A stretch of 64,000 nt of DNA from Candidatus Hydrogenedentes bacterium ADurb.Bin170 (GTDB lineage: Bacteria > Hydrogenedentota > Hydrogenedentia > Hydrogenedentales > CAITNO01). How positions within the stretch are numbered: the first letter of the stretch is position 1; each line of letters starts with the position of its first letter. Under the pieces are notes generated by a model, which saw nothing but the letters and a program-made list of their open reading frames with translations, was not told the DNA's origin and searched no databases. The stretch covers positions 1-64,000 of the forward strand of contig MWCY01000013.1 of NCBI GenBank assembly GCA_002070275.1, in the 5' to 3' direction. Below, piece by piece: positions 1-64,000 of this stretch. A program made the position numbers and the translations under genes.

Positions 1-184
1 GGATTCGCCGCGGAAATATGCCTTGCGACATGCCCCAACTCACAGACCACAAAAAGCCACTGCCAATACGGAGATTGGCGTTCCCAGGCTGGCGGATTTT
101 ATGTTTTGAGTCAGAGTATTTTGGTGTGAAACTTATATTAAGCCTCAGGCAGGAAATAAGGCTGGGGACATACCCCGAATGCAC

Positions 185-211
185 AGTCCACTGTGTCCAC
201 TATGTCCACTG
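185..211. repeat. Three tandem 9-bp units containing GTCCACT
   Basis: Three consecutive copies of a unit close to TGTCCACTA lie in the non-coding left flank, just after a short palindrome-like stretch around GGGGACATACCCC. The array is too short for a CRISPR or satellite. It looks like low-complexity intergenic repeat material, and no function can be read from it. Confidence 0.5.
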
Positions 212-265
212 GTTTTGGTGTGGAATGAAACCCTGTGAAGCAAAGACGTTTATACCCGGCTTAAG

Positions 266-357
266 ATTCCTGCCTTCACAGGAATGACGGGGAAGTGGCA
301 GGAATGACGGAGGGAGGAGCAGGAATGACGGGGAAGTGGCAGGAATGCCGGGAAGTT
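266..357. repeat. Intergenic short direct repeats (CAGGAATGACGG type)
   Basis: Four copies of CAGGAATGACGG or a one-base variant begin at 279, 299, 320 and 340, with a 20-21 bp period. The first copy follows an inverted repeat (TTCCTG, six-base loop, CAGGAA). This resembles the dispersed intergenic palindromes that carry AGGAATGACG in many bacterial genomes. No gene or transposase accompanies it here. Confidence 0.6.
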
Positions 358-715
358 TCCGGTTTCAATGGGCCGTCGCCTTTCAGCAATGGAGAGTTCT
401 TATGGGCAGCGGCAAGCGTATGAAGAAAATGCCAGGGTGCGGGATACGGTTTCCATGCCGTAAAGGAAAGTTCAATGGCTGCCATTTTTTTGTGCTCTGC
501 TAAAGAGGCGATTTAATTTTTGCACGCCTGATCTGCTTGATATTTTTTTTCTTGCTTGTATTATCCACAGCCTGCCTCCCGGATAAAATCAAGCACCGTC
601 ACTCCCGTATTTTTTGGAATTATTATATGCGCTCTGAAGACATGCTTCTTAGCCCAAGCGGGCTGCGAGGTACATTTGTTCACTAAATTACCCCTTTTTA
701 TTGTGGTTTATCTTG

Positions 716-724
716 TGGTATAAT
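716..724 (+). promoter_or_regulatory. Extended -10 promoter for murC
   Basis: TGGTATAAT fits the TGn-TATAAT extended -10 pattern, with TATAAT at 719-724, 31 bp before the murC start. The expected -35 position (about 696-701) reads TTTTAT, a poor match. The same nonamer precedes the genes at 57228 and 63928, also without good -35 boxes. Confidence 0.6.
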
Positions 725-755
725 AGAAAAACCACAATATATGGGATAAAGAGTC

Positions 756-2225
756 ATGCAAGCTGTTAATGGTCCCCGGAGAAAAGTGCACTTTATCGGT
801 GTTGGCGGAATCGGCATGAGCGGTCTTGCCGAGATTCTGCTGAATTTGGGGTATGAGCTGTCGGGATCGGACGTACAGCATTCTTCCATTGTCCAGCGGC
901 TGGAGCAATTTGGTCTTACGTTTCACAGGGGACATGCCGCCGAGCATCTGGGTGATGCGGAGATTGTAGTCGTGTCTGCCGCCATTTCCGAAGATAATGC
1001 GGAGATCGTGGCGGCACGGCAGCGCGGTATTCCGGTACTGCACCGCAGCGAACTGCTTGCTGACCTTATCCGGCTGAAGCCCCATGCAGTAGTTGTCGCC
1101 GGTACGCACGGCAAAACGACCACCACGTCCATGATCAGCGCATTTCTGGACAGCGCCAATATCGGCGCCACAACCATTGTCGGCGGTATTCTGCACCGGA
1201 GCGGCACCAATGCGCGGTGGGGCGCCGGGGACTATCTGGTAGCGGAAGCGGACGAACATGACGGCTCTTTTCTGAAGCTCCATCCGACTGTTGCGGTAGT
1301 GACCAGCATCGATGCCGAGCATCTTGAATATTATGGAACCCTTGACCGGATCAAACGGGCTTTTGTGGACTTCTGCAACAGAGTTCCTTTTTACGGCCAG
1401 TCCATTCTGTGTGGCGACGATTTGAACTGTCGGGATATCCTGCCCGAAATCGAGGGAGTCACGCTCACCTACGGCCTTAACGAAGATGCCGCACTTCAGG
1501 GGGTCAATATCCGCAAAGGTTCCGTTGCGGAAAAGAAATTTGGTGACGGTGGCATGGGCCCCTTTCGTACGCTTTTTGATGTCATCAGCCATGACAACCG
1601 TTTCGGCCAGGAGGGATTTCTCGGTACGGTGGAGATTCAGGCGGTGGGCCGTCACAACATACAGAATGCGTTGGCGGCATGCTCCGTTGGCTTGTGTCTG
1701 GGCATGCGCTTTGCCGCGGTGGCAGCAGGTCTTCGCCAGTTCGACGGGGTGCGCCGCCGTCTGCAGTGGCGCGGTACAGCTGCCGGAGTGCAAGTGATTG
1801 AAGATTACGCACACCACCCGACCGAAATCGCGAGCACTCTGGAAGCAGTCCGCTGGCTGGAACCGAAGCGGATTGTATGCGTGTTTCAGCCTCACCTTTA
1901 CAGTCGCACTAAATTTTTCTGTGAAGACTTTGCGAGGATTCTGGCTCAGGCGGATCGGGCGCTGGTGACAGATATTTACCCATCTCGCGAACAGCCAATG
2001 CCCGGCGTGGACGCGGGGCTGATTGTGGATGCGGCATGTGCACTGGGCGCTTCTCACGTGGAGCTTGTGCGCGACATGCATGCAGTTCCGGCAGAAATAG
2101 CACGTTTTGCAACTGCCGGCGATATGGTGCTGGTGCTGGGTGCAGGCGATGTTAATTGCATTGCCCCAGCCATTCTTGAAAGTCTGGAAGGAGTGGAGAA
2201 AGAGAGGGGATATGGCAGAACCTAA
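756..2225 (+). CDS. murC: UDP-N-acetylmuramate--L-alanine ligase MurC
   Basis: This cytoplasmic Mur ligase uses ATP to add L-alanine to UDP-N-acetylmuramate, the first step of the peptidoglycan stem peptide. The 489-residue length is normal for the family. The N-terminal nucleotide-sugar fold has GVGGIGMSG (residues 15-23). The ATP loop GTHGKTTTT is at 116-124, the central-domain EADEHDGSF motif follows, and DYAHHPTE appears in the C-terminal third. The gene opens the division cluster and overlaps the start of the next gene by 14 nt, which suggests translational coupling. The ATG at 756 is placed just before the conserved Rossmann strand and lies shortly downstream of a good promoter. Identification is secure. 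Confidence 0.97.
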   Translation: MQAVNGPRRKVHFIGVGGIGMSGLAEILLNLGYELSGSDVQHSSIVQRLEQFGLTFHRGHAAEHLGDAEIVVVSAAISEDNAEIVAARQRGIPVLHRSELLADLIRLKPHAVVVAGTHGKTTTTSMISAFLDSANIGATTIVGGILHRSGTNARWGAGDYLVAEADEHDGSFLKLHPTVAVVTSIDAEHLEYYGTLDRIKRAFVDFCNRVPFYGQSILCGDDLNCRDILPEIEGVTLTYGLNEDAALQGVNIRKGSVAEKKFGDGGMGPFRTLFDVISHDNRFGQEGFLGTVEIQAVGRHNIQNALAACSVGLCLGMRFAAVAAGLRQFDGVRRRLQWRGTAAGVQVIEDYAHHPTEIASTLEAVRWLEPKRIVCVFQPHLYSRTKFFCEDFARILAQADRALVTDIYPSREQPMPGVDAGLIVDAACALGASHVELVRDMHAVPAEIARFATAGDMVLVLGAGDVNCIAPAILESLEGVEKERGYGRT

Positions 2226-3030
2226 GAAAAAATCTTCATCTGCTGCTCCAAAACCGGCGCCAGCCCGGCGCTGGTACTCTCGCCTTCGTATAGAAACAAT
2301 ATGCGGACTTGCAGCACTGCTTATAATTATCATGATCTTCGGGTACCTATGGATCAAGAATTCAGATTGCGATATTGCCCAGGCTGTCAAAGATGCTTTA
2401 GCGATAAATCAGATTTTGTTTGAAGGCACTTACATGGTGGACGAGGCGGAGATTCGGGACGCTGCAGGGATTACCGCCGAAACTACAGCATGGAATTTTG
2501 ATAAGAAGGCGGCAAAACAGCGAATCGAGAAAATTCCCTATATCAAACATTGCGAAGTGCACATCAGGTATCCGTGGCAAATTCTGATCCGGGTAACAGA
2601 GCGCAAGGCCTTCGCCTGCGTGCTTATGCACAACCGTCTTTTTGAGATTGACCGGGAGGGCTATATTCTGCGCGAACTGTCCGGGTTTGCTCTGCATACC
2701 GGTCCTCTGATCACCAACCTGCCTCTGTTGAATGTAGGAGTGCCTGGCACGCAGATTGAAAGCCCGGAACTTATGACGGCGTTATCATTGTGGGACGCTT
2801 TTGTGCGGCTTCCCTTGTCGGACAGTCTTACGCTTTCCGAGTTGTCTGCCGAAAGCACCACTCTTTTGCGTATGTTTTTTGAGGAGATTCCTTATGAAAT
2901 CCGTTGGGGACGCTCCGATTTCGAAAAGCAGGCGACACGCCTGAGTATTCTCTGGGAAGACCGCCACGGCGAGCTTCCCTGCGAGTGTTATCTGGATTTG
3001 CGTTTTGATGCAGATCTGGTTTGCAGATAG
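2212..3030 (+). CDS. ftsQ: Cell division protein FtsQ (POTRA domain, membrane anchored)
   Basis: This 272-residue protein has a basic, Pro/Lys-rich cytoplasmic tail and a single transmembrane helix (LAALLIIIMIFGYLWI). An extracytoplasmic POTRA-like domain follows, with the typical FtsQ pattern of Lys/Arg-rich RIEKIPYIKHCEV and then YPWQILIRVTERKAFA, and then a beta-rich FtsQ domain. FtsQ links FtsB/FtsL to the divisome. The start was set at the ATG at 2212, preceded by AGAGAGGGG and inside the 3' end of murC. A longer frame from 2107 only reads antiparallel to murC sense codons and lacks support. Position between murC and ftsZ supports the call. Sequence identity in this family is usually low, so the assignment rests on architecture and context. 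Confidence 0.85.
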   Translation: MAEPKKKSSSAAPKPAPARRWYSRLRIETICGLAALLIIIMIFGYLWIKNSDCDIAQAVKDALAINQILFEGTYMVDEAEIRDAAGITAETTAWNFDKKAAKQRIEKIPYIKHCEVHIRYPWQILIRVTERKAFACVLMHNRLFEIDREGYILRELSGFALHTGPLITNLPLLNVGVPGTQIESPELMTALSLWDAFVRLPLSDSLTLSELSAESTTLLRMFFEEIPYEIRWGRSDFEKQATRLSILWEDRHGELPCECYLDLRFDADLVCR

Positions 3031-3078
3031 TGGCGGATACGGGTCGGTAAATGATGTCTTTCAGAAGGAGAAAAGACG

Positions 3079-4332
3079 ATGCCAGACAAAAACACATTTG
3101 AAACTTTTGATCAGACGGCTGTCATTAAAGTGTGCGGTGTAGGCGGCGGAGGAGGCAATGCGGTAAACCGGATGATCAATGCCCGCATGTCCGACGTTGA
3201 TTTCATTGCGATCAACACGGATGCACAGGATTTACAGCAGTCTCTGGCACCGAACAGGCTGCAGATCGGGAGGGGGAACGGCTTGGGCGCCGGTGCGCAG
3301 CCTGAGGTCGGCCGGGCAGCGGCGGAAGCACACCGCGATGAGATTAACAGCATGCTGCAGGGCTCGGATATGGTTTTTCTGGCACTGGGCCTGGGCGGTG
3401 GGACAGGAACAGGAGCTGCACCGGTGGTGGCACAGGAGGCACGGAAAGTGGGTGCGCTGACGGTTGCCGTGGTCACCCTTCCCTTTGATTTTGAGGGAAC
3501 GCTGCGTATGAAAAACGCGCTTGAAGGTCTGAAACAGCTGGAAGAAGAAGTGGACACGCTCATTGTCGTTCCCAATGACCGCATCGCCGAGCTGAGCGAT
3601 GCCAACATGTCTCTTGTAGAGGCATTCCGCCACGGTGACGAGGTGCTCCATAACGGCGTGCGTGCAATATCTGAACTGATTACTGTGCCAGGTCTGATCA
3701 ATCTTGACTTTGCGGACGTTCGCACGATTATGGGTGCGGGAGGACGCTCCCTTATGGGTATCGGTGTCGCCACCGGCGAGAATCGCGCCATCAGAGCTGC
3801 TGCAGAGGCTATCAATTGCCCTCTGCTGGATCAGTCCAATATCCAGGGAGCCCACGGTGTTATCGTGAATATACGGGGCGGCAAAGATCTGCGGATCGTT
3901 GAAGTTACCGCCGCAAATACGTATATCAGGCAGAATACGAGTCCGGATGCGCAAATCATTACGGGTAATGTGGTGGATGCGGAAGACCGGGAAGAGATTC
4001 AGATAACAGTGATTGCGTCAGGATTTCCGCATCAGGACCACACGGAGTACCAGTCTGCACCCGCATCTGTTCCGGAACTCACTTCCGCAACAGCCCCGGC
4101 GGCGCCTGAGACGTCGTCAGCAAAGGAGTATATGCACGGAAAAACGTCTGTTACTGAAGAAATGCCAGCCGCAGAAGAAGTTCCGGCTGCTGAAGATGAA
4201 AGTGTTTTTGCCCTGGCAGCTGATGAAGAAGCAGGATTTTTTCAGGAGCAGCCGGCTTCCACGATCAGCAGTGTCGATGTGAATATTCCTCCTTTCTTGC
4301 AAAAACAATATAACAGCAGGATAAAGCCATGA
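3079..4332 (+). CDS. ftsZ: Cell division GTPase FtsZ
   Basis: FtsZ is the bacterial tubulin that polymerises into the division ring in the cytoplasm. The tubulin signature GGGTGTGA lies at residues 106-113 and the T7-loop motif NLDFAD at 208-213, so both GTP binding and hydrolysis residues are present. After a GTPase core of about 315 residues comes an acidic, Ala/Pro/Glu-rich linker of about 80 residues. It ends in a conserved-type C-terminal peptide (DVNIPPFLQKQ) that would bind FtsA, ZipA or similar anchors. A strong ribosome binding site (AGAAGGAG, 3063-3070) precedes the ATG. No ftsA lies beside it, although ftsQ does. The stop codon overlaps the start of the following pilT-type gene. 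Confidence 0.98.
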   Translation: MPDKNTFETFDQTAVIKVCGVGGGGGNAVNRMINARMSDVDFIAINTDAQDLQQSLAPNRLQIGRGNGLGAGAQPEVGRAAAEAHRDEINSMLQGSDMVFLALGLGGGTGTGAAPVVAQEARKVGALTVAVVTLPFDFEGTLRMKNALEGLKQLEEEVDTLIVVPNDRIAELSDANMSLVEAFRHGDEVLHNGVRAISELITVPGLINLDFADVRTIMGAGGRSLMGIGVATGENRAIRAAAEAINCPLLDQSNIQGAHGVIVNIRGGKDLRIVEVTAANTYIRQNTSPDAQIITGNVVDAEDREEIQITVIASGFPHQDHTEYQSAPASVPELTSATAPAAPETSSAKEYMHGKTSVTEEMPAAEEVPAAEDESVFALAADEEAGFFQEQPASTISSVDVNIPPFLQKQYNSRIKP

Positions 4333-5426
4333 AAGAGCAGTTTTCAAAATTACTGCAGCGATGTGTCCAGCGGGATGCCTCAGACGTACATCTGAAAGTC
4401 GGCAGCCCTCCCTGGCTTCGCATAGATGGCGAAATGGCACCAGTGGACACAGAAGCTTATAGCGCAGAAATGATGGACATTATACTGGACATTATGCTGA
4501 ATGAGGATCAGAAGCAGTATTTTGTCAAGCGGGGTGAAGTGGATGTGTCTTATACAGAAAAAGGGGTGGGTCGCTTCCGTGTCAATATTTTCCGCCAGCG
4601 CGGTTATATTTCCATTGTTATGCGGCGCATCAAGACCACTATTCAGACTTTTGAGCAGCTGCACCTGCCGCCTGCTATGGTCACTTTTGCAGAAATGCAG
4701 CGCGGGCTGGTGTTGCTTACCGGTACGACGGGCAGCGGAAAAACAACCACCCTTGCCTCCATCGTGGATTACATTAACCGACGCCGGAAATGCCATATTG
4801 TCACGATCGAAGATCCCATTGAATATCTGCATCAGGACAGGAAAGCACTGATAAGCCAGCGCGAAATTGCGATGGACACGAGAGATTTCTCGTCGGCATT
4901 AAAAGCGATGATGCGCCAGGATCCGGATGTGATTCTTGTGGGCGAGATGCGTGATCTGGAAACTTTTCAGGCCGCAATCAGTGCGGCGGAAACAGGGCAT
5001 CTGGTTTTCACCACACTGCACACAACCAATGTGGTGCAGACCATCGACCGCATTATTGATCTTTTCCCTTCAACACATCATGATCAGATACGCTCACAGT
5101 TGTCGCTTAATTTGCGCGGGATCATGTGTATGCGCCTGCTGCCCAGAGCGGACGGAATCGGCCGTGTGCCTACCTGCGAGGTGCTGGTGGTTAATCCTGC
5201 AGCAAGGATGATCATCAAGGAAAACCGCATACTCCAGCTGGATACCGTCATCGCCAGCGGAAGGGAAGCAGGCATGCAAAGCTTCAATGACAGCCTGCAT
5301 GATCTGATTAAATCCGGCCTGATTACTAAAGAGGTAGGCATGGATATTTCCGACAATCCGGAAGACCTGAACATGCTGCTTCAGGGGATTCGGCTGAGCT
5401 CCCGCCGGGGCGGCATTCTGAAATAA
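4329..5426 (+). CDS. pilT: Type IV pilus retraction ATPase PilT/PilU family
   Basis: This 365-residue cytoplasmic hexameric ATPase would depolymerise type IV pili for twitching motility. The N-terminal PAS-like domain carries DASDVHLKVGSPP. Walker A is GTTGSGKTT (132-140). An Asp box follows (IVTIEDPIEYLH), then Walker B in DPDVILVGEMRD and a His box in ETGHLVFTTLHTTN. The C-terminal region has an AIRNLIRE-like helix (AARMIIKENR). The ATG overlaps the ftsZ stop as ATGA, so translation is probably coupled to ftsZ, an unusual partner. No pilin or other pilus genes are in the window. PilT and PilU cannot be separated from sequence alone. Confidence 0.9.
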   Translation: MKEQFSKLLQRCVQRDASDVHLKVGSPPWLRIDGEMAPVDTEAYSAEMMDIILDIMLNEDQKQYFVKRGEVDVSYTEKGVGRFRVNIFRQRGYISIVMRRIKTTIQTFEQLHLPPAMVTFAEMQRGLVLLTGTTGSGKTTTLASIVDYINRRRKCHIVTIEDPIEYLHQDRKALISQREIAMDTRDFSSALKAMMRQDPDVILVGEMRDLETFQAAISAAETGHLVFTTLHTTNVVQTIDRIIDLFPSTHHDQIRSQLSLNLRGIMCMRLLPRADGIGRVPTCEVLVVNPAARMIIKENRILQLDTVIASGREAGMQSFNDSLHDLIKSGLITKEVGMDISDNPEDLNMLLQGIRLSSRRGGILK

Positions 5427-5432
5427 GCCGCC
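5409..5432. repeat. Inverted repeat at the convergent pilT/aceF junction
   Basis: GGCGGC and GCCGCC flank a 12-nt loop that contains the pilT stop codon. The element sits between two convergent genes and could slow transcription in both directions. It lacks a T-tract on either strand, so it is not a canonical intrinsic terminator. Confidence 0.3.
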
Positions 5433-5459
5433 TCCGGAGGGAACAAAGACCTTTGCTGC

Positions 5460-6788
5460 TTATGCACCCAGCAGCAGCTGCCAGGGCTGTGCCAGTGCAT
5501 CACAGAGGAAGCGCAGAAAACGCGCCGCATCCGCGCCGTCGATTGCACGATGGTCATAGGACAGACTGAGGGGCAGCATGAGCCGGGGCTGGAATTCACC
5601 GTCCAGATAGACCGGCTCAACCACTGAACGGGAAACGCCGAGAATAGCAACTTCCGGAGCGTTAATAATGGGTGTGAATGCATAACCGCCGAGGCCGCCG
5701 AGATTGCTCACAGTAAAGGTGGCGCCCCGCATTTCTTCCAGAGTCAGTTTCCTGTCCCGTGCTTTTTTCGCCAGTTCAGCCATTTCAACGGAAATATCCG
5801 TCACATTTTTCTGATCTACAGACCGGATATTGGGTACAAGCAGACCGTTTTCAGTGTCCACTGCCACGCCGATATTGTAATATTTTTTCAGCGAGAGCTG
5901 CAGATTGTCCATGTCGATGGATGCATTGAAGGTCGGGAAACGTTTCAGTACTTCCGGCAATGCTTTGATAAGAAAAGCGGTAATGGTAAGACGAACGCCC
6001 CGGGCTTCCGCCTTGCGTGCAGATGCCTGTCTGAAAGCTTCGAGCTCAGTAATGTCCGCTTTATCAAAATGGGTTACATGAGGGATGGTCTGCCAGCATG
6101 AGGTAAGGTGCACGGCGGCTTTTGTTTTCAAGGTGCTAAGAGGAAGCACTTCAACGGCGCCCCATGTATCGACGCCGCTTTCGCCCGCAGTAATAGAAGC
6201 AGATACCGGAGCAGGAGCCTCCTTTTCAGCAGCTGCAGCAGGAGCGGACGGAGTTCCGCTGTCACGCAGGGCAATGTAGTTTTTTACATCCTGAGTGGTC
6301 ACTCTGCCGGAGCCGTCGCCGGAAGGAACGAGCGATAAATCCACGTCATTATTGAGAGCGAACTGTCGCGTCGACGGTGCTGCACGCACTTTTCCCTGCG
6401 CCACAGAGGGTACGGCTGCCGGGGCGGGCGACTTCGGCGCAGTGGCCGGGGCAGGCGCTTCTTTTGGTGCTGCCGGCGCTGCCGTCGGTGCAGCCGGTTG
6501 TGCCGGAACGGGCTGTTCTTCTTTTGCAGCCGCTGCCGGCCGGGCGGCGCTGTCGCTGTCCAGTGTAAAAAGCACAGCGCCGGTATTCACTTTCTGTCCT
6601 TCCTTTACACGGATTTCCCGGACGACTCCTGCCACGGTGCTTGGAATTTCGGCAACGGCCTTATCCGTCTCCACTTCCAATACATTCTGCCCGACTGCAA
6701 TCGCATCGCCTATGTTGACTAAAATACGGGCAATGGTTCCGGCACTGACGTTCTCACCCAGTTCCGGCATCTTAAATTCAGTTAGCAT
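5460..6788 (-). CDS. aceF: Pyruvate dehydrogenase E2, dihydrolipoamide acetyltransferase
   Basis: E2 moves the acetyl group from pyruvate to CoA within the pyruvate dehydrogenase complex. The 442-residue protein has one N-terminal lipoyl domain with the lipoylated lysine in ETDKAV (K43), an Ala/Pro-rich swinging arm, and a peripheral subunit-binding domain (about 136-172). The C-terminal catalytic domain ends with DHRAIDG (412-418), which holds the active-site His and Asp. Having a single lipoyl domain is simpler than the three of E. coli. The gene lies 42 nt downstream of aceE and has an AGAAGGGA ribosome binding site, so the two form an operon. No E3 (lpd) gene is in the window. Confidence 0.94.
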   Translation of the reverse strand: MLTEFKMPELGENVSAGTIARILVNIGDAIAVGQNVLEVETDKAVAEIPSTVAGVVREIRVKEGQKVNTGAVLFTLDSDSAARPAAAAKEEQPVPAQPAAPTAAPAAPKEAPAPATAPKSPAPAAVPSVAQGKVRAAPSTRQFALNNDVDLSLVPSGDGSGRVTTQDVKNYIALRDSGTPSAPAAAAEKEAPAPVSASITAGESGVDTWGAVEVLPLSTLKTKAAVHLTSCWQTIPHVTHFDKADITELEAFRQASARKAEARGVRLTITAFLIKALPEVLKRFPTFNASIDMDNLQLSLKKYYNIGVAVDTENGLLVPNIRSVDQKNVTDISVEMAELAKKARDRKLTLEEMRGATFTVSNLGGLGGYAFTPIINAPEVAILGVSRSVVEPVYLDGEFQPRLMLPLSLSYDHRAIDGADAARFLRFLCDALAQPWQLLLGA

Positions 6789-6830
6789 GCAAATTTCCCT
6801 TCTATTTCAAGTGGAATACGCCACAAAAGT

Positions 6831-9500
6831 TTAACTGAACAGAGGGTTCGGCTTGTTAGAGGAGATCCCGACGGTTTTCATGAAGTTCACCACGGTTTCC
6901 TGTGGAAGTTCACCCCGTTCCATCAAGGCACTCAAGGTTGCAAGTGTAACAAAACGGAAGTCAACTTCGAAAAAGTCACGCAGAGACTGCCTTGTTTCAC
7001 TTCTGCCGAAGCCATCTGTGCCCAGACTGGTGATCCCCTGCGGGATCCAGCGTGCGATACTGTCGGGAAGCATTTTTACATAATCTGAAGCGGCAACAAC
7101 CACCGGAGCTTCATTTTCCAGACATTGAGTGACGTAGGCTTTCTTTTTCGGGCCTTCGGGATGCAGCATGTTATGACGATCTGCTGCCATGCCGTCGTTT
7201 CTAAGCTCCTTGTAGCTGGTAACACTCCAGACATCCGCAGCAACCTTATAATGGGTGGAAAGATATTCCTGGGCTTTCAGCACTTCATTCATAATAGCAC
7301 CACTGCCAAGGAGTACGGCTTTGTGCTTTGCCTCGCCGGTGTCCATGACTTCTTCGGCAGGCCTGAATTTGTACATCCCCTTCAGGATCCCTTCGCGGAT
7401 ACCTTCCCGTTGGGGCACTGGCGGCATGGCATAGCTTTCATTACCGATCGTCACATAATAAAAGCAGTCTTCCTGCAAGGTGTACATGCGATGGATCCCG
7501 TCCTGAATGATCACAGCGAGTTCGTAAGCAAATGCCGGATCATAGGCGTGCAGATTGGGTACGGGCATGGCAAGGAGATGGCTGTTTCCATCCTGATGCT
7601 GCAATCCTTCTCCGGCAAGTGTGGTTCTTCCGGAGGTGCCGCCGACCATGAAACCGCGGGCACGCATGTCTCCGCCGGCCCAGACAAGATCTCCGACCCG
7701 CTGCAGCCCGAACATGGAATAATAAACAAAGAAAGGAATGGCGTTGATGCCGTGGCTGGCATAGGCTGTTCCGGCAGCAAGAAAAGAGCTCATCGCCCCT
7801 GCTTCAGTAATTCCTTCTTCCAGAATCTGCCCGTCTTTCGCTTCTTTGTAATACAGAAGGTTTTCTGCATCCACAGGCTCGTATAGCTGTCCGATGGAGG
7901 AGTAAATACCGAACTGCCTGAAAAGACCGTCCATGCCGAAGGTGCGCGCTTCGTCGGGCACAATGGGCACAATCAGTTTGCCGATATCAGGGTCGCGAAG
8001 CAGTTTCATCAGGATGCGGACAAAAACCATAGTTGTGGAGACAGGGCGTTCCGATCCGCTTTGAAATTCTTCGAACATGCTGTCTTCGAGTTTTCTTACC
8101 GGTGCGACATTGACGATCCGCCTGGGAAGCCAGCCGCCGAGGGCATCTCTTTTTTCTTTGAGATACTTCATACTGGGGCTGTCTTCAGAGGGACGATAGA
8201 AAGGTGCATAGGCAATTTCTTCATCAGAAATCGGTATGCCGAAGCGTCCTCTGAATTCCCACAGTTCCTCTTCATTCAGTTTTTTCTGCTGATGCGTTAT
8301 GTTTTTGCCTTCTCCGCTTTCACCAAGGCCGTAGCCTTTGATTGTTTTGGCAAGAATCACCGTAGGCTGCCCTTTGTGGTGGATGGCACGATGATACGCC
8401 GCATATACTTTTACGGGATCATGCCCTCCGCGCTGGATCTTCCGGATTTGCGTGTCGCTGAGCCTATCCAGAAACGGTGCCAGTCGCGCATCTTTTTCGA
8501 GCATTTTCCTGCGGATATAGGCGCCTGATTCCACACTGAATTTCTGATATTCGCCGTCTACAATGGAGCCCAGAACCTCCGGGAGGATGCCCTCTGTATC
8601 CGATTCAAAGAGAGGATCCCACTCACTGCCCCAGAGTACTTTAATCACATTCCAGCCTGCCCCCCGGAATAGGCCTTCGAGTTCCTGGATAATCTGACCG
8701 TTCCCGCGGACCGGTCCATCCAGGCGCTGAAGATTGCAGTTGATCACAAAAATAAGATTGTCCAGCCGCTCGCGGGCAGCCAGCGTTATGGCACCCAGTG
8801 ATTCAGGTTCGTCTGTTTCTCCGTCACCCAGGAATGCCCAGACGTGTCCTCCATTGGCGGGTTTCAGTCCGCGATTTTCCAGATACCGGTTAAAGCGTGC
8901 CTGATAAATTGCCATGATCGGGCCAAGACCCATACTTACGGTGGGATAACTCCAGAAATCCGGCATCAGCCAGGGATGGGGATAAGAGGAGAGCCCCCCG
9001 CCCGGCTTCAGCTCTCGACGATAATTTGCCATAAGTTCAGACGAAATGCGGCCCTCAAGAAAAGCACGGGCATAGATGCCGGGCGAGGCGTGTCCTTGAA
9101 TAAACAACTGGTCTCCGCTGTAGGTGTCGGATTTGGCGCCGAAGAAATGGTTAAAGCCAACCTCGTATAAAGTTGCTGCTGATGCATACGTGGAGATATG
9201 TCCGCCAATGCCGTCAGAAGCCTGATTGGCCTGTACCACCATTGCCATGGCATTCCAGCGGATGAGCGATTTGTTAATACGCTCCAGATCGCGATTGCCC
9301 GGATAAGGCGGCTCCTGATCCCGGGGAATGGTATTGACATAGGGCGTAGTGGCGGAAAAGGCCTTTACCCCGGTTTCTGTGTGTAAATCCTGCTCCAGAG
9401 TGCGCAGCAGCTGCAGTGCTGTTTCCGACCCGTTTTGGTCTATCAGCGCTTCCAGCGCTTCGCGCCAGTCCTGCAACATGCGCTTATCCAAAGTACTCAT
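6831..9500 (-). CDS. aceE: Pyruvate dehydrogenase E1, homodimeric type
   Basis: E1 is the thiamine-diphosphate-dependent enzyme that decarboxylates pyruvate and acetylates the lipoyl group of E2. At 889 residues it matches the homodimeric (Gram-negative) AceE class rather than the alpha/beta heterodimer. The ThDP/Mg site GDG...NCN is at 225-256. Family-typical blocks such as GQLFIQGHASPG-like residues (130-141) and HQDGNSH in the second half are present. The ATG at 9500 follows an AAAGGGA site. The gene is first of the aceE-aceF operon. The HD-GYP gene upstream is on the same strand but 114 bp away, so a separate promoter is possible. Confidence 0.96.
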   Translation of the reverse strand: MSTLDKRMLQDWREALEALIDQNGSETALQLLRTLEQDLHTETGVKAFSATTPYVNTIPRDQEPPYPGNRDLERINKSLIRWNAMAMVVQANQASDGIGGHISTYASAATLYEVGFNHFFGAKSDTYSGDQLFIQGHASPGIYARAFLEGRISSELMANYRRELKPGGGLSSYPHPWLMPDFWSYPTVSMGLGPIMAIYQARFNRYLENRGLKPANGGHVWAFLGDGETDEPESLGAITLAARERLDNLIFVINCNLQRLDGPVRGNGQIIQELEGLFRGAGWNVIKVLWGSEWDPLFESDTEGILPEVLGSIVDGEYQKFSVESGAYIRRKMLEKDARLAPFLDRLSDTQIRKIQRGGHDPVKVYAAYHRAIHHKGQPTVILAKTIKGYGLGESGEGKNITHQQKKLNEEELWEFRGRFGIPISDEEIAYAPFYRPSEDSPSMKYLKEKRDALGGWLPRRIVNVAPVRKLEDSMFEEFQSGSERPVSTTMVFVRILMKLLRDPDIGKLIVPIVPDEARTFGMDGLFRQFGIYSSIGQLYEPVDAENLLYYKEAKDGQILEEGITEAGAMSSFLAAGTAYASHGINAIPFFVYYSMFGLQRVGDLVWAGGDMRARGFMVGGTSGRTTLAGEGLQHQDGNSHLLAMPVPNLHAYDPAFAYELAVIIQDGIHRMYTLQEDCFYYVTIGNESYAMPPVPQREGIREGILKGMYKFRPAEEVMDTGEAKHKAVLLGSGAIMNEVLKAQEYLSTHYKVAADVWSVTSYKELRNDGMAADRHNMLHPEGPKKKAYVTQCLENEAPVVVAASDYVKMLPDSIARWIPQGITSLGTDGFGRSETRQSLRDFFEVDFRFVTLATLSALMERGELPQETVVNFMKTVGISSNKPNPLFS

Positions 9501-9614
9501 AAATTTCCCTTTATACTTCGTTGAATATATACACTTCAGGGGTGCGGGCTTGCGAACACTGCAACAGCGTATTCGCGTCAGGCAGGTGTAATTGGTTTGA
9601 CAACGCCTGTTTCT

Positions 9615-11306
9615 TTACTCAACACCATTGGGAGGCGTCAAATTTCCATAAAAGCGTCCGTTTTGCTGAAGCAGATAAATGGTTTTGTGGCAGACATTGC
9701 ATCGAATCTGCGACCCGGCTTCGATGCTTTCCTCAAATCGGATATAGGTGCTGCAGAAGGGGCACGCAATACTGCATGCCTCGCTTTTATGGTAGTCCTG
9801 AAGGATCTGTTCTATTTTCCCTTTTTTATACGCCTTTTCCAATGCGTCCACCATGAGCGGATCAAACTGAGTGCCTTTTTTTTCAATGATTTTATTGAGG
9901 GCGCGTTCCGGTGCCATTCCTTTTCGGTATGGTCGGGTGCTTGTCATGGCATCAAAGGCATCTGCCACTGCCATAAGCCTGCCTTCCTGAGGAATGTACT
10001 CTTCTTTAAGACCGAAGGGGTATCCGGATCCGTCCCATTTTTCGTGGTGATAGAGGCAGTACGGGATCATGGGCTTCAAAAATTTTATATCGCGCAGAAG
10101 GTCGGCGCCCCGTTCCGGGTGCACTTTCATCTGCGCAAATTCTTCTTCGGTCAGCGGAGCGGGTTTGCATAAAATGGCGTTATCTACGGCGATTTTTCCA
10201 ACGTCATGAAGAACACCGCCTGTCTGAACTTCTTTTATCTTTTCTTCGTCCCATCCGAGTTCACGCGCCATTTCCATGGCAATATTGGTCACGCGCCAGG
10301 TGTGACCGACCGTGTAATGATCCCGCAATTCAATGGCATTCGCCAGAGCAAGCAGCGTGTCCTGATAGGATTGCTCCAGTTGTTTCAGATACTGGGCGTT
10401 TTTGATGGCTGATGCGGCGGACGCTGCAAGGGCTACGAGCAGTTCCAGGTCGGAGTCATTGAATGCATTGTCCAGACCGTGGTTGTCAACATAAATTACG
10501 CCCAGGCACTCTGACTGATGGGTCAGAGGGACGCACATGCTTGAAGAAATGTTCTGCTGGATGATGCTTTCACCGCCGCCCATGCCCATCCCTTCAGCAG
10601 CAGAATTGGTCAGAATCGCTTCGCCATTCTCAAAGACCCGGGTAATGATACTGGAACTGACGTGAACCGTAGTTTCCGGATCCCGGTTGTGCACAAATTC
10701 CACGGAAAGTTCTGTTTTGTCGTCCTGTTTCAGCAGGATCAGGCCATTATGTGCTTTCACCAGAGAAAAAATCTGGTCAATTACTGTTTGAAACACTTTA
10801 TCGAGAGACTGCTCGCTGGCAATTGCCTGATTGGCGATATAGACAGCCTGCAGCCGTTTCTGGAGACCTTTCAATTCAATGGCGGAAGCAGAGGAATGGG
10901 GGGAGCGGAAAAAGGACTTATAAAGAACACTTGCTTCTTTGGATTCGATGCTGCTGGGTGCTTCAATAGCGGATTTTTCCACAGGAGCCTTGCAACTTCC
11001 CAATTCCTGCGGCTGCTTCTGCTCAAAGCGGATCTGCTGTTTGCCGATGCGGATCATATCACCATCTTCAAGCAGCTGTTCCGTAACACGAACGCCACGG
11101 ACATAAAGACCGTTGCCGCTGTCAAGGTCTTTGATGATTACGCCCTGACCGCTGCCGAGCACAACCGCATGTCGACGGGAAACCTGCAGGTCTGTAAGGC
11201 GAAGCGTATTGGACTCGCTTCGCCCGATGGTGACCTTTTCACGTACTGGAACGACCTGACCTTCCTGTGCGCCGTTAAGTACTATCAATTGTCCATATTC
11301 GGCCAT
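9615..11306 (-). CDS. FHA-GAF-HD-GYP signalling protein with C-terminal zinc ribbon
   Basis: This 563-residue, probably cytoplasmic regulator starts with a forkhead-associated domain that reads phosphothreonine (GRSESNTLRLTD then SRRHA, residues about 28-46). A GAF domain (about 155-305) could bind a small ligand. The HD-GYP domain, whose family members hydrolyse cyclic di-GMP, retains HDVGK (367-371) and HHEKWDGSGYP (about 418-428). The last 60 residues hold CPFC and CNVC, a four-cysteine zinc-ribbon-like tail that is not standard for this family. The catalytic residues look intact, so phosphodiesterase activity is likely. The order FHA-GAF-HD-GYP implies control by a Ser/Thr kinase; no such kinase gene is in the window. 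Confidence 0.88.
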   Translation of the reverse strand: MAEYGQLIVLNGAQEGQVVPVREKVTIGRSESNTLRLTDLQVSRRHAVVLGSGQGVIIKDLDSGNGLYVRGVRVTEQLLEDGDMIRIGKQQIRFEQKQPQELGSCKAPVEKSAIEAPSSIESKEASVLYKSFFRSPHSSASAIELKGLQKRLQAVYIANQAIASEQSLDKVFQTVIDQIFSLVKAHNGLILLKQDDKTELSVEFVHNRDPETTVHVSSSIITRVFENGEAILTNSAAEGMGMGGGESIIQQNISSSMCVPLTHQSECLGVIYVDNHGLDNAFNDSDLELLVALAASAASAIKNAQYLKQLEQSYQDTLLALANAIELRDHYTVGHTWRVTNIAMEMARELGWDEEKIKEVQTGGVLHDVGKIAVDNAILCKPAPLTEEEFAQMKVHPERGADLLRDIKFLKPMIPYCLYHHEKWDGSGYPFGLKEEYIPQEGRLMAVADAFDAMTSTRPYRKGMAPERALNKIIEKKGTQFDPLMVDALEKAYKKGKIEQILQDYHKSEACSIACPFCSTYIRFEESIEAGSQIRCNVCHKTIYLLQQNGRFYGNLTPPNGVE

Positions 11307-11415
11307 GAACGCATCCCCTATTCAGAACACTTCTTCTCCAGTCTTTAGAACTCTGCCGTTTCCTGCTTAGCTTCCTATTTTAAACCGTAAAATAATGACC
11401 ATTAATCCTGAGCAC

Positions 11416-12372
11416 TTATTCAGTATCTCCTGCTTTTTCTTTCTCCCTCTGCGCGCGGATGAAGTCCACTGTTTTTTTCAAGCCATCACTGAGAGACACT
11501 TCCGGTTTCCAGCCCAGCACTTGTGCCGCTTTGGATCCGGTAATATAAATTCCTTCCACTTCGCCGCGACGCAAAGGTTTTAAAGTGGCTTTCCCTTTGT
11601 ATTCTGTTAGATGGGCTATATGCGTAAACAGTTCTTTGACGGTAATCGCTTTTTCCGAACCCAGATTGATCGTCTCGCCTGCCCCTTTGTCCAGGGCCAG
11701 AAGATTGGCAGCGGCAATATCGCCCACATACACATAATCACGAAACGCCTTACCTTTTCCATATAAGACGGGCGTGTTTCCGTCGAGCATAAGCCCGGCA
11801 AAAATTGAGCAGACACCTGCCTCGCCTTCCGGACTCTGACGGGGACCGAAGACGTTGGGGTAGCGGAGAATTGTATAGGAAAGATTGTACATCCTGGAAA
11901 ACAGCATGATGTACTGTTCCACACAGAACTTGCTGGTGCCGTAAGGGCACTCAGGTCTGGGAATGCACTGCTCGTCCGCCGGCAGCTGGGCGGGGGTTCC
12001 GTAGATGGCACCGCCCGTAGAGGCAAAGATAAACTTCTTAACCTTATGCGCCACAGCCAGTTCCAGAAGATTCAAAGACCCCCGGATATTGACATCGGCA
12101 TCGTATGCAGGATCGTCTACGCTCTTGCGCACATCAATCTGTGAAGCATGATGACAGATTACGTCAGGACTGTATTGCTCAAATATTTCGGCAATCTGCG
12201 GAGAACGAATATCACCTTCCACAAATACCGCTTCTTTATTCACAAAATCAAAGTTACCCGAAGAAAGGTCATCCAACACAATAACAGTATGACCTTTTTC
12301 AATAAAAGCATCGACGACATGAGAGCCGATAAATCCAGCGCCGCCGGTAACGAGAACAACGCGTTTTGACAT
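11416..12372 (-). CDS. NAD-dependent sugar epimerase (UDP-glucose 4-epimerase-like)
   Basis: This 318-residue extended short-chain dehydrogenase has the NAD-binding TGGAGFIG (9-16), the catalytic Ser/Thr in FASTGG (117-121) and the YGTSK pair (Y144, K148). The C-terminal half has the nucleotide-sugar-binding pattern of GalE-type enzymes, including [10 protein letters not shown]. It probably interconverts UDP-hexose 4-epimers for surface glycan synthesis; exact substrate is not readable. A GGAGATAGAGA ribosome binding site precedes the ATG. It is divergent from rmlA and starts the glycan locus, so both may be controlled from the shared 294-bp intergenic region. Confidence 0.82.
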
Positions 12373-12666
12373 TCTCTATCTCCGTCTAATTTATACAATA
12401 CAGGAAAGGTTAAGCCGGGGGAAGGCGGTGAACCTGCCCGGCGATCCCGTTTCTTTACTCAGGAACAAATCCGAATCCAAAGAATTCTGAGTACAGTATA
12501 CTTTATTCCTGTCATCAAGTGCACAATGTTCAAAGGTGATTTTTCACACTTAAACCTGAGCATTGGAAAACGAGGAGCAATCCGAAGTAAGCGCATTGGC
12601 TTGATATGTTCAGGCACGACCTTTATAATCGAAAAAAAAGTAAAGTACTCAAAGGAATATTTTAAG
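12373..12666. other. Divergent control region between epimerase and rmlA
   Basis: These 294 bp separate two divergently transcribed sugar-nucleotide genes. A well-formed promoter reading right lies at 12601-12629. A frame extending rmlA upstream to 12526 exists, but it runs through this promoter and lacks family similarity, so it is treated as non-coding. Confidence 0.6.
12601..12629 (+). promoter_or_regulatory. Sigma-70-type promoter for rmlA-rmlB
   Basis: TTGATA at 12601-12606 and TATAAT at 12624-12629 are separated by 17 bp, a near-consensus arrangement. It lies 37 bp before the rmlA ATG at 12667. Unlike three other promoters in this window it has a good -35 box and no TG extension. Confidence 0.75.
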
Positions 12667-13566
12667 ATGAAAGGTATCGTACTGGCAGGTGGCGCCGGAA
12701 CCCGGCTTCACCCGATTACTGTGGCAGTCAGTAAACAGTTGCTCCCTGTTTACGACAAACCAATGATTTACTATCCATTAAGCATGCTCTTTTTGGCGGG
12801 CATCCGTGACATCCTGATTATTTCTACGCCTCACGATCTTCCGCTCTTCAAGAAGCTTTTGGGCGACGGTTCTCAATTCGGTATACAGTTGTCTTATGCC
12901 GAACAGCCTCAACCGCATGGCCTGGCTCATGCGTTTATTATCGGTGAAGAGTTTTGCAGCGGTGAACCTGTGGCTTTGGTCCTTGGCGACAATGTTTTTT
13001 ATGGAAACAACATGTCTGCTATCCTGCAAAAAGCGGCAAAAATTCAGGAGGGCGCATTAATCTTTGCCTATTATGTGAGCGACCCGGAGCGCTATGGCGT
13101 TGTAGAATTTGATACTTCAAACAAAGCAGTCAGCCTTGAGGAAAAACCGGAGCACCCGAAAAGTAATTTTGCCATCCCCGGACTGTACTTTTACGGTCCG
13201 GATGTTGTGTCACTGGCGAAAAATCTGAAACCCGGCAAGCGGGGCGAACTCGAAATTACCGATTTAAACCGCATTTATCTGGAACAGCAGCGGCTGCAGG
13301 TATCTGTTTTCGGGCGTGGCGTTGCCTGGCTCGATACCGGCACCAACAGGAGTCTTCTTGATGCCACGATGTTTGTGCAGGCTATCGAAGAAAGACAAGG
13401 CTTAAAGATTGCCTGCCTGGAAGAGATTGCCTTTAAAAATGGATGGATTGATCTGAAAGCGGTGGAAAAATCTGCCAAAAAAATGGGAAGCAGCGCCTAT
13501 GGAGATTACCTGCGTTTTCTTGTCAAACGCCAAAAACAAAAACTAAGCCAAAATGCGCCTTTATAA
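12667..13566 (+). CDS. rfbA: Glucose-1-phosphate thymidylyltransferase RmlA
   Basis: RmlA joins glucose 1-phosphate to dTTP giving dTDP-glucose, the entry to dTDP-deoxysugars. The 299-residue protein has the nucleotidyltransferase loop [13 protein letters not shown] near residue 6 and the metal/nucleotide motif [15 protein letters not shown] and the EKP-type sugar-binding block ([12 protein letters not shown]) follow. The C-terminal part has WLDTGT. The start is the ATG at 12667, with AAAGGA upstream and a promoter ending 37 bp before it. It is followed 61 bp later by rmlB. Neither rmlC nor rmlD is found nearby, so L-rhamnose need not be the end product. Confidence 0.95.
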
Positions 13567-13627
13567 AATCGGCTAAAGCCGCAGTGTCGATGCGCCTTAG
13601 TTCCGAGTGCTGCACAGGAGAAAATCT

Positions 13628-14647
13628 ATGCAAAAAATTCTCGTCACCGGCGGTGCCGGTTTTATCGGATCCTGCTTTGTCCGAACCCAATTACGCAACT
13701 ACCCTGATCAGCATGTTGTTGTACTGGACAAACTGACCTATTCCGGAAATCTGGACAACCTTAAAGGGCTTGATGAAACACGCATTTCCTTCATCCGGGG
13801 TGACGTGAATAATCCGGAGCATGTCCGCCATGCATTGGAAGGCTGTGACGGCGCGGTACATTTTGCCGCGGAAAGCCATGTGGATCGAAGTTTGAGCGGC
13901 GCATCGGATTTCATTGCAACGAATGTAGGAGGGGTCAATACGCTTCTGTCACAGGCACGTGCAATGAATCTCGAACGGATTTTGCTTGTCTCTACGGATG
14001 AAGTGTACGGCAGCGTTACGGATGGCTCCAGCAAAGAAGATTCCCCGATCCTTCCGCGAAATCCCTATTCTGCAAGCAAAGCCTCCGGAGAACTCATCGG
14101 GCTTTCCTATTTTGAATCCTTTTGCATGCCGGTGATCATAACCCGCGGCTCCAATACTTATGGTCCATACCAGTACCCGGAAAAAGTGCTCCCTCTTTTC
14201 ATCAGCAACGCTATAGACAATGAGCCCCTTCCGCTGTATGGTGATGGAAGGAACGTGCGGGACTGGCTTTTTGTGGAGGATCATTGTGCCGGCATCGACT
14301 GCGCTTTCCGAAAAGGAACGCCGGGAGAAGCTTATAACATTGCAGGAGAAAATGAACGGGAAAATATTACACTGACCAGAAAAGTGCTCTCTTTATTGAA
14401 CCGCCCGGATACATTAATCCGGTATATAGAAGATCGGACCGGGCATGACAGGCGTTATTCCATAGACAGCACAAAATTAAAAGCGCTCGGCTGGGAGCCG
14501 AAAATGAATTTTGACGAAGGTATTGCCTTCACCGTCAAGTGGTATCAGGAAAATGAATGGTGGTGGCGCAAAATCAAGAGCGGGGAATTCAAAGCTTATT
14601 ATGAAGAGCATTACAGGGAACGACTGGACAAGAGTCAGGGAATCTGA
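13628..14647 (+). CDS. rfbB: dTDP-glucose 4,6-dehydratase RmlB
   Basis: RmlB converts dTDP-glucose to dTDP-4-keto-6-deoxyglucose. The 339-residue enzyme has NAD-binding TGGAGFIG (7-14), the dehydratase-specific catalytic TDE (123-125) and YSASK (Y147, K151). GSNTYGPYQYPEKV and RNVRDWLFVEDH (substrate-binding blocks) are also typical. The ATG at 13628 has an AGGAGAAAA ribosome binding site; a longer frame from 13607 is unlikely. It forms an operon with rmlA and ends 12 bp from a convergent gene. Its product is the substrate expected by the RffA-type aminotransferase at 31959. Confidence 0.95.
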   Translation: MQKILVTGGAGFIGSCFVRTQLRNYPDQHVVVLDKLTYSGNLDNLKGLDETRISFIRGDVNNPEHVRHALEGCDGAVHFAAESHVDRSLSGASDFIATNVGGVNTLLSQARAMNLERILLVSTDEVYGSVTDGSSKEDSPILPRNPYSASKASGELIGLSYFESFCMPVIITRGSNTYGPYQYPEKVLPLFISNAIDNEPLPLYGDGRNVRDWLFVEDHCAGIDCAFRKGTPGEAYNIAGENERENITLTRKVLSLLNRPDTLIRYIEDRTGHDRRYSIDSTKLKALGWEPKMNFDEGIAFTVKWYQENEWWWRKIKSGEFKAYYEEHYRERLDKSQGI

Positions 14648-14659
14648 AAAGCTTGAGAG

Positions 14660-17011
14660 TCAGCGTGTAATAGCCTTTAGAAAGTCATGAGCGTGTCTTT
14701 CCCAGTGGAGCTCTGTCCGGGCGTAGTGGACGCAACGCCGTCGCATCTGGTCCCGGCCTGATACGGTCTGTTTCAGAAACTGCAAGATCTGCTCCAACTC
14801 TTCATCGTTTGCCTCGGTCGTGTCGAGCAAAGACGAAGGCACGATCATGCCCAGCCCTTCTTTTTCCACCAATGCGCTGAAATCGCCTATGCCTTCCGTG
14901 AGTAATACGGGCAGACCTGCGGCGAGATATTCACCGAATTTCGTGGGTGAAGCTACTTGATTCACGGGGTCTTCCTTGCGCAATAACAAGCCCGCATGAG
15001 CCTCCTGCAAGTACAGCGGCACTTCATCATGGCGCGCTTCCAGCATGGTCACCGACTCATCGGAGACGCCATAGTCATGAAGCCACTCCCGGGCTTTTTC
15101 CTGTTCTTTTTCGGGGAGCAACAGAAGAAAATGAAGCCGGGATTCTTTCTGATGAAGCAGTGAGAACAGGCGGAGCATTTCTTCGCCACACTGCCAGGCC
15201 GCCAGTGTTCCGGCATAGGAAAGGATCAGAGCATTTTGGGGGAGAGAAAGTCTTTGCTCAGTTTCCTCGCGGTCGCTGGCGAACTGACTTTCTGCCACGC
15301 AGCACGGCAGGATCCAGTAATTTTCTCCGACATAGGCGTGTTTATTTCTGAAGTGCTGTTGCATGGCTTCAGACACAAAGATGTTCAGATCTGTCCGGAA
15401 AAGCACTTCCATTTCCAGTTGATTCACCTTCTCAACTCGTGTCTTTGCAGCACCGCCCATGGCCTCCTCTTCCGGTGAAATACCATGGCAATCAAAGAAA
15501 AGCTTCAGTTCCGGTTTCCGCTCTTTCAGCATGGTGCCGATGCGCGCACAATACAAGGCTTCACAATGGAGGATGTCGATACGTTTTTTCTGAAGCACTT
15601 CTTCCAGCGAGTCCAGAAGTGCTTTTACCTCAGCAGCAGTCAGTTTCATATCAAAAAAAGAGGGTGCCCTATGGAAGGAGACCGGGCAGGGCAGGGCGTC
15701 CAATTCGACCTTCAATGCATTCAGCACCGCTGAGTTCATTTCGGGATGACAGCAGGCAAAATGAATCCGTGCCCCTGCCCGTGCCAGCGCACGGATTTCC
15801 TGTTCGATGCGAATACGGTAGCCGCTCTGACTCGACGAAGCCAGATATCCGACAAAAAGGATATTCGGCAACAGACGGCTGCTGATTTCCCGACATTTTC
15901 CGGAAACAACGGCAGGCCAGACAGTTTCAAAATGCCGCATGATCATGCTGTCCACCTGCTCGCATAAGTGCCCTTGGGAAAAACGCTCTTCCGCATAAGT
16001 CCGGCTGAAAGCGGAAGCCTCTTCCCGGGCATTTTCTTCGAACAGAGCAAGTATCTTTTGGGCGCCTTCCTCAGGTGTCGACCATACGAAACGGGGAGGA
16101 TAAATACGGTTGGCACCGTCCCAACTGCGAATGCTGGGCACACAGCCTGCCAGCATACTTTCGGCTACGGACAGATGGCATCCTTCATGATCACTGGTTG
16201 ACAGAAGAAAACTTACAGAGGCATACCATTCAGGCATATCAGAGCCATGTTCATAAAAGATAACGCTGTCCGGGTTTTTCAATTCTTTTATTTTTGAATA
16301 CAATCCTTCATACCAGCGCATTTCTTCTTCGCGCTGCAGCATCCAGGGGTACTCTTCCGGGCGTTTTCCTTTGATATGCAGCGAAAACTCGGGTACTTCG
16401 CGCTGAAGTATTTCCAGCATCTCCAATGCCAGATCGAGGCGCTTCATGGCAGGCACCATGCCCACAAAGCCCAGGGCATATTTTTTTCTGGCACTTTGCC
16501 CTGCTTTAACGTAGGCATCTGTATCAATAGGGCAGTTCAGTACCTGTGCTTTCCCCCGACCAAGCTGTGGAAATTCCTGTATGATGTGATCATAAATTAC
16601 AGGGGTGACCAGCAGCAGTTTATCGACTCTGTTCCAGTCCGTTTTGTAAATATAGTCCAGCCGGTCCCGATAGTTCCATTCCTGGCTGTGAAGCCGGGCA
16701 AGCAGCATCTGACCGGGCTTTTTATGTTTGGAATACCATACCAGATTTCCCAAAGCCCACTCGCAGAAGATGACATCGGCCCATTCCAGGCTTTCCCGGG
16801 ACTGTTTTTCCGAAGCGATCTCGTGTCCCGGGTGCTCATCAATGCGAAATTCGTAGCGCGGGTTGTTGGAGAAATAGTCGTGAAAGGGACCCGTAAATTT
16901 AAGATCATGACCCGCCAGAAGGAAACGGACAGGCCGGGCAGCCTCCGACCGGATTGTTTTCTTCGGAGATGATTTAAAAAGATCAGATAAACACCTGGGC
17001 ACGAATTTCAT
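14660..17011 (-). CDS. Double glycosyltransferase (two GT-B/GT4-like halves)
   Basis: This 783-residue cytoplasmic protein contains two glycosyltransferase-like modules in tandem. The first half has a donor-binding block with GFVGMVPAMKRLD and the GT4-type acidic motif in DHEGCHLSVAESMLAGC. The second half restarts a GT-B fold at NILFVGYLASSSQSGYR, with LSYAGTLAAWQ and SPTKFGEYLAAGLPVLLT. Each would add one sugar to a growing glycan; sugars are unknown. It is the last gene of the minus-strand export operon. The start is uncertain: the ATG at 17011 (MKFVPRCL) overlaps the upstream gene by 29 nt, and a longer version from 17098 is possible. Neither start has a clear ribosome binding site. Confidence 0.78.
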   Translation of the reverse strand: MKFVPRCLSDLFKSSPKKTIRSEAARPVRFLLAGHDLKFTGPFHDYFSNNPRYEFRIDEHPGHEIASEKQSRESLEWADVIFCEWALGNLVWYSKHKKPGQMLLARLHSQEWNYRDRLDYIYKTDWNRVDKLLLVTPVIYDHIIQEFPQLGRGKAQVLNCPIDTDAYVKAGQSARKKYALGFVGMVPAMKRLDLALEMLEILQREVPEFSLHIKGKRPEEYPWMLQREEEMRWYEGLYSKIKELKNPDSVIFYEHGSDMPEWYASVSFLLSTSDHEGCHLSVAESMLAGCVPSIRSWDGANRIYPPRFVWSTPEEGAQKILALFEENAREEASAFSRTYAEERFSQGHLCEQVDSMIMRHFETVWPAVVSGKCREISSRLLPNILFVGYLASSSQSGYRIRIEQEIRALARAGARIHFACCHPEMNSAVLNALKVELDALPCPVSFHRAPSFFDMKLTAAEVKALLDSLEEVLQKKRIDILHCEALYCARIGTMLKERKPELKLFFDCHGISPEEEAMGGAAKTRVEKVNQLEMEVLFRTDLNIFVSEAMQQHFRNKHAYVGENYWILPCCVAESQFASDREETEQRLSLPQNALILSYAGTLAAWQCGEEMLRLFSLLHQKESRLHFLLLLPEKEQEKAREWLHDYGVSDESVTMLEARHDEVPLYLQEAHAGLLLRKEDPVNQVASPTKFGEYLAAGLPVLLTEGIGDFSALVEKEGLGMIVPSSLLDTTEANDEELEQILQFLKQTVSGRDQMRRRCVHYARTELHWERHAHDFLKAITR

Positions 17012-20000
17012 GGGGAAGAGGTTCCGGGTTTCGTGAAGAATAAACAAACTCATAAGGATAACGGATGATACTGTCCGCCGTGACGCCAACAGGCTCATCT
17101 ACAGGGAGCCTTTCCACAAAAAATTCCTCTAAACCTTCCATCTTGCCCACCATAGATGCCGGGAAAACGAATCCTTCGTCATGGGGGTTCTTTTTTGAGT
17201 ATTTGCTATTCTTCCAGTCATAAACTGAAGGAGGCGGTGTGCAAAATTCTCCTATACCATTAATCCGGAAGCAATAGTAAATACCGACACAGGATGTCCC
17301 GGAAAAGTGAAGCGCATGAACAGAATCTGACAGATGATGGGGGCCATAAAAACTTTTTCCATCCCAAAGCGCAAAATAATCCTGGCTGTTGTCCTGCTGT
17401 AATTTTTCAATTGTCTTTTTTCTTTCATAAGACGCAACAGAGATACCGGCGGCGGTAAGAGCGGTCCGGATTTTTTCATGCGCTTCTTCGTCGCTGCACA
17501 GACTGTACGGAAATTCTTCCGCATTGCAGCCTGTTTTTTCCAGCCATCGCTCAAAAGCCTTCTTGCGCAAAGTCTCGCCCGGTGTTCCCTGAAACATAAA
17601 TATCCGGCTGGGAAGATAATGTTGCGACAGGATCTCTTCAATAATCCGTTCGGGGAATCCTGCGCCCACTTCAAGGATGAGATGAATTGTTGGTTTAAAA
17701 GGAGCAGATCCCGAACCGAGCTTTGCTGCAATTTCAGCGAGGCGGTGCTCATAACAATGCTCCGCCATCACTTTACGCATTCCCTGAATGGAACGGCGAT
17801 GCCAGACCTCGTCACTTTCCACAAGAAGTTCCAGTGCTTTTCTGGTTTCTTCGACCGTAGAAACTTGAGGCACAAGTTCACCGAAGATTTTTTCAATGCC
17901 AAGACTGGGTGTGGAAACAACCGGCGTTCCGCAGGCGAGCAGCTCAAAAACACGACGGGCGAACATGGTCGGGGAATCCTGTACCGAATTCACGTTGAGA
18001 AAAACCCGATACCTTTTGTACTCTTCAAGCATTTCCTCGTAGCTGCGCCGCCCTCGTATATAAGGCTGAAACTGCTCGGGAAATATATAACGGTTCCGGT
18101 CTTCTCCGGTATAGCCGTGCATACGGTCAAAAATATCCAGACCATAAGGGACGCTGCCCGCCAGGAGGTTTTCCATCTGCCGCCTCCGCTCCGGAAAGCA
18201 ATCCGCATAGTAAGTACCGGCAAAACAGACATTTCTCCTGTAGCCCCACTTCGCATCGACCGGATTGTGGATAGCAGGCTGCGCAGCAAACATGAGCGGG
18301 TACACGCGATCGTGTCCGCATTTTTCCCTATAGGCCGGCACACAATTTTCATCAGTGGTAAAAATATAATCAAACTTGACAGCAGTCCGGATAAAGCGGT
18401 CGAAATTCGGCGGGTCTTCCTTATTCCAGAAAACAGTCGGGATATCCTGGGTATTGCACCATTGAATCAGATCATCCAGCTCGTTTCCTGCAGGGTTGGC
18501 ATAAGAGGCGATCCGATACTGCCACGCACCGTCATTGCCGTTCCAGGCAGATTCAACAAACAGAAAATCAATCTCTTCCTGCTGAAATGTCTGCCGCCAG
18601 TCATGAGGCGTTACAGGTATAAAGTTTGCCTCAGGCGCAAAGCAGGCATATGAAAACGTATCAAGAATGCAGGCAACAGTAAGACCTTTCAACGCTTTGT
18701 CTTTATTGCGGATTTGACGGGCTCCGGGTGCGACACGAATTTCTTTTGCTTCAGGTGCTGTGGCTTTCGGGGATGTTGACGAAGCTGTTTTTTCAGAAGG
18801 AATCCTGCCGCTTTGCTCCTCGTCGGTATGCGGGGCATCTGATGAAAGAGGGCGTGTTTTTTGCGCTGGGCTTTCAGATCCAGCCCCGAGCCTTCTTTTC
18901 AATGCACGTAAATAATACAGCGCAATTTTCCCGGGCGAGTGCAGGATCATTTTTGTTTCAAGGTAATTTGATTCTGCCCGGGCGAGATCCTGGCTGAGCT
19001 GCTCATTCCGGCTTGCAAACTGTGCGCTTTCTGCTTTTTGTGCCTTCAGCTCTTTTTGAAGTGTTTCAGCGTCATTGCTGAGCAAAGCGTATTTTTTTTG
19101 CAGGTTTTTATGCTCGGCGGTTTCTTTTTTCAGGTTTTCTTCAATAGTGCTGATTTTTGAGCGCAAAGTATCGTTAACACGCATCAGATTGGCATCGTGG
19201 AGGTACTGTATTTCCAGTTTCCGCTTCGCCAGTTCTTCCTGTGCACGCAGCAACTGTTTTTCCTGTTCCAGCAACTGTTTTTCCTGTTCCAGCAACTCCT
19301 GCCCCATGAACAGAGCATGAAAGAGGGCCTGTTCCAGCAACTGTTTTTCCTGTTCCAGCAACTGTTTTTCCTGTTCCAGCAACTTCACCTCAGGGAGAAG
19401 CGCAGCGGCCTCTCCGCGAAAACTGTTGAGGCATCGGGCTGGATTGGCTTTTTTTGCCCAGTTCTCTTCCGCATAAACAAGGAGCGCCTGCTGCCCGCGC
19501 CAGCATAAGCCTGCCCGCATTCTGGTATCGAGCACCTGAAAATGAGTACAGACCCAGCCTGGCCAGCGGACCGGCAGATTGCTGTCAAAAAAGCGGAAAA
19601 AGTGCTCCGGATCTTTTCTGTCAAGATCTTCTGCATAAGGCACCAGAATAATAATCATTGTCCGGGCGATCCGTGCCAGTGTCTGCTGTATGATCTCCAG
19701 GGGATTCACAAAATGTTCAAGGACATGGGACGTGAAAACCACATCGTATGCGGGCAGCTCCCGGTTCGGATCAAGCCAGTTCTCCGCAGCAAATTTGAGC
19801 GATGGGTATTTTTTCCGGGCATTATCGATAGCGGTGGCGGAAACATCCACACCGCTGATATCCAGTTCGGGATAGAGTTGACTTAAATACGCAACCGCTT
19901 CGCCTTCTGCACAGCCCCAATCACAGACAGTCATTTGCTCTCTGCACATTTCCTGAAAAAAAAATCCCGGCAGATGCTCTTTCAGCAGTTCACCGTAGGC

Positions 20001-20093
20001 ACGGGTATAGGATTCCCCTCCATTGGCGGACCAATCCTGCTGAAAGCGCTGGTCCCAATACTCTGGAGAGTTGATACCGGGCTGTGTGTCCAT
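16983..20093 (-). CDS. Methyltransferase / coiled-coil / CgeB-like glycosyltransferase fusion
   Basis: The 1036-residue protein begins with a SAM-dependent methyltransferase (VCDWGCAEGEA, 57-66, then VVFTSHVLEHF). A long coiled coil follows (about 230-375), built at its start from EQEKQLL heptads that are encoded by exact 21-bp repeats. After a Ser/Pro/Lys-rich linker comes a GT-B domain like the CgeB/DUF3880 group (FLFVESAWNGNDGAWQ, FTTDENCVPAYRE, FELLACGTPVVSTPSLG). A C-terminal stretch of about 230 residues is not recognised. It resembles chain-terminating or length-controlling polysaccharide proteins that combine capping methylation with a coiled-coil ruler; that role is inference. The gene lies 16 bp downstream of wzt in the same operon. 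Confidence 0.82.
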   Translation of the reverse strand: MDTQPGINSPEYWDQRFQQDWSANGGESYTRAYGELLKEHLPGFFFQEMCREQMTVCDWGCAEGEAVAYLSQLYPELDISGVDVSATAIDNARKKYPSLKFAAENWLDPNRELPAYDVVFTSHVLEHFVNPLEIIQQTLARIARTMIIILVPYAEDLDRKDPEHFFRFFDSNLPVRWPGWVCTHFQVLDTRMRAGLCWRGQQALLVYAEENWAKKANPARCLNSFRGEAAALLPEVKLLEQEKQLLEQEKQLLEQALFHALFMGQELLEQEKQLLEQEKQLLRAQEELAKRKLEIQYLHDANLMRVNDTLRSKISTIEENLKKETAEHKNLQKKYALLSNDAETLQKELKAQKAESAQFASRNEQLSQDLARAESNYLETKMILHSPGKIALYYLRALKRRLGAGSESPAQKTRPLSSDAPHTDEEQSGRIPSEKTASSTSPKATAPEAKEIRVAPGARQIRNKDKALKGLTVACILDTFSYACFAPEANFIPVTPHDWRQTFQQEEIDFLFVESAWNGNDGAWQYRIASYANPAGNELDDLIQWCNTQDIPTVFWNKEDPPNFDRFIRTAVKFDYIFTTDENCVPAYREKCGHDRVYPLMFAAQPAIHNPVDAKWGYRRNVCFAGTYYADCFPERRRQMENLLAGSVPYGLDIFDRMHGYTGEDRNRYIFPEQFQPYIRGRRSYEEMLEEYKRYRVFLNVNSVQDSPTMFARRVFELLACGTPVVSTPSLGIEKIFGELVPQVSTVEETRKALELLVESDEVWHRRSIQGMRKVMAEHCYEHRLAEIAAKLGSGSAPFKPTIHLILEVGAGFPERIIEEILSQHYLPSRIFMFQGTPGETLRKKAFERWLEKTGCNAEEFPYSLCSDEEAHEKIRTALTAAGISVASYERKKTIEKLQQDNSQDYFALWDGKSFYGPHHLSDSVHALHFSGTSCVGIYYCFRINGIGEFCTPPPSVYDWKNSKYSKKNPHDEGFVFPASMVGKMEGLEEFFVERLPVDEPVGVTADSIIRYPYEFVYSSRNPEPLPHEIRAQVFI
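19248..19385. repeat. In-frame 21-bp tandem repeats (heptad coding)
   Basis: Two exact copies of a 21-bp unit lie at 19248-19289 and two more at 19335-19376, each pair followed by a partial copy. One unit equals one coiled-coil heptad (LLEQEKQ), so gain or loss of units would keep the frame and change coiled-coil length. There are no CRISPR-like unique spacers. Confidence 0.85.
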
Positions 20094-20109
20094 CCGTTTC
20101 TCCCAAGAT

Positions 20110-21411
20110 TCAGGTGTCTAAAAAAACAGCTGTTGCATCAGGCTCATAAATGCCGTAGCGCGGCCGATCCGAAAGAATAGAAAAATACCAGGCATTTTCA
20201 ACGTAATCCATGTAGGTGCGTCTGCCTTCATGGGTATAGGCAATGGCAAGTACCAGCGAATAATCTCCCGGTGCAATCTGCAGAGGAAAGGTAAATCGCA
20301 CTTTGATTTTACTTCCTGTATCCGGCGGATCTGTGAAAATACCGAGCCGGTCCGTGCTGATAGAGATGATATCAAGACCCTGCCGGTTTTTTACAGCAAA
20401 AGCCATGGAAAAAAACGCATCCGGAAGTTCATCGATTACTTCAGCCTCTATATTGAGCTGGAGGGTGACGCCGAATTCGTAGACCTTTGACATCTTCCCG
20501 CTGTCATCATGAAGTGAAAAAGCGGTCACCTTCGCCTCGCCGCTGCCCCATCTTCGCAGTGTTTCCGTTCGGGATGCTGTCTCCAGGTTTATTACCGGAA
20601 AATCCGGGGATGGCCCTGCCTCGCGAATGTTCTGTTCCGGGTCTGCCTTCTCTTTTTGCTTTTGTACTGCTGTTCCGAAAAGCACTTCACTATACCGTCC
20701 GGTTACCTCACGTGTGTCACCGTCCATTTTAATCCGGCCCTGATCGAGCCAGACCACCCGGGAACAGAAAGAGCGCAGGGTCTGTAAACTGTGGCTGACC
20801 AGCAGGATCGTTGTTTTCTGCTCGATCATTTCGCGCATGCGCTGCATGCATTTCATCTGGAAGGCACCGTCACCGACAGAAAGAGCCTCATCGATGATCA
20901 GTATTTCCGGATCGATAAAAGCCTGCACCGCAAAAGCCAGGCGCATTTTCATGCCGCTGGAATAGGTTTTAACAGGCTGCTCCAGAAAATTTCCGATGTC
21001 GGCGAAGGCAACAATATCATCATATTTGGCGGCTATTTCCTTTTCGCTCATACCGAGGATGGCAGCATTGAGGAGCACATTCTCATGGCCTGTAAATTCA
21101 GGATTAAAACCGCTGCCCAGTTCCAGCAGCGCCGTAATTCTTCCTGAGGTTTGGCAGTTTCCGGAGGTGGCGGAAAGAGTGCCCGCTATAATCTGCAGGA
21201 GGGTGCTTTTCCCGGCACCGTTTCTGCCGATAATACCGACGCTTTCTCCGCGTCCCACTTGAAAACTGATATCGTCGAGTGCTTTAAATTCACGAAAAAA
21301 ACGACGTCGGTAACCGTAGATCATCTGGAGCAGCCGGTGATGGGGCGCCTCATAAATGTGATACACCTTGCTCACATTCTGCAGATTCAGGGCACAGGGA
21401 TCAGAGGACAT
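20110..21411 (-). CDS. wzt: O-antigen/polysaccharide ABC transporter ATP-binding protein Wzt
   Basis: This 433-residue cytoplasmic ATPase powers export of a lipid-linked polysaccharide. Walker A is GRNGAGKST (62-70), the ABC signature is the variant YSSGM (150-154), and Walker B is ILIIDE (170-175). About 180 further residues form a Wzt C-terminal carbohydrate-binding domain with a beta-sandwich pattern, which in known systems recognises the modified non-reducing end of the finished chain. The ATG at 21411 has GGGA upstream; an in-frame TTG at 21417 is less likely. It overlaps the wzm 3' end by 11 nt. The methyltransferase fusion downstream could supply the terminal cap read by this domain. 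Confidence 0.92.
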   Translation of the reverse strand: MSSDPCALNLQNVSKVYHIYEAPHHRLLQMIYGYRRRFFREFKALDDISFQVGRGESVGIIGRNGAGKSTLLQIIAGTLSATSGNCQTSGRITALLELGSGFNPEFTGHENVLLNAAILGMSEKEIAAKYDDIVAFADIGNFLEQPVKTYSSGMKMRLAFAVQAFIDPEILIIDEALSVGDGAFQMKCMQRMREMIEQKTTILLVSHSLQTLRSFCSRVVWLDQGRIKMDGDTREVTGRYSEVLFGTAVQKQKEKADPEQNIREAGPSPDFPVINLETASRTETLRRWGSGEAKVTAFSLHDDSGKMSKVYEFGVTLQLNIEAEVIDELPDAFFSMAFAVKNRQGLDIISISTDRLGIFTDPPDTGSKIKVRFTFPLQIAPGDYSLVLAIAYTHEGRRTYMDYVENAWYFSILSDRPRYGIYEPDATAVFLDT

Positions 21412-22201
21412 CTGCAAATCCCTTTTTTGTTCTCATAAACCAAAGATAGCCCAGCTGAAAAACTGCCAGCGAAAACAGAGAGATCCCCGCAAGAACATAC
21501 CAGTCAGGCCATTGATTATAGATCAGGATCCGGCGCGTCTGGTCAACAAAATGGGCAAGAGGATTGCAAAGGAGCAGGTAGTTCCACGGATGGGGAATGC
21601 GGTCTGTATCGTAAAAGATCGGGGTTAAAAAAAGCAGCATGCGCAATACGATCGTAATAAAATGGCTTAAGTCCCGGATAAAAACACCCAGGGATGCGCA
21701 GAACCAGCTGATTCCGATGGTCAAAAAACTCAAAGGAATAAGAATGGCAGGAAGCAGCAGAATTTTCAGCGAAAGACCACCCATAAAAAGCCAGGTGCCC
21801 GCCACTACCATGAGAAACCACACAAGATTGGGCAGGAGAAAACTGATGTGCCCCGCAAAAGGAAGAATTTCCAGCGGAAAAACGACTTTCTTGACATAGT
21901 TGGGATTGTTGCTGACCGCCTGAATGGAGGCATTGACCGATTCAGAAAAAATCTGATAAATCGTTAAGCCGCTCAGCAGAACGATGGCAAAAGCCATTTT
22001 AGAATCACCGACGCCGTGGCCCCAGCGCGCCTGAAAAACAACACTGAACATAAAAGTATAGATGCCCAGCATGCAAAGGGGAGTAATTACTGTCCATAAC
22101 AGACCGAAAAGACTTCCTTTATAGCGTTGAGTCAACCCGCGGAGGGCAAAACGCCAAAGAAGAAGACGGTGATTTCGGATCAGGGTTACGGGCGTATCCA
22201 T
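21401..22201 (-). CDS. wzm: O-antigen/polysaccharide ABC transporter permease Wzm
   Basis: This is a 266-residue inner-membrane protein of the ABC-2 type, with about six transmembrane segments. It pairs with Wzt to move undecaprenyl-linked polysaccharide outward. Family-like features include the N-terminal amphipathic LLLWRFALRGLTQRYKGSLFGLLW and the later RDLSHFITIVLRMLLFLTPIFY block. The start is the ATG at 22201 (MDTPVTL) with AGAGGTGG upstream; a longer frame from 22384 would add an unsupported Cys-rich segment that lies inside the neighbouring gene. It overlaps the upstream secreted-protein gene by 16 nt and wzt by 11 nt, which indicates a tightly coupled operon. Confidence 0.9.
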   Translation of the reverse strand: MDTPVTLIRNHRLLLWRFALRGLTQRYKGSLFGLLWTVITPLCMLGIYTFMFSVVFQARWGHGVGDSKMAFAIVLLSGLTIYQIFSESVNASIQAVSNNPNYVKKVVFPLEILPFAGHISFLLPNLVWFLMVVAGTWLFMGGLSLKILLLPAILIPLSFLTIGISWFCASLGVFIRDLSHFITIVLRMLLFLTPIFYDTDRIPHPWNYLLLCNPLAHFVDQTRRILIYNQWPDWYVLAGISLFSLAVFQLGYLWFMRTKKGFADVL

Positions 22202-22803
22202 GCCACCTCTACAGATCCCGGCGGGATCGGGTTTGCCGACACCCCCACATTGGCGGCATATGCCTGAAAATGGCTCACGGACACAGGAGCTTCCGCATTT
22301 GCAACAGATAAGCGAATGACTACTTTTTCGAGATTTTCCAGATCTGCTTCTGAAACGACCCAAAGCACCTCCAGCCGCTGCCATTCTCCGCCGCCGGTGT
22401 AAATCTCTTTTTTATATTTGCGCTGCAGATCGTCGCCCTTCCCGTACAGAAGCATAAAAGAAAGATCTACAGTCGCCCCCGGCTGAGAACGTAGTGACAC
22501 AGACACGGACAGTATATCTCCCGGCATCAGCGTTGATCCATCGGCAAAGACCTGCTCGAGAAAGCCCAGCTTCGGATGGTGCATGGTGATAACGGGGTGC
22601 CCGTTGTAGATTTCCTGGCTTTTCTGTATCTCCAGGGCACTGTAGGGTACATAGATCCAGCCTGCGAGACGGCCATTATTCCATTGATCCAGTTCTCCAT
22701 TCAGAACCTGGGGCAGTGGAGCGTCGTCCGCCATACAATTCAGCTGCCAAAGACAGAGTATCAGTGCCGCGGCTGCGACACACCTCATAAAAAGCCTGCT
22801 CAT
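22186..22803 (-). CDS. Secreted protein of unknown function heading the Wzm/Wzt operon
   Basis: I do not recognise this 205-residue protein. It starts with a clear signal peptide (MSRLFMRCVAAAALILCLWQ, probable cleavage after the following Cys-Met-Ala). The mature part is beta-rich with GELDQWNNGRLAGWIYV near the N terminus and a later GGGEWQRLEVLWVVSEA. That pattern looks like a carbohydrate-binding or jelly-roll module. The start was put at 22803 because the signal peptide begins there; the frame is open to 22920, and the ribosome binding site is weak. The stop overlaps wzm, so it is probably co-transcribed with the polysaccharide exporter. Confidence 0.65.
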   Translation of the reverse strand: MSRLFMRCVAAAALILCLWQLNCMADDAPLPQVLNGELDQWNNGRLAGWIYVPYSALEIQKSQEIYNGHPVITMHHPKLGFLEQVFADGSTLMPGDILSVSVSLRSQPGATVDLSFMLLYGKGDDLQRKYKKEIYTGGGEWQRLEVLWVVSEADLENLEKVVIRLSVANAEAPVSVSHFQAYAANVGVSANPIPPGSVEVAWIRP

Positions 22804-23097
22804 CGTGACTATGTCTTTGCAATGCATATAAAAAAGCCTGTTTTTTGTTAATAGAACGGGGAATCCCAGCCCGTCTGAATCATGTTTGTGAGTATACGGA
22901 AGCCATTCAGAGTAAATCAACTGATCATGATAGGGCAGCCAACTCTCTTTTTCGTCCGTAACAGTTTTTTAGCGAACATTTTCACACTTTATTGTGTTAA
23001 ACTAAAGTAAGATAATCGAAAAACAACAAAACCTCTTGCCGATTCGGGCTGCACCGTGATGAAGACAGTTCAAACTCTTTAATGCAAGGAAGGTCCC

Positions 23098-25344
23098 ATG
23101 AAAATTTCCTGCTTTTGCCGCAAACACTTTCTGAAAAATCGTCTGTTTATCGTCTGTGTGTGCAGTTTGCTTTTACTGATTTCGGGGTTTATACGAACTG
23201 CATCTGCTGCCCCTCTTTCCTTTCACCCTGCCGATACGAATGAGGATAAAAGGATCACAGAAGGAGAAGCTATGGATTATGTGGAGGGCTGGCAGCAGAG
23301 AGACCTCCCTCTTGCTTTTGCCATGCGTGCCCTCTTCCTGTGGCAATCTGGCGGGCTCTATGCAGTAAACCCTTCCGCAGAGCCTCCGGCGTGCTGGGCT
23401 CCGTTTGAAGAATCCGGTGCCCGGCTGGTTTTATTCGGATCGGAAGAGGAATTCGTGGAATGCGGCGGTTCCTATACGGATCCGGGCGCGGACGGTCAGG
23501 ATGAAGACGGCAGTCCGCTTGTTGTTGCATCGGTTATTACAAAAGACGGAGTTCCTGTCGAATCCATAGACAACAATACGGGCACTCTGGAAAGTGAATT
23601 CAGGATCACGTACAGCACGGAAACAGCATCAGGAGTCAATCTCTCTGTCGTACGCCGCATTTATGTGCAGGATACCCGCCCCCCTGTCATTGAGCCTGCC
23701 ATGCTGCAAATGGATCCGGTTGCACTTATGCCCTACGGTTACAGAAATTTTGAGGCGGATTGGACTTATTACCCTCGCGTATTTCATGTCCATATTCTTG
23801 ACTGCAATGCGGACTGGAGCATGATTGATTCGGGTACAGCGCTCGATGCGTGCGGTTCGGAAGGACCGACAGATTACTGGGACAGCGTTGAAAAGACCGT
23901 TCGTCGGCTGAAGCCCGATTACAGCCTTGAGTATGACGAATTCGGCAATGAGATCATTGTGCCCCTTGATCAATTTACACAAATACCTGGTATATACCGC
24001 ATCGATTATACAGTTCAGGACAGTGCCGGCAACGAAGGCCGCTATGTCACCAATAACTTTTTGCGGTATATAAAAGTTATGGATACGACCCGGGTTCCTC
24101 TTGTCGTTGACGCCGGTCTGACACGCGAAGAAGCCGAGGCGCGTATTCTTGCAGCACATCTGGCACCAGCAGTCATTGAACAGCACGATGATAATATTTT
24201 TGCAGGCCTGGTTATTTCTCAGAGTCCGGCGCCGGATATTTTTGCACCCTGCAATTCCGAAGTACAGATCATAGTTTCGCTCGGACCATGCCTGCTTCCG
24301 ACAGTGACTGGCATGTCTCTTGAAGATGCTCAGGAAGCTCTGCGCACCGCCGGATATATTTCCGGTTCTGTCACTGCTGTTCCCTCCGAAGCAGAAGCAG
24401 GCACAGTGCTTTTTATTGAAACAGACAACTTTCTCTGCGGCGGGGTTATTCATCTGGTTGTTTCTGAAGGGCCCTGTTTCATGCCTGATGTCATAGGATT
24501 GCCAATGAGTGAAGCAATCGCACAGATTACAGGAGCGGGCTTCCCAGCGCCTGAAATACAATATGACTGGAACGTGGTGCCCGTTGATACTGTTTATGAT
24601 CAATTCCCTGATCCCGGTAAGCGCACCTGTGATTTTCAATCTGTACTTAAAGTTTCTCTGTTTTTAAAGCCCACGTATATAGATCCGGACGCATCCCTAT
24701 TTAATAGCTTTGAATGTGGAGTCTACTGGAATGATCCGGAGGCATCAGTCCGTGTCGGGGAGGAGTTTGACCCCATTGCCTGGATCGGAGCGGCAGAGAT
24801 TGCCTATCAATCCGGAGAAAGCTGGATTCCCGCCGATCCGGAGATCCCTCTGCTCGCCGATCACTCTCCCTATCGTGTCACTTACCGATATGAGTACCGG
24901 AAACCGTATACGGAAGAGCCGGGCGTACTGGAAGGGATTCGTTTTATTGCGGTGAACGACACATTGCCCCCTGTCTTGACAGTTAAAGATAATCCTGATT
25001 ACCTTCTGAACGAAACAATCCCGGTGTATGTGTGTCGTAAAGGTCAGTATCACCACTGGGACGATGTCGCGGCGGCTTATGATATTCGCATCCTTAGCCT
25101 GGAAGATCAGTGCGAGGGCAGCCTTTCGGCAGACAATGTTGTGATTGATATCTATCGTTACTTTCCGGATGAAGTCAATGAAGATGATCCCGGCGAACCT
25201 GTTTTGCGTTCACTAGAAGAAGCGGGCTTAACGGAGACCACCTGGTTGAATACGCCCGGATTTTATGTGGTTAATTATTCCGCTCGCGACCAGGCGTATA
25301 ACATGATATTTTCCGGCAGAGGCGTCGAAGTTCCCGAAGACTAA
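23098..25344 (+). CDS. Secreted multidomain protein with EF-hand, Ig-like and three PASTA repeats
   Basis: This 748-residue exported protein has a signal peptide of about 38 residues ending near ASAAP. A dockerin-like EF-hand follows (DTNEDKRITEGEA), then an Ig-like DUF5011 domain (GGSYTDPGADGQDEDG) and a second beta domain. Three PASTA domains come next, beginning near PLVVDAGLTREEAE, LPTVTGMSLEDAQ and MPDVIGLPMSEAI. Two more Ig-like domains close the protein. PASTA domains usually sit on PknB kinases or penicillin-binding proteins and bind peptidoglycan; here no catalytic domain is attached. A good AAGGAAGG ribosome binding site precedes the ATG. The role is probably cell-wall or surface attachment, which is inference. 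Confidence 0.8.
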   Translation: MKISCFCRKHFLKNRLFIVCVCSLLLLISGFIRTASAAPLSFHPADTNEDKRITEGEAMDYVEGWQQRDLPLAFAMRALFLWQSGGLYAVNPSAEPPACWAPFEESGARLVLFGSEEEFVECGGSYTDPGADGQDEDGSPLVVASVITKDGVPVESIDNNTGTLESEFRITYSTETASGVNLSVVRRIYVQDTRPPVIEPAMLQMDPVALMPYGYRNFEADWTYYPRVFHVHILDCNADWSMIDSGTALDACGSEGPTDYWDSVEKTVRRLKPDYSLEYDEFGNEIIVPLDQFTQIPGIYRIDYTVQDSAGNEGRYVTNNFLRYIKVMDTTRVPLVVDAGLTREEAEARILAAHLAPAVIEQHDDNIFAGLVISQSPAPDIFAPCNSEVQIIVSLGPCLLPTVTGMSLEDAQEALRTAGYISGSVTAVPSEAEAGTVLFIETDNFLCGGVIHLVVSEGPCFMPDVIGLPMSEAIAQITGAGFPAPEIQYDWNVVPVDTVYDQFPDPGKRTCDFQSVLKVSLFLKPTYIDPDASLFNSFECGVYWNDPEASVRVGEEFDPIAWIGAAEIAYQSGESWIPADPEIPLLADHSPYRVTYRYEYRKPYTEEPGVLEGIRFIAVNDTLPPVLTVKDNPDYLLNETIPVYVCRKGQYHHWDDVAAAYDIRILSLEDQCEGSLSADNVVIDIYRYFPDEVNEDDPGEPVLRSLEEAGLTETTWLNTPGFYVVNYSARDQAYNMIFSGRGVEVPED

Positions 25345-25532
25345 AAACTTTCCCCTGCGCTGCCAAAAGCGCTAAAAATATTGCCTGGTTGCACCCACAG
25401 ACATGACATGCCGTGCAGAGCGGGCGACTTTGCCCCCGATTTTCAGGTAGAATACCCTTTTACAATCGGTAGTAGCGGCAGACAGCCAACTCAAGGGAGC
25501 TGGTTCAATATGCCTTGACGGAGAGAAGGCGG
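25345..25532. other. Intergenic region before the cobalamin/ligase/opine genes
   Basis: This 188-bp stretch separates the PASTA gene from the next gene run. It contains a short GCGC/GCGC hairpin about 25 bp after the stop, without a T-tract. There are AT-rich -10-like words (TAGAAT, TACAAT) around 25450-25465 with no convincing -35 box. No cobalamin riboswitch could be recognised by eye, but none can be excluded. Confidence 0.4.
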
Positions 25533-27359
25533 ATGTCATTGTATTTTATTGGGGCGACTCTTGGGAACGATCCCCATACAGAAGGGCTTTTCAAAGCACA
25601 GCGTATTGCGAACCTGGCATGCATTTCCGGGCATATAACGGCGCCAGCAGACACATTATCTCTTTTGCTGGGTGCTGTTCGGGAATATCGCCCCAGCCAT
25701 ATAGGACTGAGCTACCGGCTTTCACCTGATAAAGCAGAGGCTGTTTTTACCGAATGCATCCATACTCTTGAAGAAAACGGACTCCTCCGACGTGGTGACG
25801 GCACCTGGTGCCGTGTTGCCTTTGCCGCCCTTCCTGAAAGCATCGCCAGACTCCGTGCCCGCAGCAATCAGTTTCCGGTGCCCGTGGAATTCTTTTCGCA
25901 GGAATTGCCGCCTCTTGACAGAGCAGAGCAGGTGCTCGATTATTTTGAGGTTCGTGATTTCCAACGCGACAGAATTCTGGCTCTGTTGAAAGAAGAACTC
26001 TGCCCCCCTGGTATAGAAATGCTGGACCAGATGGCGAAAGAGGTGATTGCAGGCGATAAGTGGCGCTCTGAGCCGGGGCTGCAAAAACCGTCCGCCGAAG
26101 CAGTCAAGGACCTGATTCGACGATTTGAAGAATCAGAACTACCCTGTCTGCGAACCCATTTCGGGGTTCCCGAAGACTCTATTCAGCCGACGGTGGAGGG
26201 GATTGCTGCACTTGCCAATGCCGGTGCTGTAGACGAAATTTCTCTGGGCTCTTCCGATCTTTCGCAGCGTTATTTCGGTGAGCCTGAAGCTTTTAAAGGA
26301 AGAAAAAACGACGGTGGAGTGCCTTATAAAACTGTGGACGACCTCAAGGTACTTTATCAGGCGACCCGTCGTGGCAATTATCCGGGTATAAAGCCCTATG
26401 CTCATGTACGCAATCTCTGCGCTTTTGCCGATGATTGTTTGAAAGTCGGCATGCTGCAAGGCGCTCATCAGGCAGTGCCGCTTTTCTGGTTTAATGAATT
26501 GGACGGGCGTGGTCCGCTTACTCTGGATGAATCACTGGTGGAGCACCAGGAGACGGTGGCACATCTTGCCCGGCGGGGCATCCCCGTTGAGATGAATGAT
26601 CCTAATCATTGGGCATCCCGATGGGCACATGATACAGTGGTTGTTGCTGACTATGGATTGATCACCGCCGTGATGGAACAATGTGGTGTTGCCGATATGA
26701 TTTTTCAGTTTCAGTTGAACAAACCGGCGGAAACCGGTGATTATGCCGATCTTGCCAAAATGGGCGCTGCTTTGGAGCTGGTCGGCAGGCTGAAAGGGAA
26801 TGCCCGTGCCTGGCGTGAAACCAGAGCAGGGATTGAACACTTTTCTCCGGATCCGGCTGAAGCCAAATACCAGCTGGCTCGTACTACATTGCTGCAGATG
26901 ATATTGGAACCGCATATGATCCATCTGGTCAGCTATTGCGAGGCACGTCACGCCGCAACGGTACAGGATATTGTCGAAAGTGCACAAATCGTACGGCATG
27001 CCGCCAGACTCTTCAAAAAACACGCACCCGATTTAATGAAATACCGTAATCAGAATGAAGTAGTGGAAAGAAAGCACTACCTGCTGAAAGAAGCGGAATA
27101 TCTGCTTCATGCGATCGCCCGCCTTCATCCCCGGTATGAGCCCGGATCGCTTCAGAGTATCGCAAGCATGCTTGCTGACCCGTTCATACTGGAAGCAGCG
27201 GTAAAACATCGTTTTATGGCAGCACCCGGTCTGGTACATCCGGATTATCCTTATCCCCGTCTTGTAACACGCCCGTCCCGGCATGGTTTTTTTGATGTAT
27301 ATGAAGAAGAGGGCGTTCAAATACTGAAGGAAGCAGAACGACTGTCTCTTCAGCAATAA
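25533..27359 (+). CDS. Putative cobalamin-binding enzyme (N-terminal B12 domain plus TIM-barrel-like region)
   Basis: This 608-residue protein has no confident family match. Its N terminus reads as a Rossmann-type cobalamin-binding domain. GATLGNDPHTEG contains the DxHxxG motif (D13, H15, G18) whose His ligates cobalt in glutamate mutase and methylmalonyl-CoA mutase, and a later GLSYRLS sits where those enzymes have their SxL motif. The third (GG) motif is not obvious. Residues about 200-450 (THFGVPEDSIQP, DEISLGSSDLSQ, EMNDPNHWASRW) look like an alpha/beta barrel, reminiscent of the GlmE catalytic subunit but not clearly homologous. The start at 25533 (AGAAGG upstream) removes a TTG-initiated extension. 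It is followed 7 bp later by the ligase gene. Possible roles are carbon-skeleton mutase or methyltransferase. Confidence 0.6.
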   Translation: MSLYFIGATLGNDPHTEGLFKAQRIANLACISGHITAPADTLSLLLGAVREYRPSHIGLSYRLSPDKAEAVFTECIHTLEENGLLRRGDGTWCRVAFAALPESIARLRARSNQFPVPVEFFSQELPPLDRAEQVLDYFEVRDFQRDRILALLKEELCPPGIEMLDQMAKEVIAGDKWRSEPGLQKPSAEAVKDLIRRFEESELPCLRTHFGVPEDSIQPTVEGIAALANAGAVDEISLGSSDLSQRYFGEPEAFKGRKNDGGVPYKTVDDLKVLYQATRRGNYPGIKPYAHVRNLCAFADDCLKVGMLQGAHQAVPLFWFNELDGRGPLTLDESLVEHQETVAHLARRGIPVEMNDPNHWASRWAHDTVVVADYGLITAVMEQCGVADMIFQFQLNKPAETGDYADLAKMGAALELVGRLKGNARAWRETRAGIEHFSPDPAEAKYQLARTTLLQMILEPHMIHLVSYCEARHAATVQDIVESAQIVRHAARLFKKHAPDLMKYRNQNEVVERKHYLLKEAEYLLHAIARLHPRYEPGSLQSIASMLADPFILEAAVKHRFMAAPGLVHPDYPYPRLVTRPSRHGFFDVYEEEGVQILKEAERLSLQQ

Positions 27360-27366
27360 GGTCTGT

Positions 27367-28563
27367 ATGAAAAAAACACTTTTTATATTCGGAACCACTT
27401 ATAATCAGATTCCGCTTGTAGAAAAAGCGAAAGCATCAGGTTACATGACGGTCTGCCTCGGAACAGGCGGCGGCGTTTGTGAAAAATATGCCGACAAAGT
27501 ATATCCCATTGATTTTACAGACATAGAGGAAGTGCTGCGCCTGGCAAAAATATACCAGCCTGCAGGGATGGTCACTTGCGGCACCAGCACGGCAATCCAT
27601 GCCATTGCACAATGCAATCATCTGCTTAAATTCAGTGATAAAGTGCCTCCGCTTCAGGTAGTGGAAAATTGCGTATTTAAAAACAGATACCGCGATATCA
27701 TCGGCGAATCTATGGCGCCCGGTTTCTCTGCGTCTGATCCGGAGAAAGCAGTGGAAATGGTGCAGACACTGCGGCTGCCCGTCGTGGTTAAACCTGCCGA
27801 CGGCGGCGGTGGTAAAGGGATCAGCCTTCTGGAAAAAGTGTCGCTCCAACAGATGCAGGATGCTTTTCAGCATGCCCGCAGCTATTCAAAGATGAACACT
27901 GTTGTTGTCGAGGAATTCATAGACGGAACTGTTCTTGGTGTGGAGTCTTTCGTCCATGATGGAAAAATTTTTACTTTGGTAATGCCGGAAAAACTGATAG
28001 ATGAAGAGGTTATGAATTTGACGCGGGGCGTTGTATTTCCGGCAAATTTTTCCGCTGAAATAGCTGATCAGATCCGCCGTGTCAATGAAGCTGCTATCCG
28101 GGCTTTCGGCATAAATTGGGGGGCCGTGCATATTGACATGATTCTTGAGAGAAATGAAGTGCCTCGTATTATCGACGTGGGGCCCCGCCTTGCCGGAGGG
28201 CCTCTCATGGCCGAAATGGTACCCCGTTATTATAACTACGACTTTTATAAAGCTACCATTCAACTCTCTGTGGGAGAGCAGCCTTTGCCCGTTCCGGATC
28301 AGCATGACAATCAGTACTATGCGTCCTACAGTCTGGTGCCTGATAAAGATGGCATTCTTGAATCAGTTGAATATGAGGCAGAAGCCGTCGATGCTTGTCG
28401 GGTTTTCTTTTACAGACAACTGCTTGCCGACGGTTCTTCAGTAAAATCACCGAAAAGCGACGGTGACAGAGTGGTGCTGTTTGCATCTACCGGAGAAAAT
28501 TATCAACAGACGTTGTCGCATGTAATGTCTTTCGCTTCAGGAATTCGGATGAAAATCCGCTGA
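27367..28563 (+). CDS. ATP-grasp carboxylate-amine ligase
   Basis: This 398-residue cytoplasmic enzyme has the ATP-grasp fold: an N-terminal pre-ATP domain, then the nucleotide loop VVVKPADGGGGKGI (139-152) and VVEEFIDG. The metal-binding block HIDMILERNEVPRIIDVGPRLAGG follows. Such enzymes join a carboxylate, activated as acyl phosphate, to an amine, as in amino-acid ligases, PylC or PurK. The substrate cannot be read. The short gap to the upstream cobalamin-type gene and the following opine dehydrogenase gene suggest one pathway on amino acids. AAGG eight bases before the ATG serves as ribosome binding site. Confidence 0.85.
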   Translation: MKKTLFIFGTTYNQIPLVEKAKASGYMTVCLGTGGGVCEKYADKVYPIDFTDIEEVLRLAKIYQPAGMVTCGTSTAIHAIAQCNHLLKFSDKVPPLQVVENCVFKNRYRDIIGESMAPGFSASDPEKAVEMVQTLRLPVVVKPADGGGGKGISLLEKVSLQQMQDAFQHARSYSKMNTVVVEEFIDGTVLGVESFVHDGKIFTLVMPEKLIDEEVMNLTRGVVFPANFSAEIADQIRRVNEAAIRAFGINWGAVHIDMILERNEVPRIIDVGPRLAGGPLMAEMVPRYYNYDFYKATIQLSVGEQPLPVPDQHDNQYYASYSLVPDKDGILESVEYEAEAVDACRVFFYRQLLADGSSVKSPKSDGDRVVLFASTGENYQQTLSHVMSFASGIRMKIR

Positions 28564-28607
28564 CTTGTTTGGTTTGTCCTGCATCCGACAGCATTTGATG
28601 AAGAAAA

Positions 28608-29924
28608 ATGAATTGTAAACCAGGTATATACGGCGTAAGCACCCAGTCCGGGCGTGCTTTTTTCGCCGACTTTCTTTCAAAGGGTCTGCAGAGCTACGGC
28701 TATGCCCGTGCTACGGAACACGGCAGGGCGGCTGTTAGCTGTTTCAATGCCCGGGGCGGTATTTATCTCGAACGCCCTCCCAACAATATCGGTGAGGAGT
28801 CACGCTTTATTCCTCTTGGGATGAGCAGCGTCGGGCACAGCCTTGATGAATTGCTTACCCGATCAGATTTCATTTTTCTGTCTCACCCTTCCCAGCACCT
28901 GGAGGAGAGTGTCTCTCTGCTGAAAGAAGCAGGACTGATGCAGCGGCAGATACCGCTGGTTCTGACGCCGCCCAGAACACTGGCAGCCCCCTATCTTTGG
29001 CGGATTGTGGGTGAGAACTATCCGCTGATCTGTTTTTCCACTTCCCCTTACTCTGCCAAAGCGTTGGAGAACGGCGTTTACATCAAACGGAGAAAACGAA
29101 GCTGGATGGTGTCGCTCGAAGGCGAGGTGAGCGAAGAGCAGAGGGAACAGATTTCGGAGATCTTTCCGCAGGTTCTGTTCAACCGTGTCCCCGCGACAAC
29201 TTCGCTGGGCAATATAGGCGCCGTGTTTCATCCGGGCGGCTATCTTCTGAATTACGATGACATCGAGAAACGGCAACGGCAGGGCGAACCGTATTCTTTT
29301 TATATGGAAGGGATTGCTGCCCGACCGGAAGTAGGAGAATTGCTGGAGGAAATCGATCAGATCAGACTGCGTATCGCCTATAAGTTGAATATGCCTGTCT
29401 TTGGACTTTATGGCAATGACAGGGAAGAGGAATGGCAGGCTATGATGGCTCGCCTGCGTCTGGCGGAGTCACGCACAGAAAAAAGAGACATCCAGACTTT
29501 ACGAAAAATGCGCCATGAGTGCCTTTCCACTATCCACAATGCCATCGTATCAGCCCAGCACTGGTTGGATTACAGTTATGGTGTGGCTCGGATCCCCGGA
29601 GAATCACTCGCTAATGCTGTGAGCAGAACGCCGACCTATCAGAAGCGATCCGTACCTCAGCGACGCTATCTGGATGAAGATATTCCTACTGGTCTCGTTC
29701 CTCTGGAAGCCCTGGCAAAACGTTTTGACATAGATTGTACTGCCATCAGCCGTATTTTGGATTTATATGGTGAAAAAGAAGGCAAGGAGCCCCGTGCATC
29801 CGGACGTAACTTGCAGCCTTTTACGACGGAGTACCTGATCCGTTATTTAAAGGGTTGCCCGGACGAAGAAATGCCGGATGTGTCTATGCCGGACACAAAC
29901 AGCACTATAAGGTCTTATTTATGA
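28608..29924 (+). CDS. Opine/octopine dehydrogenase family protein
   Basis: Enzymes of this family use NAD(P)H to reductively condense an amino acid with a keto acid, or work in reverse. The 438-residue protein has an N-terminal dinucleotide-binding region whose loop (GIYGVSTQSG) departs from the usual GxGxxA. Next comes the family's catalytic region with LGNIGAVFHPGGYLLN (His208) and the helical C-terminal domain. The strongest signature is RRYLDEDIPTGLVPLEALAKRFDI, very close to the octopine dehydrogenase domain pattern. About 70 extra residues follow. The ATG overlaps no neighbour upstream (44-bp gap), and its stop overlaps the next gene as ATGA. It fits a role as the redox step acting after the ATP-grasp ligase or on its substrate. 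Confidence 0.8.
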   Translation: MNCKPGIYGVSTQSGRAFFADFLSKGLQSYGYARATEHGRAAVSCFNARGGIYLERPPNNIGEESRFIPLGMSSVGHSLDELLTRSDFIFLSHPSQHLEESVSLLKEAGLMQRQIPLVLTPPRTLAAPYLWRIVGENYPLICFSTSPYSAKALENGVYIKRRKRSWMVSLEGEVSEEQREQISEIFPQVLFNRVPATTSLGNIGAVFHPGGYLLNYDDIEKRQRQGEPYSFYMEGIAARPEVGELLEEIDQIRLRIAYKLNMPVFGLYGNDREEEWQAMMARLRLAESRTEKRDIQTLRKMRHECLSTIHNAIVSAQHWLDYSYGVARIPGESLANAVSRTPTYQKRSVPQRRYLDEDIPTGLVPLEALAKRFDIDCTAISRILDLYGEKEGKEPRASGRNLQPFTTEYLIRYLKGCPDEEMPDVSMPDTNSTIRSYL

Positions 29925-30862
29925 ATGCAGCGTCTACTCCTCTCTATTCAGTAGTTATTCCTGTCTATCGCTCTGAACCCACGCTAGGGCTGCTCTGCAG
30001 ACGTGTCTTTCAGGTTTTTGAACAGATGTCTTTGGCTGTGGAAATTATACTCATCGACGATTCTTCTCCGGATGCGTCCTGGCAGGTCATGCAGGAATTG
30101 CGTCACAAAGACAACAGGATCAAAATTATTCGCCTGGCACGAAACTTCGGACAGCATAATGCACTCATGTGCGGTTTTGCCCATGCTCAGGGCGAATTTA
30201 TTTTGACCATGGATGATGATTTGCAGCATCCGCCTGAAGAGATTCCTAAACTGATCGATGCCATGCAGAAAGACAGCAATTGCGATGTGGTGATCGGTTC
30301 TTATGTGGCGAAAAAACATTCTTTTATCCGCCGGCTGGGAACCCGTGCCATGCAAGGGTTCAATCGCCTTGCGCTGCACAGCGAGCCCAAACTGGAGCTG
30401 ACGAGTTTTCGGCTGATCCGCCGTTTTATTATTGATGAACTGGTGCGCCTGCAAATGGATAAGCCCAGGGTTGGTCGGCTGCTGGTTGATTTGTCCGCTC
30501 ATATTGTCAATGTACCTGTCGCTCACGAAGAGCGGCGCTACGGTCGCAGTGGTTATTCTTTTTTCAGGCTGGTGCGGGATTTTTTCAACAATATTGTCAG
30601 CACCTCTGCCGCCCCGTTAAAAGTGGTGAGCGTGCTGGGTTTTTTCAGCGCAGCCATGAGTTTTCTATTGGCTTTTTATTATTTGTACCGCTATTTTGCC
30701 ATCGGCATTTCTGTGCCCGGCTGGACTACGCTTATTATGGTCAATCTTTTCCATTTTGGCGTACTCCTTTTTTCCATGGGAGTTATCGGGGAGTATTTGA
30801 TCCGCATTCTTCGGGAAGAGCAGCAGCTGCCGCAGTATTTCATTCGGGATAAAGAGTTGTGA
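29921..30862 (+). CDS. Polyprenyl-phosphate glycosyltransferase (GT2, ArnC/GtrB-like)
   Basis: This 313-residue membrane enzyme would transfer a sugar from a nucleotide donor to undecaprenyl phosphate on the cytoplasmic face. It has the GT2 start YSVVIPVYRSEPTL, a donor-binding IDDSSPD, and the metal-binding DDD in TMDDDLQHPPEE. HEERRYGRSGYS follows, and two C-terminal transmembrane segments are typical of ArnC/GtrB/DPM1-like proteins. The start is the ATG at 29921 that overlaps the opine dehydrogenase stop. With the flippase-like, aminotransferase and GT-C genes downstream it forms a lipid-linked sugar module. Confidence 0.9.
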   Translation: MNAASTPLYSVVIPVYRSEPTLGLLCRRVFQVFEQMSLAVEIILIDDSSPDASWQVMQELRHKDNRIKIIRLARNFGQHNALMCGFAHAQGEFILTMDDDLQHPPEEIPKLIDAMQKDSNCDVVIGSYVAKKHSFIRRLGTRAMQGFNRLALHSEPKLELTSFRLIRRFIIDELVRLQMDKPRVGRLLVDLSAHIVNVPVAHEERRYGRSGYSFFRLVRDFFNNIVSTSAAPLKVVSVLGFFSAAMSFLLAFYYLYRYFAIGISVPGWTTLIMVNLFHFGVLLFSMGVIGEYLIRILREEQQLPQYFIRDKEL

Positions 30863-31875
30863 CGGCAGATCAGAGAAAGAAAATAGTATTCTGGCTTCGG
30901 CTGACTGCATTGCTGCTTTCTATTGCCGTGCTTCTTCGCATGGTGAAGGTGCAGTTGGTGCTGAGCCACATCCGGGATATTCCCTGGTATATCTTTACAG
31001 TTCTGGTTGTTATCGCAATTTTCCGGACCTGGCTCAACGGATTGCGCTGGCAGCTGCTGAATCCCGATGCGAGCCGGCAGCTGACCCGTTGGCAGTACTT
31101 CCGTTTTCTCATGATTGCCCACGCGTTTAATCTGATTATGCCCGGCGCTCTCGGAGGCGACTTTGTAAAGACAGCCATGACCTTGAAGACGGTAAAAAGC
31201 AACCGCGCCAGCAATTTAATTGCCATCGTTGCCGACCGCTATATAGGGCTTTTCTCTATCATCATGCTGGGGTTCATATCTCTCATCTTTGCAACCCGTA
31301 TCCCGGATCGGATGGTTTTTTACCGGTATTTTGCCGTTCTTATGGCTCTTTTTGCCGGACTGAGTCTGATTTCAACACAGCCGTGGCTTTTTGCACTGTT
31401 GGAAAAGATTTTCCTGCGACTGGGAAAAGTAGGATCAGCACTTAATTCGCTGCTGGATACCTGGCGTGGTGCATTGCTTTATTTTCGGAAAAACTATTTT
31501 CGGGTCCTTATGGCTTTTCTGCTGTGTCTCCCCATTCATGGTGTTGTTTTCATCACAAAATACACGGTGGCACGTTATCTCGGCATCTCTGTCTCTTTTT
31601 TTGATATATGCGTTGTGCAGGCGCTTGTATGGGTTATCACGGCTGTTCCCGTCACAATTTCCGGGGCAGGCGTCCGCGAACTTTCGGTTATTTACTTTCT
31701 CTCTTTTTACGGCATCGATGCGGAGTCTGCTGCGGCGCTTTCTGTATATAACTATATTGTTAATGTTATATTGGGATTTATTGGATTTCTGTTTCTTATT
31801 GACTCACGGGGTTTACGCCGGAAAAAGGCAGCAGAAGACACACAGACTAAGGAGCAGATACCAGATGTTTTCTGA
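30859..31875 (+). CDS. UPF0104/AglD-type polytopic membrane protein, possible lipid-sugar flippase
   Basis: This 338-residue integral membrane protein has about eight transmembrane segments and the signatures of the lysylphosphatidylglycerol-synthase transmembrane/UPF0104 family: NLIMPGALGGDFVKT and AVPVTISGAGVRELSVIYFL. Members often neighbour polyprenyl-phosphate glycosyltransferases and are suspected of moving lipid-linked sugars or lipids across the membrane; no such activity can be shown from sequence. It uses a GTG start overlapping the previous stop (GTGA), which indicates translational coupling. A hydrophilic, charged tail ends the protein. Confidence 0.8.
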   Translation: MTADQRKKIVFWLRLTALLLSIAVLLRMVKVQLVLSHIRDIPWYIFTVLVVIAIFRTWLNGLRWQLLNPDASRQLTRWQYFRFLMIAHAFNLIMPGALGGDFVKTAMTLKTVKSNRASNLIAIVADRYIGLFSIIMLGFISLIFATRIPDRMVFYRYFAVLMALFAGLSLISTQPWLFALLEKIFLRLGKVGSALNSLLDTWRGALLYFRKNYFRVLMAFLLCLPIHGVVFITKYTVARYLGISVSFFDICVVQALVWVITAVPVTISGAGVRELSVIYFLSFYGIDAESAAALSVYNYIVNVILGFIGFLFLIDSRGLRRKKAAEDTQTKEQIPDVF

Positions 31876-31958
31876 ACGGGTTGTGTCTGCCGTCTCCTTC
31901 AAATACGTTGACGCTGCTGTGCCCGATGATGCATGAGGGTGCCCCGCAGGAGATTATA

Positions 31959-33101
31959 ATGAGTTCATCTTCTTTGCCTATCCCTTTTAATCGTCCGGGA
32001 TATACAGGTCGTGAAATCGCTTATATGCAGGAGGCTATGCAAAGCGGACATCTGTCAGGGGATGGGGCATTTACTAAACGGTGCCATGCTTTTCTGGAAG
32101 AACGTTATGCGTGTAAAAAAGCGCTTCTTACCAGTTCCTGCACAGATGCGCTGGAAATGGCAGCGATTCTCTGCCGTATCGCTCCCGGCGATGAGGTGAT
32201 AGCCCCTTCTTTTTCTTTTGTTACCTCGGTTAATGCTTTTGTGCTTCACGGTGCCCGGCCTGTCTTTGCCGATATCCGCCCTGATACGCTCAATCTGGAT
32301 GAGACACAGGTGGAAGCGCTGATTACAAAAAAGACCCGTGCCATTGTTGCCGTGCACTATGCCGGAGTGGGCTGTGAAATGGATGCGCTTATGGATCTTG
32401 CCAGGCGCTATCAGCTTCCGCTGATTGAAGATAATGCGCACGGACTGGATGGAAAATACAGGGGACGGTATCTTGGTACTTTCGGAAGTCTTGCCACCCA
32501 GAGTTTTCACGAGACTAAGAACATTACTTCGGGAGAAGGGGGAGCGTTGCTGATCAATGACGCTTCTCTGGCTGAACGTGCGGAAATTATCCGCGAAAAG
32601 GGCACCGATCGCAGTCGTTTTTTCCGGGGGCAGGTGGACAAATACAGCTGGGTTGATGTGGGCTCCAGCTTTCTGCCTTCCGAGTTGACCGCCGCTTTCC
32701 TTTATGCACAACTGGAAGCGCTGGACAGTATTCAACGCAGGCGTAAAGCCCTCTGGTTACGCTATCATGATGGGCTTCGGGACTGGGCGGAGAAATCGGG
32801 AGTCGGGCTTCCCTGTGTGCCTGAACACTGCGAACAAACCTACCACATGTTTTATTTGCTCATGCCTTCGCTGGAAACCAGGCAGGCTTTTATTGCGCAT
32901 CTGAAAGAGCAGGGCATACAGGCTGTATTCCATTATCTGCCGCTTCATTTGTCGGTCATGGGCAAGGAGTTTGGCGGACAGGAAGGCGCCTGTCCTGTGA
33001 CCGAGGATGTCAGTGACCGATTGGTGCGCCTGCCGTTTTATTCAGATATGACTCCGGCGGAACAGGAACGCGTCATTAATGCCATTCTTCAATTTAATTG
33101 A
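31959..33101 (+). CDS. rffA: dTDP-4-amino-4,6-dideoxygalactose transaminase, RffA/WecE type
   Basis: This PLP-dependent sugar aminotransferase of the DegT/DnrJ/EryC1/StrS class is 380 residues long. The lysine that would bind PLP is K187 in SFHETKNITSGEGGALL, a motif specific to RffA. LTSSCTDALEMAA and IEDNAHGLDG give the cofactor pocket. RffA converts dTDP-4-keto-6-deoxyglucose, the RmlB product, to dTDP-4-amino-4,6-dideoxygalactose using glutamate. The rmlA-rmlB pair 17 kb upstream can supply the substrate. The start is the ATG at 31959 with GCAGGAG upstream. The gene is 83 bp downstream of the flippase-like gene. Confidence 0.92.
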   Translation: MSSSSLPIPFNRPGYTGREIAYMQEAMQSGHLSGDGAFTKRCHAFLEERYACKKALLTSSCTDALEMAAILCRIAPGDEVIAPSFSFVTSVNAFVLHGARPVFADIRPDTLNLDETQVEALITKKTRAIVAVHYAGVGCEMDALMDLARRYQLPLIEDNAHGLDGKYRGRYLGTFGSLATQSFHETKNITSGEGGALLINDASLAERAEIIREKGTDRSRFFRGQVDKYSWVDVGSSFLPSELTAAFLYAQLEALDSIQRRRKALWLRYHDGLRDWAEKSGVGLPCVPEHCEQTYHMFYLLMPSLETRQAFIAHLKEQGIQAVFHYLPLHLSVMGKEFGGQEGACPVTEDVSDRLVRLPFYSDMTPAEQERVINAILQFN

Positions 33102-33159
33102 TCTGCACCGTTGTAGCTGTTCCGATCCTGCCATCATTCCCTGATTTTGGAGATTAAAA

Positions 33160-35469
33160 TTGCTGTCTATGAATGCCCTTTTCGCGATTATGCGAAACGA
33201 AATGATCATCGGTTATGGGATGCTCGCTTTTTTCACGTGCCTTTGTTTCGGCTATGCGCTTCTGTATTTTTATAAACATAAAAATGAGATAGGATGGCAG
33301 GAACTTATTCTCTGGTGTCTCTACGGAGGTGTGTTTGTGTGTCTGGTTGTGCCCATGGCAACCCGGCTTGCTTTTACACAGGTATGGGTGCAGTACCTGA
33401 CACAAACCCGCCGATTGACTGAATATTTAATCTTTATTCCGCCCATGATCGTTTTAACTTTGTTCTGGCTCGCCGGTGCCCGGATCCTTGCGCGAAAAAA
33501 TCTTTCTCATTTGTTGTTTCTGCTTCTTTTTTTTCTGCCTGTGTTTTTCCTCTTTCGTTTTCTTTTTCTCTACTTCTTTGATGCAAAGCCCTACTCTGAT
33601 TTTGAAACCTACTGGCTGATGGCACAGGAAAATGTTCAGGCAGGTTCTTTTCTTGTCAAAGAACGCTTGGGTGTTTCGCAGTTCTGGTTGCCCTATTGCC
33701 GCAGGGTCGCCGTAATCTGGACACCGCTCATCTGGTTTTTTGGCGCTGCTCCTGCTGTATATAAGAGTGCCAATGTTGTCATGCAGCTGATGGCCTTCCT
33801 GATGGCGTACAGAATAGCCGTACGCCATTTCGGAAAAACAGCGGCACAGCTTGCCCTGTGGCTGATACTCTTTGTGCCCGAGCTGATCTTCAGCTGTAAT
33901 ATACCCAGCCACGACCTCAACGGCATGTTCCTTCTTTTAGGATATTTTTTTCTGTTGGATGAAGCGTACGCTTTATGGGGGAAAAAAAAGAAGATTCCTG
34001 CCGTTGTTCTTGCATTGTTTTGCGGGATTCTCTGGCTTGCAGTCGATTTGCAGCGAAGCCACGGGCCTTTCATTTTTCTTTGCAGCATTTCTTTTGTCGG
34101 GCTTCATCTGGCATTTCATCTCCCGGATCTTAGAAAACGGGAACTGTGGAAGACGACGCTGCTTCGATATTTATCGCTTTTTCTTCTGATTTTTCTTCTC
34201 CCCTGGGGAAGCAAAACAGTGTCTGAATACTACGTGACGGAGGCTACCGGTTTAAGAGGAAATGCGGCAACAGGCGGACAAAAACATTACCACACTTCCA
34301 TCGATAACTGGAACGGCATGTTTCAATCCCTTACTACTACGAAGAACTATTTTGCCTCGCTCCAAAAGTCCGCGGATCCGCCCCAGTCCAATTTATTCTG
34401 GTCTGAGTATTATCGGGATGTTTTCTTATCCGGTTATCTGCATAATCATGTGCGTTATATCCCTCAATTGATGAATAGGGCAAGCGGTCTGTTATGGCTG
34501 GGTAAAGATGTGGTCTACTATTTTTCCCGGCTGAAGCCGGAGAGCCCGATAGCACCTCACTACAGCTTGACACGGGGCTTTTATTTTCTTAGCGACTGTT
34601 TTATGCTCGTTTTTCTTTTGCTTGGCATCTTTGGTGTCACGAGCGCACTGAAAAACCGAGATTGGAAGATCAATAGCGTACAGCCCCTTCTTTTTTTATC
34701 GGCACTTGTGATCCTGCTGCTCTTCTTTGGAGAAATACAGGCGCGCTATACCTATCCCATATGGATCATTCTGCCTTTATATCTGGGAGTACCCATGAAA
34801 CGCTGGCTGCGCCGTGAAAAAAAAGCATGCCCACAAAAAAGCCATCTTCTTTGGGGAACAACTATTACAACAGGCGGCTTTTTCGCTTTTTTTATGAGCA
34901 CCATGGCTGTTTATGCACTCGCCGGAAATCCGCTGCTGTCCATGCAAAACTGGGAGGTGCAGGCTTCAGAGCGTTTTACACAAGAAGAGTTGTATGCGCC
35001 TTTTATGCAAAGTGATGGTACAGTGCAGATCAAGTTTGAAAACAACTGGAATATGACTCCAGGCCTTGCCTATACCGCCAACAATCTGCGCCTGCAGCTT
35101 CGCTTTCCGGCGCAGCCGGTGCCGGGCATGTATACGAAGGCAGCCAAATCATTTTCTTTAAAACCGGACACTTCTTATATTCTTCAGGGAGTGTTGGAAT
35201 GTGCTTCTCAGGAGAAATTGAAATCGTTGGATGTAGATACCTTTTATGTCACCGTGAGTTGTAACGGCAGCACATTATTTGTCATTGATTACAAAAAGAT
35301 TTTCGGTATTCGCTTTGTCCGTATTCCGGGTATTACGGCAGATGAAAACGGGAAAGCGAAAATAGAATTCAGGATCAGTGCAAAGAAGAGCTGTGCGGAA
35401 AACGACTGGAAAACATTGAGCTCTCTCAGTTTCAGTCATTTTCAGCTGGTACCTGCCGAGGCGATCTGA
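33160..35469 (+). CDS. GT-C-type membrane glycosyltransferase (ArnT/GT39-like)
   Basis: The 769-residue protein has about twelve transmembrane helices and then a C-terminal extracytoplasmic domain of roughly 170 residues (from about 600). The first large loop has FFDAKPYSDFETYWLMAQ, matching the acidic catalytic loop of polyprenyl-phosphate-dependent GT-C enzymes such as ArnT and the PMT family. It probably takes a sugar from a lipid phosphate and transfers it on the outer face of the membrane. It probably starts with TTG at 33160, eight bases after TTGGAG; the ATG at 33169 is the alternative. Only general fold similarity can be claimed. It ends the lipid-linked aminosugar module. Confidence 0.78.
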   Translation: MLSMNALFAIMRNEMIIGYGMLAFFTCLCFGYALLYFYKHKNEIGWQELILWCLYGGVFVCLVVPMATRLAFTQVWVQYLTQTRRLTEYLIFIPPMIVLTLFWLAGARILARKNLSHLLFLLLFFLPVFFLFRFLFLYFFDAKPYSDFETYWLMAQENVQAGSFLVKERLGVSQFWLPYCRRVAVIWTPLIWFFGAAPAVYKSANVVMQLMAFLMAYRIAVRHFGKTAAQLALWLILFVPELIFSCNIPSHDLNGMFLLLGYFFLLDEAYALWGKKKKIPAVVLALFCGILWLAVDLQRSHGPFIFLCSISFVGLHLAFHLPDLRKRELWKTTLLRYLSLFLLIFLLPWGSKTVSEYYVTEATGLRGNAATGGQKHYHTSIDNWNGMFQSLTTTKNYFASLQKSADPPQSNLFWSEYYRDVFLSGYLHNHVRYIPQLMNRASGLLWLGKDVVYYFSRLKPESPIAPHYSLTRGFYFLSDCFMLVFLLLGIFGVTSALKNRDWKINSVQPLLFLSALVILLLFFGEIQARYTYPIWIILPLYLGVPMKRWLRREKKACPQKSHLLWGTTITTGGFFAFFMSTMAVYALAGNPLLSMQNWEVQASERFTQEELYAPFMQSDGTVQIKFENNWNMTPGLAYTANNLRLQLRFPAQPVPGMYTKAAKSFSLKPDTSYILQGVLECASQEKLKSLDVDTFYVTVSCNGSTLFVIDYKKIFGIRFVRIPGITADENGKAKIEFRISAKKSCAENDWKTLSSLSFSHFQLVPAEAI

Positions 35470-35475
35470 TACCGT

Positions 35476-35504
35476 TTGACATGAAAGCGTTTATCCTGCA
35501 AAAT
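35476..35504 (+). promoter_or_regulatory. Probable promoter for the Tat-exported oxidoreductase operon
   Basis: A perfect TTGACA (35476-35481) is followed after 17 bp by CAAAAT (35499-35504), which matches four of six -10 bases. It lies just after the stop of the preceding gene and 77 bp before the start at 35581. It separates the glycan module from the catabolic genes. Confidence 0.5.
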
Positions 35505-35580
35505 AACCCTCAGTCTTTTGACTTATCTGAACAGGACAGAATCAATGCCAAAAAGCCGCAAAGGCTATGGAGATCAGGTC

Positions 35581-36861
35581 ATGAATGAATCCAAAGGAAT
35601 CACCCGTCGTACCATGCTTGCCGCAACGGCGGCGGCTATCACAGCTCCGACCATTCTCTCTTCCGTGAAAGCGGCTCCGGATCCGGTGCGTCTGGGGCAC
35701 ATAGGTGCCGGTGTACGGGGCTGGGATCTGCTGCAGCATACGGGCTCGCTCAAAAGTGCGCAAGTGGTTGCCGTCTGTGACGTGTACAAGCCGCATCTGG
35801 AACGGGGGTTGAAAGCGGCGCGTAATCCCGAAGCGAAAGGCTATACCAATTATCATGATCTGCTGAATGACCCTCAGGTGGAGGCAGTGGTTATTGCCAC
35901 TCCGGACCACTGGCACGAGCAGATGGTGCTGGATGCGGTGGCGGCGGGTAAAGCCATTTACTGCGAGAAAGGGCTGACTACTTCCATTGCTGCGGCAAAA
36001 CGCATGCGGGATGCGGTTAAAAACAGCAATACGGTATTTCAGCTGGGACATCAGGGCCGCCAGTACCCGTCCACGGAAGAAGCAGGGCGTCTCATGCGCG
36101 AGGGTGCGATCGGACCGGTGACGCTGGTACATACGGGGCGCGTTTTTAACGGAACACGGGAACGTGCCCCCTGGCGCTGGTACGGATATTATAATATTTA
36201 TGACCGGCCGGATCCCGTTCAGGTGGCAAAGGATGTGGACTGGGAAGCGTGGCTCGGTTCATGCCCGTCCATCGATTTTAATGAAGAGCATTTCTGGCAT
36301 TGGCGCTGTTACTGGGCATACGGCACCGGGCAGGCAGGCGACCTGCTGTCACACGAACTGGATCATGTGCAGTCGGTTCTCCGCTGGGGAATTCCTGACA
36401 GTTGTGTCTGCTCCGGGCACAATGCTTTTTACCACGACGGCAGGGAAGTGCCTGATACCTGGCTTGCCCAGTACACCTTTGAAAAAGAAGATGCCATGCT
36501 GCTTTTTGAAGGCTGCATGAACTCCACCCGCGAGCAGCCGCCTGAATATATCGGACGGGAAGGGCGCATTATTTTCAATGGCATCGGGCAGGACGCCAAT
36601 CGTTTTTATGTGTACCCCGATGCGCCGCCCTACCCGCACCTGGGCAGAGAGCTGAAGCCGAAACAGGTCTTTGATCCTGCAGAGCATGAGAACTGGCCTA
36701 CCCACATGGAAGACTTCCTTCAGTGCGTGCGCAGCGGCGGGACGCCCCGTTGCAATATTGATGAAGCTTTTATTGAAGCAGCCACCCTTCTGATGAGCGT
36801 TGAAGCCTACCACCAGAAACGCCAGGTACGCTGGGATGCTCAGATAGAGGCAATTGTCTGA
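35581..36861 (+). CDS. Tat-exported Gfo/Idh/MocA family oxidoreductase
   Basis: This 426-residue protein begins with a twin-arginine signal (GITRRTMLAATAAA), so it should be folded with its cofactor and exported. A Rossmann domain follows (RLGHIGAGVRGWDL). The motif that binds nicotinamide in this family, normally EKP, reads CEKGLTTS, so the proline is replaced by glycine. The C-terminal alpha/beta domain has GDLLSHELDHVQ and the WHWRCYWAYGTG region. Such proteins oxidise or rearrange sugars and inositols in the periplasm of PVC-type bacteria; the substrate is unknown. Starts at 35545 and 35518 are possible, but 35581 gives the cleanest Tat signal. A paralogue follows 62 bp downstream. Confidence 0.86.
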   Translation: MNESKGITRRTMLAATAAAITAPTILSSVKAAPDPVRLGHIGAGVRGWDLLQHTGSLKSAQVVAVCDVYKPHLERGLKAARNPEAKGYTNYHDLLNDPQVEAVVIATPDHWHEQMVLDAVAAGKAIYCEKGLTTSIAAAKRMRDAVKNSNTVFQLGHQGRQYPSTEEAGRLMREGAIGPVTLVHTGRVFNGTRERAPWRWYGYYNIYDRPDPVQVAKDVDWEAWLGSCPSIDFNEEHFWHWRCYWAYGTGQAGDLLSHELDHVQSVLRWGIPDSCVCSGHNAFYHDGREVPDTWLAQYTFEKEDAMLLFEGCMNSTREQPPEYIGREGRIIFNGIGQDANRFYVYPDAPPYPHLGRELKPKQVFDPAEHENWPTHMEDFLQCVRSGGTPRCNIDEAFIEAATLLMSVEAYHQKRQVRWDAQIEAIV

Positions 36862-36923
36862 AAATATCTTTTTGGATGGAAGTGAGAGTTACAGGCTGTT
36901 TTTTGCCTGACAAAGGAAATATC

Positions 36924-38228
36924 ATGAAACGAAAAATGAACAGGCGCCAGTTCCTCGGCAGTGCCTGCGCTGTCGGTGCCGGATTTGCACTGCCGCAGAT
37001 TGTGTCCGCATCCGTAACGGGGCAATCCGCTGCAGCGGCGCCTTCCAATACGGTCACCCTCGGGTGTATCGGTGTCGGCGGCATGGGCCTCGATAATATG
37101 CACAAGCTCATGAGCCTGAACAACTGCCGGGTTCTTGCGATTTGCGATGTTTATAAAGACCGCCAGGAACGGGCGAAGTCCATTGTCGATGAGAAGGCGG
37201 GCAACAGCGACTGTGCGGTTTATGGCGACTGGCGTGAGCTGATTGCCCGTGATGATATTGACGCTGTCATGATTGCGGCACAGGATCATTGGCATGCACT
37301 GATGGCGGTGGAAGCGGCACGGGCGGGCAAAGACATCTATTGTGAAAAACCGCTGGGCGTATCCGTGCAGGAGTCGCAGGCAATCCGTGATGCAGTGAGA
37401 AAGCATGGCTGTGTTTTTCAGACGGGAACCTGGCAGCGTTCGCTGGAAAACTTTCAGCGTGCCTGCACACTGGTGCGCAACGGCTATATAGGCAGGGTGC
37501 ATACCGTGGAAGTGAGTGTGGAAGGACCACACTATCAGCCCAAATACAAAGGCCCCTATGGCATGCAGCCCGTGCCGGAAGGGTTTGACTGGGAAATGTG
37601 GAGAGGGCCTGCTTCGCCCGAGCCGTACAACCGCGGGCGTGTCGAATGGCCGGACTGGTACCTCATTTTTGATTATTGCGTAGGTTTTATCACCAACTGG
37701 GGTGTGCATCATCTCGATATCGCCCATTGGGGCTGCCCCCGGATAGGACAGGAGCCTTTTGAGCTGTCCTGTGAAGAAGTGATCCGGACGGAAGGGTTCA
37801 CGGATAATTCGCTAAGCTGGCGCGCCGAATTCCGTTACGCCGACGGCTTTAAAATGATTTTCACCGATGAAGAGAAGATGAAACTGGGATGCAAATTCAT
37901 CGGTGAAGAGGGCTGGGTTCATGTGGATCGTTCAGGCATCTGGGCTGAGCCCGATTCACTGCTCACCCTGCCGTTTAAGGATAGTGACGAGCGACTTACA
38001 GATTCCACTCACCACGGGAAAAATTTCCTGGACTGCATCGCCACCCGAAAAGACCCTGTGTCGCATGTGGACGCTGCGCACACAGCGTCGATACTCGGTA
38101 TGCTGGCGGATATTGCCGGGCGGACAGGGGAGACCTTGCGCTGGGATCCCGCACTGGAACAGTTTATCAATCATGACGGCGCCAATGCGCAGTTGAAACG
38201 TGCCATGCACAACGGATGGTCATTATGA
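36924..38228 (+). CDS. Tat-exported Gfo/Idh/MocA family oxidoreductase (second copy)
   Basis: This 434-residue relative of the preceding gene has a strong Tat signal (KMNRRQFLGSACAVGAGF), Rossmann motif GCIGVGGMGLDN, and an intact EKP motif in CEKPLGVS. GVHHLDIAHWG in the C-terminal half provides the catalytic-type histidines. The ATG at 36924 has AAAGGAAAT upstream. The two copies differ clearly, which suggests distinct substrates or successive steps. The stop overlaps the start of the isomerase-ceramidase fusion (ATGA), which suggests one exported sugar- or lipid-degrading pathway. Confidence 0.88.
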   Translation: MKRKMNRRQFLGSACAVGAGFALPQIVSASVTGQSAAAAPSNTVTLGCIGVGGMGLDNMHKLMSLNNCRVLAICDVYKDRQERAKSIVDEKAGNSDCAVYGDWRELIARDDIDAVMIAAQDHWHALMAVEAARAGKDIYCEKPLGVSVQESQAIRDAVRKHGCVFQTGTWQRSLENFQRACTLVRNGYIGRVHTVEVSVEGPHYQPKYKGPYGMQPVPEGFDWEMWRGPASPEPYNRGRVEWPDWYLIFDYCVGFITNWGVHHLDIAHWGCPRIGQEPFELSCEEVIRTEGFTDNSLSWRAEFRYADGFKMIFTDEEKMKLGCKFIGEEGWVHVDRSGIWAEPDSLLTLPFKDSDERLTDSTHHGKNFLDCIATRKDPVSHVDAAHTASILGMLADIAGRTGETLRWDPALEQFINHDGANAQLKRAMHNGWSL

Positions 38229-40369
38229 AACAGCATAATTTTGGATGGAGCGGGCTGCTGACGGCGGTTCTCCTTTGCACGATGGTGGCATCCGGGTCTG
38301 CTGCCGCAGATGCTTTCGGCTGGCGTACGGGTGCTGCCGCCTGGAGTTTCCGGCTGTTCAGTTTTTTTGAAGCCGTGGACAAAGCATCAGAATTGAAGAT
38401 GCCCTGCATTGAAGCTTTTCAGGGACAGAAACTGATGCCTGAGAGCGAACTCACACTGGATTATGCGCTTCCGGAAGAATATTTTTCCCGGATTCATGAA
38501 AAACTCAAAGATGCAGGCGTCATACTTACCAGCATCTATATCCATCAGATTCCCGGTGAAGAAGAGGCTTGCCGGCGTGCCTTTGATTTTGCGAAGGCGC
38601 TGGGAGTCTCGTTGATCGTCTCCGAACCGGAACCTGAGGCGCTTGATCTCATTGAAAAATACTGTAATGCCTATGGAATCAGTGTGGCACTGCACAATCA
38701 TCCTGAAGGGTCGTCCCGCTACTGGCATCCTGATGTGGCGCTGGAAGCCTGTGCAGGGCGGGGCCCGCGCATCGGTGTTTGCGGAGATACAGGGCATTGG
38801 ATACGCTCCGGTCTGAAGCCCGCTGACATGTTCCGGCTCCTCAAGCACCGGCTTCTCTCGGTGCACCTGAAAGACCTGGAAAAAATTGACGGTGCCTGGG
38901 TTGATGTGTCCTGGGGCAGTGGCAGTGGTGCGCTGGAAGAGGCATTATCCGTACTTGCCGATGAAGGAATCACTCCGTTGCTTTTTGCAGCCGAATTTGA
39001 AACGAAATGGGAGAATAACCTGCCGGAAATTGCTCAAGGAAAAGAGTGGTTTGAAACCACAGTCCGCAGGCTTGCGACGGCAGCAAACGAAAAGAATAGC
39101 CTGAGTACAGGCTGGGCGGTTGTAGATATTACGCCACCACGGCCCGTCGCGCTCATGGGGCAGTACCAGACCCGTATTTCGGAAGGTGTACAGGATCCGT
39201 TGACCCTGACAGCTCTGGCGCTCGAAACAAAAAAAGATGGCAATAAAACAGAGCAGGCGCTTCTTTTAAGTTGTGACCTGTGCTTTGTGGAAAGCGGTAT
39301 CGTCCGACGCATCAAAACGGCTTTGAAAGAACAGCTGCCTGATCTGGATTCTGAAAAAATCATACTCAGTGCGACCCATACCCATGACGGCCCGGCGCTC
39401 AATGATGAAACGATCGAAGGGGTTTATGATACAAGCGGTGTGCCCGACATTATGACCGCTTCGGAATACGGCGCTTATTTTGTGGAAAAAGCTGTTGAAG
39501 CAGCCGGAAGTGCCTGGAAAAACCGGAAACCCTCCGGGGTCAGCTGGGCTTTAGGTACAGCTGTCGTCGGTATCAACCGGCGTATTCAGTATTTTGACGG
39601 AACTTCGGTCATGTACGGAAATACTGCCCGGGATGACTTCAAAAATTTTGAAGGAAGTGCAGATCCGGGACTTCCGCTTCTTTTCTTCTGGACACCGGAG
39701 AAAAAACTGGAAGGCATTTTAGTGAATCTGCCCTGCCCATCCCAGGAAACAGAGTCCCTGATGGTGCTTTCCGCTGACTTCTGGCATGAGACCCGCCTGG
39801 AACTGAAGAAACGTTTTGGCGAGAATCTTTACGTTCTGGCGCAGTGTGCGGCGGCAGGCGATATATCCCCGCATCGTACCTTCCGGAAAAGAGCCGAAGA
39901 AATTATGCTGGAACGAAAGGGAATCAGCCACAGACAGGAAGTGGCAAACCGCATTGCCAATGCAGTGGCGGAAGTACTGCCCGGTGCGGAAGCCACCATC
40001 GATTATGAGATAGCGTTCCGACATGTGATCCGCATGCTGGATCTTCCGGAAAAGGAACCGCCGTCTCCGCCTTTCGTAAAAGGAGAATCTGTGAAGCCCG
40101 CCGAGTTTCATATGCTTCGTATCGGGGATGTTGCCATGGCAAGTTTCCCCTTTGAATATTTTCTGGACTACAGCCTCCGTATTCAGGCGCGCGCCAAAGC
40201 ACTGCTTACGCTGACGGTGCAGCTGGCGAATGGACAGAGCGGATATTTGCCTACGGATAAAGCTGTGCAGGGCGGCGGCTACAGTGCCGAAAATTATATT
40301 GTCACACCGGAAGGGGGACAGCAGATTGTGGACGAGACTGTATCTGCACTGAATGCTTTCTGGCCTTGA
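38225..40369 (+). CDS. Fusion of sugar isomerase/AP-endonuclease-2 barrel with neutral ceramidase-like domain
   Basis: The 714-residue protein has a Sec-type signal peptide (LLTAVLLCTMVASGSAAADA). An xylose-isomerase-like TIM barrel follows (about 35-285; VALHNHPEG, GVCGDTGHWI, LSVHLKDLE supply metal ligands). A second domain, from about 295 to the end, has the neutral/alkaline ceramidase signatures VDITPPRPVALMG and ATHTHDGPA (Zn-type histidines near residue 384). The order isomerase-ceramidase on one chain is unusual. A short Pro-rich insert (EPPSPPFVKGES) is encoded by a near-palindromic sequence at 40064-40086. It is coupled to the upstream oxidoreductase by an ATGA overlap. Ceramide as substrate is not established; the domain occurs in many uncharacterised secreted hydrolases. 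Confidence 0.82.
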   Translation: MKQHNFGWSGLLTAVLLCTMVASGSAAADAFGWRTGAAAWSFRLFSFFEAVDKASELKMPCIEAFQGQKLMPESELTLDYALPEEYFSRIHEKLKDAGVILTSIYIHQIPGEEEACRRAFDFAKALGVSLIVSEPEPEALDLIEKYCNAYGISVALHNHPEGSSRYWHPDVALEACAGRGPRIGVCGDTGHWIRSGLKPADMFRLLKHRLLSVHLKDLEKIDGAWVDVSWGSGSGALEEALSVLADEGITPLLFAAEFETKWENNLPEIAQGKEWFETTVRRLATAANEKNSLSTGWAVVDITPPRPVALMGQYQTRISEGVQDPLTLTALALETKKDGNKTEQALLLSCDLCFVESGIVRRIKTALKEQLPDLDSEKIILSATHTHDGPALNDETIEGVYDTSGVPDIMTASEYGAYFVEKAVEAAGSAWKNRKPSGVSWALGTAVVGINRRIQYFDGTSVMYGNTARDDFKNFEGSADPGLPLLFFWTPEKKLEGILVNLPCPSQETESLMVLSADFWHETRLELKKRFGENLYVLAQCAAAGDISPHRTFRKRAEEIMLERKGISHRQEVANRIANAVAEVLPGAEATIDYEIAFRHVIRMLDLPEKEPPSPPFVKGESVKPAEFHMLRIGDVAMASFPFEYFLDYSLRIQARAKALLTLTVQLANGQSGYLPTDKAVQGGGYSAENYIVTPEGGQQIVDETVSALNAFWP
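40064..40086. repeat. Small near-palindrome inside the isomerase-ceramidase gene
   Basis: TCTCC...CTTT and AAAGGAGA form two 8-bp arms with a three-base bulge, encoding the Pro-rich SPPFVKG stretch between conserved parts of the ceramidase domain. It resembles a similar sequence at 373-400. It may be a mini-repeat inserted in frame. Confidence 0.4.
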
Positions 40370-40390
40370 GTCGTAGTGCTGTTTGTTTTT

Positions 40391-40425
40391 AGAAGCCGGT
40401 GCGGAAGTGCCGGCTTCTTTTTTTA
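40391..40425 (+). terminator. Rho-independent terminator after the isomerase-ceramidase gene
   Basis: A perfect 9-bp stem (AGAAGCCGG / CCGGCTTCT) with a ten-base loop is followed by seven T residues and then ATT. It lies 22 bp after the stop codon and ends the plus-strand operon that starts at 35581. Confidence 0.88.
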
Positions 40426-41652
40426 TTCCTGATTACGCACAATGTCACTTACATCCAGCAGATAGAGCTGACGCTGTCCGGAACAGCGCGAATCAATGCA
40501 GATTTGTGTGCCCGCACGGTTCCACCGGGGATGGAGATCGCAGCGCAGCTGTTCTTCCGCCGGACGTTCCTGATAAAAACGACCTAAATCAATCCGCTTT
40601 CCATCGGCAGGGCGATAAAGAAACAGTGTCTGTTTCTGCTCTTTGTCGGGATAGGTGTCCGTAAGAATCCAGTTGCCGCAGGGTGACCAGGTGCAATGCC
40701 CATCCTGAAGCAGAATATCCGGCGCCACCACCTCAACCTGATTGCTTCTGTCAAAATAGCGATGGAATTTATTTCCGCTTTCTTTTTCTGCTGACCAGGC
40801 AAGGATTTCTGTAGTATTCCGCCAGATAAAATGAGATACCATCCCGTTGTCGTTAAAACAGAAGATGTCCCGCCCGTCCGGTGCCGCTGTGAATCCCTGA
40901 GTAAATCTTCCTTTTCGATTTTCCTTGTGCCAGCGGTGGAGAAAGATAAAGCGGCTTCCGTCCGGGTTGTAGAGCAGATGGTTGAACCAGTGTTTTCCCT
41001 GATCGGTGGTTTCATTGCCATAAGCCAGAGCAATTTGATTCATGGTAATGATAGTCTTCCATTCTCCGCTGCGCAGATCCATCCGGTAAATTCCTTCCGA
41101 ATCGGGATAGAGCTCCTGACCAGGCGGATCTTCAAAACCATTGTAACCGTAGCCGGGGCGGGTATCGCCAAGCCGGGTGAAATTTAATCCGAGTGCTTCA
41201 GTTCCGTCCGGGTTGACGGTATAAACGGGCTTCGGCAGCCGCCGCTGCTCGCCGGTAAATACATTCTGTATGACAGCAGCATAATCCTGGTCTTCACGGA
41301 TGTTATAAATGATTTCCGAGTCCGAACCGGGCAGCCACTGCAGCATGCATCCCTGCTGCCAGCACCAGGCGGTTGTGCTTCCCAGCGGAATCCATCGGTT
41401 ATTTTCCTGAAGATCAATCATGCCGAGCGCAACGGCATCTTCGGCAGTGGGAGCCCTGTCTTCAAAACTCACTTCCATGACAAGCACGTAACGGTCGGAG
41501 GGATCGAACTGAAACTTGTCGTAATAACCGAACCAGTGTGCTGCCGGTGTTTGCGTCAGTGCTGTCAAAGGTACAGCGGCTTCGCAAAGATGCTCTTCAG
41601 ATGCCGTCGCTGCCAGCACCGGAAGCAGAAGCAACAGGATCTGCCCTTTCAT
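40423..41652 (-). CDS. Secreted beta-propeller (TolB/WD40-like) protein
   Basis: The 409-residue protein has a signal peptide (MKGQILLLLLPVLAATAS). It then has repeated beta-propeller blades with TolB-like motifs, such as FQFDPSDRYVLVME, LLYNPDGSRFIFLHRWH, CTWSPCGNWILTDTYPD and LHPRWNRAGTQICID. Similar proteins are oligogalacturonate-lyase-like or periplasmic propellers; no catalytic residues could be assigned. The start is the ATG at 41652, with AAAGGA upstream; the longer frame to 41811 would run through non-homologous sequence and into the neighbouring gene. It lies 82 bp downstream of the Tat-exported EEP gene on the same strand. Confidence 0.75.
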   Translation of the reverse strand: MKGQILLLLLPVLAATASEEHLCEAAVPLTALTQTPAAHWFGYYDKFQFDPSDRYVLVMEVSFEDRAPTAEDAVALGMIDLQENNRWIPLGSTTAWCWQQGCMLQWLPGSDSEIIYNIREDQDYAAVIQNVFTGEQRRLPKPVYTVNPDGTEALGLNFTRLGDTRPGYGYNGFEDPPGQELYPDSEGIYRMDLRSGEWKTIITMNQIALAYGNETTDQGKHWFNHLLYNPDGSRFIFLHRWHKENRKGRFTQGFTAAPDGRDIFCFNDNGMVSHFIWRNTTEILAWSAEKESGNKFHRYFDRSNQVEVVAPDILLQDGHCTWSPCGNWILTDTYPDKEQKQTLFLYRPADGKRIDLGRFYQERPAEEQLRCDLHPRWNRAGTQICIDSRCSGQRQLYLLDVSDIVRNQE

Positions 41653-41734
41653 GCAATCTGTCCTTTCATCCCGCCCGGAAAAGAGTCCCGGGCAGACGTT
41701 TCTCTCTTCGGTTGGGCTGCGAACAGGGGAGTGC

Positions 41735-42604
41735 TCAGTCAGAAAAAGTCGCCATGACCGGCATGTGATCGCTGAGTGCAAAGGACGCCGGATTTTTGGG
41801 ATCCGGCACAAAAGGCGGTTTGCTCAGCACTGCCGCATCTTTGGCTTTTTCAGCCAGATCCGGTGTTGCCCAGATGTAGTCAATGCGGATGCGTGGCTCG
41901 GTGACGGGGTAGGTCGGCTCATCGCCGATACCCATTTTCGCGCCGATGTCAATGAGTCCGGCATTTTTCCACAGCTGATACTCGGGTGCATCAGGGGTAT
42001 GATTCAAATCGCCCTGCAGCAGTACGGGAGCGGTAGTGCGAAGGCTCTCAATAAGCTCGATAATCTTCTGTGCTTCTTCCAACCGCACCTCCTGTTTATG
42101 AGCATGGAAGTGGGTTGTGATAACGTGCAGTTTCCCGAAGGGCGTGGAAAGCTCTGCTCTGCCGAGATGGCGGGTATACAGCGTATCCGGGTGTGCCTCT
42201 CCGGCTGAAGGCCTGTTTTCACTGTATGTAATGTCATAACGCGTGATAATGGCACCGGGGAAGCCACCAGGATAGGTGCGGTCTCCTTTCCAGCCACCCG
42301 GGAAGAAAGCGTAGTTCATGCCGAGAGCTTCGGCAAAACGTTTCACTTTCTTTTCATAGGGCGCTTCTTTGAAAGTGATCAGGTCAGGTTTAAAAGCGGC
42401 AAGTGTCCGGGCTGTAATTTCAGGGAGACGGCTGTGCGCGGCGCCCAGAGCATCACGGTTGCCTTCAGTACGGGGAAATCCACGGAACGCCAGTACGTTA
42501 TAACTGACTGTCCGCAGCGCAAGCGGCGCATTCTGTCCGTAAGCGGAAAGAGCGGTAGTTGCCAGCGCTCCGCCTGCAATACCCAAAAAATCACGTCTTT
42601 TCAT
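41735..42604 (-). CDS. Tat-exported endonuclease/exonuclease/phosphatase (EEP) family hydrolase
   Basis: The 289-residue protein has a Tat signal (MKRRDFLGIAGGALATTA) and a complete DNase-I-like fold. It keeps SYNVLAF at the start, the catalytic Glu in ITFKEAP, the metal/base pair in GDLNHTPD and the terminal SDHMPV. The EEP superfamily includes nucleases, inositol-phosphate phosphatases and neutral sphingomyelinases. Periplasmic location and ceramidase-like neighbours make a lipid phosphodiesterase possible, but the sequence does not decide. The ATG has GAGGAGAAA upstream. It is divergent from a second EEP gene. Confidence 0.86.
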   Translation of the reverse strand: MKRRDFLGIAGGALATTALSAYGQNAPLALRTVSYNVLAFRGFPRTEGNRDALGAAHSRLPEITARTLAAFKPDLITFKEAPYEKKVKRFAEALGMNYAFFPGGWKGDRTYPGGFPGAIITRYDITYSENRPSAGEAHPDTLYTRHLGRAELSTPFGKLHVITTHFHAHKQEVRLEEAQKIIELIESLRTTAPVLLQGDLNHTPDAPEYQLWKNAGLIDIGAKMGIGDEPTYPVTEPRIRIDYIWATPDLAEKAKDAAVLSKPPFVPDPKNPASFALSDHMPVMATFSD

Positions 42605-42784
42605 ACTTATTTCTCCTCAATCGTTCGCAACGGCTGTAAAACCAACCGCGCTTTCTACAGTCAAAAGTTCATGGTATCACAACATTCCTTAAGAATACAG
42701 TTTAAATATGCCTGAATAGGGTGTTAGTATAAATTTAAGTTTTATTCTGCAACACCGCCCCGTCGGGAAAAAAAGCCAGGGATT

Positions 42785-43804
42785 ATGTTTAAAATTCTGC
42801 GTATTTTATTTCGTCTTGTTGTTGTCGGGCTGCTGCTCGCTTTTTATGCGTACCACAACGGTATTCAGTACACGCTGGCGTTTCTGACAAATTCCATGCG
42901 AAATCCGTATTTCGATTCTTCCTCCTATCCGCCGGAGTTAAATTGCTTTGCGGACGAGACTTGTTCCAGCGGAGACCTGCGCGTCCTTTGTTACAACGTG
43001 CTCTGCCGGATGTGCGAACCGGAACATCCCTGGGAGGAGCGGCTGCCTCATCTGCAGCACCTGATTTCCCGTTACGCTCCGGATCTTTTCGGGTCGCAGG
43101 AGCTGGGCGGATGGAAAGATATAAAGGAGCTGATGGCGACAGTAGAGGGACAGTATGAAACGGTCAGTTTTACTTTCGGTCCCTGGGTTTATGCCGATTC
43201 CGCGCTGTTTTTTAAGAAGCAGCGTTTTGAACTCCTCGATTCAGGGCAATTCTGGCTGAATCCCAAACACAACCTGCCCTTCGGCTTTGCCTGGCTGAAA
43301 CTCAGTGTGCCGCGATATGTCTGCTGGGCGTGCCTGCGCGATAAAAAAACTGGTTTTACTTTCCTGTTTATGAACTCCCACTTCGACAACAACTCAACCA
43401 ATAAAGAAACAACGGCGCCCCTTGTATATGAGCACTTCGCAAAACATGCGAAGCAATTGCCCATCATTTTTACAGGCGATTTCAACACAAATCCCACAAC
43501 TGAACGGTATGGCAGACTGATGCGCGGCAATGAGGGCGCTCAGGTTTTTCAAAACAGCGCCGATCTCGTGTCAGTTAAGGAAATGCAGGCTTATGAAAAA
43601 GGAGAGCCGCTGACCCGGGCTCCTTTTCCTGCCTTTAACGATGCTATTGAACATATTTTTGTAGCAGGCCCGGCAAAAATTGTGGTGGATGAATGGGTTA
43701 TGGACTACAACTCCTACGGAGATCCGCAGCGGGACGCTTCTGATCATCCTGCCCTCTTTGCTGTTCTGCGTTTTGATTTGAGAGAAACGGCGCATGAAGA
43801 ATAA
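42785..43804 (+). CDS. Membrane-anchored EEP family hydrolase
   Basis: This 339-residue protein has one N-terminal membrane anchor (LFRLVVVGLLLAFYAY) and an EEP domain facing the periplasm. The catalytic motifs are VLCYNVLCRM, GSQELGG, MNSHFDNNS, GDFNTNPTT and SDHPALF, all present. It therefore should be an active metal-dependent phosphodiesterase or phosphatase of unknown substrate. It overlaps the next gene by 11 nt. Its length and motifs resemble the divergent Tat-exported copy on the other side of the 180-bp intergenic region, but the two have different export signals. Confidence 0.85.
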   Translation: MFKILRILFRLVVVGLLLAFYAYHNGIQYTLAFLTNSMRNPYFDSSSYPPELNCFADETCSSGDLRVLCYNVLCRMCEPEHPWEERLPHLQHLISRYAPDLFGSQELGGWKDIKELMATVEGQYETVSFTFGPWVYADSALFFKKQRFELLDSGQFWLNPKHNLPFGFAWLKLSVPRYVCWACLRDKKTGFTFLFMNSHFDNNSTNKETTAPLVYEHFAKHAKQLPIIFTGDFNTNPTTERYGRLMRGNEGAQVFQNSADLVSVKEMQAYEKGEPLTRAPFPAFNDAIEHIFVAGPAKIVVDEWVMDYNSYGDPQRDASDHPALFAVLRFDLRETAHEE

Positions 43805-46148
43805 AAAATGCTACTGGTATTTTCTGCTGCTTCTTGGTCTTGTGTGCTTTCCGCCGGCGAACGCTGTCGCAGAGACTGTGGAGCTGATTCGGGAGTTTCG
43901 CTTTGATGCGGACAATGCAGCCGATGCCTGGAAGGCGGAAGGTGCTGCCCTCTTTCAGAAGGACGGTTTATACACGGGCAGTATGGCGGGAAAGGTGTTT
44001 CATGGCGTAAGCAGTGAAGAGAAGTTTGACATCCCCGCTGCCCGTGATGGATACCTGCTTCGGGTGGAATGGACTCTGGTGCCGCTGCGTATTGGCGGCT
44101 GGGGACAGCATGTGAATTTGGGAGGCCCTTTTGTGGTGGAGCTGACCGGAAATTATGCCACATTAAACGCCCGGCATCGTGCTGTCACTGCCGTGAAAGC
44201 AGGTGAGGAGACAGTGATATCCTGTGATTTCAACAAGTATCAGGTCTTTGACTGGAGGATCAACGGTGAGCCGCAGCTGGAGCAGGCGGTGCCTGCCTGG
44301 AAAGAAGGGTTTACCCGGAGCGGTCTCGCACTTTCTGATTTTGATCAATCGAAAAGTGCCGCCCGGTGGCTGGCAGTCCGCATAAGCAAGGTAGTTCCCG
44401 ATGAGGTCTTGCTCCTTATGCTGTCCGGCCTGGATGACCTGTCCGAGGCAAAGCAGAATGAGGCGGTTCCGTTTTTTACCGCAGCAGCCAGTCCCATGGA
44501 TAAAGTCTTCCGTGAGGCGTCCGATTTTAAAGGAAAACTGGACGCCAATGTTTGCATTACTGCCGCTGGTCGCGAATCGGAAAGCTTTCAGATTGTAGCG
44601 ATCCCGGCTGGAGCGTCTTTGCACCGGCTTCACGCAGTGACTTCGGATCTTGTACACAGCGACGGTGTGACGCGTATCCCGTCGGGGCAGGTCAGCTGGC
44701 ATCCGGTCGGTTACATTCAGACCCGCGAATCCAATTCCTCCATCCGGCGGGCTGGCTGGTGGTGGCCTGATGTACTCATGCCGCCGGAAGCAGTGGATGT
44801 AAAAAGCGGGTATGTACAGCCGCTCTGGTTTACGGTGGCAGTGCCGCATGGTGCAAAATCCGGCGACTATCGCGGCGTGATTACGCTGAAAGCGGAAGAA
44901 GGCGAGCGTTACGTACCGCTGCGATTGACAGTGCGGAGCTTTTCGCTGCCGCTTCGCGGAAAACTGAAAACGGCCTTCTGCTTTTCTCCGGGTATCTGGG
45001 AGATGTGGTATGCACCGCAGGCAGTGAAAGAGCGGATGGGCTTGACCGGGAGAAGTAATCACGGGCCGCTTTACAGTTCTTCCGAATGCGAGGACATTCT
45101 CAGCCGGGAGGACTGGTACAGACTGTACGATTTTCTGCTGGCGCACCGGCTGAGCCCGACACAGATTTACTCAAGAATCAAGAATGGCCGGAGCAGGGTG
45201 ATTCCGCCTGCGGAGCACATGGATTACTGCTATAAGCGGGGTATGAATGCGACCTGCCTGACCAATGTGGATGTGCTTTCCGGCGATCCGGAGACGGCCG
45301 ATCGGCAGATGGCGGAGCTGGAAGCCTGGATCCGCTCCTGGGAAGAGTGCATAACCGCAAACGACTGGCCGGACATGTGCTGGTATGTACACGGCTTTGA
45401 CGAGTCCGAGATGCGCGAGGATCCGGTAAATACGGTGGATCCTTCCATACGCCGCGTGTTTGGCATGCTCCGGGATCAATTTCCCTGGCTGAAACGGGAA
45501 AGTGCCAATCCGATCAATGAAAAACATTACGGTCTGATTAATGTATGGACCCCGCTGACACAACAGCTGCCCGCCGAGAAGATGGAACTGGTGCGGGAAC
45601 GGCAGAAAGCAGGTGATGAAGTCTGGGCTTATGTATGCTGTGGTCCCGGCAGACCCTATGCCAATCTGTTTATCGACTTTCCCGGTGTGGATCCCCGGAT
45701 CCTCCCGTGGCAATACTACCAGAAAGGAATTACCGGTTTTCTTTATTACCTGATCAATCTGTATGACGGGCAGGAAAACTGGAATACGGAAGAACCGAAA
45801 TGGCCGGACCGCCCGTGGAATCCCTATTCGTTTAAAACGAACAGTGATGGGATTCTGATGTATCCGGGTCCGAATCGGATGCCTCTTGCCAGTACCCGGA
45901 TGGAAAACCTGCGTGATGGTATTGAAGACTATGAAGCGCTGGCGATGCTTGAGGAAATTGCAAGGCGGGCGACAGAAGAGGGAAACCTGCAGGATTATGC
46001 GGAGAGAGCCCGGGCTGGGCTGGCGGTCAGGGAAGAAGTTACAGCATCGTGGACGGACTATACACAGGATCCTGAAGTCATTGTCCGTGCCCGCCGGGAA
46101 GTGGATGCTCTCATAGAGGAAGGGATGCAGCTTACAGGCGCATTATGA
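43794..46148 (+). CDS. Secreted DUF4091-type glycoside-hydrolase-like protein
   Basis: The 784-residue protein starts with a signal peptide ending near ANAVAE. A beta-sandwich of about 150 residues (a laminin-G/CBM-like pattern) and a central region follow. The C-terminal DUF4091 block carries FLYYLINLYDG and the signature LASTRMENLRDGIEDYEAL. Proteins with this domain are thought to be carbohydrate-active enzymes with a barrel core; WYVHGFDESE contains acidic residues that could be catalytic, which is inference. It begins inside the previous gene and overlaps the next by ATGA, so it belongs to the EEP operon. Confidence 0.78.
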   Translation: MKNKKCYWYFLLLLGLVCFPPANAVAETVELIREFRFDADNAADAWKAEGAALFQKDGLYTGSMAGKVFHGVSSEEKFDIPAARDGYLLRVEWTLVPLRIGGWGQHVNLGGPFVVELTGNYATLNARHRAVTAVKAGEETVISCDFNKYQVFDWRINGEPQLEQAVPAWKEGFTRSGLALSDFDQSKSAARWLAVRISKVVPDEVLLLMLSGLDDLSEAKQNEAVPFFTAAASPMDKVFREASDFKGKLDANVCITAAGRESESFQIVAIPAGASLHRLHAVTSDLVHSDGVTRIPSGQVSWHPVGYIQTRESNSSIRRAGWWWPDVLMPPEAVDVKSGYVQPLWFTVAVPHGAKSGDYRGVITLKAEEGERYVPLRLTVRSFSLPLRGKLKTAFCFSPGIWEMWYAPQAVKERMGLTGRSNHGPLYSSSECEDILSREDWYRLYDFLLAHRLSPTQIYSRIKNGRSRVIPPAEHMDYCYKRGMNATCLTNVDVLSGDPETADRQMAELEAWIRSWEECITANDWPDMCWYVHGFDESEMREDPVNTVDPSIRRVFGMLRDQFPWLKRESANPINEKHYGLINVWTPLTQQLPAEKMELVRERQKAGDEVWAYVCCGPGRPYANLFIDFPGVDPRILPWQYYQKGITGFLYYLINLYDGQENWNTEEPKWPDRPWNPYSFKTNSDGILMYPGPNRMPLASTRMENLRDGIEDYEALAMLEEIARRATEEGNLQDYAERARAGLAVREEVTASWTDYTQDPEVIVRARREVDALIEEGMQLTGAL

Positions 46149-48148
46149 CAGAAGATAGAACGGAAGAGAAGAAAAAGAACGCTTTACAGCAGAGCACCAG
46201 CACCTGTTTCTTTGCTCTGCTGCTGCTGTTTTTCTTTCAGCTTTTCGGTCGCTGGATTGAAAGCATTTATCGGTTAAGCCTGATTAAACTGGAACCGGGT
46301 TATGAAATATTCGGGTTGTTCCTTTTTCTGGCTGCCGGACTGCTGTGGCTGATTCCCCGCCGGTGGGATCGGAAGACCCTGCGCTTTTGTCTGGTTTTCT
46401 TTTTTCTGTGCAGGCTGCTGACCCCCTTTCTATCTACACCGGGGCAGGTGTTGCTTTCCGGAATGGGCGTTGCCGTTTGGCTGATTATTTATGCCTTTCT
46501 CCTTAGCAGGCAATACTGTTCAATTCAGGGGGACGGAGGCAGCGGGCTGGCTCTCGCGGTGCTGATCCTGGTGTTGCTTCGTTCAGCGGGAAATTCCATT
46601 GATCTGTCCATGCATATCCGCCCTTTTCTGCTGGGTGTTCCTCTGACAGGTGCCGACCTGCTTCTGAGTCATCGTGTGCTGGCGTCCCTGCCAGAATCCG
46701 GCGCGCCGGACGAGCTGCCGGCATATCCGGGAAATACGCTGGCGCTGCTGAGTCTTTTCGGAAACTATGCACTGATCTCTTTGTTCTTCTCCTGTCCGCT
46801 GGCGGTATGCTGCTGGCATGGCTACCACTCTCTTTTCCTGACAGGCTTACTGTTCCCCGGGATTAGCCTCCTTTCGTTCACACTGTTTTTTCTGCTGCAG
46901 AAGCAGGCATGCTTCTCTGAACAGTTCAGAAAAAACGGACTTTTATGGAATGCCCTGTTTTTGCTTCTCCTCATGTCCGGGCTCATTGTCGGGCGACCGC
47001 CGCTGCCACAGAGCCCGTCCGATGCAGCGGTCATACTGCCCGGTGCCACACTTTCAGGCCAGCCCTTACTGTTGTTCGCTCTCTTTTTGTCTCCTGTCAT
47101 TGTTTTGAATATGCGGAGGGCACAAGCTGTCATGTCCTTTGCTGATCCCCGTCAGGCATCGCTGCGCATCTTTCCCGGGTTTCTGCTTCTCCTCTCTGTA
47201 TCGCTGCTTCTGATCCTCACCAATGTCTGGGGCTATGTGCCTGGTGGTGAGTGGCTTCGCAACCGGTTTTACCTTCCTTTTCTTCCCGCAGGTACTGCAC
47301 TTTTCATCCTGTGGCTAAAAAAGTCGACTCACCGCCCAAATGCATTACGGCAGACGCTGATGTACAGGGCAGCCTTATCTTTTCTTGTGCTATTTCTCCT
47401 GATGCAGGCATGGCAGGGATATCGCAGGGCAGGGCATGCGCCCGGCCATGAAAATCGCATGACCGTGATGACGTATAACATCCAGCAGGGCTCCGAGCAG
47501 GACGGCACTATTGGGTATCAGGCGCAACTCAAGGTTCTGAAGCACTGTGATGCGGACGTGGTCGCACTGCAGGAGAGCGATACAGCGCGACCTTCAGGGG
47601 GAATGGCAGATCCTGTCCGGTACTTTGCTTCTTCTCTCGGATATAATGCCTGTTACGGTCCTGGAAGCATCATCGGCAGCTACGGCACGGCGCTGCTGTC
47701 CCGTTATCCTATCCGATCGCCTCAAATCAGACTGACCTACAGCACTGTGGATGAAGTGGCGACACTGTCGGCGGAGTTGGACGTCAACGGCGGACATGTT
47801 TTCGTTTCATCCAACCATCCGGCCGGTCCGCACGAGGTGATGTCCGCCCATGCGGAAAATCTGGCTGCATCGGGCAGTGAATATCGCCATGCCATTGCCC
47901 TGGGCGATTTTAATTTCACACGAAAATCTCCGTATTATGAGCGGGTACATCAATCCTATCCCGTTTCAGCGGAGGAGAAGGCGGATTTATCCGATCCTGA
48001 GAATCCGGAACAGCAGCGGGACAAAATCATAGATCATATTTTTGCAAGCGCTTCTTTTGAAGTGCTGGAAAGTTATTTTCTTTCACCGCCTGCATCTAAA
48101 AGCGATCACCCTGTCCATTGGGCGGTTCTGCAGCGGGGCGCTGACTGA
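46145..48148 (+). CDS. Polytopic membrane protein with C-terminal EEP domain (PGAP2IP/Cwh43-like)
   Basis: The 667-residue protein has about twelve hydrophobic segments (roughly 20-435) followed by a complete EEP domain. That domain starts at MTVMTYNIQQG and has VALQESDTARPSGG, a YGTALLSRYPIRS block, the catalytic GDFNFTR and SDHPVHW. The architecture and the MTYNIQQG...QESDTAR...YGTALLSRYPI pattern closely follow eukaryotic PGAP2-interacting protein and the C-terminal half of yeast Cwh43, which act in GPI-anchor ceramide remodelling. Bacterial relatives are uncharacterised. The gene is coupled to the DUF4091 gene by ATGA and is followed by a ceramidase-like gene 112 bp on. Confidence 0.75.
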   Translation: MTEDRTEEKKKNALQQSTSTCFFALLLLFFFQLFGRWIESIYRLSLIKLEPGYEIFGLFLFLAAGLLWLIPRRWDRKTLRFCLVFFFLCRLLTPFLSTPGQVLLSGMGVAVWLIIYAFLLSRQYCSIQGDGGSGLALAVLILVLLRSAGNSIDLSMHIRPFLLGVPLTGADLLLSHRVLASLPESGAPDELPAYPGNTLALLSLFGNYALISLFFSCPLAVCCWHGYHSLFLTGLLFPGISLLSFTLFFLLQKQACFSEQFRKNGLLWNALFLLLLMSGLIVGRPPLPQSPSDAAVILPGATLSGQPLLLFALFLSPVIVLNMRRAQAVMSFADPRQASLRIFPGFLLLLSVSLLLILTNVWGYVPGGEWLRNRFYLPFLPAGTALFILWLKKSTHRPNALRQTLMYRAALSFLVLFLLMQAWQGYRRAGHAPGHENRMTVMTYNIQQGSEQDGTIGYQAQLKVLKHCDADVVALQESDTARPSGGMADPVRYFASSLGYNACYGPGSIIGSYGTALLSRYPIRSPQIRLTYSTVDEVATLSAELDVNGGHVFVSSNHPAGPHEVMSAHAENLAASGSEYRHAIALGDFNFTRKSPYYERVHQSYPVSAEEKADLSDPENPEQQRDKIIDHIFASASFEVLESYFLSPPASKSDHPVHWAVLQRGAD

Positions 48149-48260
48149 AAGCAGGAAAAAGCGAAACCGGATGTGATTTGTTCGGGTCTTTTGAGTGGGC
48201 AGTATTTTTAAGATACGCCCTGTTGCGTAAAACATATTCCTCACAACAAGGATGATAATA

Positions 48261-49682
48261 ATGCGTTTGCTGAAAAAAATTCTTCTGGGTGTCGTTGTTC
48301 TGCTTCTCCTCCTCGCCAGTGCTTTTCTTCTCTTTATTGGGCCCTGGCCCACCTATAGCAGCAGCTTCGAAAATGCCGCCTACTTTCAGCGCAACCTTGC
48401 ACAAATTGATACCGTTGCCGCCAAAAACGATATTACCGGCGAGCCGGGGCAATTGCTGTGCGGATGGGGCGTTGCCAATCTGAACCCTCCGGCGGGAGTG
48501 CCGCTGGCGGGGTTGAGTGCCCGGAGAGGTGAACCCTCCACCGGAATTCATGACGATGTTTTTGTGAAAGCCGTTGCTTTCAGCGATGGGAAAGATACGG
48601 CTGTGCTGATCGGTTCTGATATGCTGCTCGTTCCTACCAACGTTGCCGATATGGTGCGTGAAGCTGTCGCAAAGGAAACATCTCTGACAGCGAAAGACCT
48701 CTTTTTCACAGCAAGTCACACACATGACAGTGTCGGAGGCATGGCACCCGGGCTCGTCGCAGCCATTTCTTTCGGGCCCTATGATCCTCAAGTACCCGAC
48801 ATCCTGACAGCAGCCTTTACCCGTGCGATTCTGGAAGCTGTCCGTTCGCTTGCCCCGGCAAAATTTGTTCATGGCGCTGCTGATGCAACCCAGTACATCC
48901 GTAATCGTACCCGGGATGCGGGTGTGGATCCGCTGCTGAACTGGATGGTGATTGAAAAGGAAAGCGGCGAACGCTGTATCATTACGCGCTTTTCTGCTCA
49001 CCCGACTATTCTGGACAGCGATAACATGCAGATATCAGCAGAGTTTCCAGGATATCTCCAGCGAAAGATTGAAGAGGAAACTGGAACAACTGCGGTGTAT
49101 CTGGGCGGCGCTGTGGGCAGCATGAGCCCCCGCGCTCCCGAGGCCAGTTCCGATTACGGAAAATGTGAAGCCCTCGGTCATGCTCTGGCACAGCTCGTGC
49201 TGGAAGCGACCAGGGAAGAACTGGATTTTTCGGATCGTGCTGATGTGGCCAGTGTCGGTGTTTCTCTCGAACTTCCGCCGCTGCAGGTGCGCCTTTTCAG
49301 CCCTAATTGGCGCTTGTCGCCTCTGTCCCGTTATCTGGTCGGTTTGAGCAACCGCGGGTGGATGGGTGCGGTGAAAGTGGGAGATGCCCTCTTTGTGAAT
49401 ACACCTGGCGATTTCAGCGGTGAAATAGCTGCCGATTGGCAGAACTGGGCGTCCCGCAAAGGGATAAGCCTCTGGGTGTCCGGCTTTTCCGGTGATTATG
49501 CAGGTTATATATCTCCTGACCGTTACTATGGGGATCTGTTTGATAAAAAAGGCGGGCTTGCCTATGAAACGGGACAGATGTCCTGGCTCGGACCTCATAT
49601 GGAAGCCTTTTTTACTACATTGATGGAGAAAATGGTCGGCACAATGCAGCTGCCGGTTCAGGCACAGGCTGCTGCCTTCTGA
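48261..49682 (+). CDS. Membrane-anchored neutral/alkaline ceramidase-like hydrolase
   Basis: The 473-residue protein has one N-terminal hydrophobic anchor (ILLGVVVLLLLLASAFLL) and a neutral-ceramidase-like catalytic domain. Signatures are CGWGVANLNPPAGVPLAG (usual start of the domain), GSDMLLVP and FTASHTHDSVGG (Zn-type histidines near residue 152). GGAVGSMSP and SGDYAGYI close the domain. Known neutral ceramidases are about 650 residues with an extra C-terminal Ig-like domain, which is missing here. The start is the second of two close ATGs (48261), eight bases after AAGGA. It may hydrolyse an amide-linked lipid at the periplasmic face. Natural substrate is unknown. Confidence 0.82.
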   Translation: MRLLKKILLGVVVLLLLLASAFLLFIGPWPTYSSSFENAAYFQRNLAQIDTVAAKNDITGEPGQLLCGWGVANLNPPAGVPLAGLSARRGEPSTGIHDDVFVKAVAFSDGKDTAVLIGSDMLLVPTNVADMVREAVAKETSLTAKDLFFTASHTHDSVGGMAPGLVAAISFGPYDPQVPDILTAAFTRAILEAVRSLAPAKFVHGAADATQYIRNRTRDAGVDPLLNWMVIEKESGERCIITRFSAHPTILDSDNMQISAEFPGYLQRKIEEETGTTAVYLGGAVGSMSPRAPEASSDYGKCEALGHALAQLVLEATREELDFSDRADVASVGVSLELPPLQVRLFSPNWRLSPLSRYLVGLSNRGWMGAVKVGDALFVNTPGDFSGEIAADWQNWASRKGISLWVSGFSGDYAGYISPDRYYGDLFDKKGGLAYETGQMSWLGPHMEAFFTTLMEKMVGTMQLPVQAQAAAF

Positions 49683-49722
49683 CAGGCAGCCCCGGAGCTT
49701 CCGGGCAAAAGGGTGATGCGTC

Positions 49723-50568
49723 ATGAAGCGTTTGTTGCGTCTTGCGGGAGGTGGGCACACGCCAAAAGAAATGCGGTGGCATCTTGCGTGCCTCACTGGT
49801 GGCTTCTGGGGGCTTGTGCTTCTCGCCCGGTTGGGGTATCCTGCCGAAAATCACTATGCCATCACTAAAGAAATGCTCAGTGCGCTGGGCAGCTTTGATG
49901 CCCGGTATAACCCCCGCTGGTTCTGGCTTTTTACGCTAGCCATGACTTACTGCGGGCTGATGATGATCCCGGTTATGTTATATGTGCGCCGGCAGCTTCG
50001 GGATCTTTCTCCCATTGGCACCTTTGTCGGTACGATCTTCTTTATCGGCGGGTGCCTGTCTATTTTTTTGACCGGGCTGTTTCCCTATTCCCGCGCAGCC
50101 CTCTGGGGTTCATGGCGCTGGGCGGACATTCACGTGCCCGTTGCAGGCGCTATTGCTGTCTTTTTTTCGCTGGGAGCTTTCTGGTATGCCGCGCTGATTC
50201 TGAAAGACCGGTTCGGAAAAAAGCAATTTACTCCAGTGCCGTTCTGGGGTTACAGTGTGTTTTTTCTGCCTTATCTGGTGTGTTTTTCTGTGTTTTTTAT
50301 ACTCGGACTGAAACTGCGGTGGGATCTTGTTTATCAAGCGCTTCAGCTGCTCTTTCAGGCGGAACTTGCAGCAGCATCTTCCTTTGTGATGGCAGCGGTG
50401 AAGCCCGTTCAGTCGGCGGCGATTCTCGAGCATATTTCCATATGGGGACTGACTTTCTTTGTCGTGTTTTTTGCCGGAGTGATACCTGACCAGGATGGAG
50501 CCACCCCTGAAAAAGAAACAGGCATCCGCCCTGCGGAAGGTGAACCGCAGGTGGATGCCCGGTCATAA
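49723..50568 (+). CDS. Polytopic membrane protein of unknown function (DUF998/Frag1-like topology)
   Basis: This 281-residue integral membrane protein has about seven transmembrane segments and a charged, Pro/Glu-rich tail. Residues around EMLSALGSFDARYNPRWFW and GCLSIFLTGLFPYS resemble the general pattern of DUF998 or Frag1/DRAM-type proteins, but I cannot assign it. Its position after the Cwh43-like and ceramidase-like genes could hint at a lipid-related role. The last 16 codons coincide with a strong hairpin that acts as terminator for the opposite strand. Confidence 0.7.
   Translation: MKRLLRLAGGGHTPKEMRWHLACLTGGFWGLVLLARLGYPAENHYAITKEMLSALGSFDARYNPRWFWLFTLAMTYCGLMMIPVMLYVRRQLRDLSPIGTFVGTIFFIGGCLSIFLTGLFPYSRAALWGSWRWADIHVPVAGAIAVFFSLGAFWYAALILKDRFGKKQFTPVPFWGYSVFFLPYLVCFSVFFILGLKLRWDLVYQALQLLFQAELAAASSFVMAAVKPVQSAAILEHISIWGLTFFVVFFAGVIPDQDGATPEKETGIRPAEGEPQVDARS
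50509..50559 (-). terminator. Rho-independent terminator for the GH38 gene, embedded in the convergent gene
   Basis: Read on the minus strand, a stem of about 15 bp (GGCATCC...CTGCGG pairing with CCGCAG...GGATGCC, one or two bulges, eight-base loop) is followed by TGTTTCTTTTTC. It lies 38 bp after the stop of the GH38 gene and inside the last codons of the plus-strand membrane-protein gene. Confidence 0.75.
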
Positions 50569-50596
50569 TGACTCCGTGCTTCAGTCCGGTGGAAGG

Positions 50597-53500
50597 CTAT
50601 TTGGCTTCAAGCACCAGTGTTTTAATGCCGTGCGGCGGCACGCTGAAGGGCATCACGGCTGGAATTTCTTTTCCGTTTTCACCGAAGAGATCGGTTTCAT
50701 AGAGTTTTTGCTTCGTAACGCCCCGTATTTTTAAAGTGGTGCGTGCAGCAACAGGCGATGGATTGTAGAAGCGTGCAAGCATTCGTTTTCCGCCGGGAAG
50801 GGGCAGCAGTTCACTGAGGATGACTGATTTGTCGCTCAGCATGATCATGCTTGTCTGGGCGTTTTCCGGACTGCTCTCACTGAGAATGACATTCTGTACG
50901 CCCGGCGTCATATCCAGGCTGCGTGCCCAGCCGAAACGGGTGGCATCGGCAGCATCAAAGGCGCTGTGGTTCAGTTTCAGAGAAAAGGCACAGCGCAGAT
51001 CGCCCCCCTGCGATGCCTTGTAATTGGTGTGCCAGTAGTTGTTGTAGACATAGGCGAAAAGAATGTGTCTGTTGCCTTTGAGGCGGTTGGGCCAGACGCC
51101 CCGGTTCACATCGCCCACCGTGAAAAGCGGCGTGTCAGGAGCGGCAATATAAGCGGAGCGTGTGCCATCGTCCACAGCGGCAAAATGCTGCACCGCATGC
51201 CATTCCCGGCACGCACCGGGCATATAATCCTGATCCGCAGCGAAGACGCCGTAAGGCGCTTCCATATAGGCAGTAGCTCTGTCGGGCGTATTCATATTGA
51301 AGGGAAAGGCGAAGTAGCCGCCTTCTTTTTTCAGGGTTTCGGTTTTGTGAATGGTATTGATAAAATCAAGCGTTCCATCTTTATGGACAATCAATTGCGT
51401 ATCGACGGGCGAAAAGCCGCCGGTACTCGTAATCTGCAACACAGCACGTTCAGGGCCGTTTTCAACCAGCGATACAGAGGCCTGCGTAGGGGAAATCATC
51501 CTGAAATCGGTGAAAGTTTCCAGATTGGAATAAATGATACCCTGGCTTCCACCTTCCACATGAATAAACTGATTGAGATGATAGCCTGATGTTTGGTCTA
51601 CCCACTCGTCTCCAGTTTCCAGATTGGTAAGCCGGTCAAGCCCGCCTGTCTGCGGGTTGATATGGAAGGCAAAAGTTCGGCTGACGAAGCTGTAGGGATC
51701 CGCCTCGGAGACGGTGAGCAGGGGAGCGGCGTTGTCCGAGCTTCCTGTGAGAATCTCGTAGCTGCGCCAACCCAGAGCAGGTACGTCTTCCGCTACAAAA
51801 TAAAAACCGCCTGCAGAAGTCTGCTGAGGTACGATTTTCTTTCCTTTTTTTACGTCTTTCAAAACAATCGCTTCAGCAAAAGTCCCCGCAGGCAATGATA
51901 CAGGAATGTCTCTGTCCCAGCTGAAGGAGTTCACGACCGTGAGCACTCCGGTTCCGGAGTTTCCGGAGAGGCCGGCCAGCCGGGTGATGGCTGCAAGTCC
52001 CCGTGTTTTCGCAGCGGTTGCGCTTTCTTCATAGGCTTTATTGGAATAGGACGCCTTGCGCGCCCACTGTCCTGTGCTTTGCGGATTGTCCGGATCACTG
52101 ATGCTGACAGCCGAGCCCCAGGTGTGCTCATCATAATAAAGAATATTCGACCAGAGCGCATCCTCTTTCGCTCCGTCTTCGGCTTCCAGACCTCTGATTG
52201 CGGCCAGTGCTTCCCATTTTTCCAGTGCGGACACCAGGTTTTTCGACCACCGCACCTGTGCCGTTTCTTTTGCCGTTGAGGCGGCTCCGTCTTCCCAGAA
52301 ACCGCCCATGGTGCCTTTGTATACAGGAAGATCCTGAGCGAAGTTCTCTTCTATATACCGGAAATATTCCTCTGCGGTTGCCAGCTTGATTTTCGGAGAA
52401 GCCCAGCTGCGGTTCCATTCATCGGCAGTTTTCCCGTAAACAGGATTCATACCCCAGTTATCCAGATACGCACCGTTAATAAAAAGAGCATCGCCCGGGT
52501 AGTCGTATCGGATAAAGGTTTTGAGAAAAGCGGGCAGTGCTTCTTCCATGGCGACTGTGTTTTCGTGCATATGGATCTGCATCGCCTGAAAATAGGTTCT
52601 GGTGAAAATGGTGAGCACCCGGGACCCGTCAGGCGCCTCCCACCAGAAGGGCGACTGATTCATTTCGGGATCACAATGCCTGAACACCGGGCCTCTGTCC
52701 TCATTGAGCGCTTCGGCAAAGTAGCGGACCCCGGCATGACGCAGAAACATGGGCAGGGTGCCTGTTGCCGCCGGAATATCATTCATGGATGCCATCTGTA
52801 CAGGTACACCAAGCCGACGGGCAGTGGCCTGAGCCGGCGCAAGAAGATGCATCATTTCGCTGCCCGAACACAGTCCGGTCAGCATATTCAGATAAAATGC
52901 CGTCAGCCCGATTTTGCCGTTCTGAATTTGCCTATCCAGCTCCTCAACCCGTTCGGGGTATTGCTGTTTGAACCAGTCATACTGAGCAAATACTTCCAGG
53001 TTCCATTTGAAAAGAGGCTTCTTTGCAATCTCATCGAGAGCGGAGCAGGCATTGTCCGCATGAAGCGCCATGCATTTCTCCTGCAGATCGGTGTAGCCGA
53101 TATCAGTGTGAGCAGAGGGTGCAACAAAAAGCGTCCACTGTCGTTCAGGGCTTGCATCGAACCCGACAAGCTGCTTGGTATTGCCTGTTTCCAGTACGAT
53201 CTGACGCCACTCTTTTTTGGTGAAAGGCGGTACCAGCAGCATGAGTGACGAATCGCCATGGGCGACGGTGACAGGCTGTGTTGCTTCTTCAGTGCCGGCA
53301 AGGGACAGCGTTCCTTCTCCCGCCAGCCCCTGATTCGTGATCCGTACACGGACTGCCTGCCGCGGAGCGCCATCGACTTCTTTAAAGAGCAGGGTGCTTT
53401 CCGCTTCAAATCGTGTGATTTCGGGCACCGGGGAAACACCATCCTCCAGAACCATACTGTCATACAGCATCCAGGAGCCTGCAAGATTGGCAATCTCAAT

Positions 53501-53995
53501 CTGGTTGTGTTCCAATTGGAGCCAGGCGGAAGGGAAGACTATCGAGGGGCTGACAGCATTGCCTTTTTCCGGATTGCTGAGCGCCGCGTCACTGCTGCCC
53601 GCCGCAAGCTGCATGATGTCGCTGGCATGGCCGTTGACGGAAATCATGATACGGGGCGGCGACTGGGGGTGTGTTGCTGCCAGTGCGAGGGTGAACCGGC
53701 AGGCGCTTTCCGGTATGGCCTCGAGCGAAAAATTTATTTTAAAGACCTGCGGCCGACCGCCTGCCCAGGCGTCTTCCGGGCCGGGATGAATATAGGGCCA
53801 TGCTTCTGCAGGATTATCCTGATTCACAGTCAGGCTGACTCCCGCCGCAAAGTGCCGCATAAAGGCCTGATGATCCCCGGCGATGGCAAAGTCGTTCCAG
53901 TTTCTGTCTGTCGCACCCAAACGCCACAATTCCGCCGTGTTGCCTGTGAGCGGGGTGAGTGCAAGAATAAAAAGAAGGAGAGATCTTATCTTCAT
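50597..53995 (-). CDS. Secreted glycoside hydrolase family 38 (alpha-mannosidase-like)
   Basis: The 1132-residue protein has a signal peptide (SLLLFILALTPLTGNTAE). An N-terminal beta-sandwich of about 170 residues, like the C-terminal domain of rhamnogalacturonan lyases, comes next. The GH38 catalytic region begins with FVAPSAHTDIGYTDLQ (Zn-type His/Asp, about 295-302) and contains QMASMNDIPAATGTLP. Long C-terminal beta domains complete it. GH38 enzymes cleave alpha-mannosidic bonds with retention; the precise linkage cannot be deduced. The ATG at 53995 has AAAGGAAA upstream, while a start at 54025 is disfavoured. It is transcribed toward a terminator placed in the convergent gene. Confidence 0.86.
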   Translation of the reverse strand: MKIRSLLLFILALTPLTGNTAELWRLGATDRNWNDFAIAGDHQAFMRHFAAGVSLTVNQDNPAEAWPYIHPGPEDAWAGGRPQVFKINFSLEAIPESACRFTLALAATHPQSPPRIMISVNGHASDIMQLAAGSSDAALSNPEKGNAVSPSIVFPSAWLQLEHNQIEIANLAGSWMLYDSMVLEDGVSPVPEITRFEAESTLLFKEVDGAPRQAVRVRITNQGLAGEGTLSLAGTEEATQPVTVAHGDSSLMLLVPPFTKKEWRQIVLETGNTKQLVGFDASPERQWTLFVAPSAHTDIGYTDLQEKCMALHADNACSALDEIAKKPLFKWNLEVFAQYDWFKQQYPERVEELDRQIQNGKIGLTAFYLNMLTGLCSGSEMMHLLAPAQATARRLGVPVQMASMNDIPAATGTLPMFLRHAGVRYFAEALNEDRGPVFRHCDPEMNQSPFWWEAPDGSRVLTIFTRTYFQAMQIHMHENTVAMEEALPAFLKTFIRYDYPGDALFINGAYLDNWGMNPVYGKTADEWNRSWASPKIKLATAEEYFRYIEENFAQDLPVYKGTMGGFWEDGAASTAKETAQVRWSKNLVSALEKWEALAAIRGLEAEDGAKEDALWSNILYYDEHTWGSAVSISDPDNPQSTGQWARKASYSNKAYEESATAAKTRGLAAITRLAGLSGNSGTGVLTVVNSFSWDRDIPVSLPAGTFAEAIVLKDVKKGKKIVPQQTSAGGFYFVAEDVPALGWRSYEILTGSSDNAAPLLTVSEADPYSFVSRTFAFHINPQTGGLDRLTNLETGDEWVDQTSGYHLNQFIHVEGGSQGIIYSNLETFTDFRMISPTQASVSLVENGPERAVLQITSTGGFSPVDTQLIVHKDGTLDFINTIHKTETLKKEGGYFAFPFNMNTPDRATAYMEAPYGVFAADQDYMPGACREWHAVQHFAAVDDGTRSAYIAAPDTPLFTVGDVNRGVWPNRLKGNRHILFAYVYNNYWHTNYKASQGGDLRCAFSLKLNHSAFDAADATRFGWARSLDMTPGVQNVILSESSPENAQTSMIMLSDKSVILSELLPLPGGKRMLARFYNPSPVAARTTLKIRGVTKQKLYETDLFGENGKEIPAVMPFSVPPHGIKTLVLEAK

Positions 53996-54101
53996 GGAAT
54001 TTCCTTTCCGTAGTGATCGAAGCAAACTTCATTCATTGTACGGCAAAGTAAAATCCCGTTCAATGAGCAGACGCGTCGGGGTTTCCGGGGGAGGTGTTTT
54101 C

Positions 54102-55250
54102 TCAGCGGCAGCCGGTCAGCAGGTTGAAGCCCGGCAGAAGCACCTCCATAAAACCTTTGGTGAGGGAGGCTTTTTTCCACGGAACCTGAAGCTCAGACAG
54201 GGAGGCTCCCAGAAGATCAATTTTATCTTCCTGAATCTGACCCAGCCCCTGATTATATGCCATTTGCAGATGTGTGACAGCGGATACATCGTGGCTGATA
54301 ACACGGGCTGCCGTGGCATCTACTGCAGCGAGATCACGACCAGCCAGCACCAGCCAGCTGCCCAGGCGGACACGCATGTCCACCGTCTCGCCCCAGTAAG
54401 GATGACACACATGAGGGCCGTTCCCTTCGCAGCAAAGGGAGCAGTCCATGAGTGTGAAATCGGGCTTGACTTCACGGACAATATCCAGAAAACTCTGTTC
54501 AATTCCGGCACTATGCAGGATGAAGCGCCATTGGATGCCCAGTCCGTAATGACGGGTTGAAGTGGCGCCGACAAAGTTTTTCATGGCTCCGGTAATATGT
54601 GTCCAGCGGTGGCTTTTCAAAACAGGGAGGGAAATAACTCTGTCTGCCCGGGTGATCATGGAGGAAACATAGATCTTGTTTAATCTGGTATAAGACGGTA
54701 CGGGATCCCATCCGGGCGAGTCGGCATTCAGACAGGCCAGTTCTAGTCTGCCAGGGTATTTTAAAGCAAGAAGTCCGGCCTCTTTTTCCATGGTCGAAGA
54801 GCCGTCGAGGAAAGCGATTCGGTTCCAGTCGTAACGGTAGGCCTGCCCCGCATCGCCGATAGTGACTTTTTTTGCCCCGGCTTTCAGGCATTCTTCAGCC
54901 ACAGCAGCCACGATCTCAGGCTTTGTGCAATCGCCTTTCAGCACCGGGTTGTACTTTACCATGCCGAAAGCGCCGAAATTGGGCTTGATAAAAACCGTTT
55001 CTCCTTCGCCGACAATCGCCCGGGCTCCGCCGAAAGCATCCAGCGCTTCACGAGCCATCGCCTTGAGATCAGTGCCCCGGACAGCTGCCACGGCAGCGCG
55101 CGATTGAACAGGTGCATGCGGCGGGGCAGGAGTACGCATACAGCGCCTTTCCTGGCGGATTTTTCTGGTGCCCAGGAAGGGGAGCCCTGCTGTCGCCGAA
55201 CGACAGACAAAGTCACGTCGGGAAATGTCCGGCTCTTTCTCAGTAGTCAT
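54102..55250 (-). CDS. Tat-exported DUF362 domain protein
   Basis: The 382-residue protein has a Tat-like N terminus (ISRRDFVCRSATAGLPF) and a DUF362 domain. Conserved features are VFIKPNFGAF, GAKKVTIGDAG, LPVLKSHRWTHITGAMKNF and VDATAARV. DUF362 proteins are often associated with Fe-S chemistry or with redox enzymes in anaerobes and PVC bacteria, but the function is unknown; this one has no ferredoxin-type cysteine cluster. The start was set at 55250 with AGGAG upstream. Gap to the GH38 gene is 106 bp on the same strand, so they may be co-transcribed. Confidence 0.8.
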   Translation of the reverse strand: MTTEKEPDISRRDFVCRSATAGLPFLGTRKIRQERRCMRTPAPPHAPVQSRAAVAAVRGTDLKAMAREALDAFGGARAIVGEGETVFIKPNFGAFGMVKYNPVLKGDCTKPEIVAAVAEECLKAGAKKVTIGDAGQAYRYDWNRIAFLDGSSTMEKEAGLLALKYPGRLELACLNADSPGWDPVPSYTRLNKIYVSSMITRADRVISLPVLKSHRWTHITGAMKNFVGATSTRHYGLGIQWRFILHSAGIEQSFLDIVREVKPDFTLMDCSLCCEGNGPHVCHPYWGETVDMRVRLGSWLVLAGRDLAAVDATAARVISHDVSAVTHLQMAYNQGLGQIQEDKIDLLGASLSELQVPWKKASLTKGFMEVLLPGFNLLTGCR

Positions 55251-55439
55251 AAAGGCACTCCTGTACTGTATTTCGGGAGGAAAGACAGGCGTGATGACGT
55301 AACCAAAATATTCGTAAATTAAACAGTATTCAATATTCAGTATATAGCAAGTGTGGCAATTCCGCAAGCATTTTCTGAATCTTTGAAAGGTATCACGTCC
55401 CGTCTTATGAAACCGGATCAGTAGGGAGAAGTGAAGATT

Positions 55440-56465
55440 TTATGCGGAGGGGAGCAGCGCGTCGGCGGCACTGAAGACGCGCTCCGGCGTGATCAGACGC
55501 ATACAGAGGTGGTGCCCCAGAGGGCAGACCGCTTTCTGGCAGGGGCTGCAGGGGAGCGGTTCCCGGATGACTGTCCCTTTTTCATAAGGACTGTCCGTAT
55601 AGCGCGGGGAGGTGGAACCCATAATGCACACAACAGGGACATGAAAGGCAACCGCAATATGCCGTGGGCCGCTGTCGTTGCAAATCAGCAGATCCAGCGA
55701 TGCTGTTACCGCTTTGAGCCCGGCGATTCCTGCATCGGCTCGGGGCATTTCCAGCAGGGGGTGTTTTGCGGCTGCCCGGATTTCCTGCGCCAGATCTTTT
55801 TCATTCGGTCCGGTAATAAGGACACATCGGGCACCTCTTTTTTCGAAAAGCAAGTCTGCTGTTTTTGCAAACGCCTCGGGTATCCAGCGTTTACTGGGAC
55901 CGAAGGCGGCGCCGGGAGCGATCCCTACAAGGGGTGTTGTGCCGTGGAGCCTTTCCTTTGTTTCTTTCAGCAGTACTGCGGAAACACCCAGTTCCAGTCC
56001 CGCATTATCGCCGATAGCGCCGGCGGGAGCCACAAGATTAAGGTATTCTTCCGACATGTAAATTGGTGTAATACGCCCCTCTTCCCGGTAGGGTTCCACA
56101 GGATGTGTCAGCAGAAAGGAACGCCCGTTCCGGGCATAGCCAATCCGTTCTTTTCCTCCGATAAGCCTTGCCAGCAAGGCGGAACGGAAAGAGTGGGGGA
56201 AGACAACAATGAGATCGCGGCCGGCGTTTTTCAGTGAATGCGCTTCACGGCGGAGGACTGGGAGGCCTGCCCGGACGGGGAGAGGATGGAGGGCATCTGC
56301 CCAGGGCGATTCTTCCAGCAGGGCACAAACAGCTGCTGATCCGGCGATGGTCAGAAAAGCGTTTTTGTGTAATTGCTTGAGGGCGCGAAAGGCAGGCGTT
56401 GCCATGGCAGCGTCACCCAGCCAGTTTGGCGCCAGTGCGAGAATTGATGTATGTTCCTGAATCAT
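55440..56465 (-). CDS. waaF: LPS heptosyltransferase II (GT9)
   Basis: WaaF adds the second L-glycero-D-manno-heptose to the inner core of lipopolysaccharide. The 341-residue protein begins with the family motif LAPNWLGDAAMATPAFRAL and has GIAPGAAFGPSKRWI (donor-binding loop). The WaaF-specific C-terminal block is LICNDSGPRHIAVAF, PCSPCQKAVCPLGHHLCM. It shows that the organism makes a heptose-containing LPS core, evidence for a diderm envelope. No other core genes flank it. The ATG at 56465 has only a weak ribosome binding site. Confidence 0.92.
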   Translation of the reverse strand: MIQEHTSILALAPNWLGDAAMATPAFRALKQLHKNAFLTIAGSAAVCALLEESPWADALHPLPVRAGLPVLRREAHSLKNAGRDLIVVFPHSFRSALLARLIGGKERIGYARNGRSFLLTHPVEPYREEGRITPIYMSEEYLNLVAPAGAIGDNAGLELGVSAVLLKETKERLHGTTPLVGIAPGAAFGPSKRWIPEAFAKTADLLFEKRGARCVLITGPNEKDLAQEIRAAAKHPLLEMPRADAGIAGLKAVTASLDLLICNDSGPRHIAVAFHVPVVCIMGSTSPRYTDSPYEKGTVIREPLPCSPCQKAVCPLGHHLCMRLITPERVFSAADALLPSA

Positions 56466-56516
56466 CCGGTTACAGCCCCGTCTCTATGCCGGAAAAAGTG
56501 TGGTACATAATTAAAA

Positions 56517-57044
56517 TCAGATGCCGGCTGTTTCATCCGGTGCGTTCGGATACAAATCAGGACTGTAATCATCTTCCGGACTCACCTCGCTGTCGGACAT
56601 GGCATCTGTTGATTCCGTATATTCTGACAAGCGTTCCGGAGTCTCCAGGTCTGTAATAGTCGCGACACCTGTTTCCAGAGATTTATGCGCATCTTCTTCT
56701 ATACGGGTAAGCGCTTCCGCCAGCGCCCGGGCGTCCTGCTGTGCTTTTGTTTCAGCAGTTTTTTGTTTTTCAAGATAGCGATACTCTTCGATTTTGTTTT
56801 CCCAGTCGCTGCGCCTTTCTTCAAGAAAAAAGCGCAGAGCGAAACGAAGCGTGTCGCGATGCAAAGGCTCTTCGGAAGCAAAAGTCTCTTTCCAACTGCC
56901 TGTCCGCATAATTCCCATAAAGTTGGGGTAACTTTGCAGAAAAGCCTCGACGGCAACGATACTGTCTCCCCGGCCGTATTGCCATACAAAATCGGCGGGA
57001 CTTTGGTCGTTGGTGAATAATTTCCAGTAATCTTTTGTATTCAT
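56517..57044 (-). CDS. Hypothetical acidic protein with central coiled coil
   Basis: I do not recognise this 175-residue protein. It has no signal peptide or membrane segment, so it is probably cytoplasmic. A Lys/Glu-rich helical stretch (about 74-125) predicts a coiled coil, and the last 45 residues are acidic, Ser/Pro-rich and probably disordered. AGG lies a few bases before the ATG. It is divergent from the small zinc-ribbon gene, with a 183-bp intergenic region between them. Codon use looks like that of its neighbours. Confidence 0.65.
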   Translation of the reverse strand: MNTKDYWKLFTNDQSPADFVWQYGRGDSIVAVEAFLQSYPNFMGIMRTGSWKETFASEEPLHRDTLRFALRFFLEERRSDWENKIEEYRYLEKQKTAETKAQQDARALAEALTRIEEDAHKSLETGVATITDLETPERLSEYTESTDAMSDSEVSPEDDYSPDLYPNAPDETAGI

Positions 57045-57184
57045 ACCTGTATTGTATCAGAGTAGTGCTTCCGATTCAGAGTTTGTCTTTGTCTTTTCGG
57101 ACAGAATCAATGAATAGCGACTTAATAATACACAAAAACAAAGAAAAGCCATAAAATCGCCTGTAGATCAAAGATATTTATCTG

Positions 57185-57193
57185 TGGTATAAT
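57185..57193 (+). promoter_or_regulatory. Extended -10 promoter for the zinc-ribbon gene
   Basis: TGGTATAAT fits the TGn-TATAAT pattern, with TATAAT at 57188-57193. It lies 34 bp before the ATG at 57228 and has no good -35 box. It is the same nonamer as before murC. Confidence 0.65.
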
Positions 57194-57227
57194 ATAAATG
57201 GGTAGAAACACAGAATGAGGTGATATC

Positions 57228-57635
57228 ATGTTTAGTATACTGCGTGTAAAATGCCCTCATTGCGGAGTCGAGGGGCAATTGATGATTCCGCAGCAGGAAG
57301 CGCTCATTGTGGGGCCCTGTCCGGAGTGCAATGAATTTGTTGTTATTTTTGCCGGGACAGTGCTTTCTCTTGAGAAAAGTATTATGCAGTCCGATAACCG
57401 CGAAGAAATCTACAACCATCTTCATCAGGTAGTGTCTGAGCATCTGAAAAGTTGCCTGAATCAATTTTTTGAAAATGCGGAAGCACCCAGAAAAAAGATT
57501 CGTCGACGCCGGATCCGGATTCATCCCAGGCGTGAAGCCTCGGAGATCACGGAACAGGAGCTGCAGGATTTTATTAACAACGATCTTCCTAAACTCGACA
57601 ACCCGGATTATTTTAGAACCATCTTCGGTGGCTAA
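57228..57635 (+). CDS. Small zinc-ribbon protein
   Basis: The 135-residue, probably cytoplasmic protein begins with two CxxC knuckles (CPHC at 9-12 and CPEC at 31-34), a typical zinc ribbon. A helical middle part, a very basic patch (KKIRRRRIRIHPRR, about 92-105) that could bind nucleic acid, and an acidic tail follow. GAGGTG six bases before the ATG is a good ribosome binding site and an extended -10 promoter is close. The four-cysteine tail of the HD-GYP protein at 9615 is similar in type. Function is unknown; a regulatory role is inference. Confidence 0.78.
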   Translation: MFSILRVKCPHCGVEGQLMIPQQEALIVGPCPECNEFVVIFAGTVLSLEKSIMQSDNREEIYNHLHQVVSEHLKSCLNQFFENAEAPRKKIRRRRIRIHPRREASEITEQELQDFINNDLPKLDNPDYFRTIFGG

Positions 57636-57662
57636 ATGCGGATGCTCAGGAGGGGCAAGGGG

Positions 57663-58217
57663 TTATTGTGGCGTATAAGCGCCAGGAGGAAGCTTAGGCG
57701 GAACGGGCTTTGGTGCCGGTCTGCGTGGTTGCTGGTTTGGTGCGCCCGGGGGTGCGGGGAGTCTTCTTTTTAAATCATCATGGTGACGCCGTATTTTGTC
57801 AACGAGCACGACGGAAAAGACCGCTTCGTCGGAGGCTTGGATTTCCGCCTCTGCCGACTTCACAAAGAAGGCAGGTAAGATGATCATGCCGGGAGGAGCA
57901 GGATTGACAGTCAGCGTGATTTTCACCTGTTCCGGGTAAGACTCTGCTATGAGTATCTCGGGGTCGGAAACATAGCAGCCTGAATTCGGCAGATAGAAGT
58001 CTGCTTTCAGTTTCCAGGGATCTTTGGACGATTCCTTTGTTAGCGTTCCGGAAAACTGGTAGAACGGTGCGGAGAGAGTGTACCCCAGGGTGTCCTCCAT
58101 TGCCGTGATGGTTACTGTGCGATCCTGTTCATCGTCGTCGTTGGCGCATACCCCCGAGCAGCCGGAGAGTGCTGCAGGGAGCAGAATAAGCAGCCAGAGG
58201 ATAGGATTTTGTTTCAT
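57663..58217 (-). CDS. Lipoprotein of unknown function
   Basis: The 184-residue protein has a short lipoprotein signal with lipobox LSGC (lipidated Cys20). A beta-rich domain and a C-terminal tail very rich in Pro, Ala, Arg and Lys (about 150-184) follow. The tail could contact peptidoglycan or stay flexible. The ATG at 58217 has AGGAG upstream; the longer frame to 58361 would overlap the preceding gene deeply. The actual start does not overlap the stop of the HzsA-like gene at 58244. I do not recognise the family. Confidence 0.75.
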   Translation of the reverse strand: MKQNPILWLLILLPAALSGCSGVCANDDDEQDRTVTITAMEDTLGYTLSAPFYQFSGTLTKESSKDPWKLKADFYLPNSGCYVSDPEILIAESYPEQVKITLTVNPAPPGMIILPAFFVKSAEAEIQASDEAVFSVVLVDKIRRHHDDLKRRLPAPPGAPNQQPRRPAPKPVPPKLPPGAYTPQ

Positions 58218-58243
58218 CGGAGATTCTCCTGATTCGTTGTGTT

Positions 58244-61200
58244 TTATTCGAGTTCCGGACCGGCTATGCGTTCTGCCATTTGCTGTCTTGCCTGGTCTTT
58301 TTTGTTGAATGTACCGTAGAAAAGAGCGTTGGCATCCATCCAGGTTATAAGGCGTTCCCATTCATCCTTATCCAGCTTCACATCGTAGTGTCCGTTCAGA
58401 AGCAGCTGGGTCAGATGGCTGCCCCGGGCACCGAAAAAACCGGGCTGAGTGCCGGGTTCACAGTTGCCTGCAGGGAATTGACCGCGCCCCCAGTAGGAAA
58501 AAGATACATGAGGGATGAGAGCGTTGTAGGACTGTGTGTAGCGTCCTTCAGGGGCACCGGTAAGCTTCAGTTCTGATTGCGTCGCCTCTGCGTCATGGCA
58601 GCTTAGGCAGTGTTTGTCGAGAACCGGCTGCACGAGAATAGGGTAACTTAACGGTCTGGAGCCATCCGGGGCAGGCGTGATTTCAGAGGGTGCGCGCCGC
58701 AATGCCTGAGAGCGCACCGAAACAGTGGGAGGCGTGCTGCTCCGGGTTTCATGGCATCCTACACAGGAAACATTTTCTCCTGGCTGCAGGTAGGTAAGGC
58801 TCCGCATAACCTGAACGGCCTGTCCGGATGCGTCCAGTGCCTGAAAAGCAATGCCGATTCCGGACGGTGCTTTAAAGTAAGCGGAGCCATCTTCTTCGAC
58901 CGGTACCGTACCGAGCACCTGCCTTCCGGGGGATGCGTTGGCGGCGCCGACAGTAGGGTTGTTAGCACCGGGTGTGGATTTGGGCAGCACCTGAACCAGC
59001 CGCAGGTGCGTGATTTTTTCTTCGGGAAGACGCGGATCACTTTCGTAAACATCCTGCAGATAGAAGGTGCCTTCCGGCGCAGCATCGGGCTGCAGGGCGG
59101 AGGGCAATACAGGCGGGTTTTTCCGGGGCTGCATGGAAAGGGGCGAGAGGCTGGATATGTTCAGGTCACGGTAGAGCAGTTCTTTATTTCCGGAAGCATC
59201 GACAAGATAGATGCCGAAGGTATTAGCGAAATTTCCTTTAGGCTCGCCGATGAGCGGATCGAAACTGTAGGCGGCGAGGAAGAGCTTTTCTGAGAATGCC
59301 CAGGGATTTTTGTAGCATTGTCCCGGCCATCTTTCCATTTCCGGGGTTACGGCGGGGGGATCCGGACGCAGCTCACTGCGCCAGTGCGGCAAAAGCACGG
59401 CCTCGCTTTCCGGGAAGGGCACTTCAGGGGTGAGCCGTGTCAGCGGTTCCAGATCATCCATGCCTTTGCTTGTATCGATCAGAATAATGGATCCCGCAGT
59501 CATGCCGTGATGTGGTGCGGCTGTTGCAATCACTTTATCGCTTCCGGGCACGGGTCGAGTTTCCCAGACACCCACGGGGTTGAGTGTGTTGTTTCCGTAA
59601 AAAATGGCAGGGTTCGTGCCGTCGGGTCTGGTTACCCACAGTTGCTGATAGTGAACAGCGTGACGGTCAACATAGTCCCAGCGGGTGTAGACGACCCTTC
59701 CGTCGTGGAGGACAACGGGGTCCCATTCCTGCGTTTCATGAAAGGAAAGCACCTGAATGTTCTGTCCGTCCGCTTGCATGCGGGCAAGGGTGTACACTTC
59801 GCAGCCCGGTGTGCCGCAGCGGTGCCATCCGCCACGGCGTGTAGAAATAAAAATGACATCGCCATCGGGCAGAAACTTAGGCGCAAAATCATCAAAGTTG
59901 CCACGGGTTAAGCGTTTTGCCTCTGCGCCGTCTGCGCTGATCTCGTAAAGGTTAAAAAAATGACCCGGGTTTCCGTCAAAAGAGCCGCCTGCCCCAATTT
60001 CTGTTGCGCAGAAAGCGACCAGGATGCGCCCGCCATCCGTCGAGATTTCCGGATGCATGAAACTCCCATCGGGAAAATGGCTTTCAGCAAGCGCACGGAC
60101 TCTCATGGAGGCACCCGGCGCCTCCAGAACAAATACACCGCCGCCGGGTCGTGCATACCGCCCATAATATTGGGTCAACTGATGGCTGAATCCGCCCGGA
60201 GCGTGTTTTACAAAAAGAAGAGGCGTGTTGCCTGAGGGCATCTGCGCGAGAAAAAAGTCGCGCTTTTTCTGATGGAGGCATCGCCAGAGTATTTCCCAGG
60301 CCGGGGCGTCGTCAGGTGTTTTACCGGTCAGCTCCTGAAAGCACCGTGACAGATATTCGCTGTCTTCCTCATGGAATACAGGCGTATGCTCATGGGAGGC
60401 CAGTGCTTTTTTAATAGCGTCCGCATAGCTGTTTCTGGTTGCTCCGGCGCCGATGCCGTCCTGCATGCGCCAGTCCCATTCTATGATTTCCTGTTCAAGC
60501 AAAGGCTGCATGGCAATAGCGGGCGGTGCGTCACTGCCGGCAGCCAGGCGTTGCGGCGGGAAAAAAGGCAACGGTGTTTTGATGCCGTCGCAGCTGTAAG
60601 TCAACGATTTCAGGCGTACAAGGGCGCTGCAGTTAGTCTGAATCGTAAGGGTCAGACTTTCCTCCGCTGTGCCGCTGTTCCCTCTGACTGTAAGCGTGGT
60701 CACATCTTCGGTCAAAGGTTGGCGCACCGTTTCGCCTGAAGCCAGAGAAAGGGTTGCAATGCCTTTGGCTGTCCCGACGCCCTGCAGTTGCGCTTCAATC
60801 GTAAAAGATTCGCTGATCCCGGCGAGCGGAAAAGATACAGCAATGTCCTGCCCGGGAGATGTAAACAGGGTGGCGCAACGCAGAGGGACGCAGAAAGCTG
60901 CCTGCGCGTTTCCGCTTTGCCCTGCCAGAGCAAAACTTCCTTCCATTTCCGCCAGAGGAGAAGCGTCTTTACTGCCGAATTTCCAGACAGGTACACCGAT
61001 GACCGGGACACGGGTGTCACGGATAAGCTGCGCATCCACCCAGTTTGCCATGTCACAACTGATTCCGTCGCCGTTATCATGGGACAGGAGAAGCAATTCA
61101 TCGGCACCCTGCACGGAAAGATGCAGGGCAGCGGGCGTATCACTGTCGCTCATCGATTTGCCGGTATACACTGATTTGCCGTCTACCTGTACCTTGAAAA

Positions 61201-61537
61201 CAACACTGCCTTTCCCGCCCCCCTGCCACTGTACTCCGGTTTTTGCTGAAAAAGTGTTGTATCCCTTATTCAGAGGGATACGAATCGCTCCCTGAGCATG
61301 TGTGCCGATTCCTTTTTCAAAAACAGTGTCACCAATGCGCAGGGGCTGTTGTGATCCTTCCGCCATCCAGGCGGCAGTGTTAATTCCCGGGTTGCCCCAG
61401 CCCTGTGAAATGGAAATATTGTCCACAAGCTCGGAAAGATCGTCCGAAGGTTTTACTTCGGCAAAGACGGGTACAGCCAGGCACAGCAAAAAAGAAAATG
61501 AGAGCGAAAGCAGAAAATGAAGTAACGAAGAGCGCAT
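58244..61537 (-). CDS. NPCBM / beta-propeller / HzsA-like di-heme cytochrome c protein
   Basis: This 1097-residue exported protein has a signal peptide and then an NPCBM carbohydrate-binding domain (about 35-175; DTVFEKGIGTHAQGAI). A linker and PD40/TolB-like propeller blades follow. An HzsA-related middle region ends in a cytochrome-c part with two heme motifs, CVGCH (near 924) and CLSCH (near 975). Proteins of this type are common in Planctomycetes-related phyla, and the related hydrazine synthase alpha subunit lacks the carbohydrate domain. Nothing here indicates anammox. It may oxidise or bind polysaccharides while passing electrons. The upstream gene overlaps it by one base (TAATG). Confidence 0.8.
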   Translation of the reverse strand: MRSSLLHFLLSLSFSFLLCLAVPVFAEVKPSDDLSELVDNISISQGWGNPGINTAAWMAEGSQQPLRIGDTVFEKGIGTHAQGAIRIPLNKGYNTFSAKTGVQWQGGGKGSVVFKVQVDGKSVYTGKSMSDSDTPAALHLSVQGADELLLLSHDNGDGISCDMANWVDAQLIRDTRVPVIGVPVWKFGSKDASPLAEMEGSFALAGQSGNAQAAFCVPLRCATLFTSPGQDIAVSFPLAGISESFTIEAQLQGVGTAKGIATLSLASGETVRQPLTEDVTTLTVRGNSGTAEESLTLTIQTNCSALVRLKSLTYSCDGIKTPLPFFPPQRLAAGSDAPPAIAMQPLLEQEIIEWDWRMQDGIGAGATRNSYADAIKKALASHEHTPVFHEEDSEYLSRCFQELTGKTPDDAPAWEILWRCLHQKKRDFFLAQMPSGNTPLLFVKHAPGGFSHQLTQYYGRYARPGGGVFVLEAPGASMRVRALAESHFPDGSFMHPEISTDGGRILVAFCATEIGAGGSFDGNPGHFFNLYEISADGAEAKRLTRGNFDDFAPKFLPDGDVIFISTRRGGWHRCGTPGCEVYTLARMQADGQNIQVLSFHETQEWDPVVLHDGRVVYTRWDYVDRHAVHYQQLWVTRPDGTNPAIFYGNNTLNPVGVWETRPVPGSDKVIATAAPHHGMTAGSIILIDTSKGMDDLEPLTRLTPEVPFPESEAVLLPHWRSELRPDPPAVTPEMERWPGQCYKNPWAFSEKLFLAAYSFDPLIGEPKGNFANTFGIYLVDASGNKELLYRDLNISSLSPLSMQPRKNPPVLPSALQPDAAPEGTFYLQDVYESDPRLPEEKITHLRLVQVLPKSTPGANNPTVGAANASPGRQVLGTVPVEEDGSAYFKAPSGIGIAFQALDASGQAVQVMRSLTYLQPGENVSCVGCHETRSSTPPTVSVRSQALRRAPSEITPAPDGSRPLSYPILVQPVLDKHCLSCHDAEATQSELKLTGAPEGRYTQSYNALIPHVSFSYWGRGQFPAGNCEPGTQPGFFGARGSHLTQLLLNGHYDVKLDKDEWERLITWMDANALFYGTFNKKDQARQQMAERIAGPELE

Positions 61538-63684
61538 TATAAGGTGTCCTTATGAAAAGCATTAATCTGACGTAGTGTTTCTTCGGCAATATAAGTGGCA
61601 AGCCTGCCGTCCTCTCCTGAAACAGAGAGTGCTTCATGCCCCTGAATTGCCCGGATGAAATGGGTAATCAGTGAAGTGTGCCCTTTGTCGATCCGCCGGG
61701 CAGTGATCTTTCCGGCTCCAATACCGTATGGAGTCAGCTGTTTAAAATCGTGGATAGTGAGAGAACTTTCAGTGCCATGGATTTCTATATATTCTTTTTC
61801 GAGCAGGCTGCTTCCGTCGCCTGTATAAAGCACCGTGGCAAGTGCGCCCCGGGAAAAAAGAAGGGACACAGAAACGGAATCGATGCCTTTTCCCCTCTGT
61901 GCGGGCGCCGCGCATTCCGCCTGAATTGTGCGGGGAACATCCTGAAAGAACCAGCAGGCGTAATCAAAAAAGTGGACAGCCTCCCCGAGAATGCGCCCTC
62001 CGCCCTGAAGCGGATCCAGCGCCCAGTGATCGGGAGGAAGAGCACCTGCATTGCAGCGATAGAGCAGCAGATGCGCTTGCTTTGTTCCGGAAAAAAGCTG
62101 TTGTGCCCGTAACGACAGCGGGGCAAAGCGTCTGTTGAACCCCACGGCAAGCAGAACTCCCTGTTTTTGCGCCGCATCACAAATCTCTTCACACGCTTCT
62201 GTGGTGAGTGCCAGCGGTTTTTCAACAAAAACATGTTTGCCTGCAGCAATGGCATCCAGCGCCATTGCCTTGTGCAAGTGATGCCGTGTCGTAATAAAGA
62301 CGGCATCCAGTGCCGGATCTTTCAGCAGTTCTTTATAGTCCGTGGAGCAGGCGTCGGCCTGGAAACGTTTCGCCCATTTTTGAGCATGCAGACCTGTTGC
62401 GCAGGCGAGGGAATGGAGGCGACATCCCGGAACTCCTTTTAAAGCAGGCAGGAGAATTCCGGAAGCGAAAGCGCCGGCACCGAAAACGGACACCGCAAGC
62501 TCTTTCTTTTTATTCGGGCTGGCGCGCAGTACGTAAACACGTTTAAAGGGCGTTTGAGCTGATTGCTGCGCGGGAGCGGGATACTCGAGAAGGGCGGCGA
62601 TCACTTCTTTCCGGTGCTGAATGGCATCATACGCGGCAGGCGCTTCATCGACAGAGACCTGCAGATGAATCAGCGGGCGCACCTGTACCCGTTTGTCGCG
62701 GATCATGAGAAGAAATGCCGCCATGTTCCTTCCTTGCGTCCAGCGTACATGCCCGATCGGATAGTCCAGGCCCTGCTCTTCATACAGCGGATTGTACCGT
62801 CCGGGTCCGTAGGAACAGGACAGTCCGAAGTCCAGTTCTTTCAGGTAAAGTGCTTCTCTTTCGAGATGCATGCCGACAGCACCGGCAACAATGACCCGTC
62901 CTTTCTGGCGACATGCACGCAATGCTTCGTTGACAGCACTGCTGTCTTTCGATGCGGCACAGACCAGCACGCCATCCACTCCGAAGCCGCCGGAGTTCTG
63001 CCAGGATGCTTCTGCCAAATCTTCCGGAGCACAGGATAAATCAGCTCCGAGACTTTCAGCCAGCTGCCGCCGGAAGGGAAGGGGGTCGCAGCCGATGACC
63101 TGACAGCCCGCTGCTTTTAGAACCTGGACTGTCAGCTGGCCTACCAGACCCAGACCGGATACGATAAAGATTTCGCCGAAGGACGGTGCGGCACGCCTGA
63201 CCGCCTGGCAGGCAACGGCGCCCAGACTGACAAAAGCCGCCTCATCCAGATCGACACCATCGGGGACGGGCGTGATCAGCTGGTGGGGTACGCTGTTCAG
63301 CTCGGCATGGCAGGCATAGCCGACCCCGGAGCATGCTACCCGGTCGCCCTGTCGCAAGTGAAGGACGCCCGGGCCGGTTTCCGCTATGATCCCGGCGCAT
63401 CCGTACCCTGGCGCCTGGGTATCGAAGAGTTTATTCTGCACCAGAGTCCAGGTGCTTCTGATCCCTGTACTGGCAAGATTGTGCTTGAATTTCTCCCGAG
63501 TGACAGGATCCAGTACTTTTTTCAGTGCCAGTCCGGCAGCGCCGCCGGTCGAAAGAAAAGCGCTTTCCGTGCCGGAACTGATGAGAGAGAAAGCAGTTTG
63601 CACCAGAGCCATACCTTCCGATGGAACCGGAGGAGGCACTTCTTCAACGCTGATTTTTCCGCCTGTGACTGCTACCTGCTTCAT
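61537..63684 (-). CDS. Bi-domain oxidoreductase: zinc-type dehydrogenase plus Gfo/Idh/MocA
   Basis: The 715-residue cytoplasmic protein fuses a medium-chain alcohol dehydrogenase-like half (GRKISVEEVP-type start; GYGCAGIIAETG; Rossmann loop GLGLVGQL near 175) with a Gfo/Idh/MocA half. The second half begins around residue 395 (VFGAGAFASGILLP) and has the EKP motif in VEKPLALT. This fusion is known from polysaccharide gene clusters in diverse bacteria, often near heparinase-like or sugar-modifying genes, but its reaction is not established. The stop overlaps the start of the HzsA-like gene by one base, so the two are coupled and may share a sugar substrate. The start at 63684 shows only a modest ribosome binding site. 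Confidence 0.86.
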   Translation of the reverse strand: MKQVAVTGGKISVEEVPPPVPSEGMALVQTAFSLISSGTESAFLSTGGAAGLALKKVLDPVTREKFKHNLASTGIRSTWTLVQNKLFDTQAPGYGCAGIIAETGPGVLHLRQGDRVACSGVGYACHAELNSVPHQLITPVPDGVDLDEAAFVSLGAVACQAVRRAAPSFGEIFIVSGLGLVGQLTVQVLKAAGCQVIGCDPLPFRRQLAESLGADLSCAPEDLAEASWQNSGGFGVDGVLVCAASKDSSAVNEALRACRQKGRVIVAGAVGMHLEREALYLKELDFGLSCSYGPGRYNPLYEEQGLDYPIGHVRWTQGRNMAAFLLMIRDKRVQVRPLIHLQVSVDEAPAAYDAIQHRKEVIAALLEYPAPAQQSAQTPFKRVYVLRASPNKKKELAVSVFGAGAFASGILLPALKGVPGCRLHSLACATGLHAQKWAKRFQADACSTDYKELLKDPALDAVFITTRHHLHKAMALDAIAAGKHVFVEKPLALTTEACEEICDAAQKQGVLLAVGFNRRFAPLSLRAQQLFSGTKQAHLLLYRCNAGALPPDHWALDPLQGGGRILGEAVHFFDYACWFFQDVPRTIQAECAAPAQRGKGIDSVSVSLLFSRGALATVLYTGDGSSLLEKEYIEIHGTESSLTIHDFKQLTPYGIGAGKITARRIDKGHTSLITHFIRAIQGHEALSVSGEDGRLATYIAEETLRQINAFHKDTL

Positions 63685-63828
63685 GTCTGAGACTCTTTAA
63701 AACCATCGGGGCTCCAGGTCATTGCCTGCTGTTGAGCGCATCGTGTCGGCCGCTTATCAAGTATAAACTATGCTTGTACCGGGAACCAATTATTTATGAG
63801 CGGAAACAGGAGGGAAAACGGCTTACTC

Positions 63829-63837
63829 TGGTATAAT
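63829..63837 (+). promoter_or_regulatory. Extended -10 promoter at the right edge
   Basis: TGGTATAAT with TATAAT at 63832-63837. It reads toward the partial gene at 63928 and lacks a recognisable -35 box. It repeats the nonamer seen at 716 and 57185. Confidence 0.55.
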
Positions 63838-63927
63838 AGGCGCGCTCGGCGGCAGGTTTTTTTTCGTCATGCCGGGCACACACCTCCCGACCCTGTTTTT
63901 CAGCAATGCAGCCTCCGGAAAAATCTA

Positions 63928-64000
63928 ATGACAAACTCCTTTTCTGATAAACATCTCTCCGCCGATCAGGCAGCCCGATGGGTGAGCGCAATTCCCCAGC
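63928..64000 (+). CDS. 5' end of an unidentified gene (truncated by the window)
   Basis: An open frame starts at the ATG at 63928 and runs off the window. The first residues read MTNSFSDKHLSADQAARWVS. An extended -10 promoter lies 90 bp upstream. A 19-codon frame (63869-63928) ends at the same site as TAATG and could be a leader peptide. Too little is visible to assign a product. The ribosome binding site is weak. Confidence 0.4.
   Translation, partial: MTNSFSDKHLSADQAARWVSAIPQ

Follow-up and report, generated by a model that had tools for sequence, protein, structure and literature searches.

A predicted B12-dependent mutase paired with an opine dehydrogenase, and its surface-glycan setting in a Hydrogenedentota bacterium

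Introduction

A B12 protein whose gene adjoins that of an octopine dehydrogenase was predicted in 2009 to represent a novel B12-dependent family, with D-Ala-D-Ala ligase and AsnB genes nearby (PMC2667541), and the same gene pair was noted in H. orenii (Hore_09740/09750; PMC2626281). One 2009 paper described the B12 protein as distantly similar to methionine synthase. Searching the literature for octopine dehydrogenase with cobalamin or B12 returns PMC2667541 and PMC2626281, and searching for opine or octopine with mutase returns nothing relevant; no published assay of any enzyme of the mutase family was found in the literature searched.

Three better-known systems invite comparison. Glutamate mutase (GlmS and GlmE, EC 5.4.99.1) shares the B12 domain type and the barrel fold with the enzyme described here. 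In pyrrolysine synthesis, PylB, PylC and PylD follow the same order of logic, that of radical isomerase, ATP-grasp ligase and dehydrogenase; PylB, however, is a radical-SAM enzyme and PylD is not an opine dehydrogenase (ODH). The parallel with pyrrolysine, drawn in the original prediction for this locus, is therefore one of analogy only, since our enzyme has a B12 mutase fold of the glutamate-mutase/aminomutase type and the ligase lies outside the conserved core. Opine metallophores (staphylopine, pseudopaline) likewise contain an N-carboxyalkyl amino acid made by an ODH, but they are made without a B12 enzyme.

Here we analyse the first 64,000 nucleotides of contig MWCY01000013.1 of Candidatus Hydrogenedentes bacterium ADurb.Bin170 (the window), in which three genes had been proposed to form an undescribed cluster. 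The ODH-mutase core of that cluster was in fact already predicted in 2009. For the subfamily in the window, which has an insertion in each enzyme and lies in glycan operons, we found no description in the literature searched.

Layout of the locus

The three genes, all on the + strand, lie exactly where they were originally placed, with gaps of 7 bp (mutase to ATP-grasp) and 44 bp (ATP-grasp to ODH) and with the ODH stop codon sharing an ATGA with the start of the following GT2 gene. Gene 1 encodes 608 residues counted from its ATG, with a possible alternative TTG start upstream at 25515; the ligase has 398 residues and the ODH 438. The features of the window referred to below are as follows.

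25533..27359, +: gene 1, predicted fused AdoCbl-dependent mutase (Pfam matches of relatives, AlphaFold model, alignment)
25569..25586, +: DPHTEG (DxHxxG) cobalamin motif, residues 13-18 of gene 1 (sequence)
26940..26942, +: mutase Glu470 (family-invariant)
27367..28563, +: gene 2, ATP-grasp ligase, L-amino-acid-ligase-like (Pfam, nearest PDB sequence)
28608..29924, +: gene 3, opine dehydrogenase, ODH (PF02317)
28974..28976, +: ODH Arg123, position 111 of 1bg6, predicted acidic-amino-acid specificity (census; function per PMC10787698)
29217..29219, +: ODH Gly204, position 198 of 1bg6, second predicted specificity residue (census of linked ODHs)
29229..29231, +: ODH predicted catalytic His208, His202 of 1bg6 (kept in 70/70 linked ODHs)
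29679..29681, +: ODH predicted catalytic Asp358, Asp297 of 1bg6 (in every linked ODH covering the segment)
29921..30862, +: GT2 glycosyltransferase, nearest to ArnC/PgfS polyprenyl-phosphate sugar transferases (profile searches)
30859..31875, +: flippase-like membrane protein, LPG_synthase_TM / TIGR00374 (profile searches)
31959..33101, +: WecE, dTDP-4-amino-4,6-dideoxygalactose transaminase (NF008687 581/375 and TIGR02379 534/435, both above curated cut-offs)
33160..35469, +: large hydrophobic (membrane) protein, possible lipid-linked-sugar glycosyltransferase (without Pfam match)
12526..13566, +: RmlA glucose-1-phosphate thymidylyltransferase, in a separate operon (TIGR01207, above cut-off)
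13607..14647, +: RmlB dTDP-glucose 4,6-dehydratase (TIGR01181, above cut-off)
20110..21417, -: Wzt, O-antigen ABC exporter ATPase with glycan-binding C-terminal domain (Wzt_C, 4.5e-22)

The B12 mutase

Comparisons of sequence and modelled structure identify the product of gene 1 as a predicted single-chain AdoCbl-type radical mutase, with a B12-binding domain (residues ~1-125), a linker insertion of ~60 residues and a glutamate-mutase-epsilon-like barrel (~190-608). The protein itself has no Pfam match, PF06368 included, and the Pfam evidence that had been anticipated for it comes from its relatives: among 38 family members, 25 match PF02310 (B12-binding) and 7 match PF06368 (Met_asp_mut_E), two slightly above the curated cut-off. 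A sequence-only PDB search with gene 1 gave nothing useful, and a seven-row mutase profile gave weak B12-domain matches only. The AlphaFold model (pLDDT 94.1, pTM 0.93), on the other hand, has glutamate mutase ε (1cb7_B, E 4.6e-11) as its top fold in the PDB, with lysine 5,6- and ornithine 4,5-aminomutase and acyl-CoA mutases as further matches; the domains are placed differently from those of glutamate mutase (rmsd 12.7 over 498 columns). Together with the Pfam matches of the relatives, the model thus supports the B12 fold and barrel of the original prediction.

It is very improbable that gene 1 instead encodes a corrinoid methyltransferase-like protein. Its N-terminus does resemble methyltransferase B12 domains in sequence, and the methionine synthase similarity seen in 2009 points the same way, but the fold of its catalytic domain resembles those of glutamate mutase and the aminomutases, PF06368 matches occur in the family, and MutL, of the glutamate-mutase reactivase family, is encoded near the ODH-mutase pair in four loci. 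With MetH a far weaker structural match, we have set the methionine-synthase-like reading aside in favour of a radical mutase.

The DxHxxG motif had been noted correctly: its Asp, His and Gly are kept in 23/23 aligned close-subfamily mutases (the close subfamily being that of the window), and the SYRL sequence (S60) follows DPHTEG by exactly 41 residues. Among 15 mutases of the distant subfamily, 12 have Cys in place of this Asp, and His and Gly are invariant. A profile comparison with genuine MutE is weak (hhalign probability 28%, E 6.5e-4), and the mapping of residues between the two is thus tentative. In this low-confidence alignment, the family-invariant Glu470 falls on Glu330, the adenosyl-ribose glutamate of glutamate mutase. 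As for the three arginines of the glutamate-mutase claw, R66 aligns, again with low confidence, to an invariant His209, R100 to no arginine and R149 to K/R287, so that only R149 has a basic counterpart; the claw that holds glutamate seems not to be retained in the gene 1 family.

The likeness to glutamate mutase extends to PF06368 similarity in some relatives and to MutL neighbours in a few loci, but gene 1 differs in being a single chain, in its structural identity of ~12%, in the apparent loss of the glutamate-binding arginines and in its ODH partner; no methylaspartase was seen beside the family. None of 60 Hydrogenedentota genomes has a true MutE. The window's own genome encodes a cobalamin adenosyltransferase (PF01923, 9e-31).

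The opine dehydrogenase

Gene 3 belongs to the octopine-dehydrogenase family, as originally proposed (PF02317, 5.1e-23, 82 bits against a cut-off of 30), and its model has 1bg6 as top structural match (6.4e-17, TM 0.82 on target). From sequence and model together, it is a predicted opine dehydrogenase of two domains, in which the His-Asp dyad is intact and which carries an Arg/Gly pair of the kind that selects acidic amino acids. We took a census of 70 mutase-linked ODHs and nine unlinked plasmid controls, in which two Hydrogenedentota ODHs (L127, L130) were not counted. Arg111 and Gly198 (1bg6 numbering) occur together in 70/70 linked ODHs and in 0/9 controls, position 198 being Asn in all nine, and R35, a marker of NADPH use, is present in 66/70 linked ODHs. 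Exchanging the specificity residues in mutants switches preference between Asp and Phe (PMC10787698). The hot-spring metagenomic mODHs of that study share the R111/G198 pair and, with most distant-subfamily ODHs, the same residue range at positions 34 (N/S) and 36 (T/S/F); they were published without gene context, and the likeness is one of reported residues, not of sequence alignment. This acidic-amino-acid signature was no part of the original prediction.

The window ODH carries an insertion of ~48 residues in its helical domain, and its Rossmann loop reads GVSTQSG in place of GxGxxG. The GxGxxG/A cofactor loop is degenerate in 23/23 close-subfamily ODHs and intact in those of the distant subfamily; because the loop is lost, cofactor binding in the close subfamily is only putative.

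An ODH together with an amide-forming ligase could also suggest biosynthesis of a staphylopine-like opine metallophore, a parallel that had been drawn for this locus. We found no metallophore evidence: a scan of flanking genes revealed none resembling nicotianamine synthase, the ODH has an acidic-substrate signature and the neighbours are glycan genes. We have set this reading aside as having the slimmest of chances.

Conservation of the ODH-mutase pair

A survey of neighbourhoods confirmed that the genes co-occur elsewhere, with the qualification that what is conserved is the ODH-mutase pair and not the triad originally envisaged, since many loci consist of ODH-mutase operons alone and the class of ligase varies. 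First of all, an ODH lies near the mutase in 69/84 loci (22/27 close, 47/57 distant), mostly less than 150 bp away; the window's ODH belongs to the mutase operon and lies 1.2 kb downstream of the mutase. With 6 kb visible on each side, the ODH is absent only from two loci (L039, L067), and both genomes have an ODH nonetheless. Second, among 68 Hydrogenedentota genomes, seven have the mutase, eight the ODH and seven both; because all seven mutase genomes share the ODH, the co-occurrence is not due to chance (Fisher p ~8e-9). Third, mutase and ODH trees correlate (r 0.86 and 0.56). Finally, the pair recurs in numerous unrelated microbes of different phyla, including archaea; no relatives of the mutase were found in viral contigs or plasmids. 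These sequence comparisons establish the pair as conserved, operonic and, as judged from the trees, co-evolving across phyla.

The family described in 2009 has the same N-terminal B12 domain, always lies beside a PF02317 octopine dehydrogenase and has D-Ala-D-Ala ligase or AsnB nearby; it corresponds to our distant subfamily (~30% identical to the window), the two being equated by description and taxa only. What sets the window subfamily apart is its intact DxHxxG, the two insertions, the altered Rossmann loop, a switch at about six mutase residues and its repeated occurrence in glycan operons that include an LAL-type ATP-grasp.

The distribution bears on two other readings of the pair. In the first, the ODH would work catabolically, oxidising acidic opines with release of pyruvate and an amino acid that the mutase would feed into fermentation. 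ODHs are reversible, amino-acid fermenters are common among the hosts, 2-oxoacid:ferredoxin oxidoreductase-like genes lie upstream in Tissierella-type loci, and a few loci encode an amino acid racemase or MutL; yet the neighbourhoods read showed no methylaspartate ammonia-lyase next to the pair, and the window and Bacteroidota copies sit within glycan biosynthesis operons containing ligases. We consider this direction quite unlikely. In the second reading, the product would be an anionic stress solute that stays free, and the association with glycans in the window lineage would be secondary; we give it an equally low probability. In its favour, halophilic and alkaliphilic Bacilli (L042, L045, L048) carry the ODH-mutase operon on its own, as do thermophiles (PMC2626281), and the ODH of an ethanol-adapted Thermoanaerobacter is upregulated (PMC3751872); against it, the pair is also present in Tissierella pigra, rumen Alistipes MAGs and other gut anaerobes. 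Cultured carriers of a standalone operon include Halolactibacillus alkaliphilus and Amphibacillus marinus in the window subfamily and Thermosediminibacter in the distant one.

The ligase and the surface-glycan setting

The ATP-grasp identity of gene 2 stands (ATP-grasp_3, 3.9e-13); it is of the ATP-grasp_3/4 type, with an LAL_C2 match below cut-off and 4dim as nearest PDB sequence (8e-27). An ATP-grasp or AsnB gene lies at most six genes away in 16/27 close and 18/57 distant loci, and these ligases fall into several unrelated classes, either of ATP-grasp or AsnB. Many distant loci have Ddl-like or AsnB genes, the window's ligase being of another ATP-grasp class, and it is 18-25% identical to the ATP-grasps of Bacteroidota loci.

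In Hydrogenedentota and Bacteroidota, the window subfamily lies within surface-glycan operons that contain ATP-grasp ligases and sugar transaminases, a context that likewise goes beyond the original prediction. A DegT sugar transaminase is encoded in 10/27 close loci, each also with an ATP-grasp, and at locus L015 a protein 52% identical to the window's large hydrophobic protein closes the equivalent operon.

A proposed pathway

We propose that the ODH would catalyse an NADPH-dependent condensation of pyruvate and an acidic L-amino acid, be it glutamate, aspartate or 3-methylaspartate, and that the mutase would rearrange the carbon skeleton via a 5'-deoxyadenosyl radical, either before the ODH (glutamate to 3-methylaspartate) or after it, on the N-carboxyethyl opine. 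The product would be an N-(1-carboxyethyl) amino acid with a rearranged skeleton, and in standalone two-gene operons elsewhere this free acid would be the end product. At this locus, RmlA, RmlB and WecE would supply dTDP-4-amino-4,6-dideoxygalactose; the ligase, as its gene context suggests, would activate the opine acid at a carboxylate and form an amide with the 4-amino group of the sugar; and the ArnC-like transferase and flippase-like protein would load the acylated sugar onto a polyprenyl carrier, destined for a surface glycan. That pyruvate and glutamate or aspartate are converted to an N-carboxyethyl amino acid with a rearranged skeleton, which at this locus becomes linked through an amide to a dTDP-Fuc4N-type sugar, has in our view a little less than an even chance of being correct. 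The narrower proposal, that the AdoCbl enzyme is an opine mutase acting on the product of the ODH, an N-(1-carboxyethyl) acidic amino acid, and that the window subfamily acylates 4-amino sugars of glycans with the product, is rather unlikely. No precedent for B12-dependent glycan decoration was found in the literature searched.

A B12-dependent family flagged in 2009, and without an assigned function since, is now open to a cheap and concrete test, because it combines a glutamate-mutase fold, MutL neighbours and an ODH with an Asp/Glu-selecting residue pair. If the proposal is true, it would add a new entry to the few known AdoCbl carbon-skeleton rearrangements, give the orphan acidic opine dehydrogenases a physiological role and, in the window subfamily, connect cell-surface chemistry with vitamin B12.

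A recurrent pair of mutase and opine dehydrogenase genes

We focus here on three genes which lie, as originally described, in tight succession, separated by gaps of 7 and 44 bp and coupled to the next gene by an ATGA overlap:

25533-27359, forward strand, B12-dependent mutase (gene 1; 608 aa)
27367-28563, forward strand, ATP-grasp ligase (gene 2)
28608-29924, forward strand, opine dehydrogenase (ODH; gene 3)

A candidate ribosome-binding stretch, ggagag, is found directly 5' of the ATG at 25533. Directly upstream of the operon, 23098-25344 encodes a surface protein that combines PASTA domains with Ig-like ones and in which an N-terminal DTNEDKRI looks dockerin-like.

Similarity to gene 1 was the sole criterion for collecting the loci of relatives (the best 80 of 482 candidates were kept), and the ODH statistics are thus free of selection. 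An ODH is present in 22/27 loci of the window's own (close) subfamily and in 47/57 of a distant subfamily, lying less than 150 bp from the mutase in 14 and 41 of these, respectively. Two loci (L039 and L067) have ample flanks and no ODH, yet each genome encodes one elsewhere; in three MAGs among 14 genomes checked, no ODH was found. Across 68 Hydrogenedentota genomes, the mutase occurs in seven and the ODH in eight, all seven being common to both (p about 8e-9). The two protein trees are also correlated (r 0.86 for the close and 0.56 for the distant subfamily; permutation p 0.001 each). Many loci consist of the ODH and mutase alone, with genes overlapping (-1 or -4), and the conserved core is therefore this pair. 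The expected triad is thus not conserved as such; the third partner differs by locus and may be an LAL-type ATP-grasp, another ATP-grasp unrelated to it, ATPgrasp_ST, a Ddl-like protein or AsnB.

Other neighbours were also observed. In an Aminicenantes MAG (L093:8812-14390), ODH and mutase are followed by a TldD/PmbA-type metallopeptidase and then another gene of 448 aa, the genes overlapping or lying 1 bp apart. Tissierella-type loci (L060, L066, L085-L088, L102, L103) appear to carry 2-oxoacid:ferredoxin oxidoreductase-like genes upstream of a two-gene operon and, often, fatty-acid-synthesis-like genes downstream. At L089:11756-13902, the pair adjoins 2-hydroxyacyl-CoA dehydratase activase-type genes (DUF2229, HGD-D).

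The mutase

The gene 1 protein itself has no match in Pfam or NCBIfam searches and nothing meaningful in a PDB sequence search; profile matches emerge instead among its relatives, 25 of the 38 aligned members matching B12-binding and seven Met_asp_mut_E, two slightly over the curated cut-off. Base-off cobalamin domains carry the signature DxHxxG-41-SxL, which gene 1 fits with DPHTEG, exactly 41 residues and S60. An AlphaFold model built from the 38 sequences is confident (pLDDT 94.1, pTM 0.93), and its best fold matches are adenosylcobalamin radical mutases: glutamate mutase epsilon (MutE) at the top (1cb7_B, E 4.6e-11, TM 0.52/0.64), with lysine 5,6-aminomutase, ornithine 4,5-aminomutase and acyl-CoA mutases among the others. 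The large rmsd (12.7) probably reflects domains placed differently. The predicted fold bears out the proposed B12-binding domain and barrel. In four loci, two from Chloroflexota and two from Bathyarchaeota, the pair has a neighbour in MutL, of the glutamate-mutase reactivase family, and the window's own genome encodes a cobalamin adenosyltransferase.

Invariant barrel residues are R207, H209, W319, D324, R326, E353, N355, R363, Q392, N396, K409, R431, H464 and E470. In genuine MutE, one Glu binds ribose and three arginines hold glutamate. In a weak alignment, E470 meets this Glu and two of the three arginines lack an Arg counterpart; the substrate may therefore be other than free glutamate. 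About six positions switch between the close and distant subfamilies (246 R/E, 287 K/R, 291 H/G, 312 H/W, 394 Q/M, 467 S/mostly G), which suggests that they differ in substrate or stereochemistry.

The opine dehydrogenase

Gene 3 belongs, as predicted, to the octopine dehydrogenase family, matching PF02317 at 82 bits; the closest fold to its model (pLDDT 92.7) is 1bg6, followed by octopine, yersinopine and pseudopaline dehydrogenases. In hot-spring ODHs, Arg111 and Gly198 (1bg6 numbering) give a preference for Asp/Glu, and swapping positions 111 and 198 swaps specificity with Phe (PMC10787698). Both residues are present in 70/70 ODHs at loci of gene 1 relatives; nine plasmid ODHs without a gene 1-type neighbour have neither, and all nine carry Asn198. 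Arg35, an NADPH marker, occurs in 66/70 mutase-linked ODHs. Close-subfamily ODHs carry Arg154 (23/23) and Arg157 (22/23), positions listed among those making the cleft positive (PMC10787698), and all of them, the window's included, lack GxGxxG and contain an insertion of about 48 residues. In distant-subfamily ODHs, residues 34 and 36 are largely those reported for the hot-spring enzymes, and these orphan ODHs (PMC10787698) thus probably come from the ODH-mutase module. One genome (G045) has PF02317 stretches on contigs C148 and C247 (L130, L132, L133) in addition to its mutase-linked ODH; that at L132 on C247 has Asn198, the ordinary type.

Precedent and glycan context

The association is real and partly known already: contrary to the view that the cluster was undescribed, a 2009 study (PMC2667541) predicted a new B12-dependent family whose genes invariably lie next to PF02317 and have Ddl and AsnB close by. 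In a literature search covering few subscription journals, we found no later functional paper on the family. New relative to 2009 are the window's subfamily, the fold assignment, the link to acidic specificity and the glycan context.

In the window, the pair keeps company with the ATP-grasp, an ArnC/PgfS-like GT2, a flippase-like protein, a WecE transaminase scoring over its curated cut-offs and a large membrane protein, with a Wzt gene beside the operon. RmlA and RmlB, both over cut-off, lie in the same window and, as annotated, would with WecE form a complete set for dTDP-4-amino-4,6-dideoxygalactose. A DegT transaminase and an ATP-grasp are also paired in L015, L033, L034, L037, L038, L047, L049-L051 and L053, and L016 and L051 have an RmlA close by. 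The glycan operon that contains the pair in L051 also holds, at 14163-15140, an alanine dehydrogenase/PNT-family gene, a possible second opine maker whose product presumably resembles N5-(carboxyethyl)ornithine synthase. Elsewhere in the window, an NPCBM-containing protein (58247-61537) gives a strong match (1.2e-22) to hydrazine synthase alpha, in its middle domain, which probably reflects a common structural domain and not hydrazine chemistry. The data show the enzyme classes, the linkage of the pair and the specificity signature, and from these we infer the substrate, the order of steps, the product and its attachment to a glycan; judging from gene context, the ligase would join the acid made by the module to the amine of the sugar.
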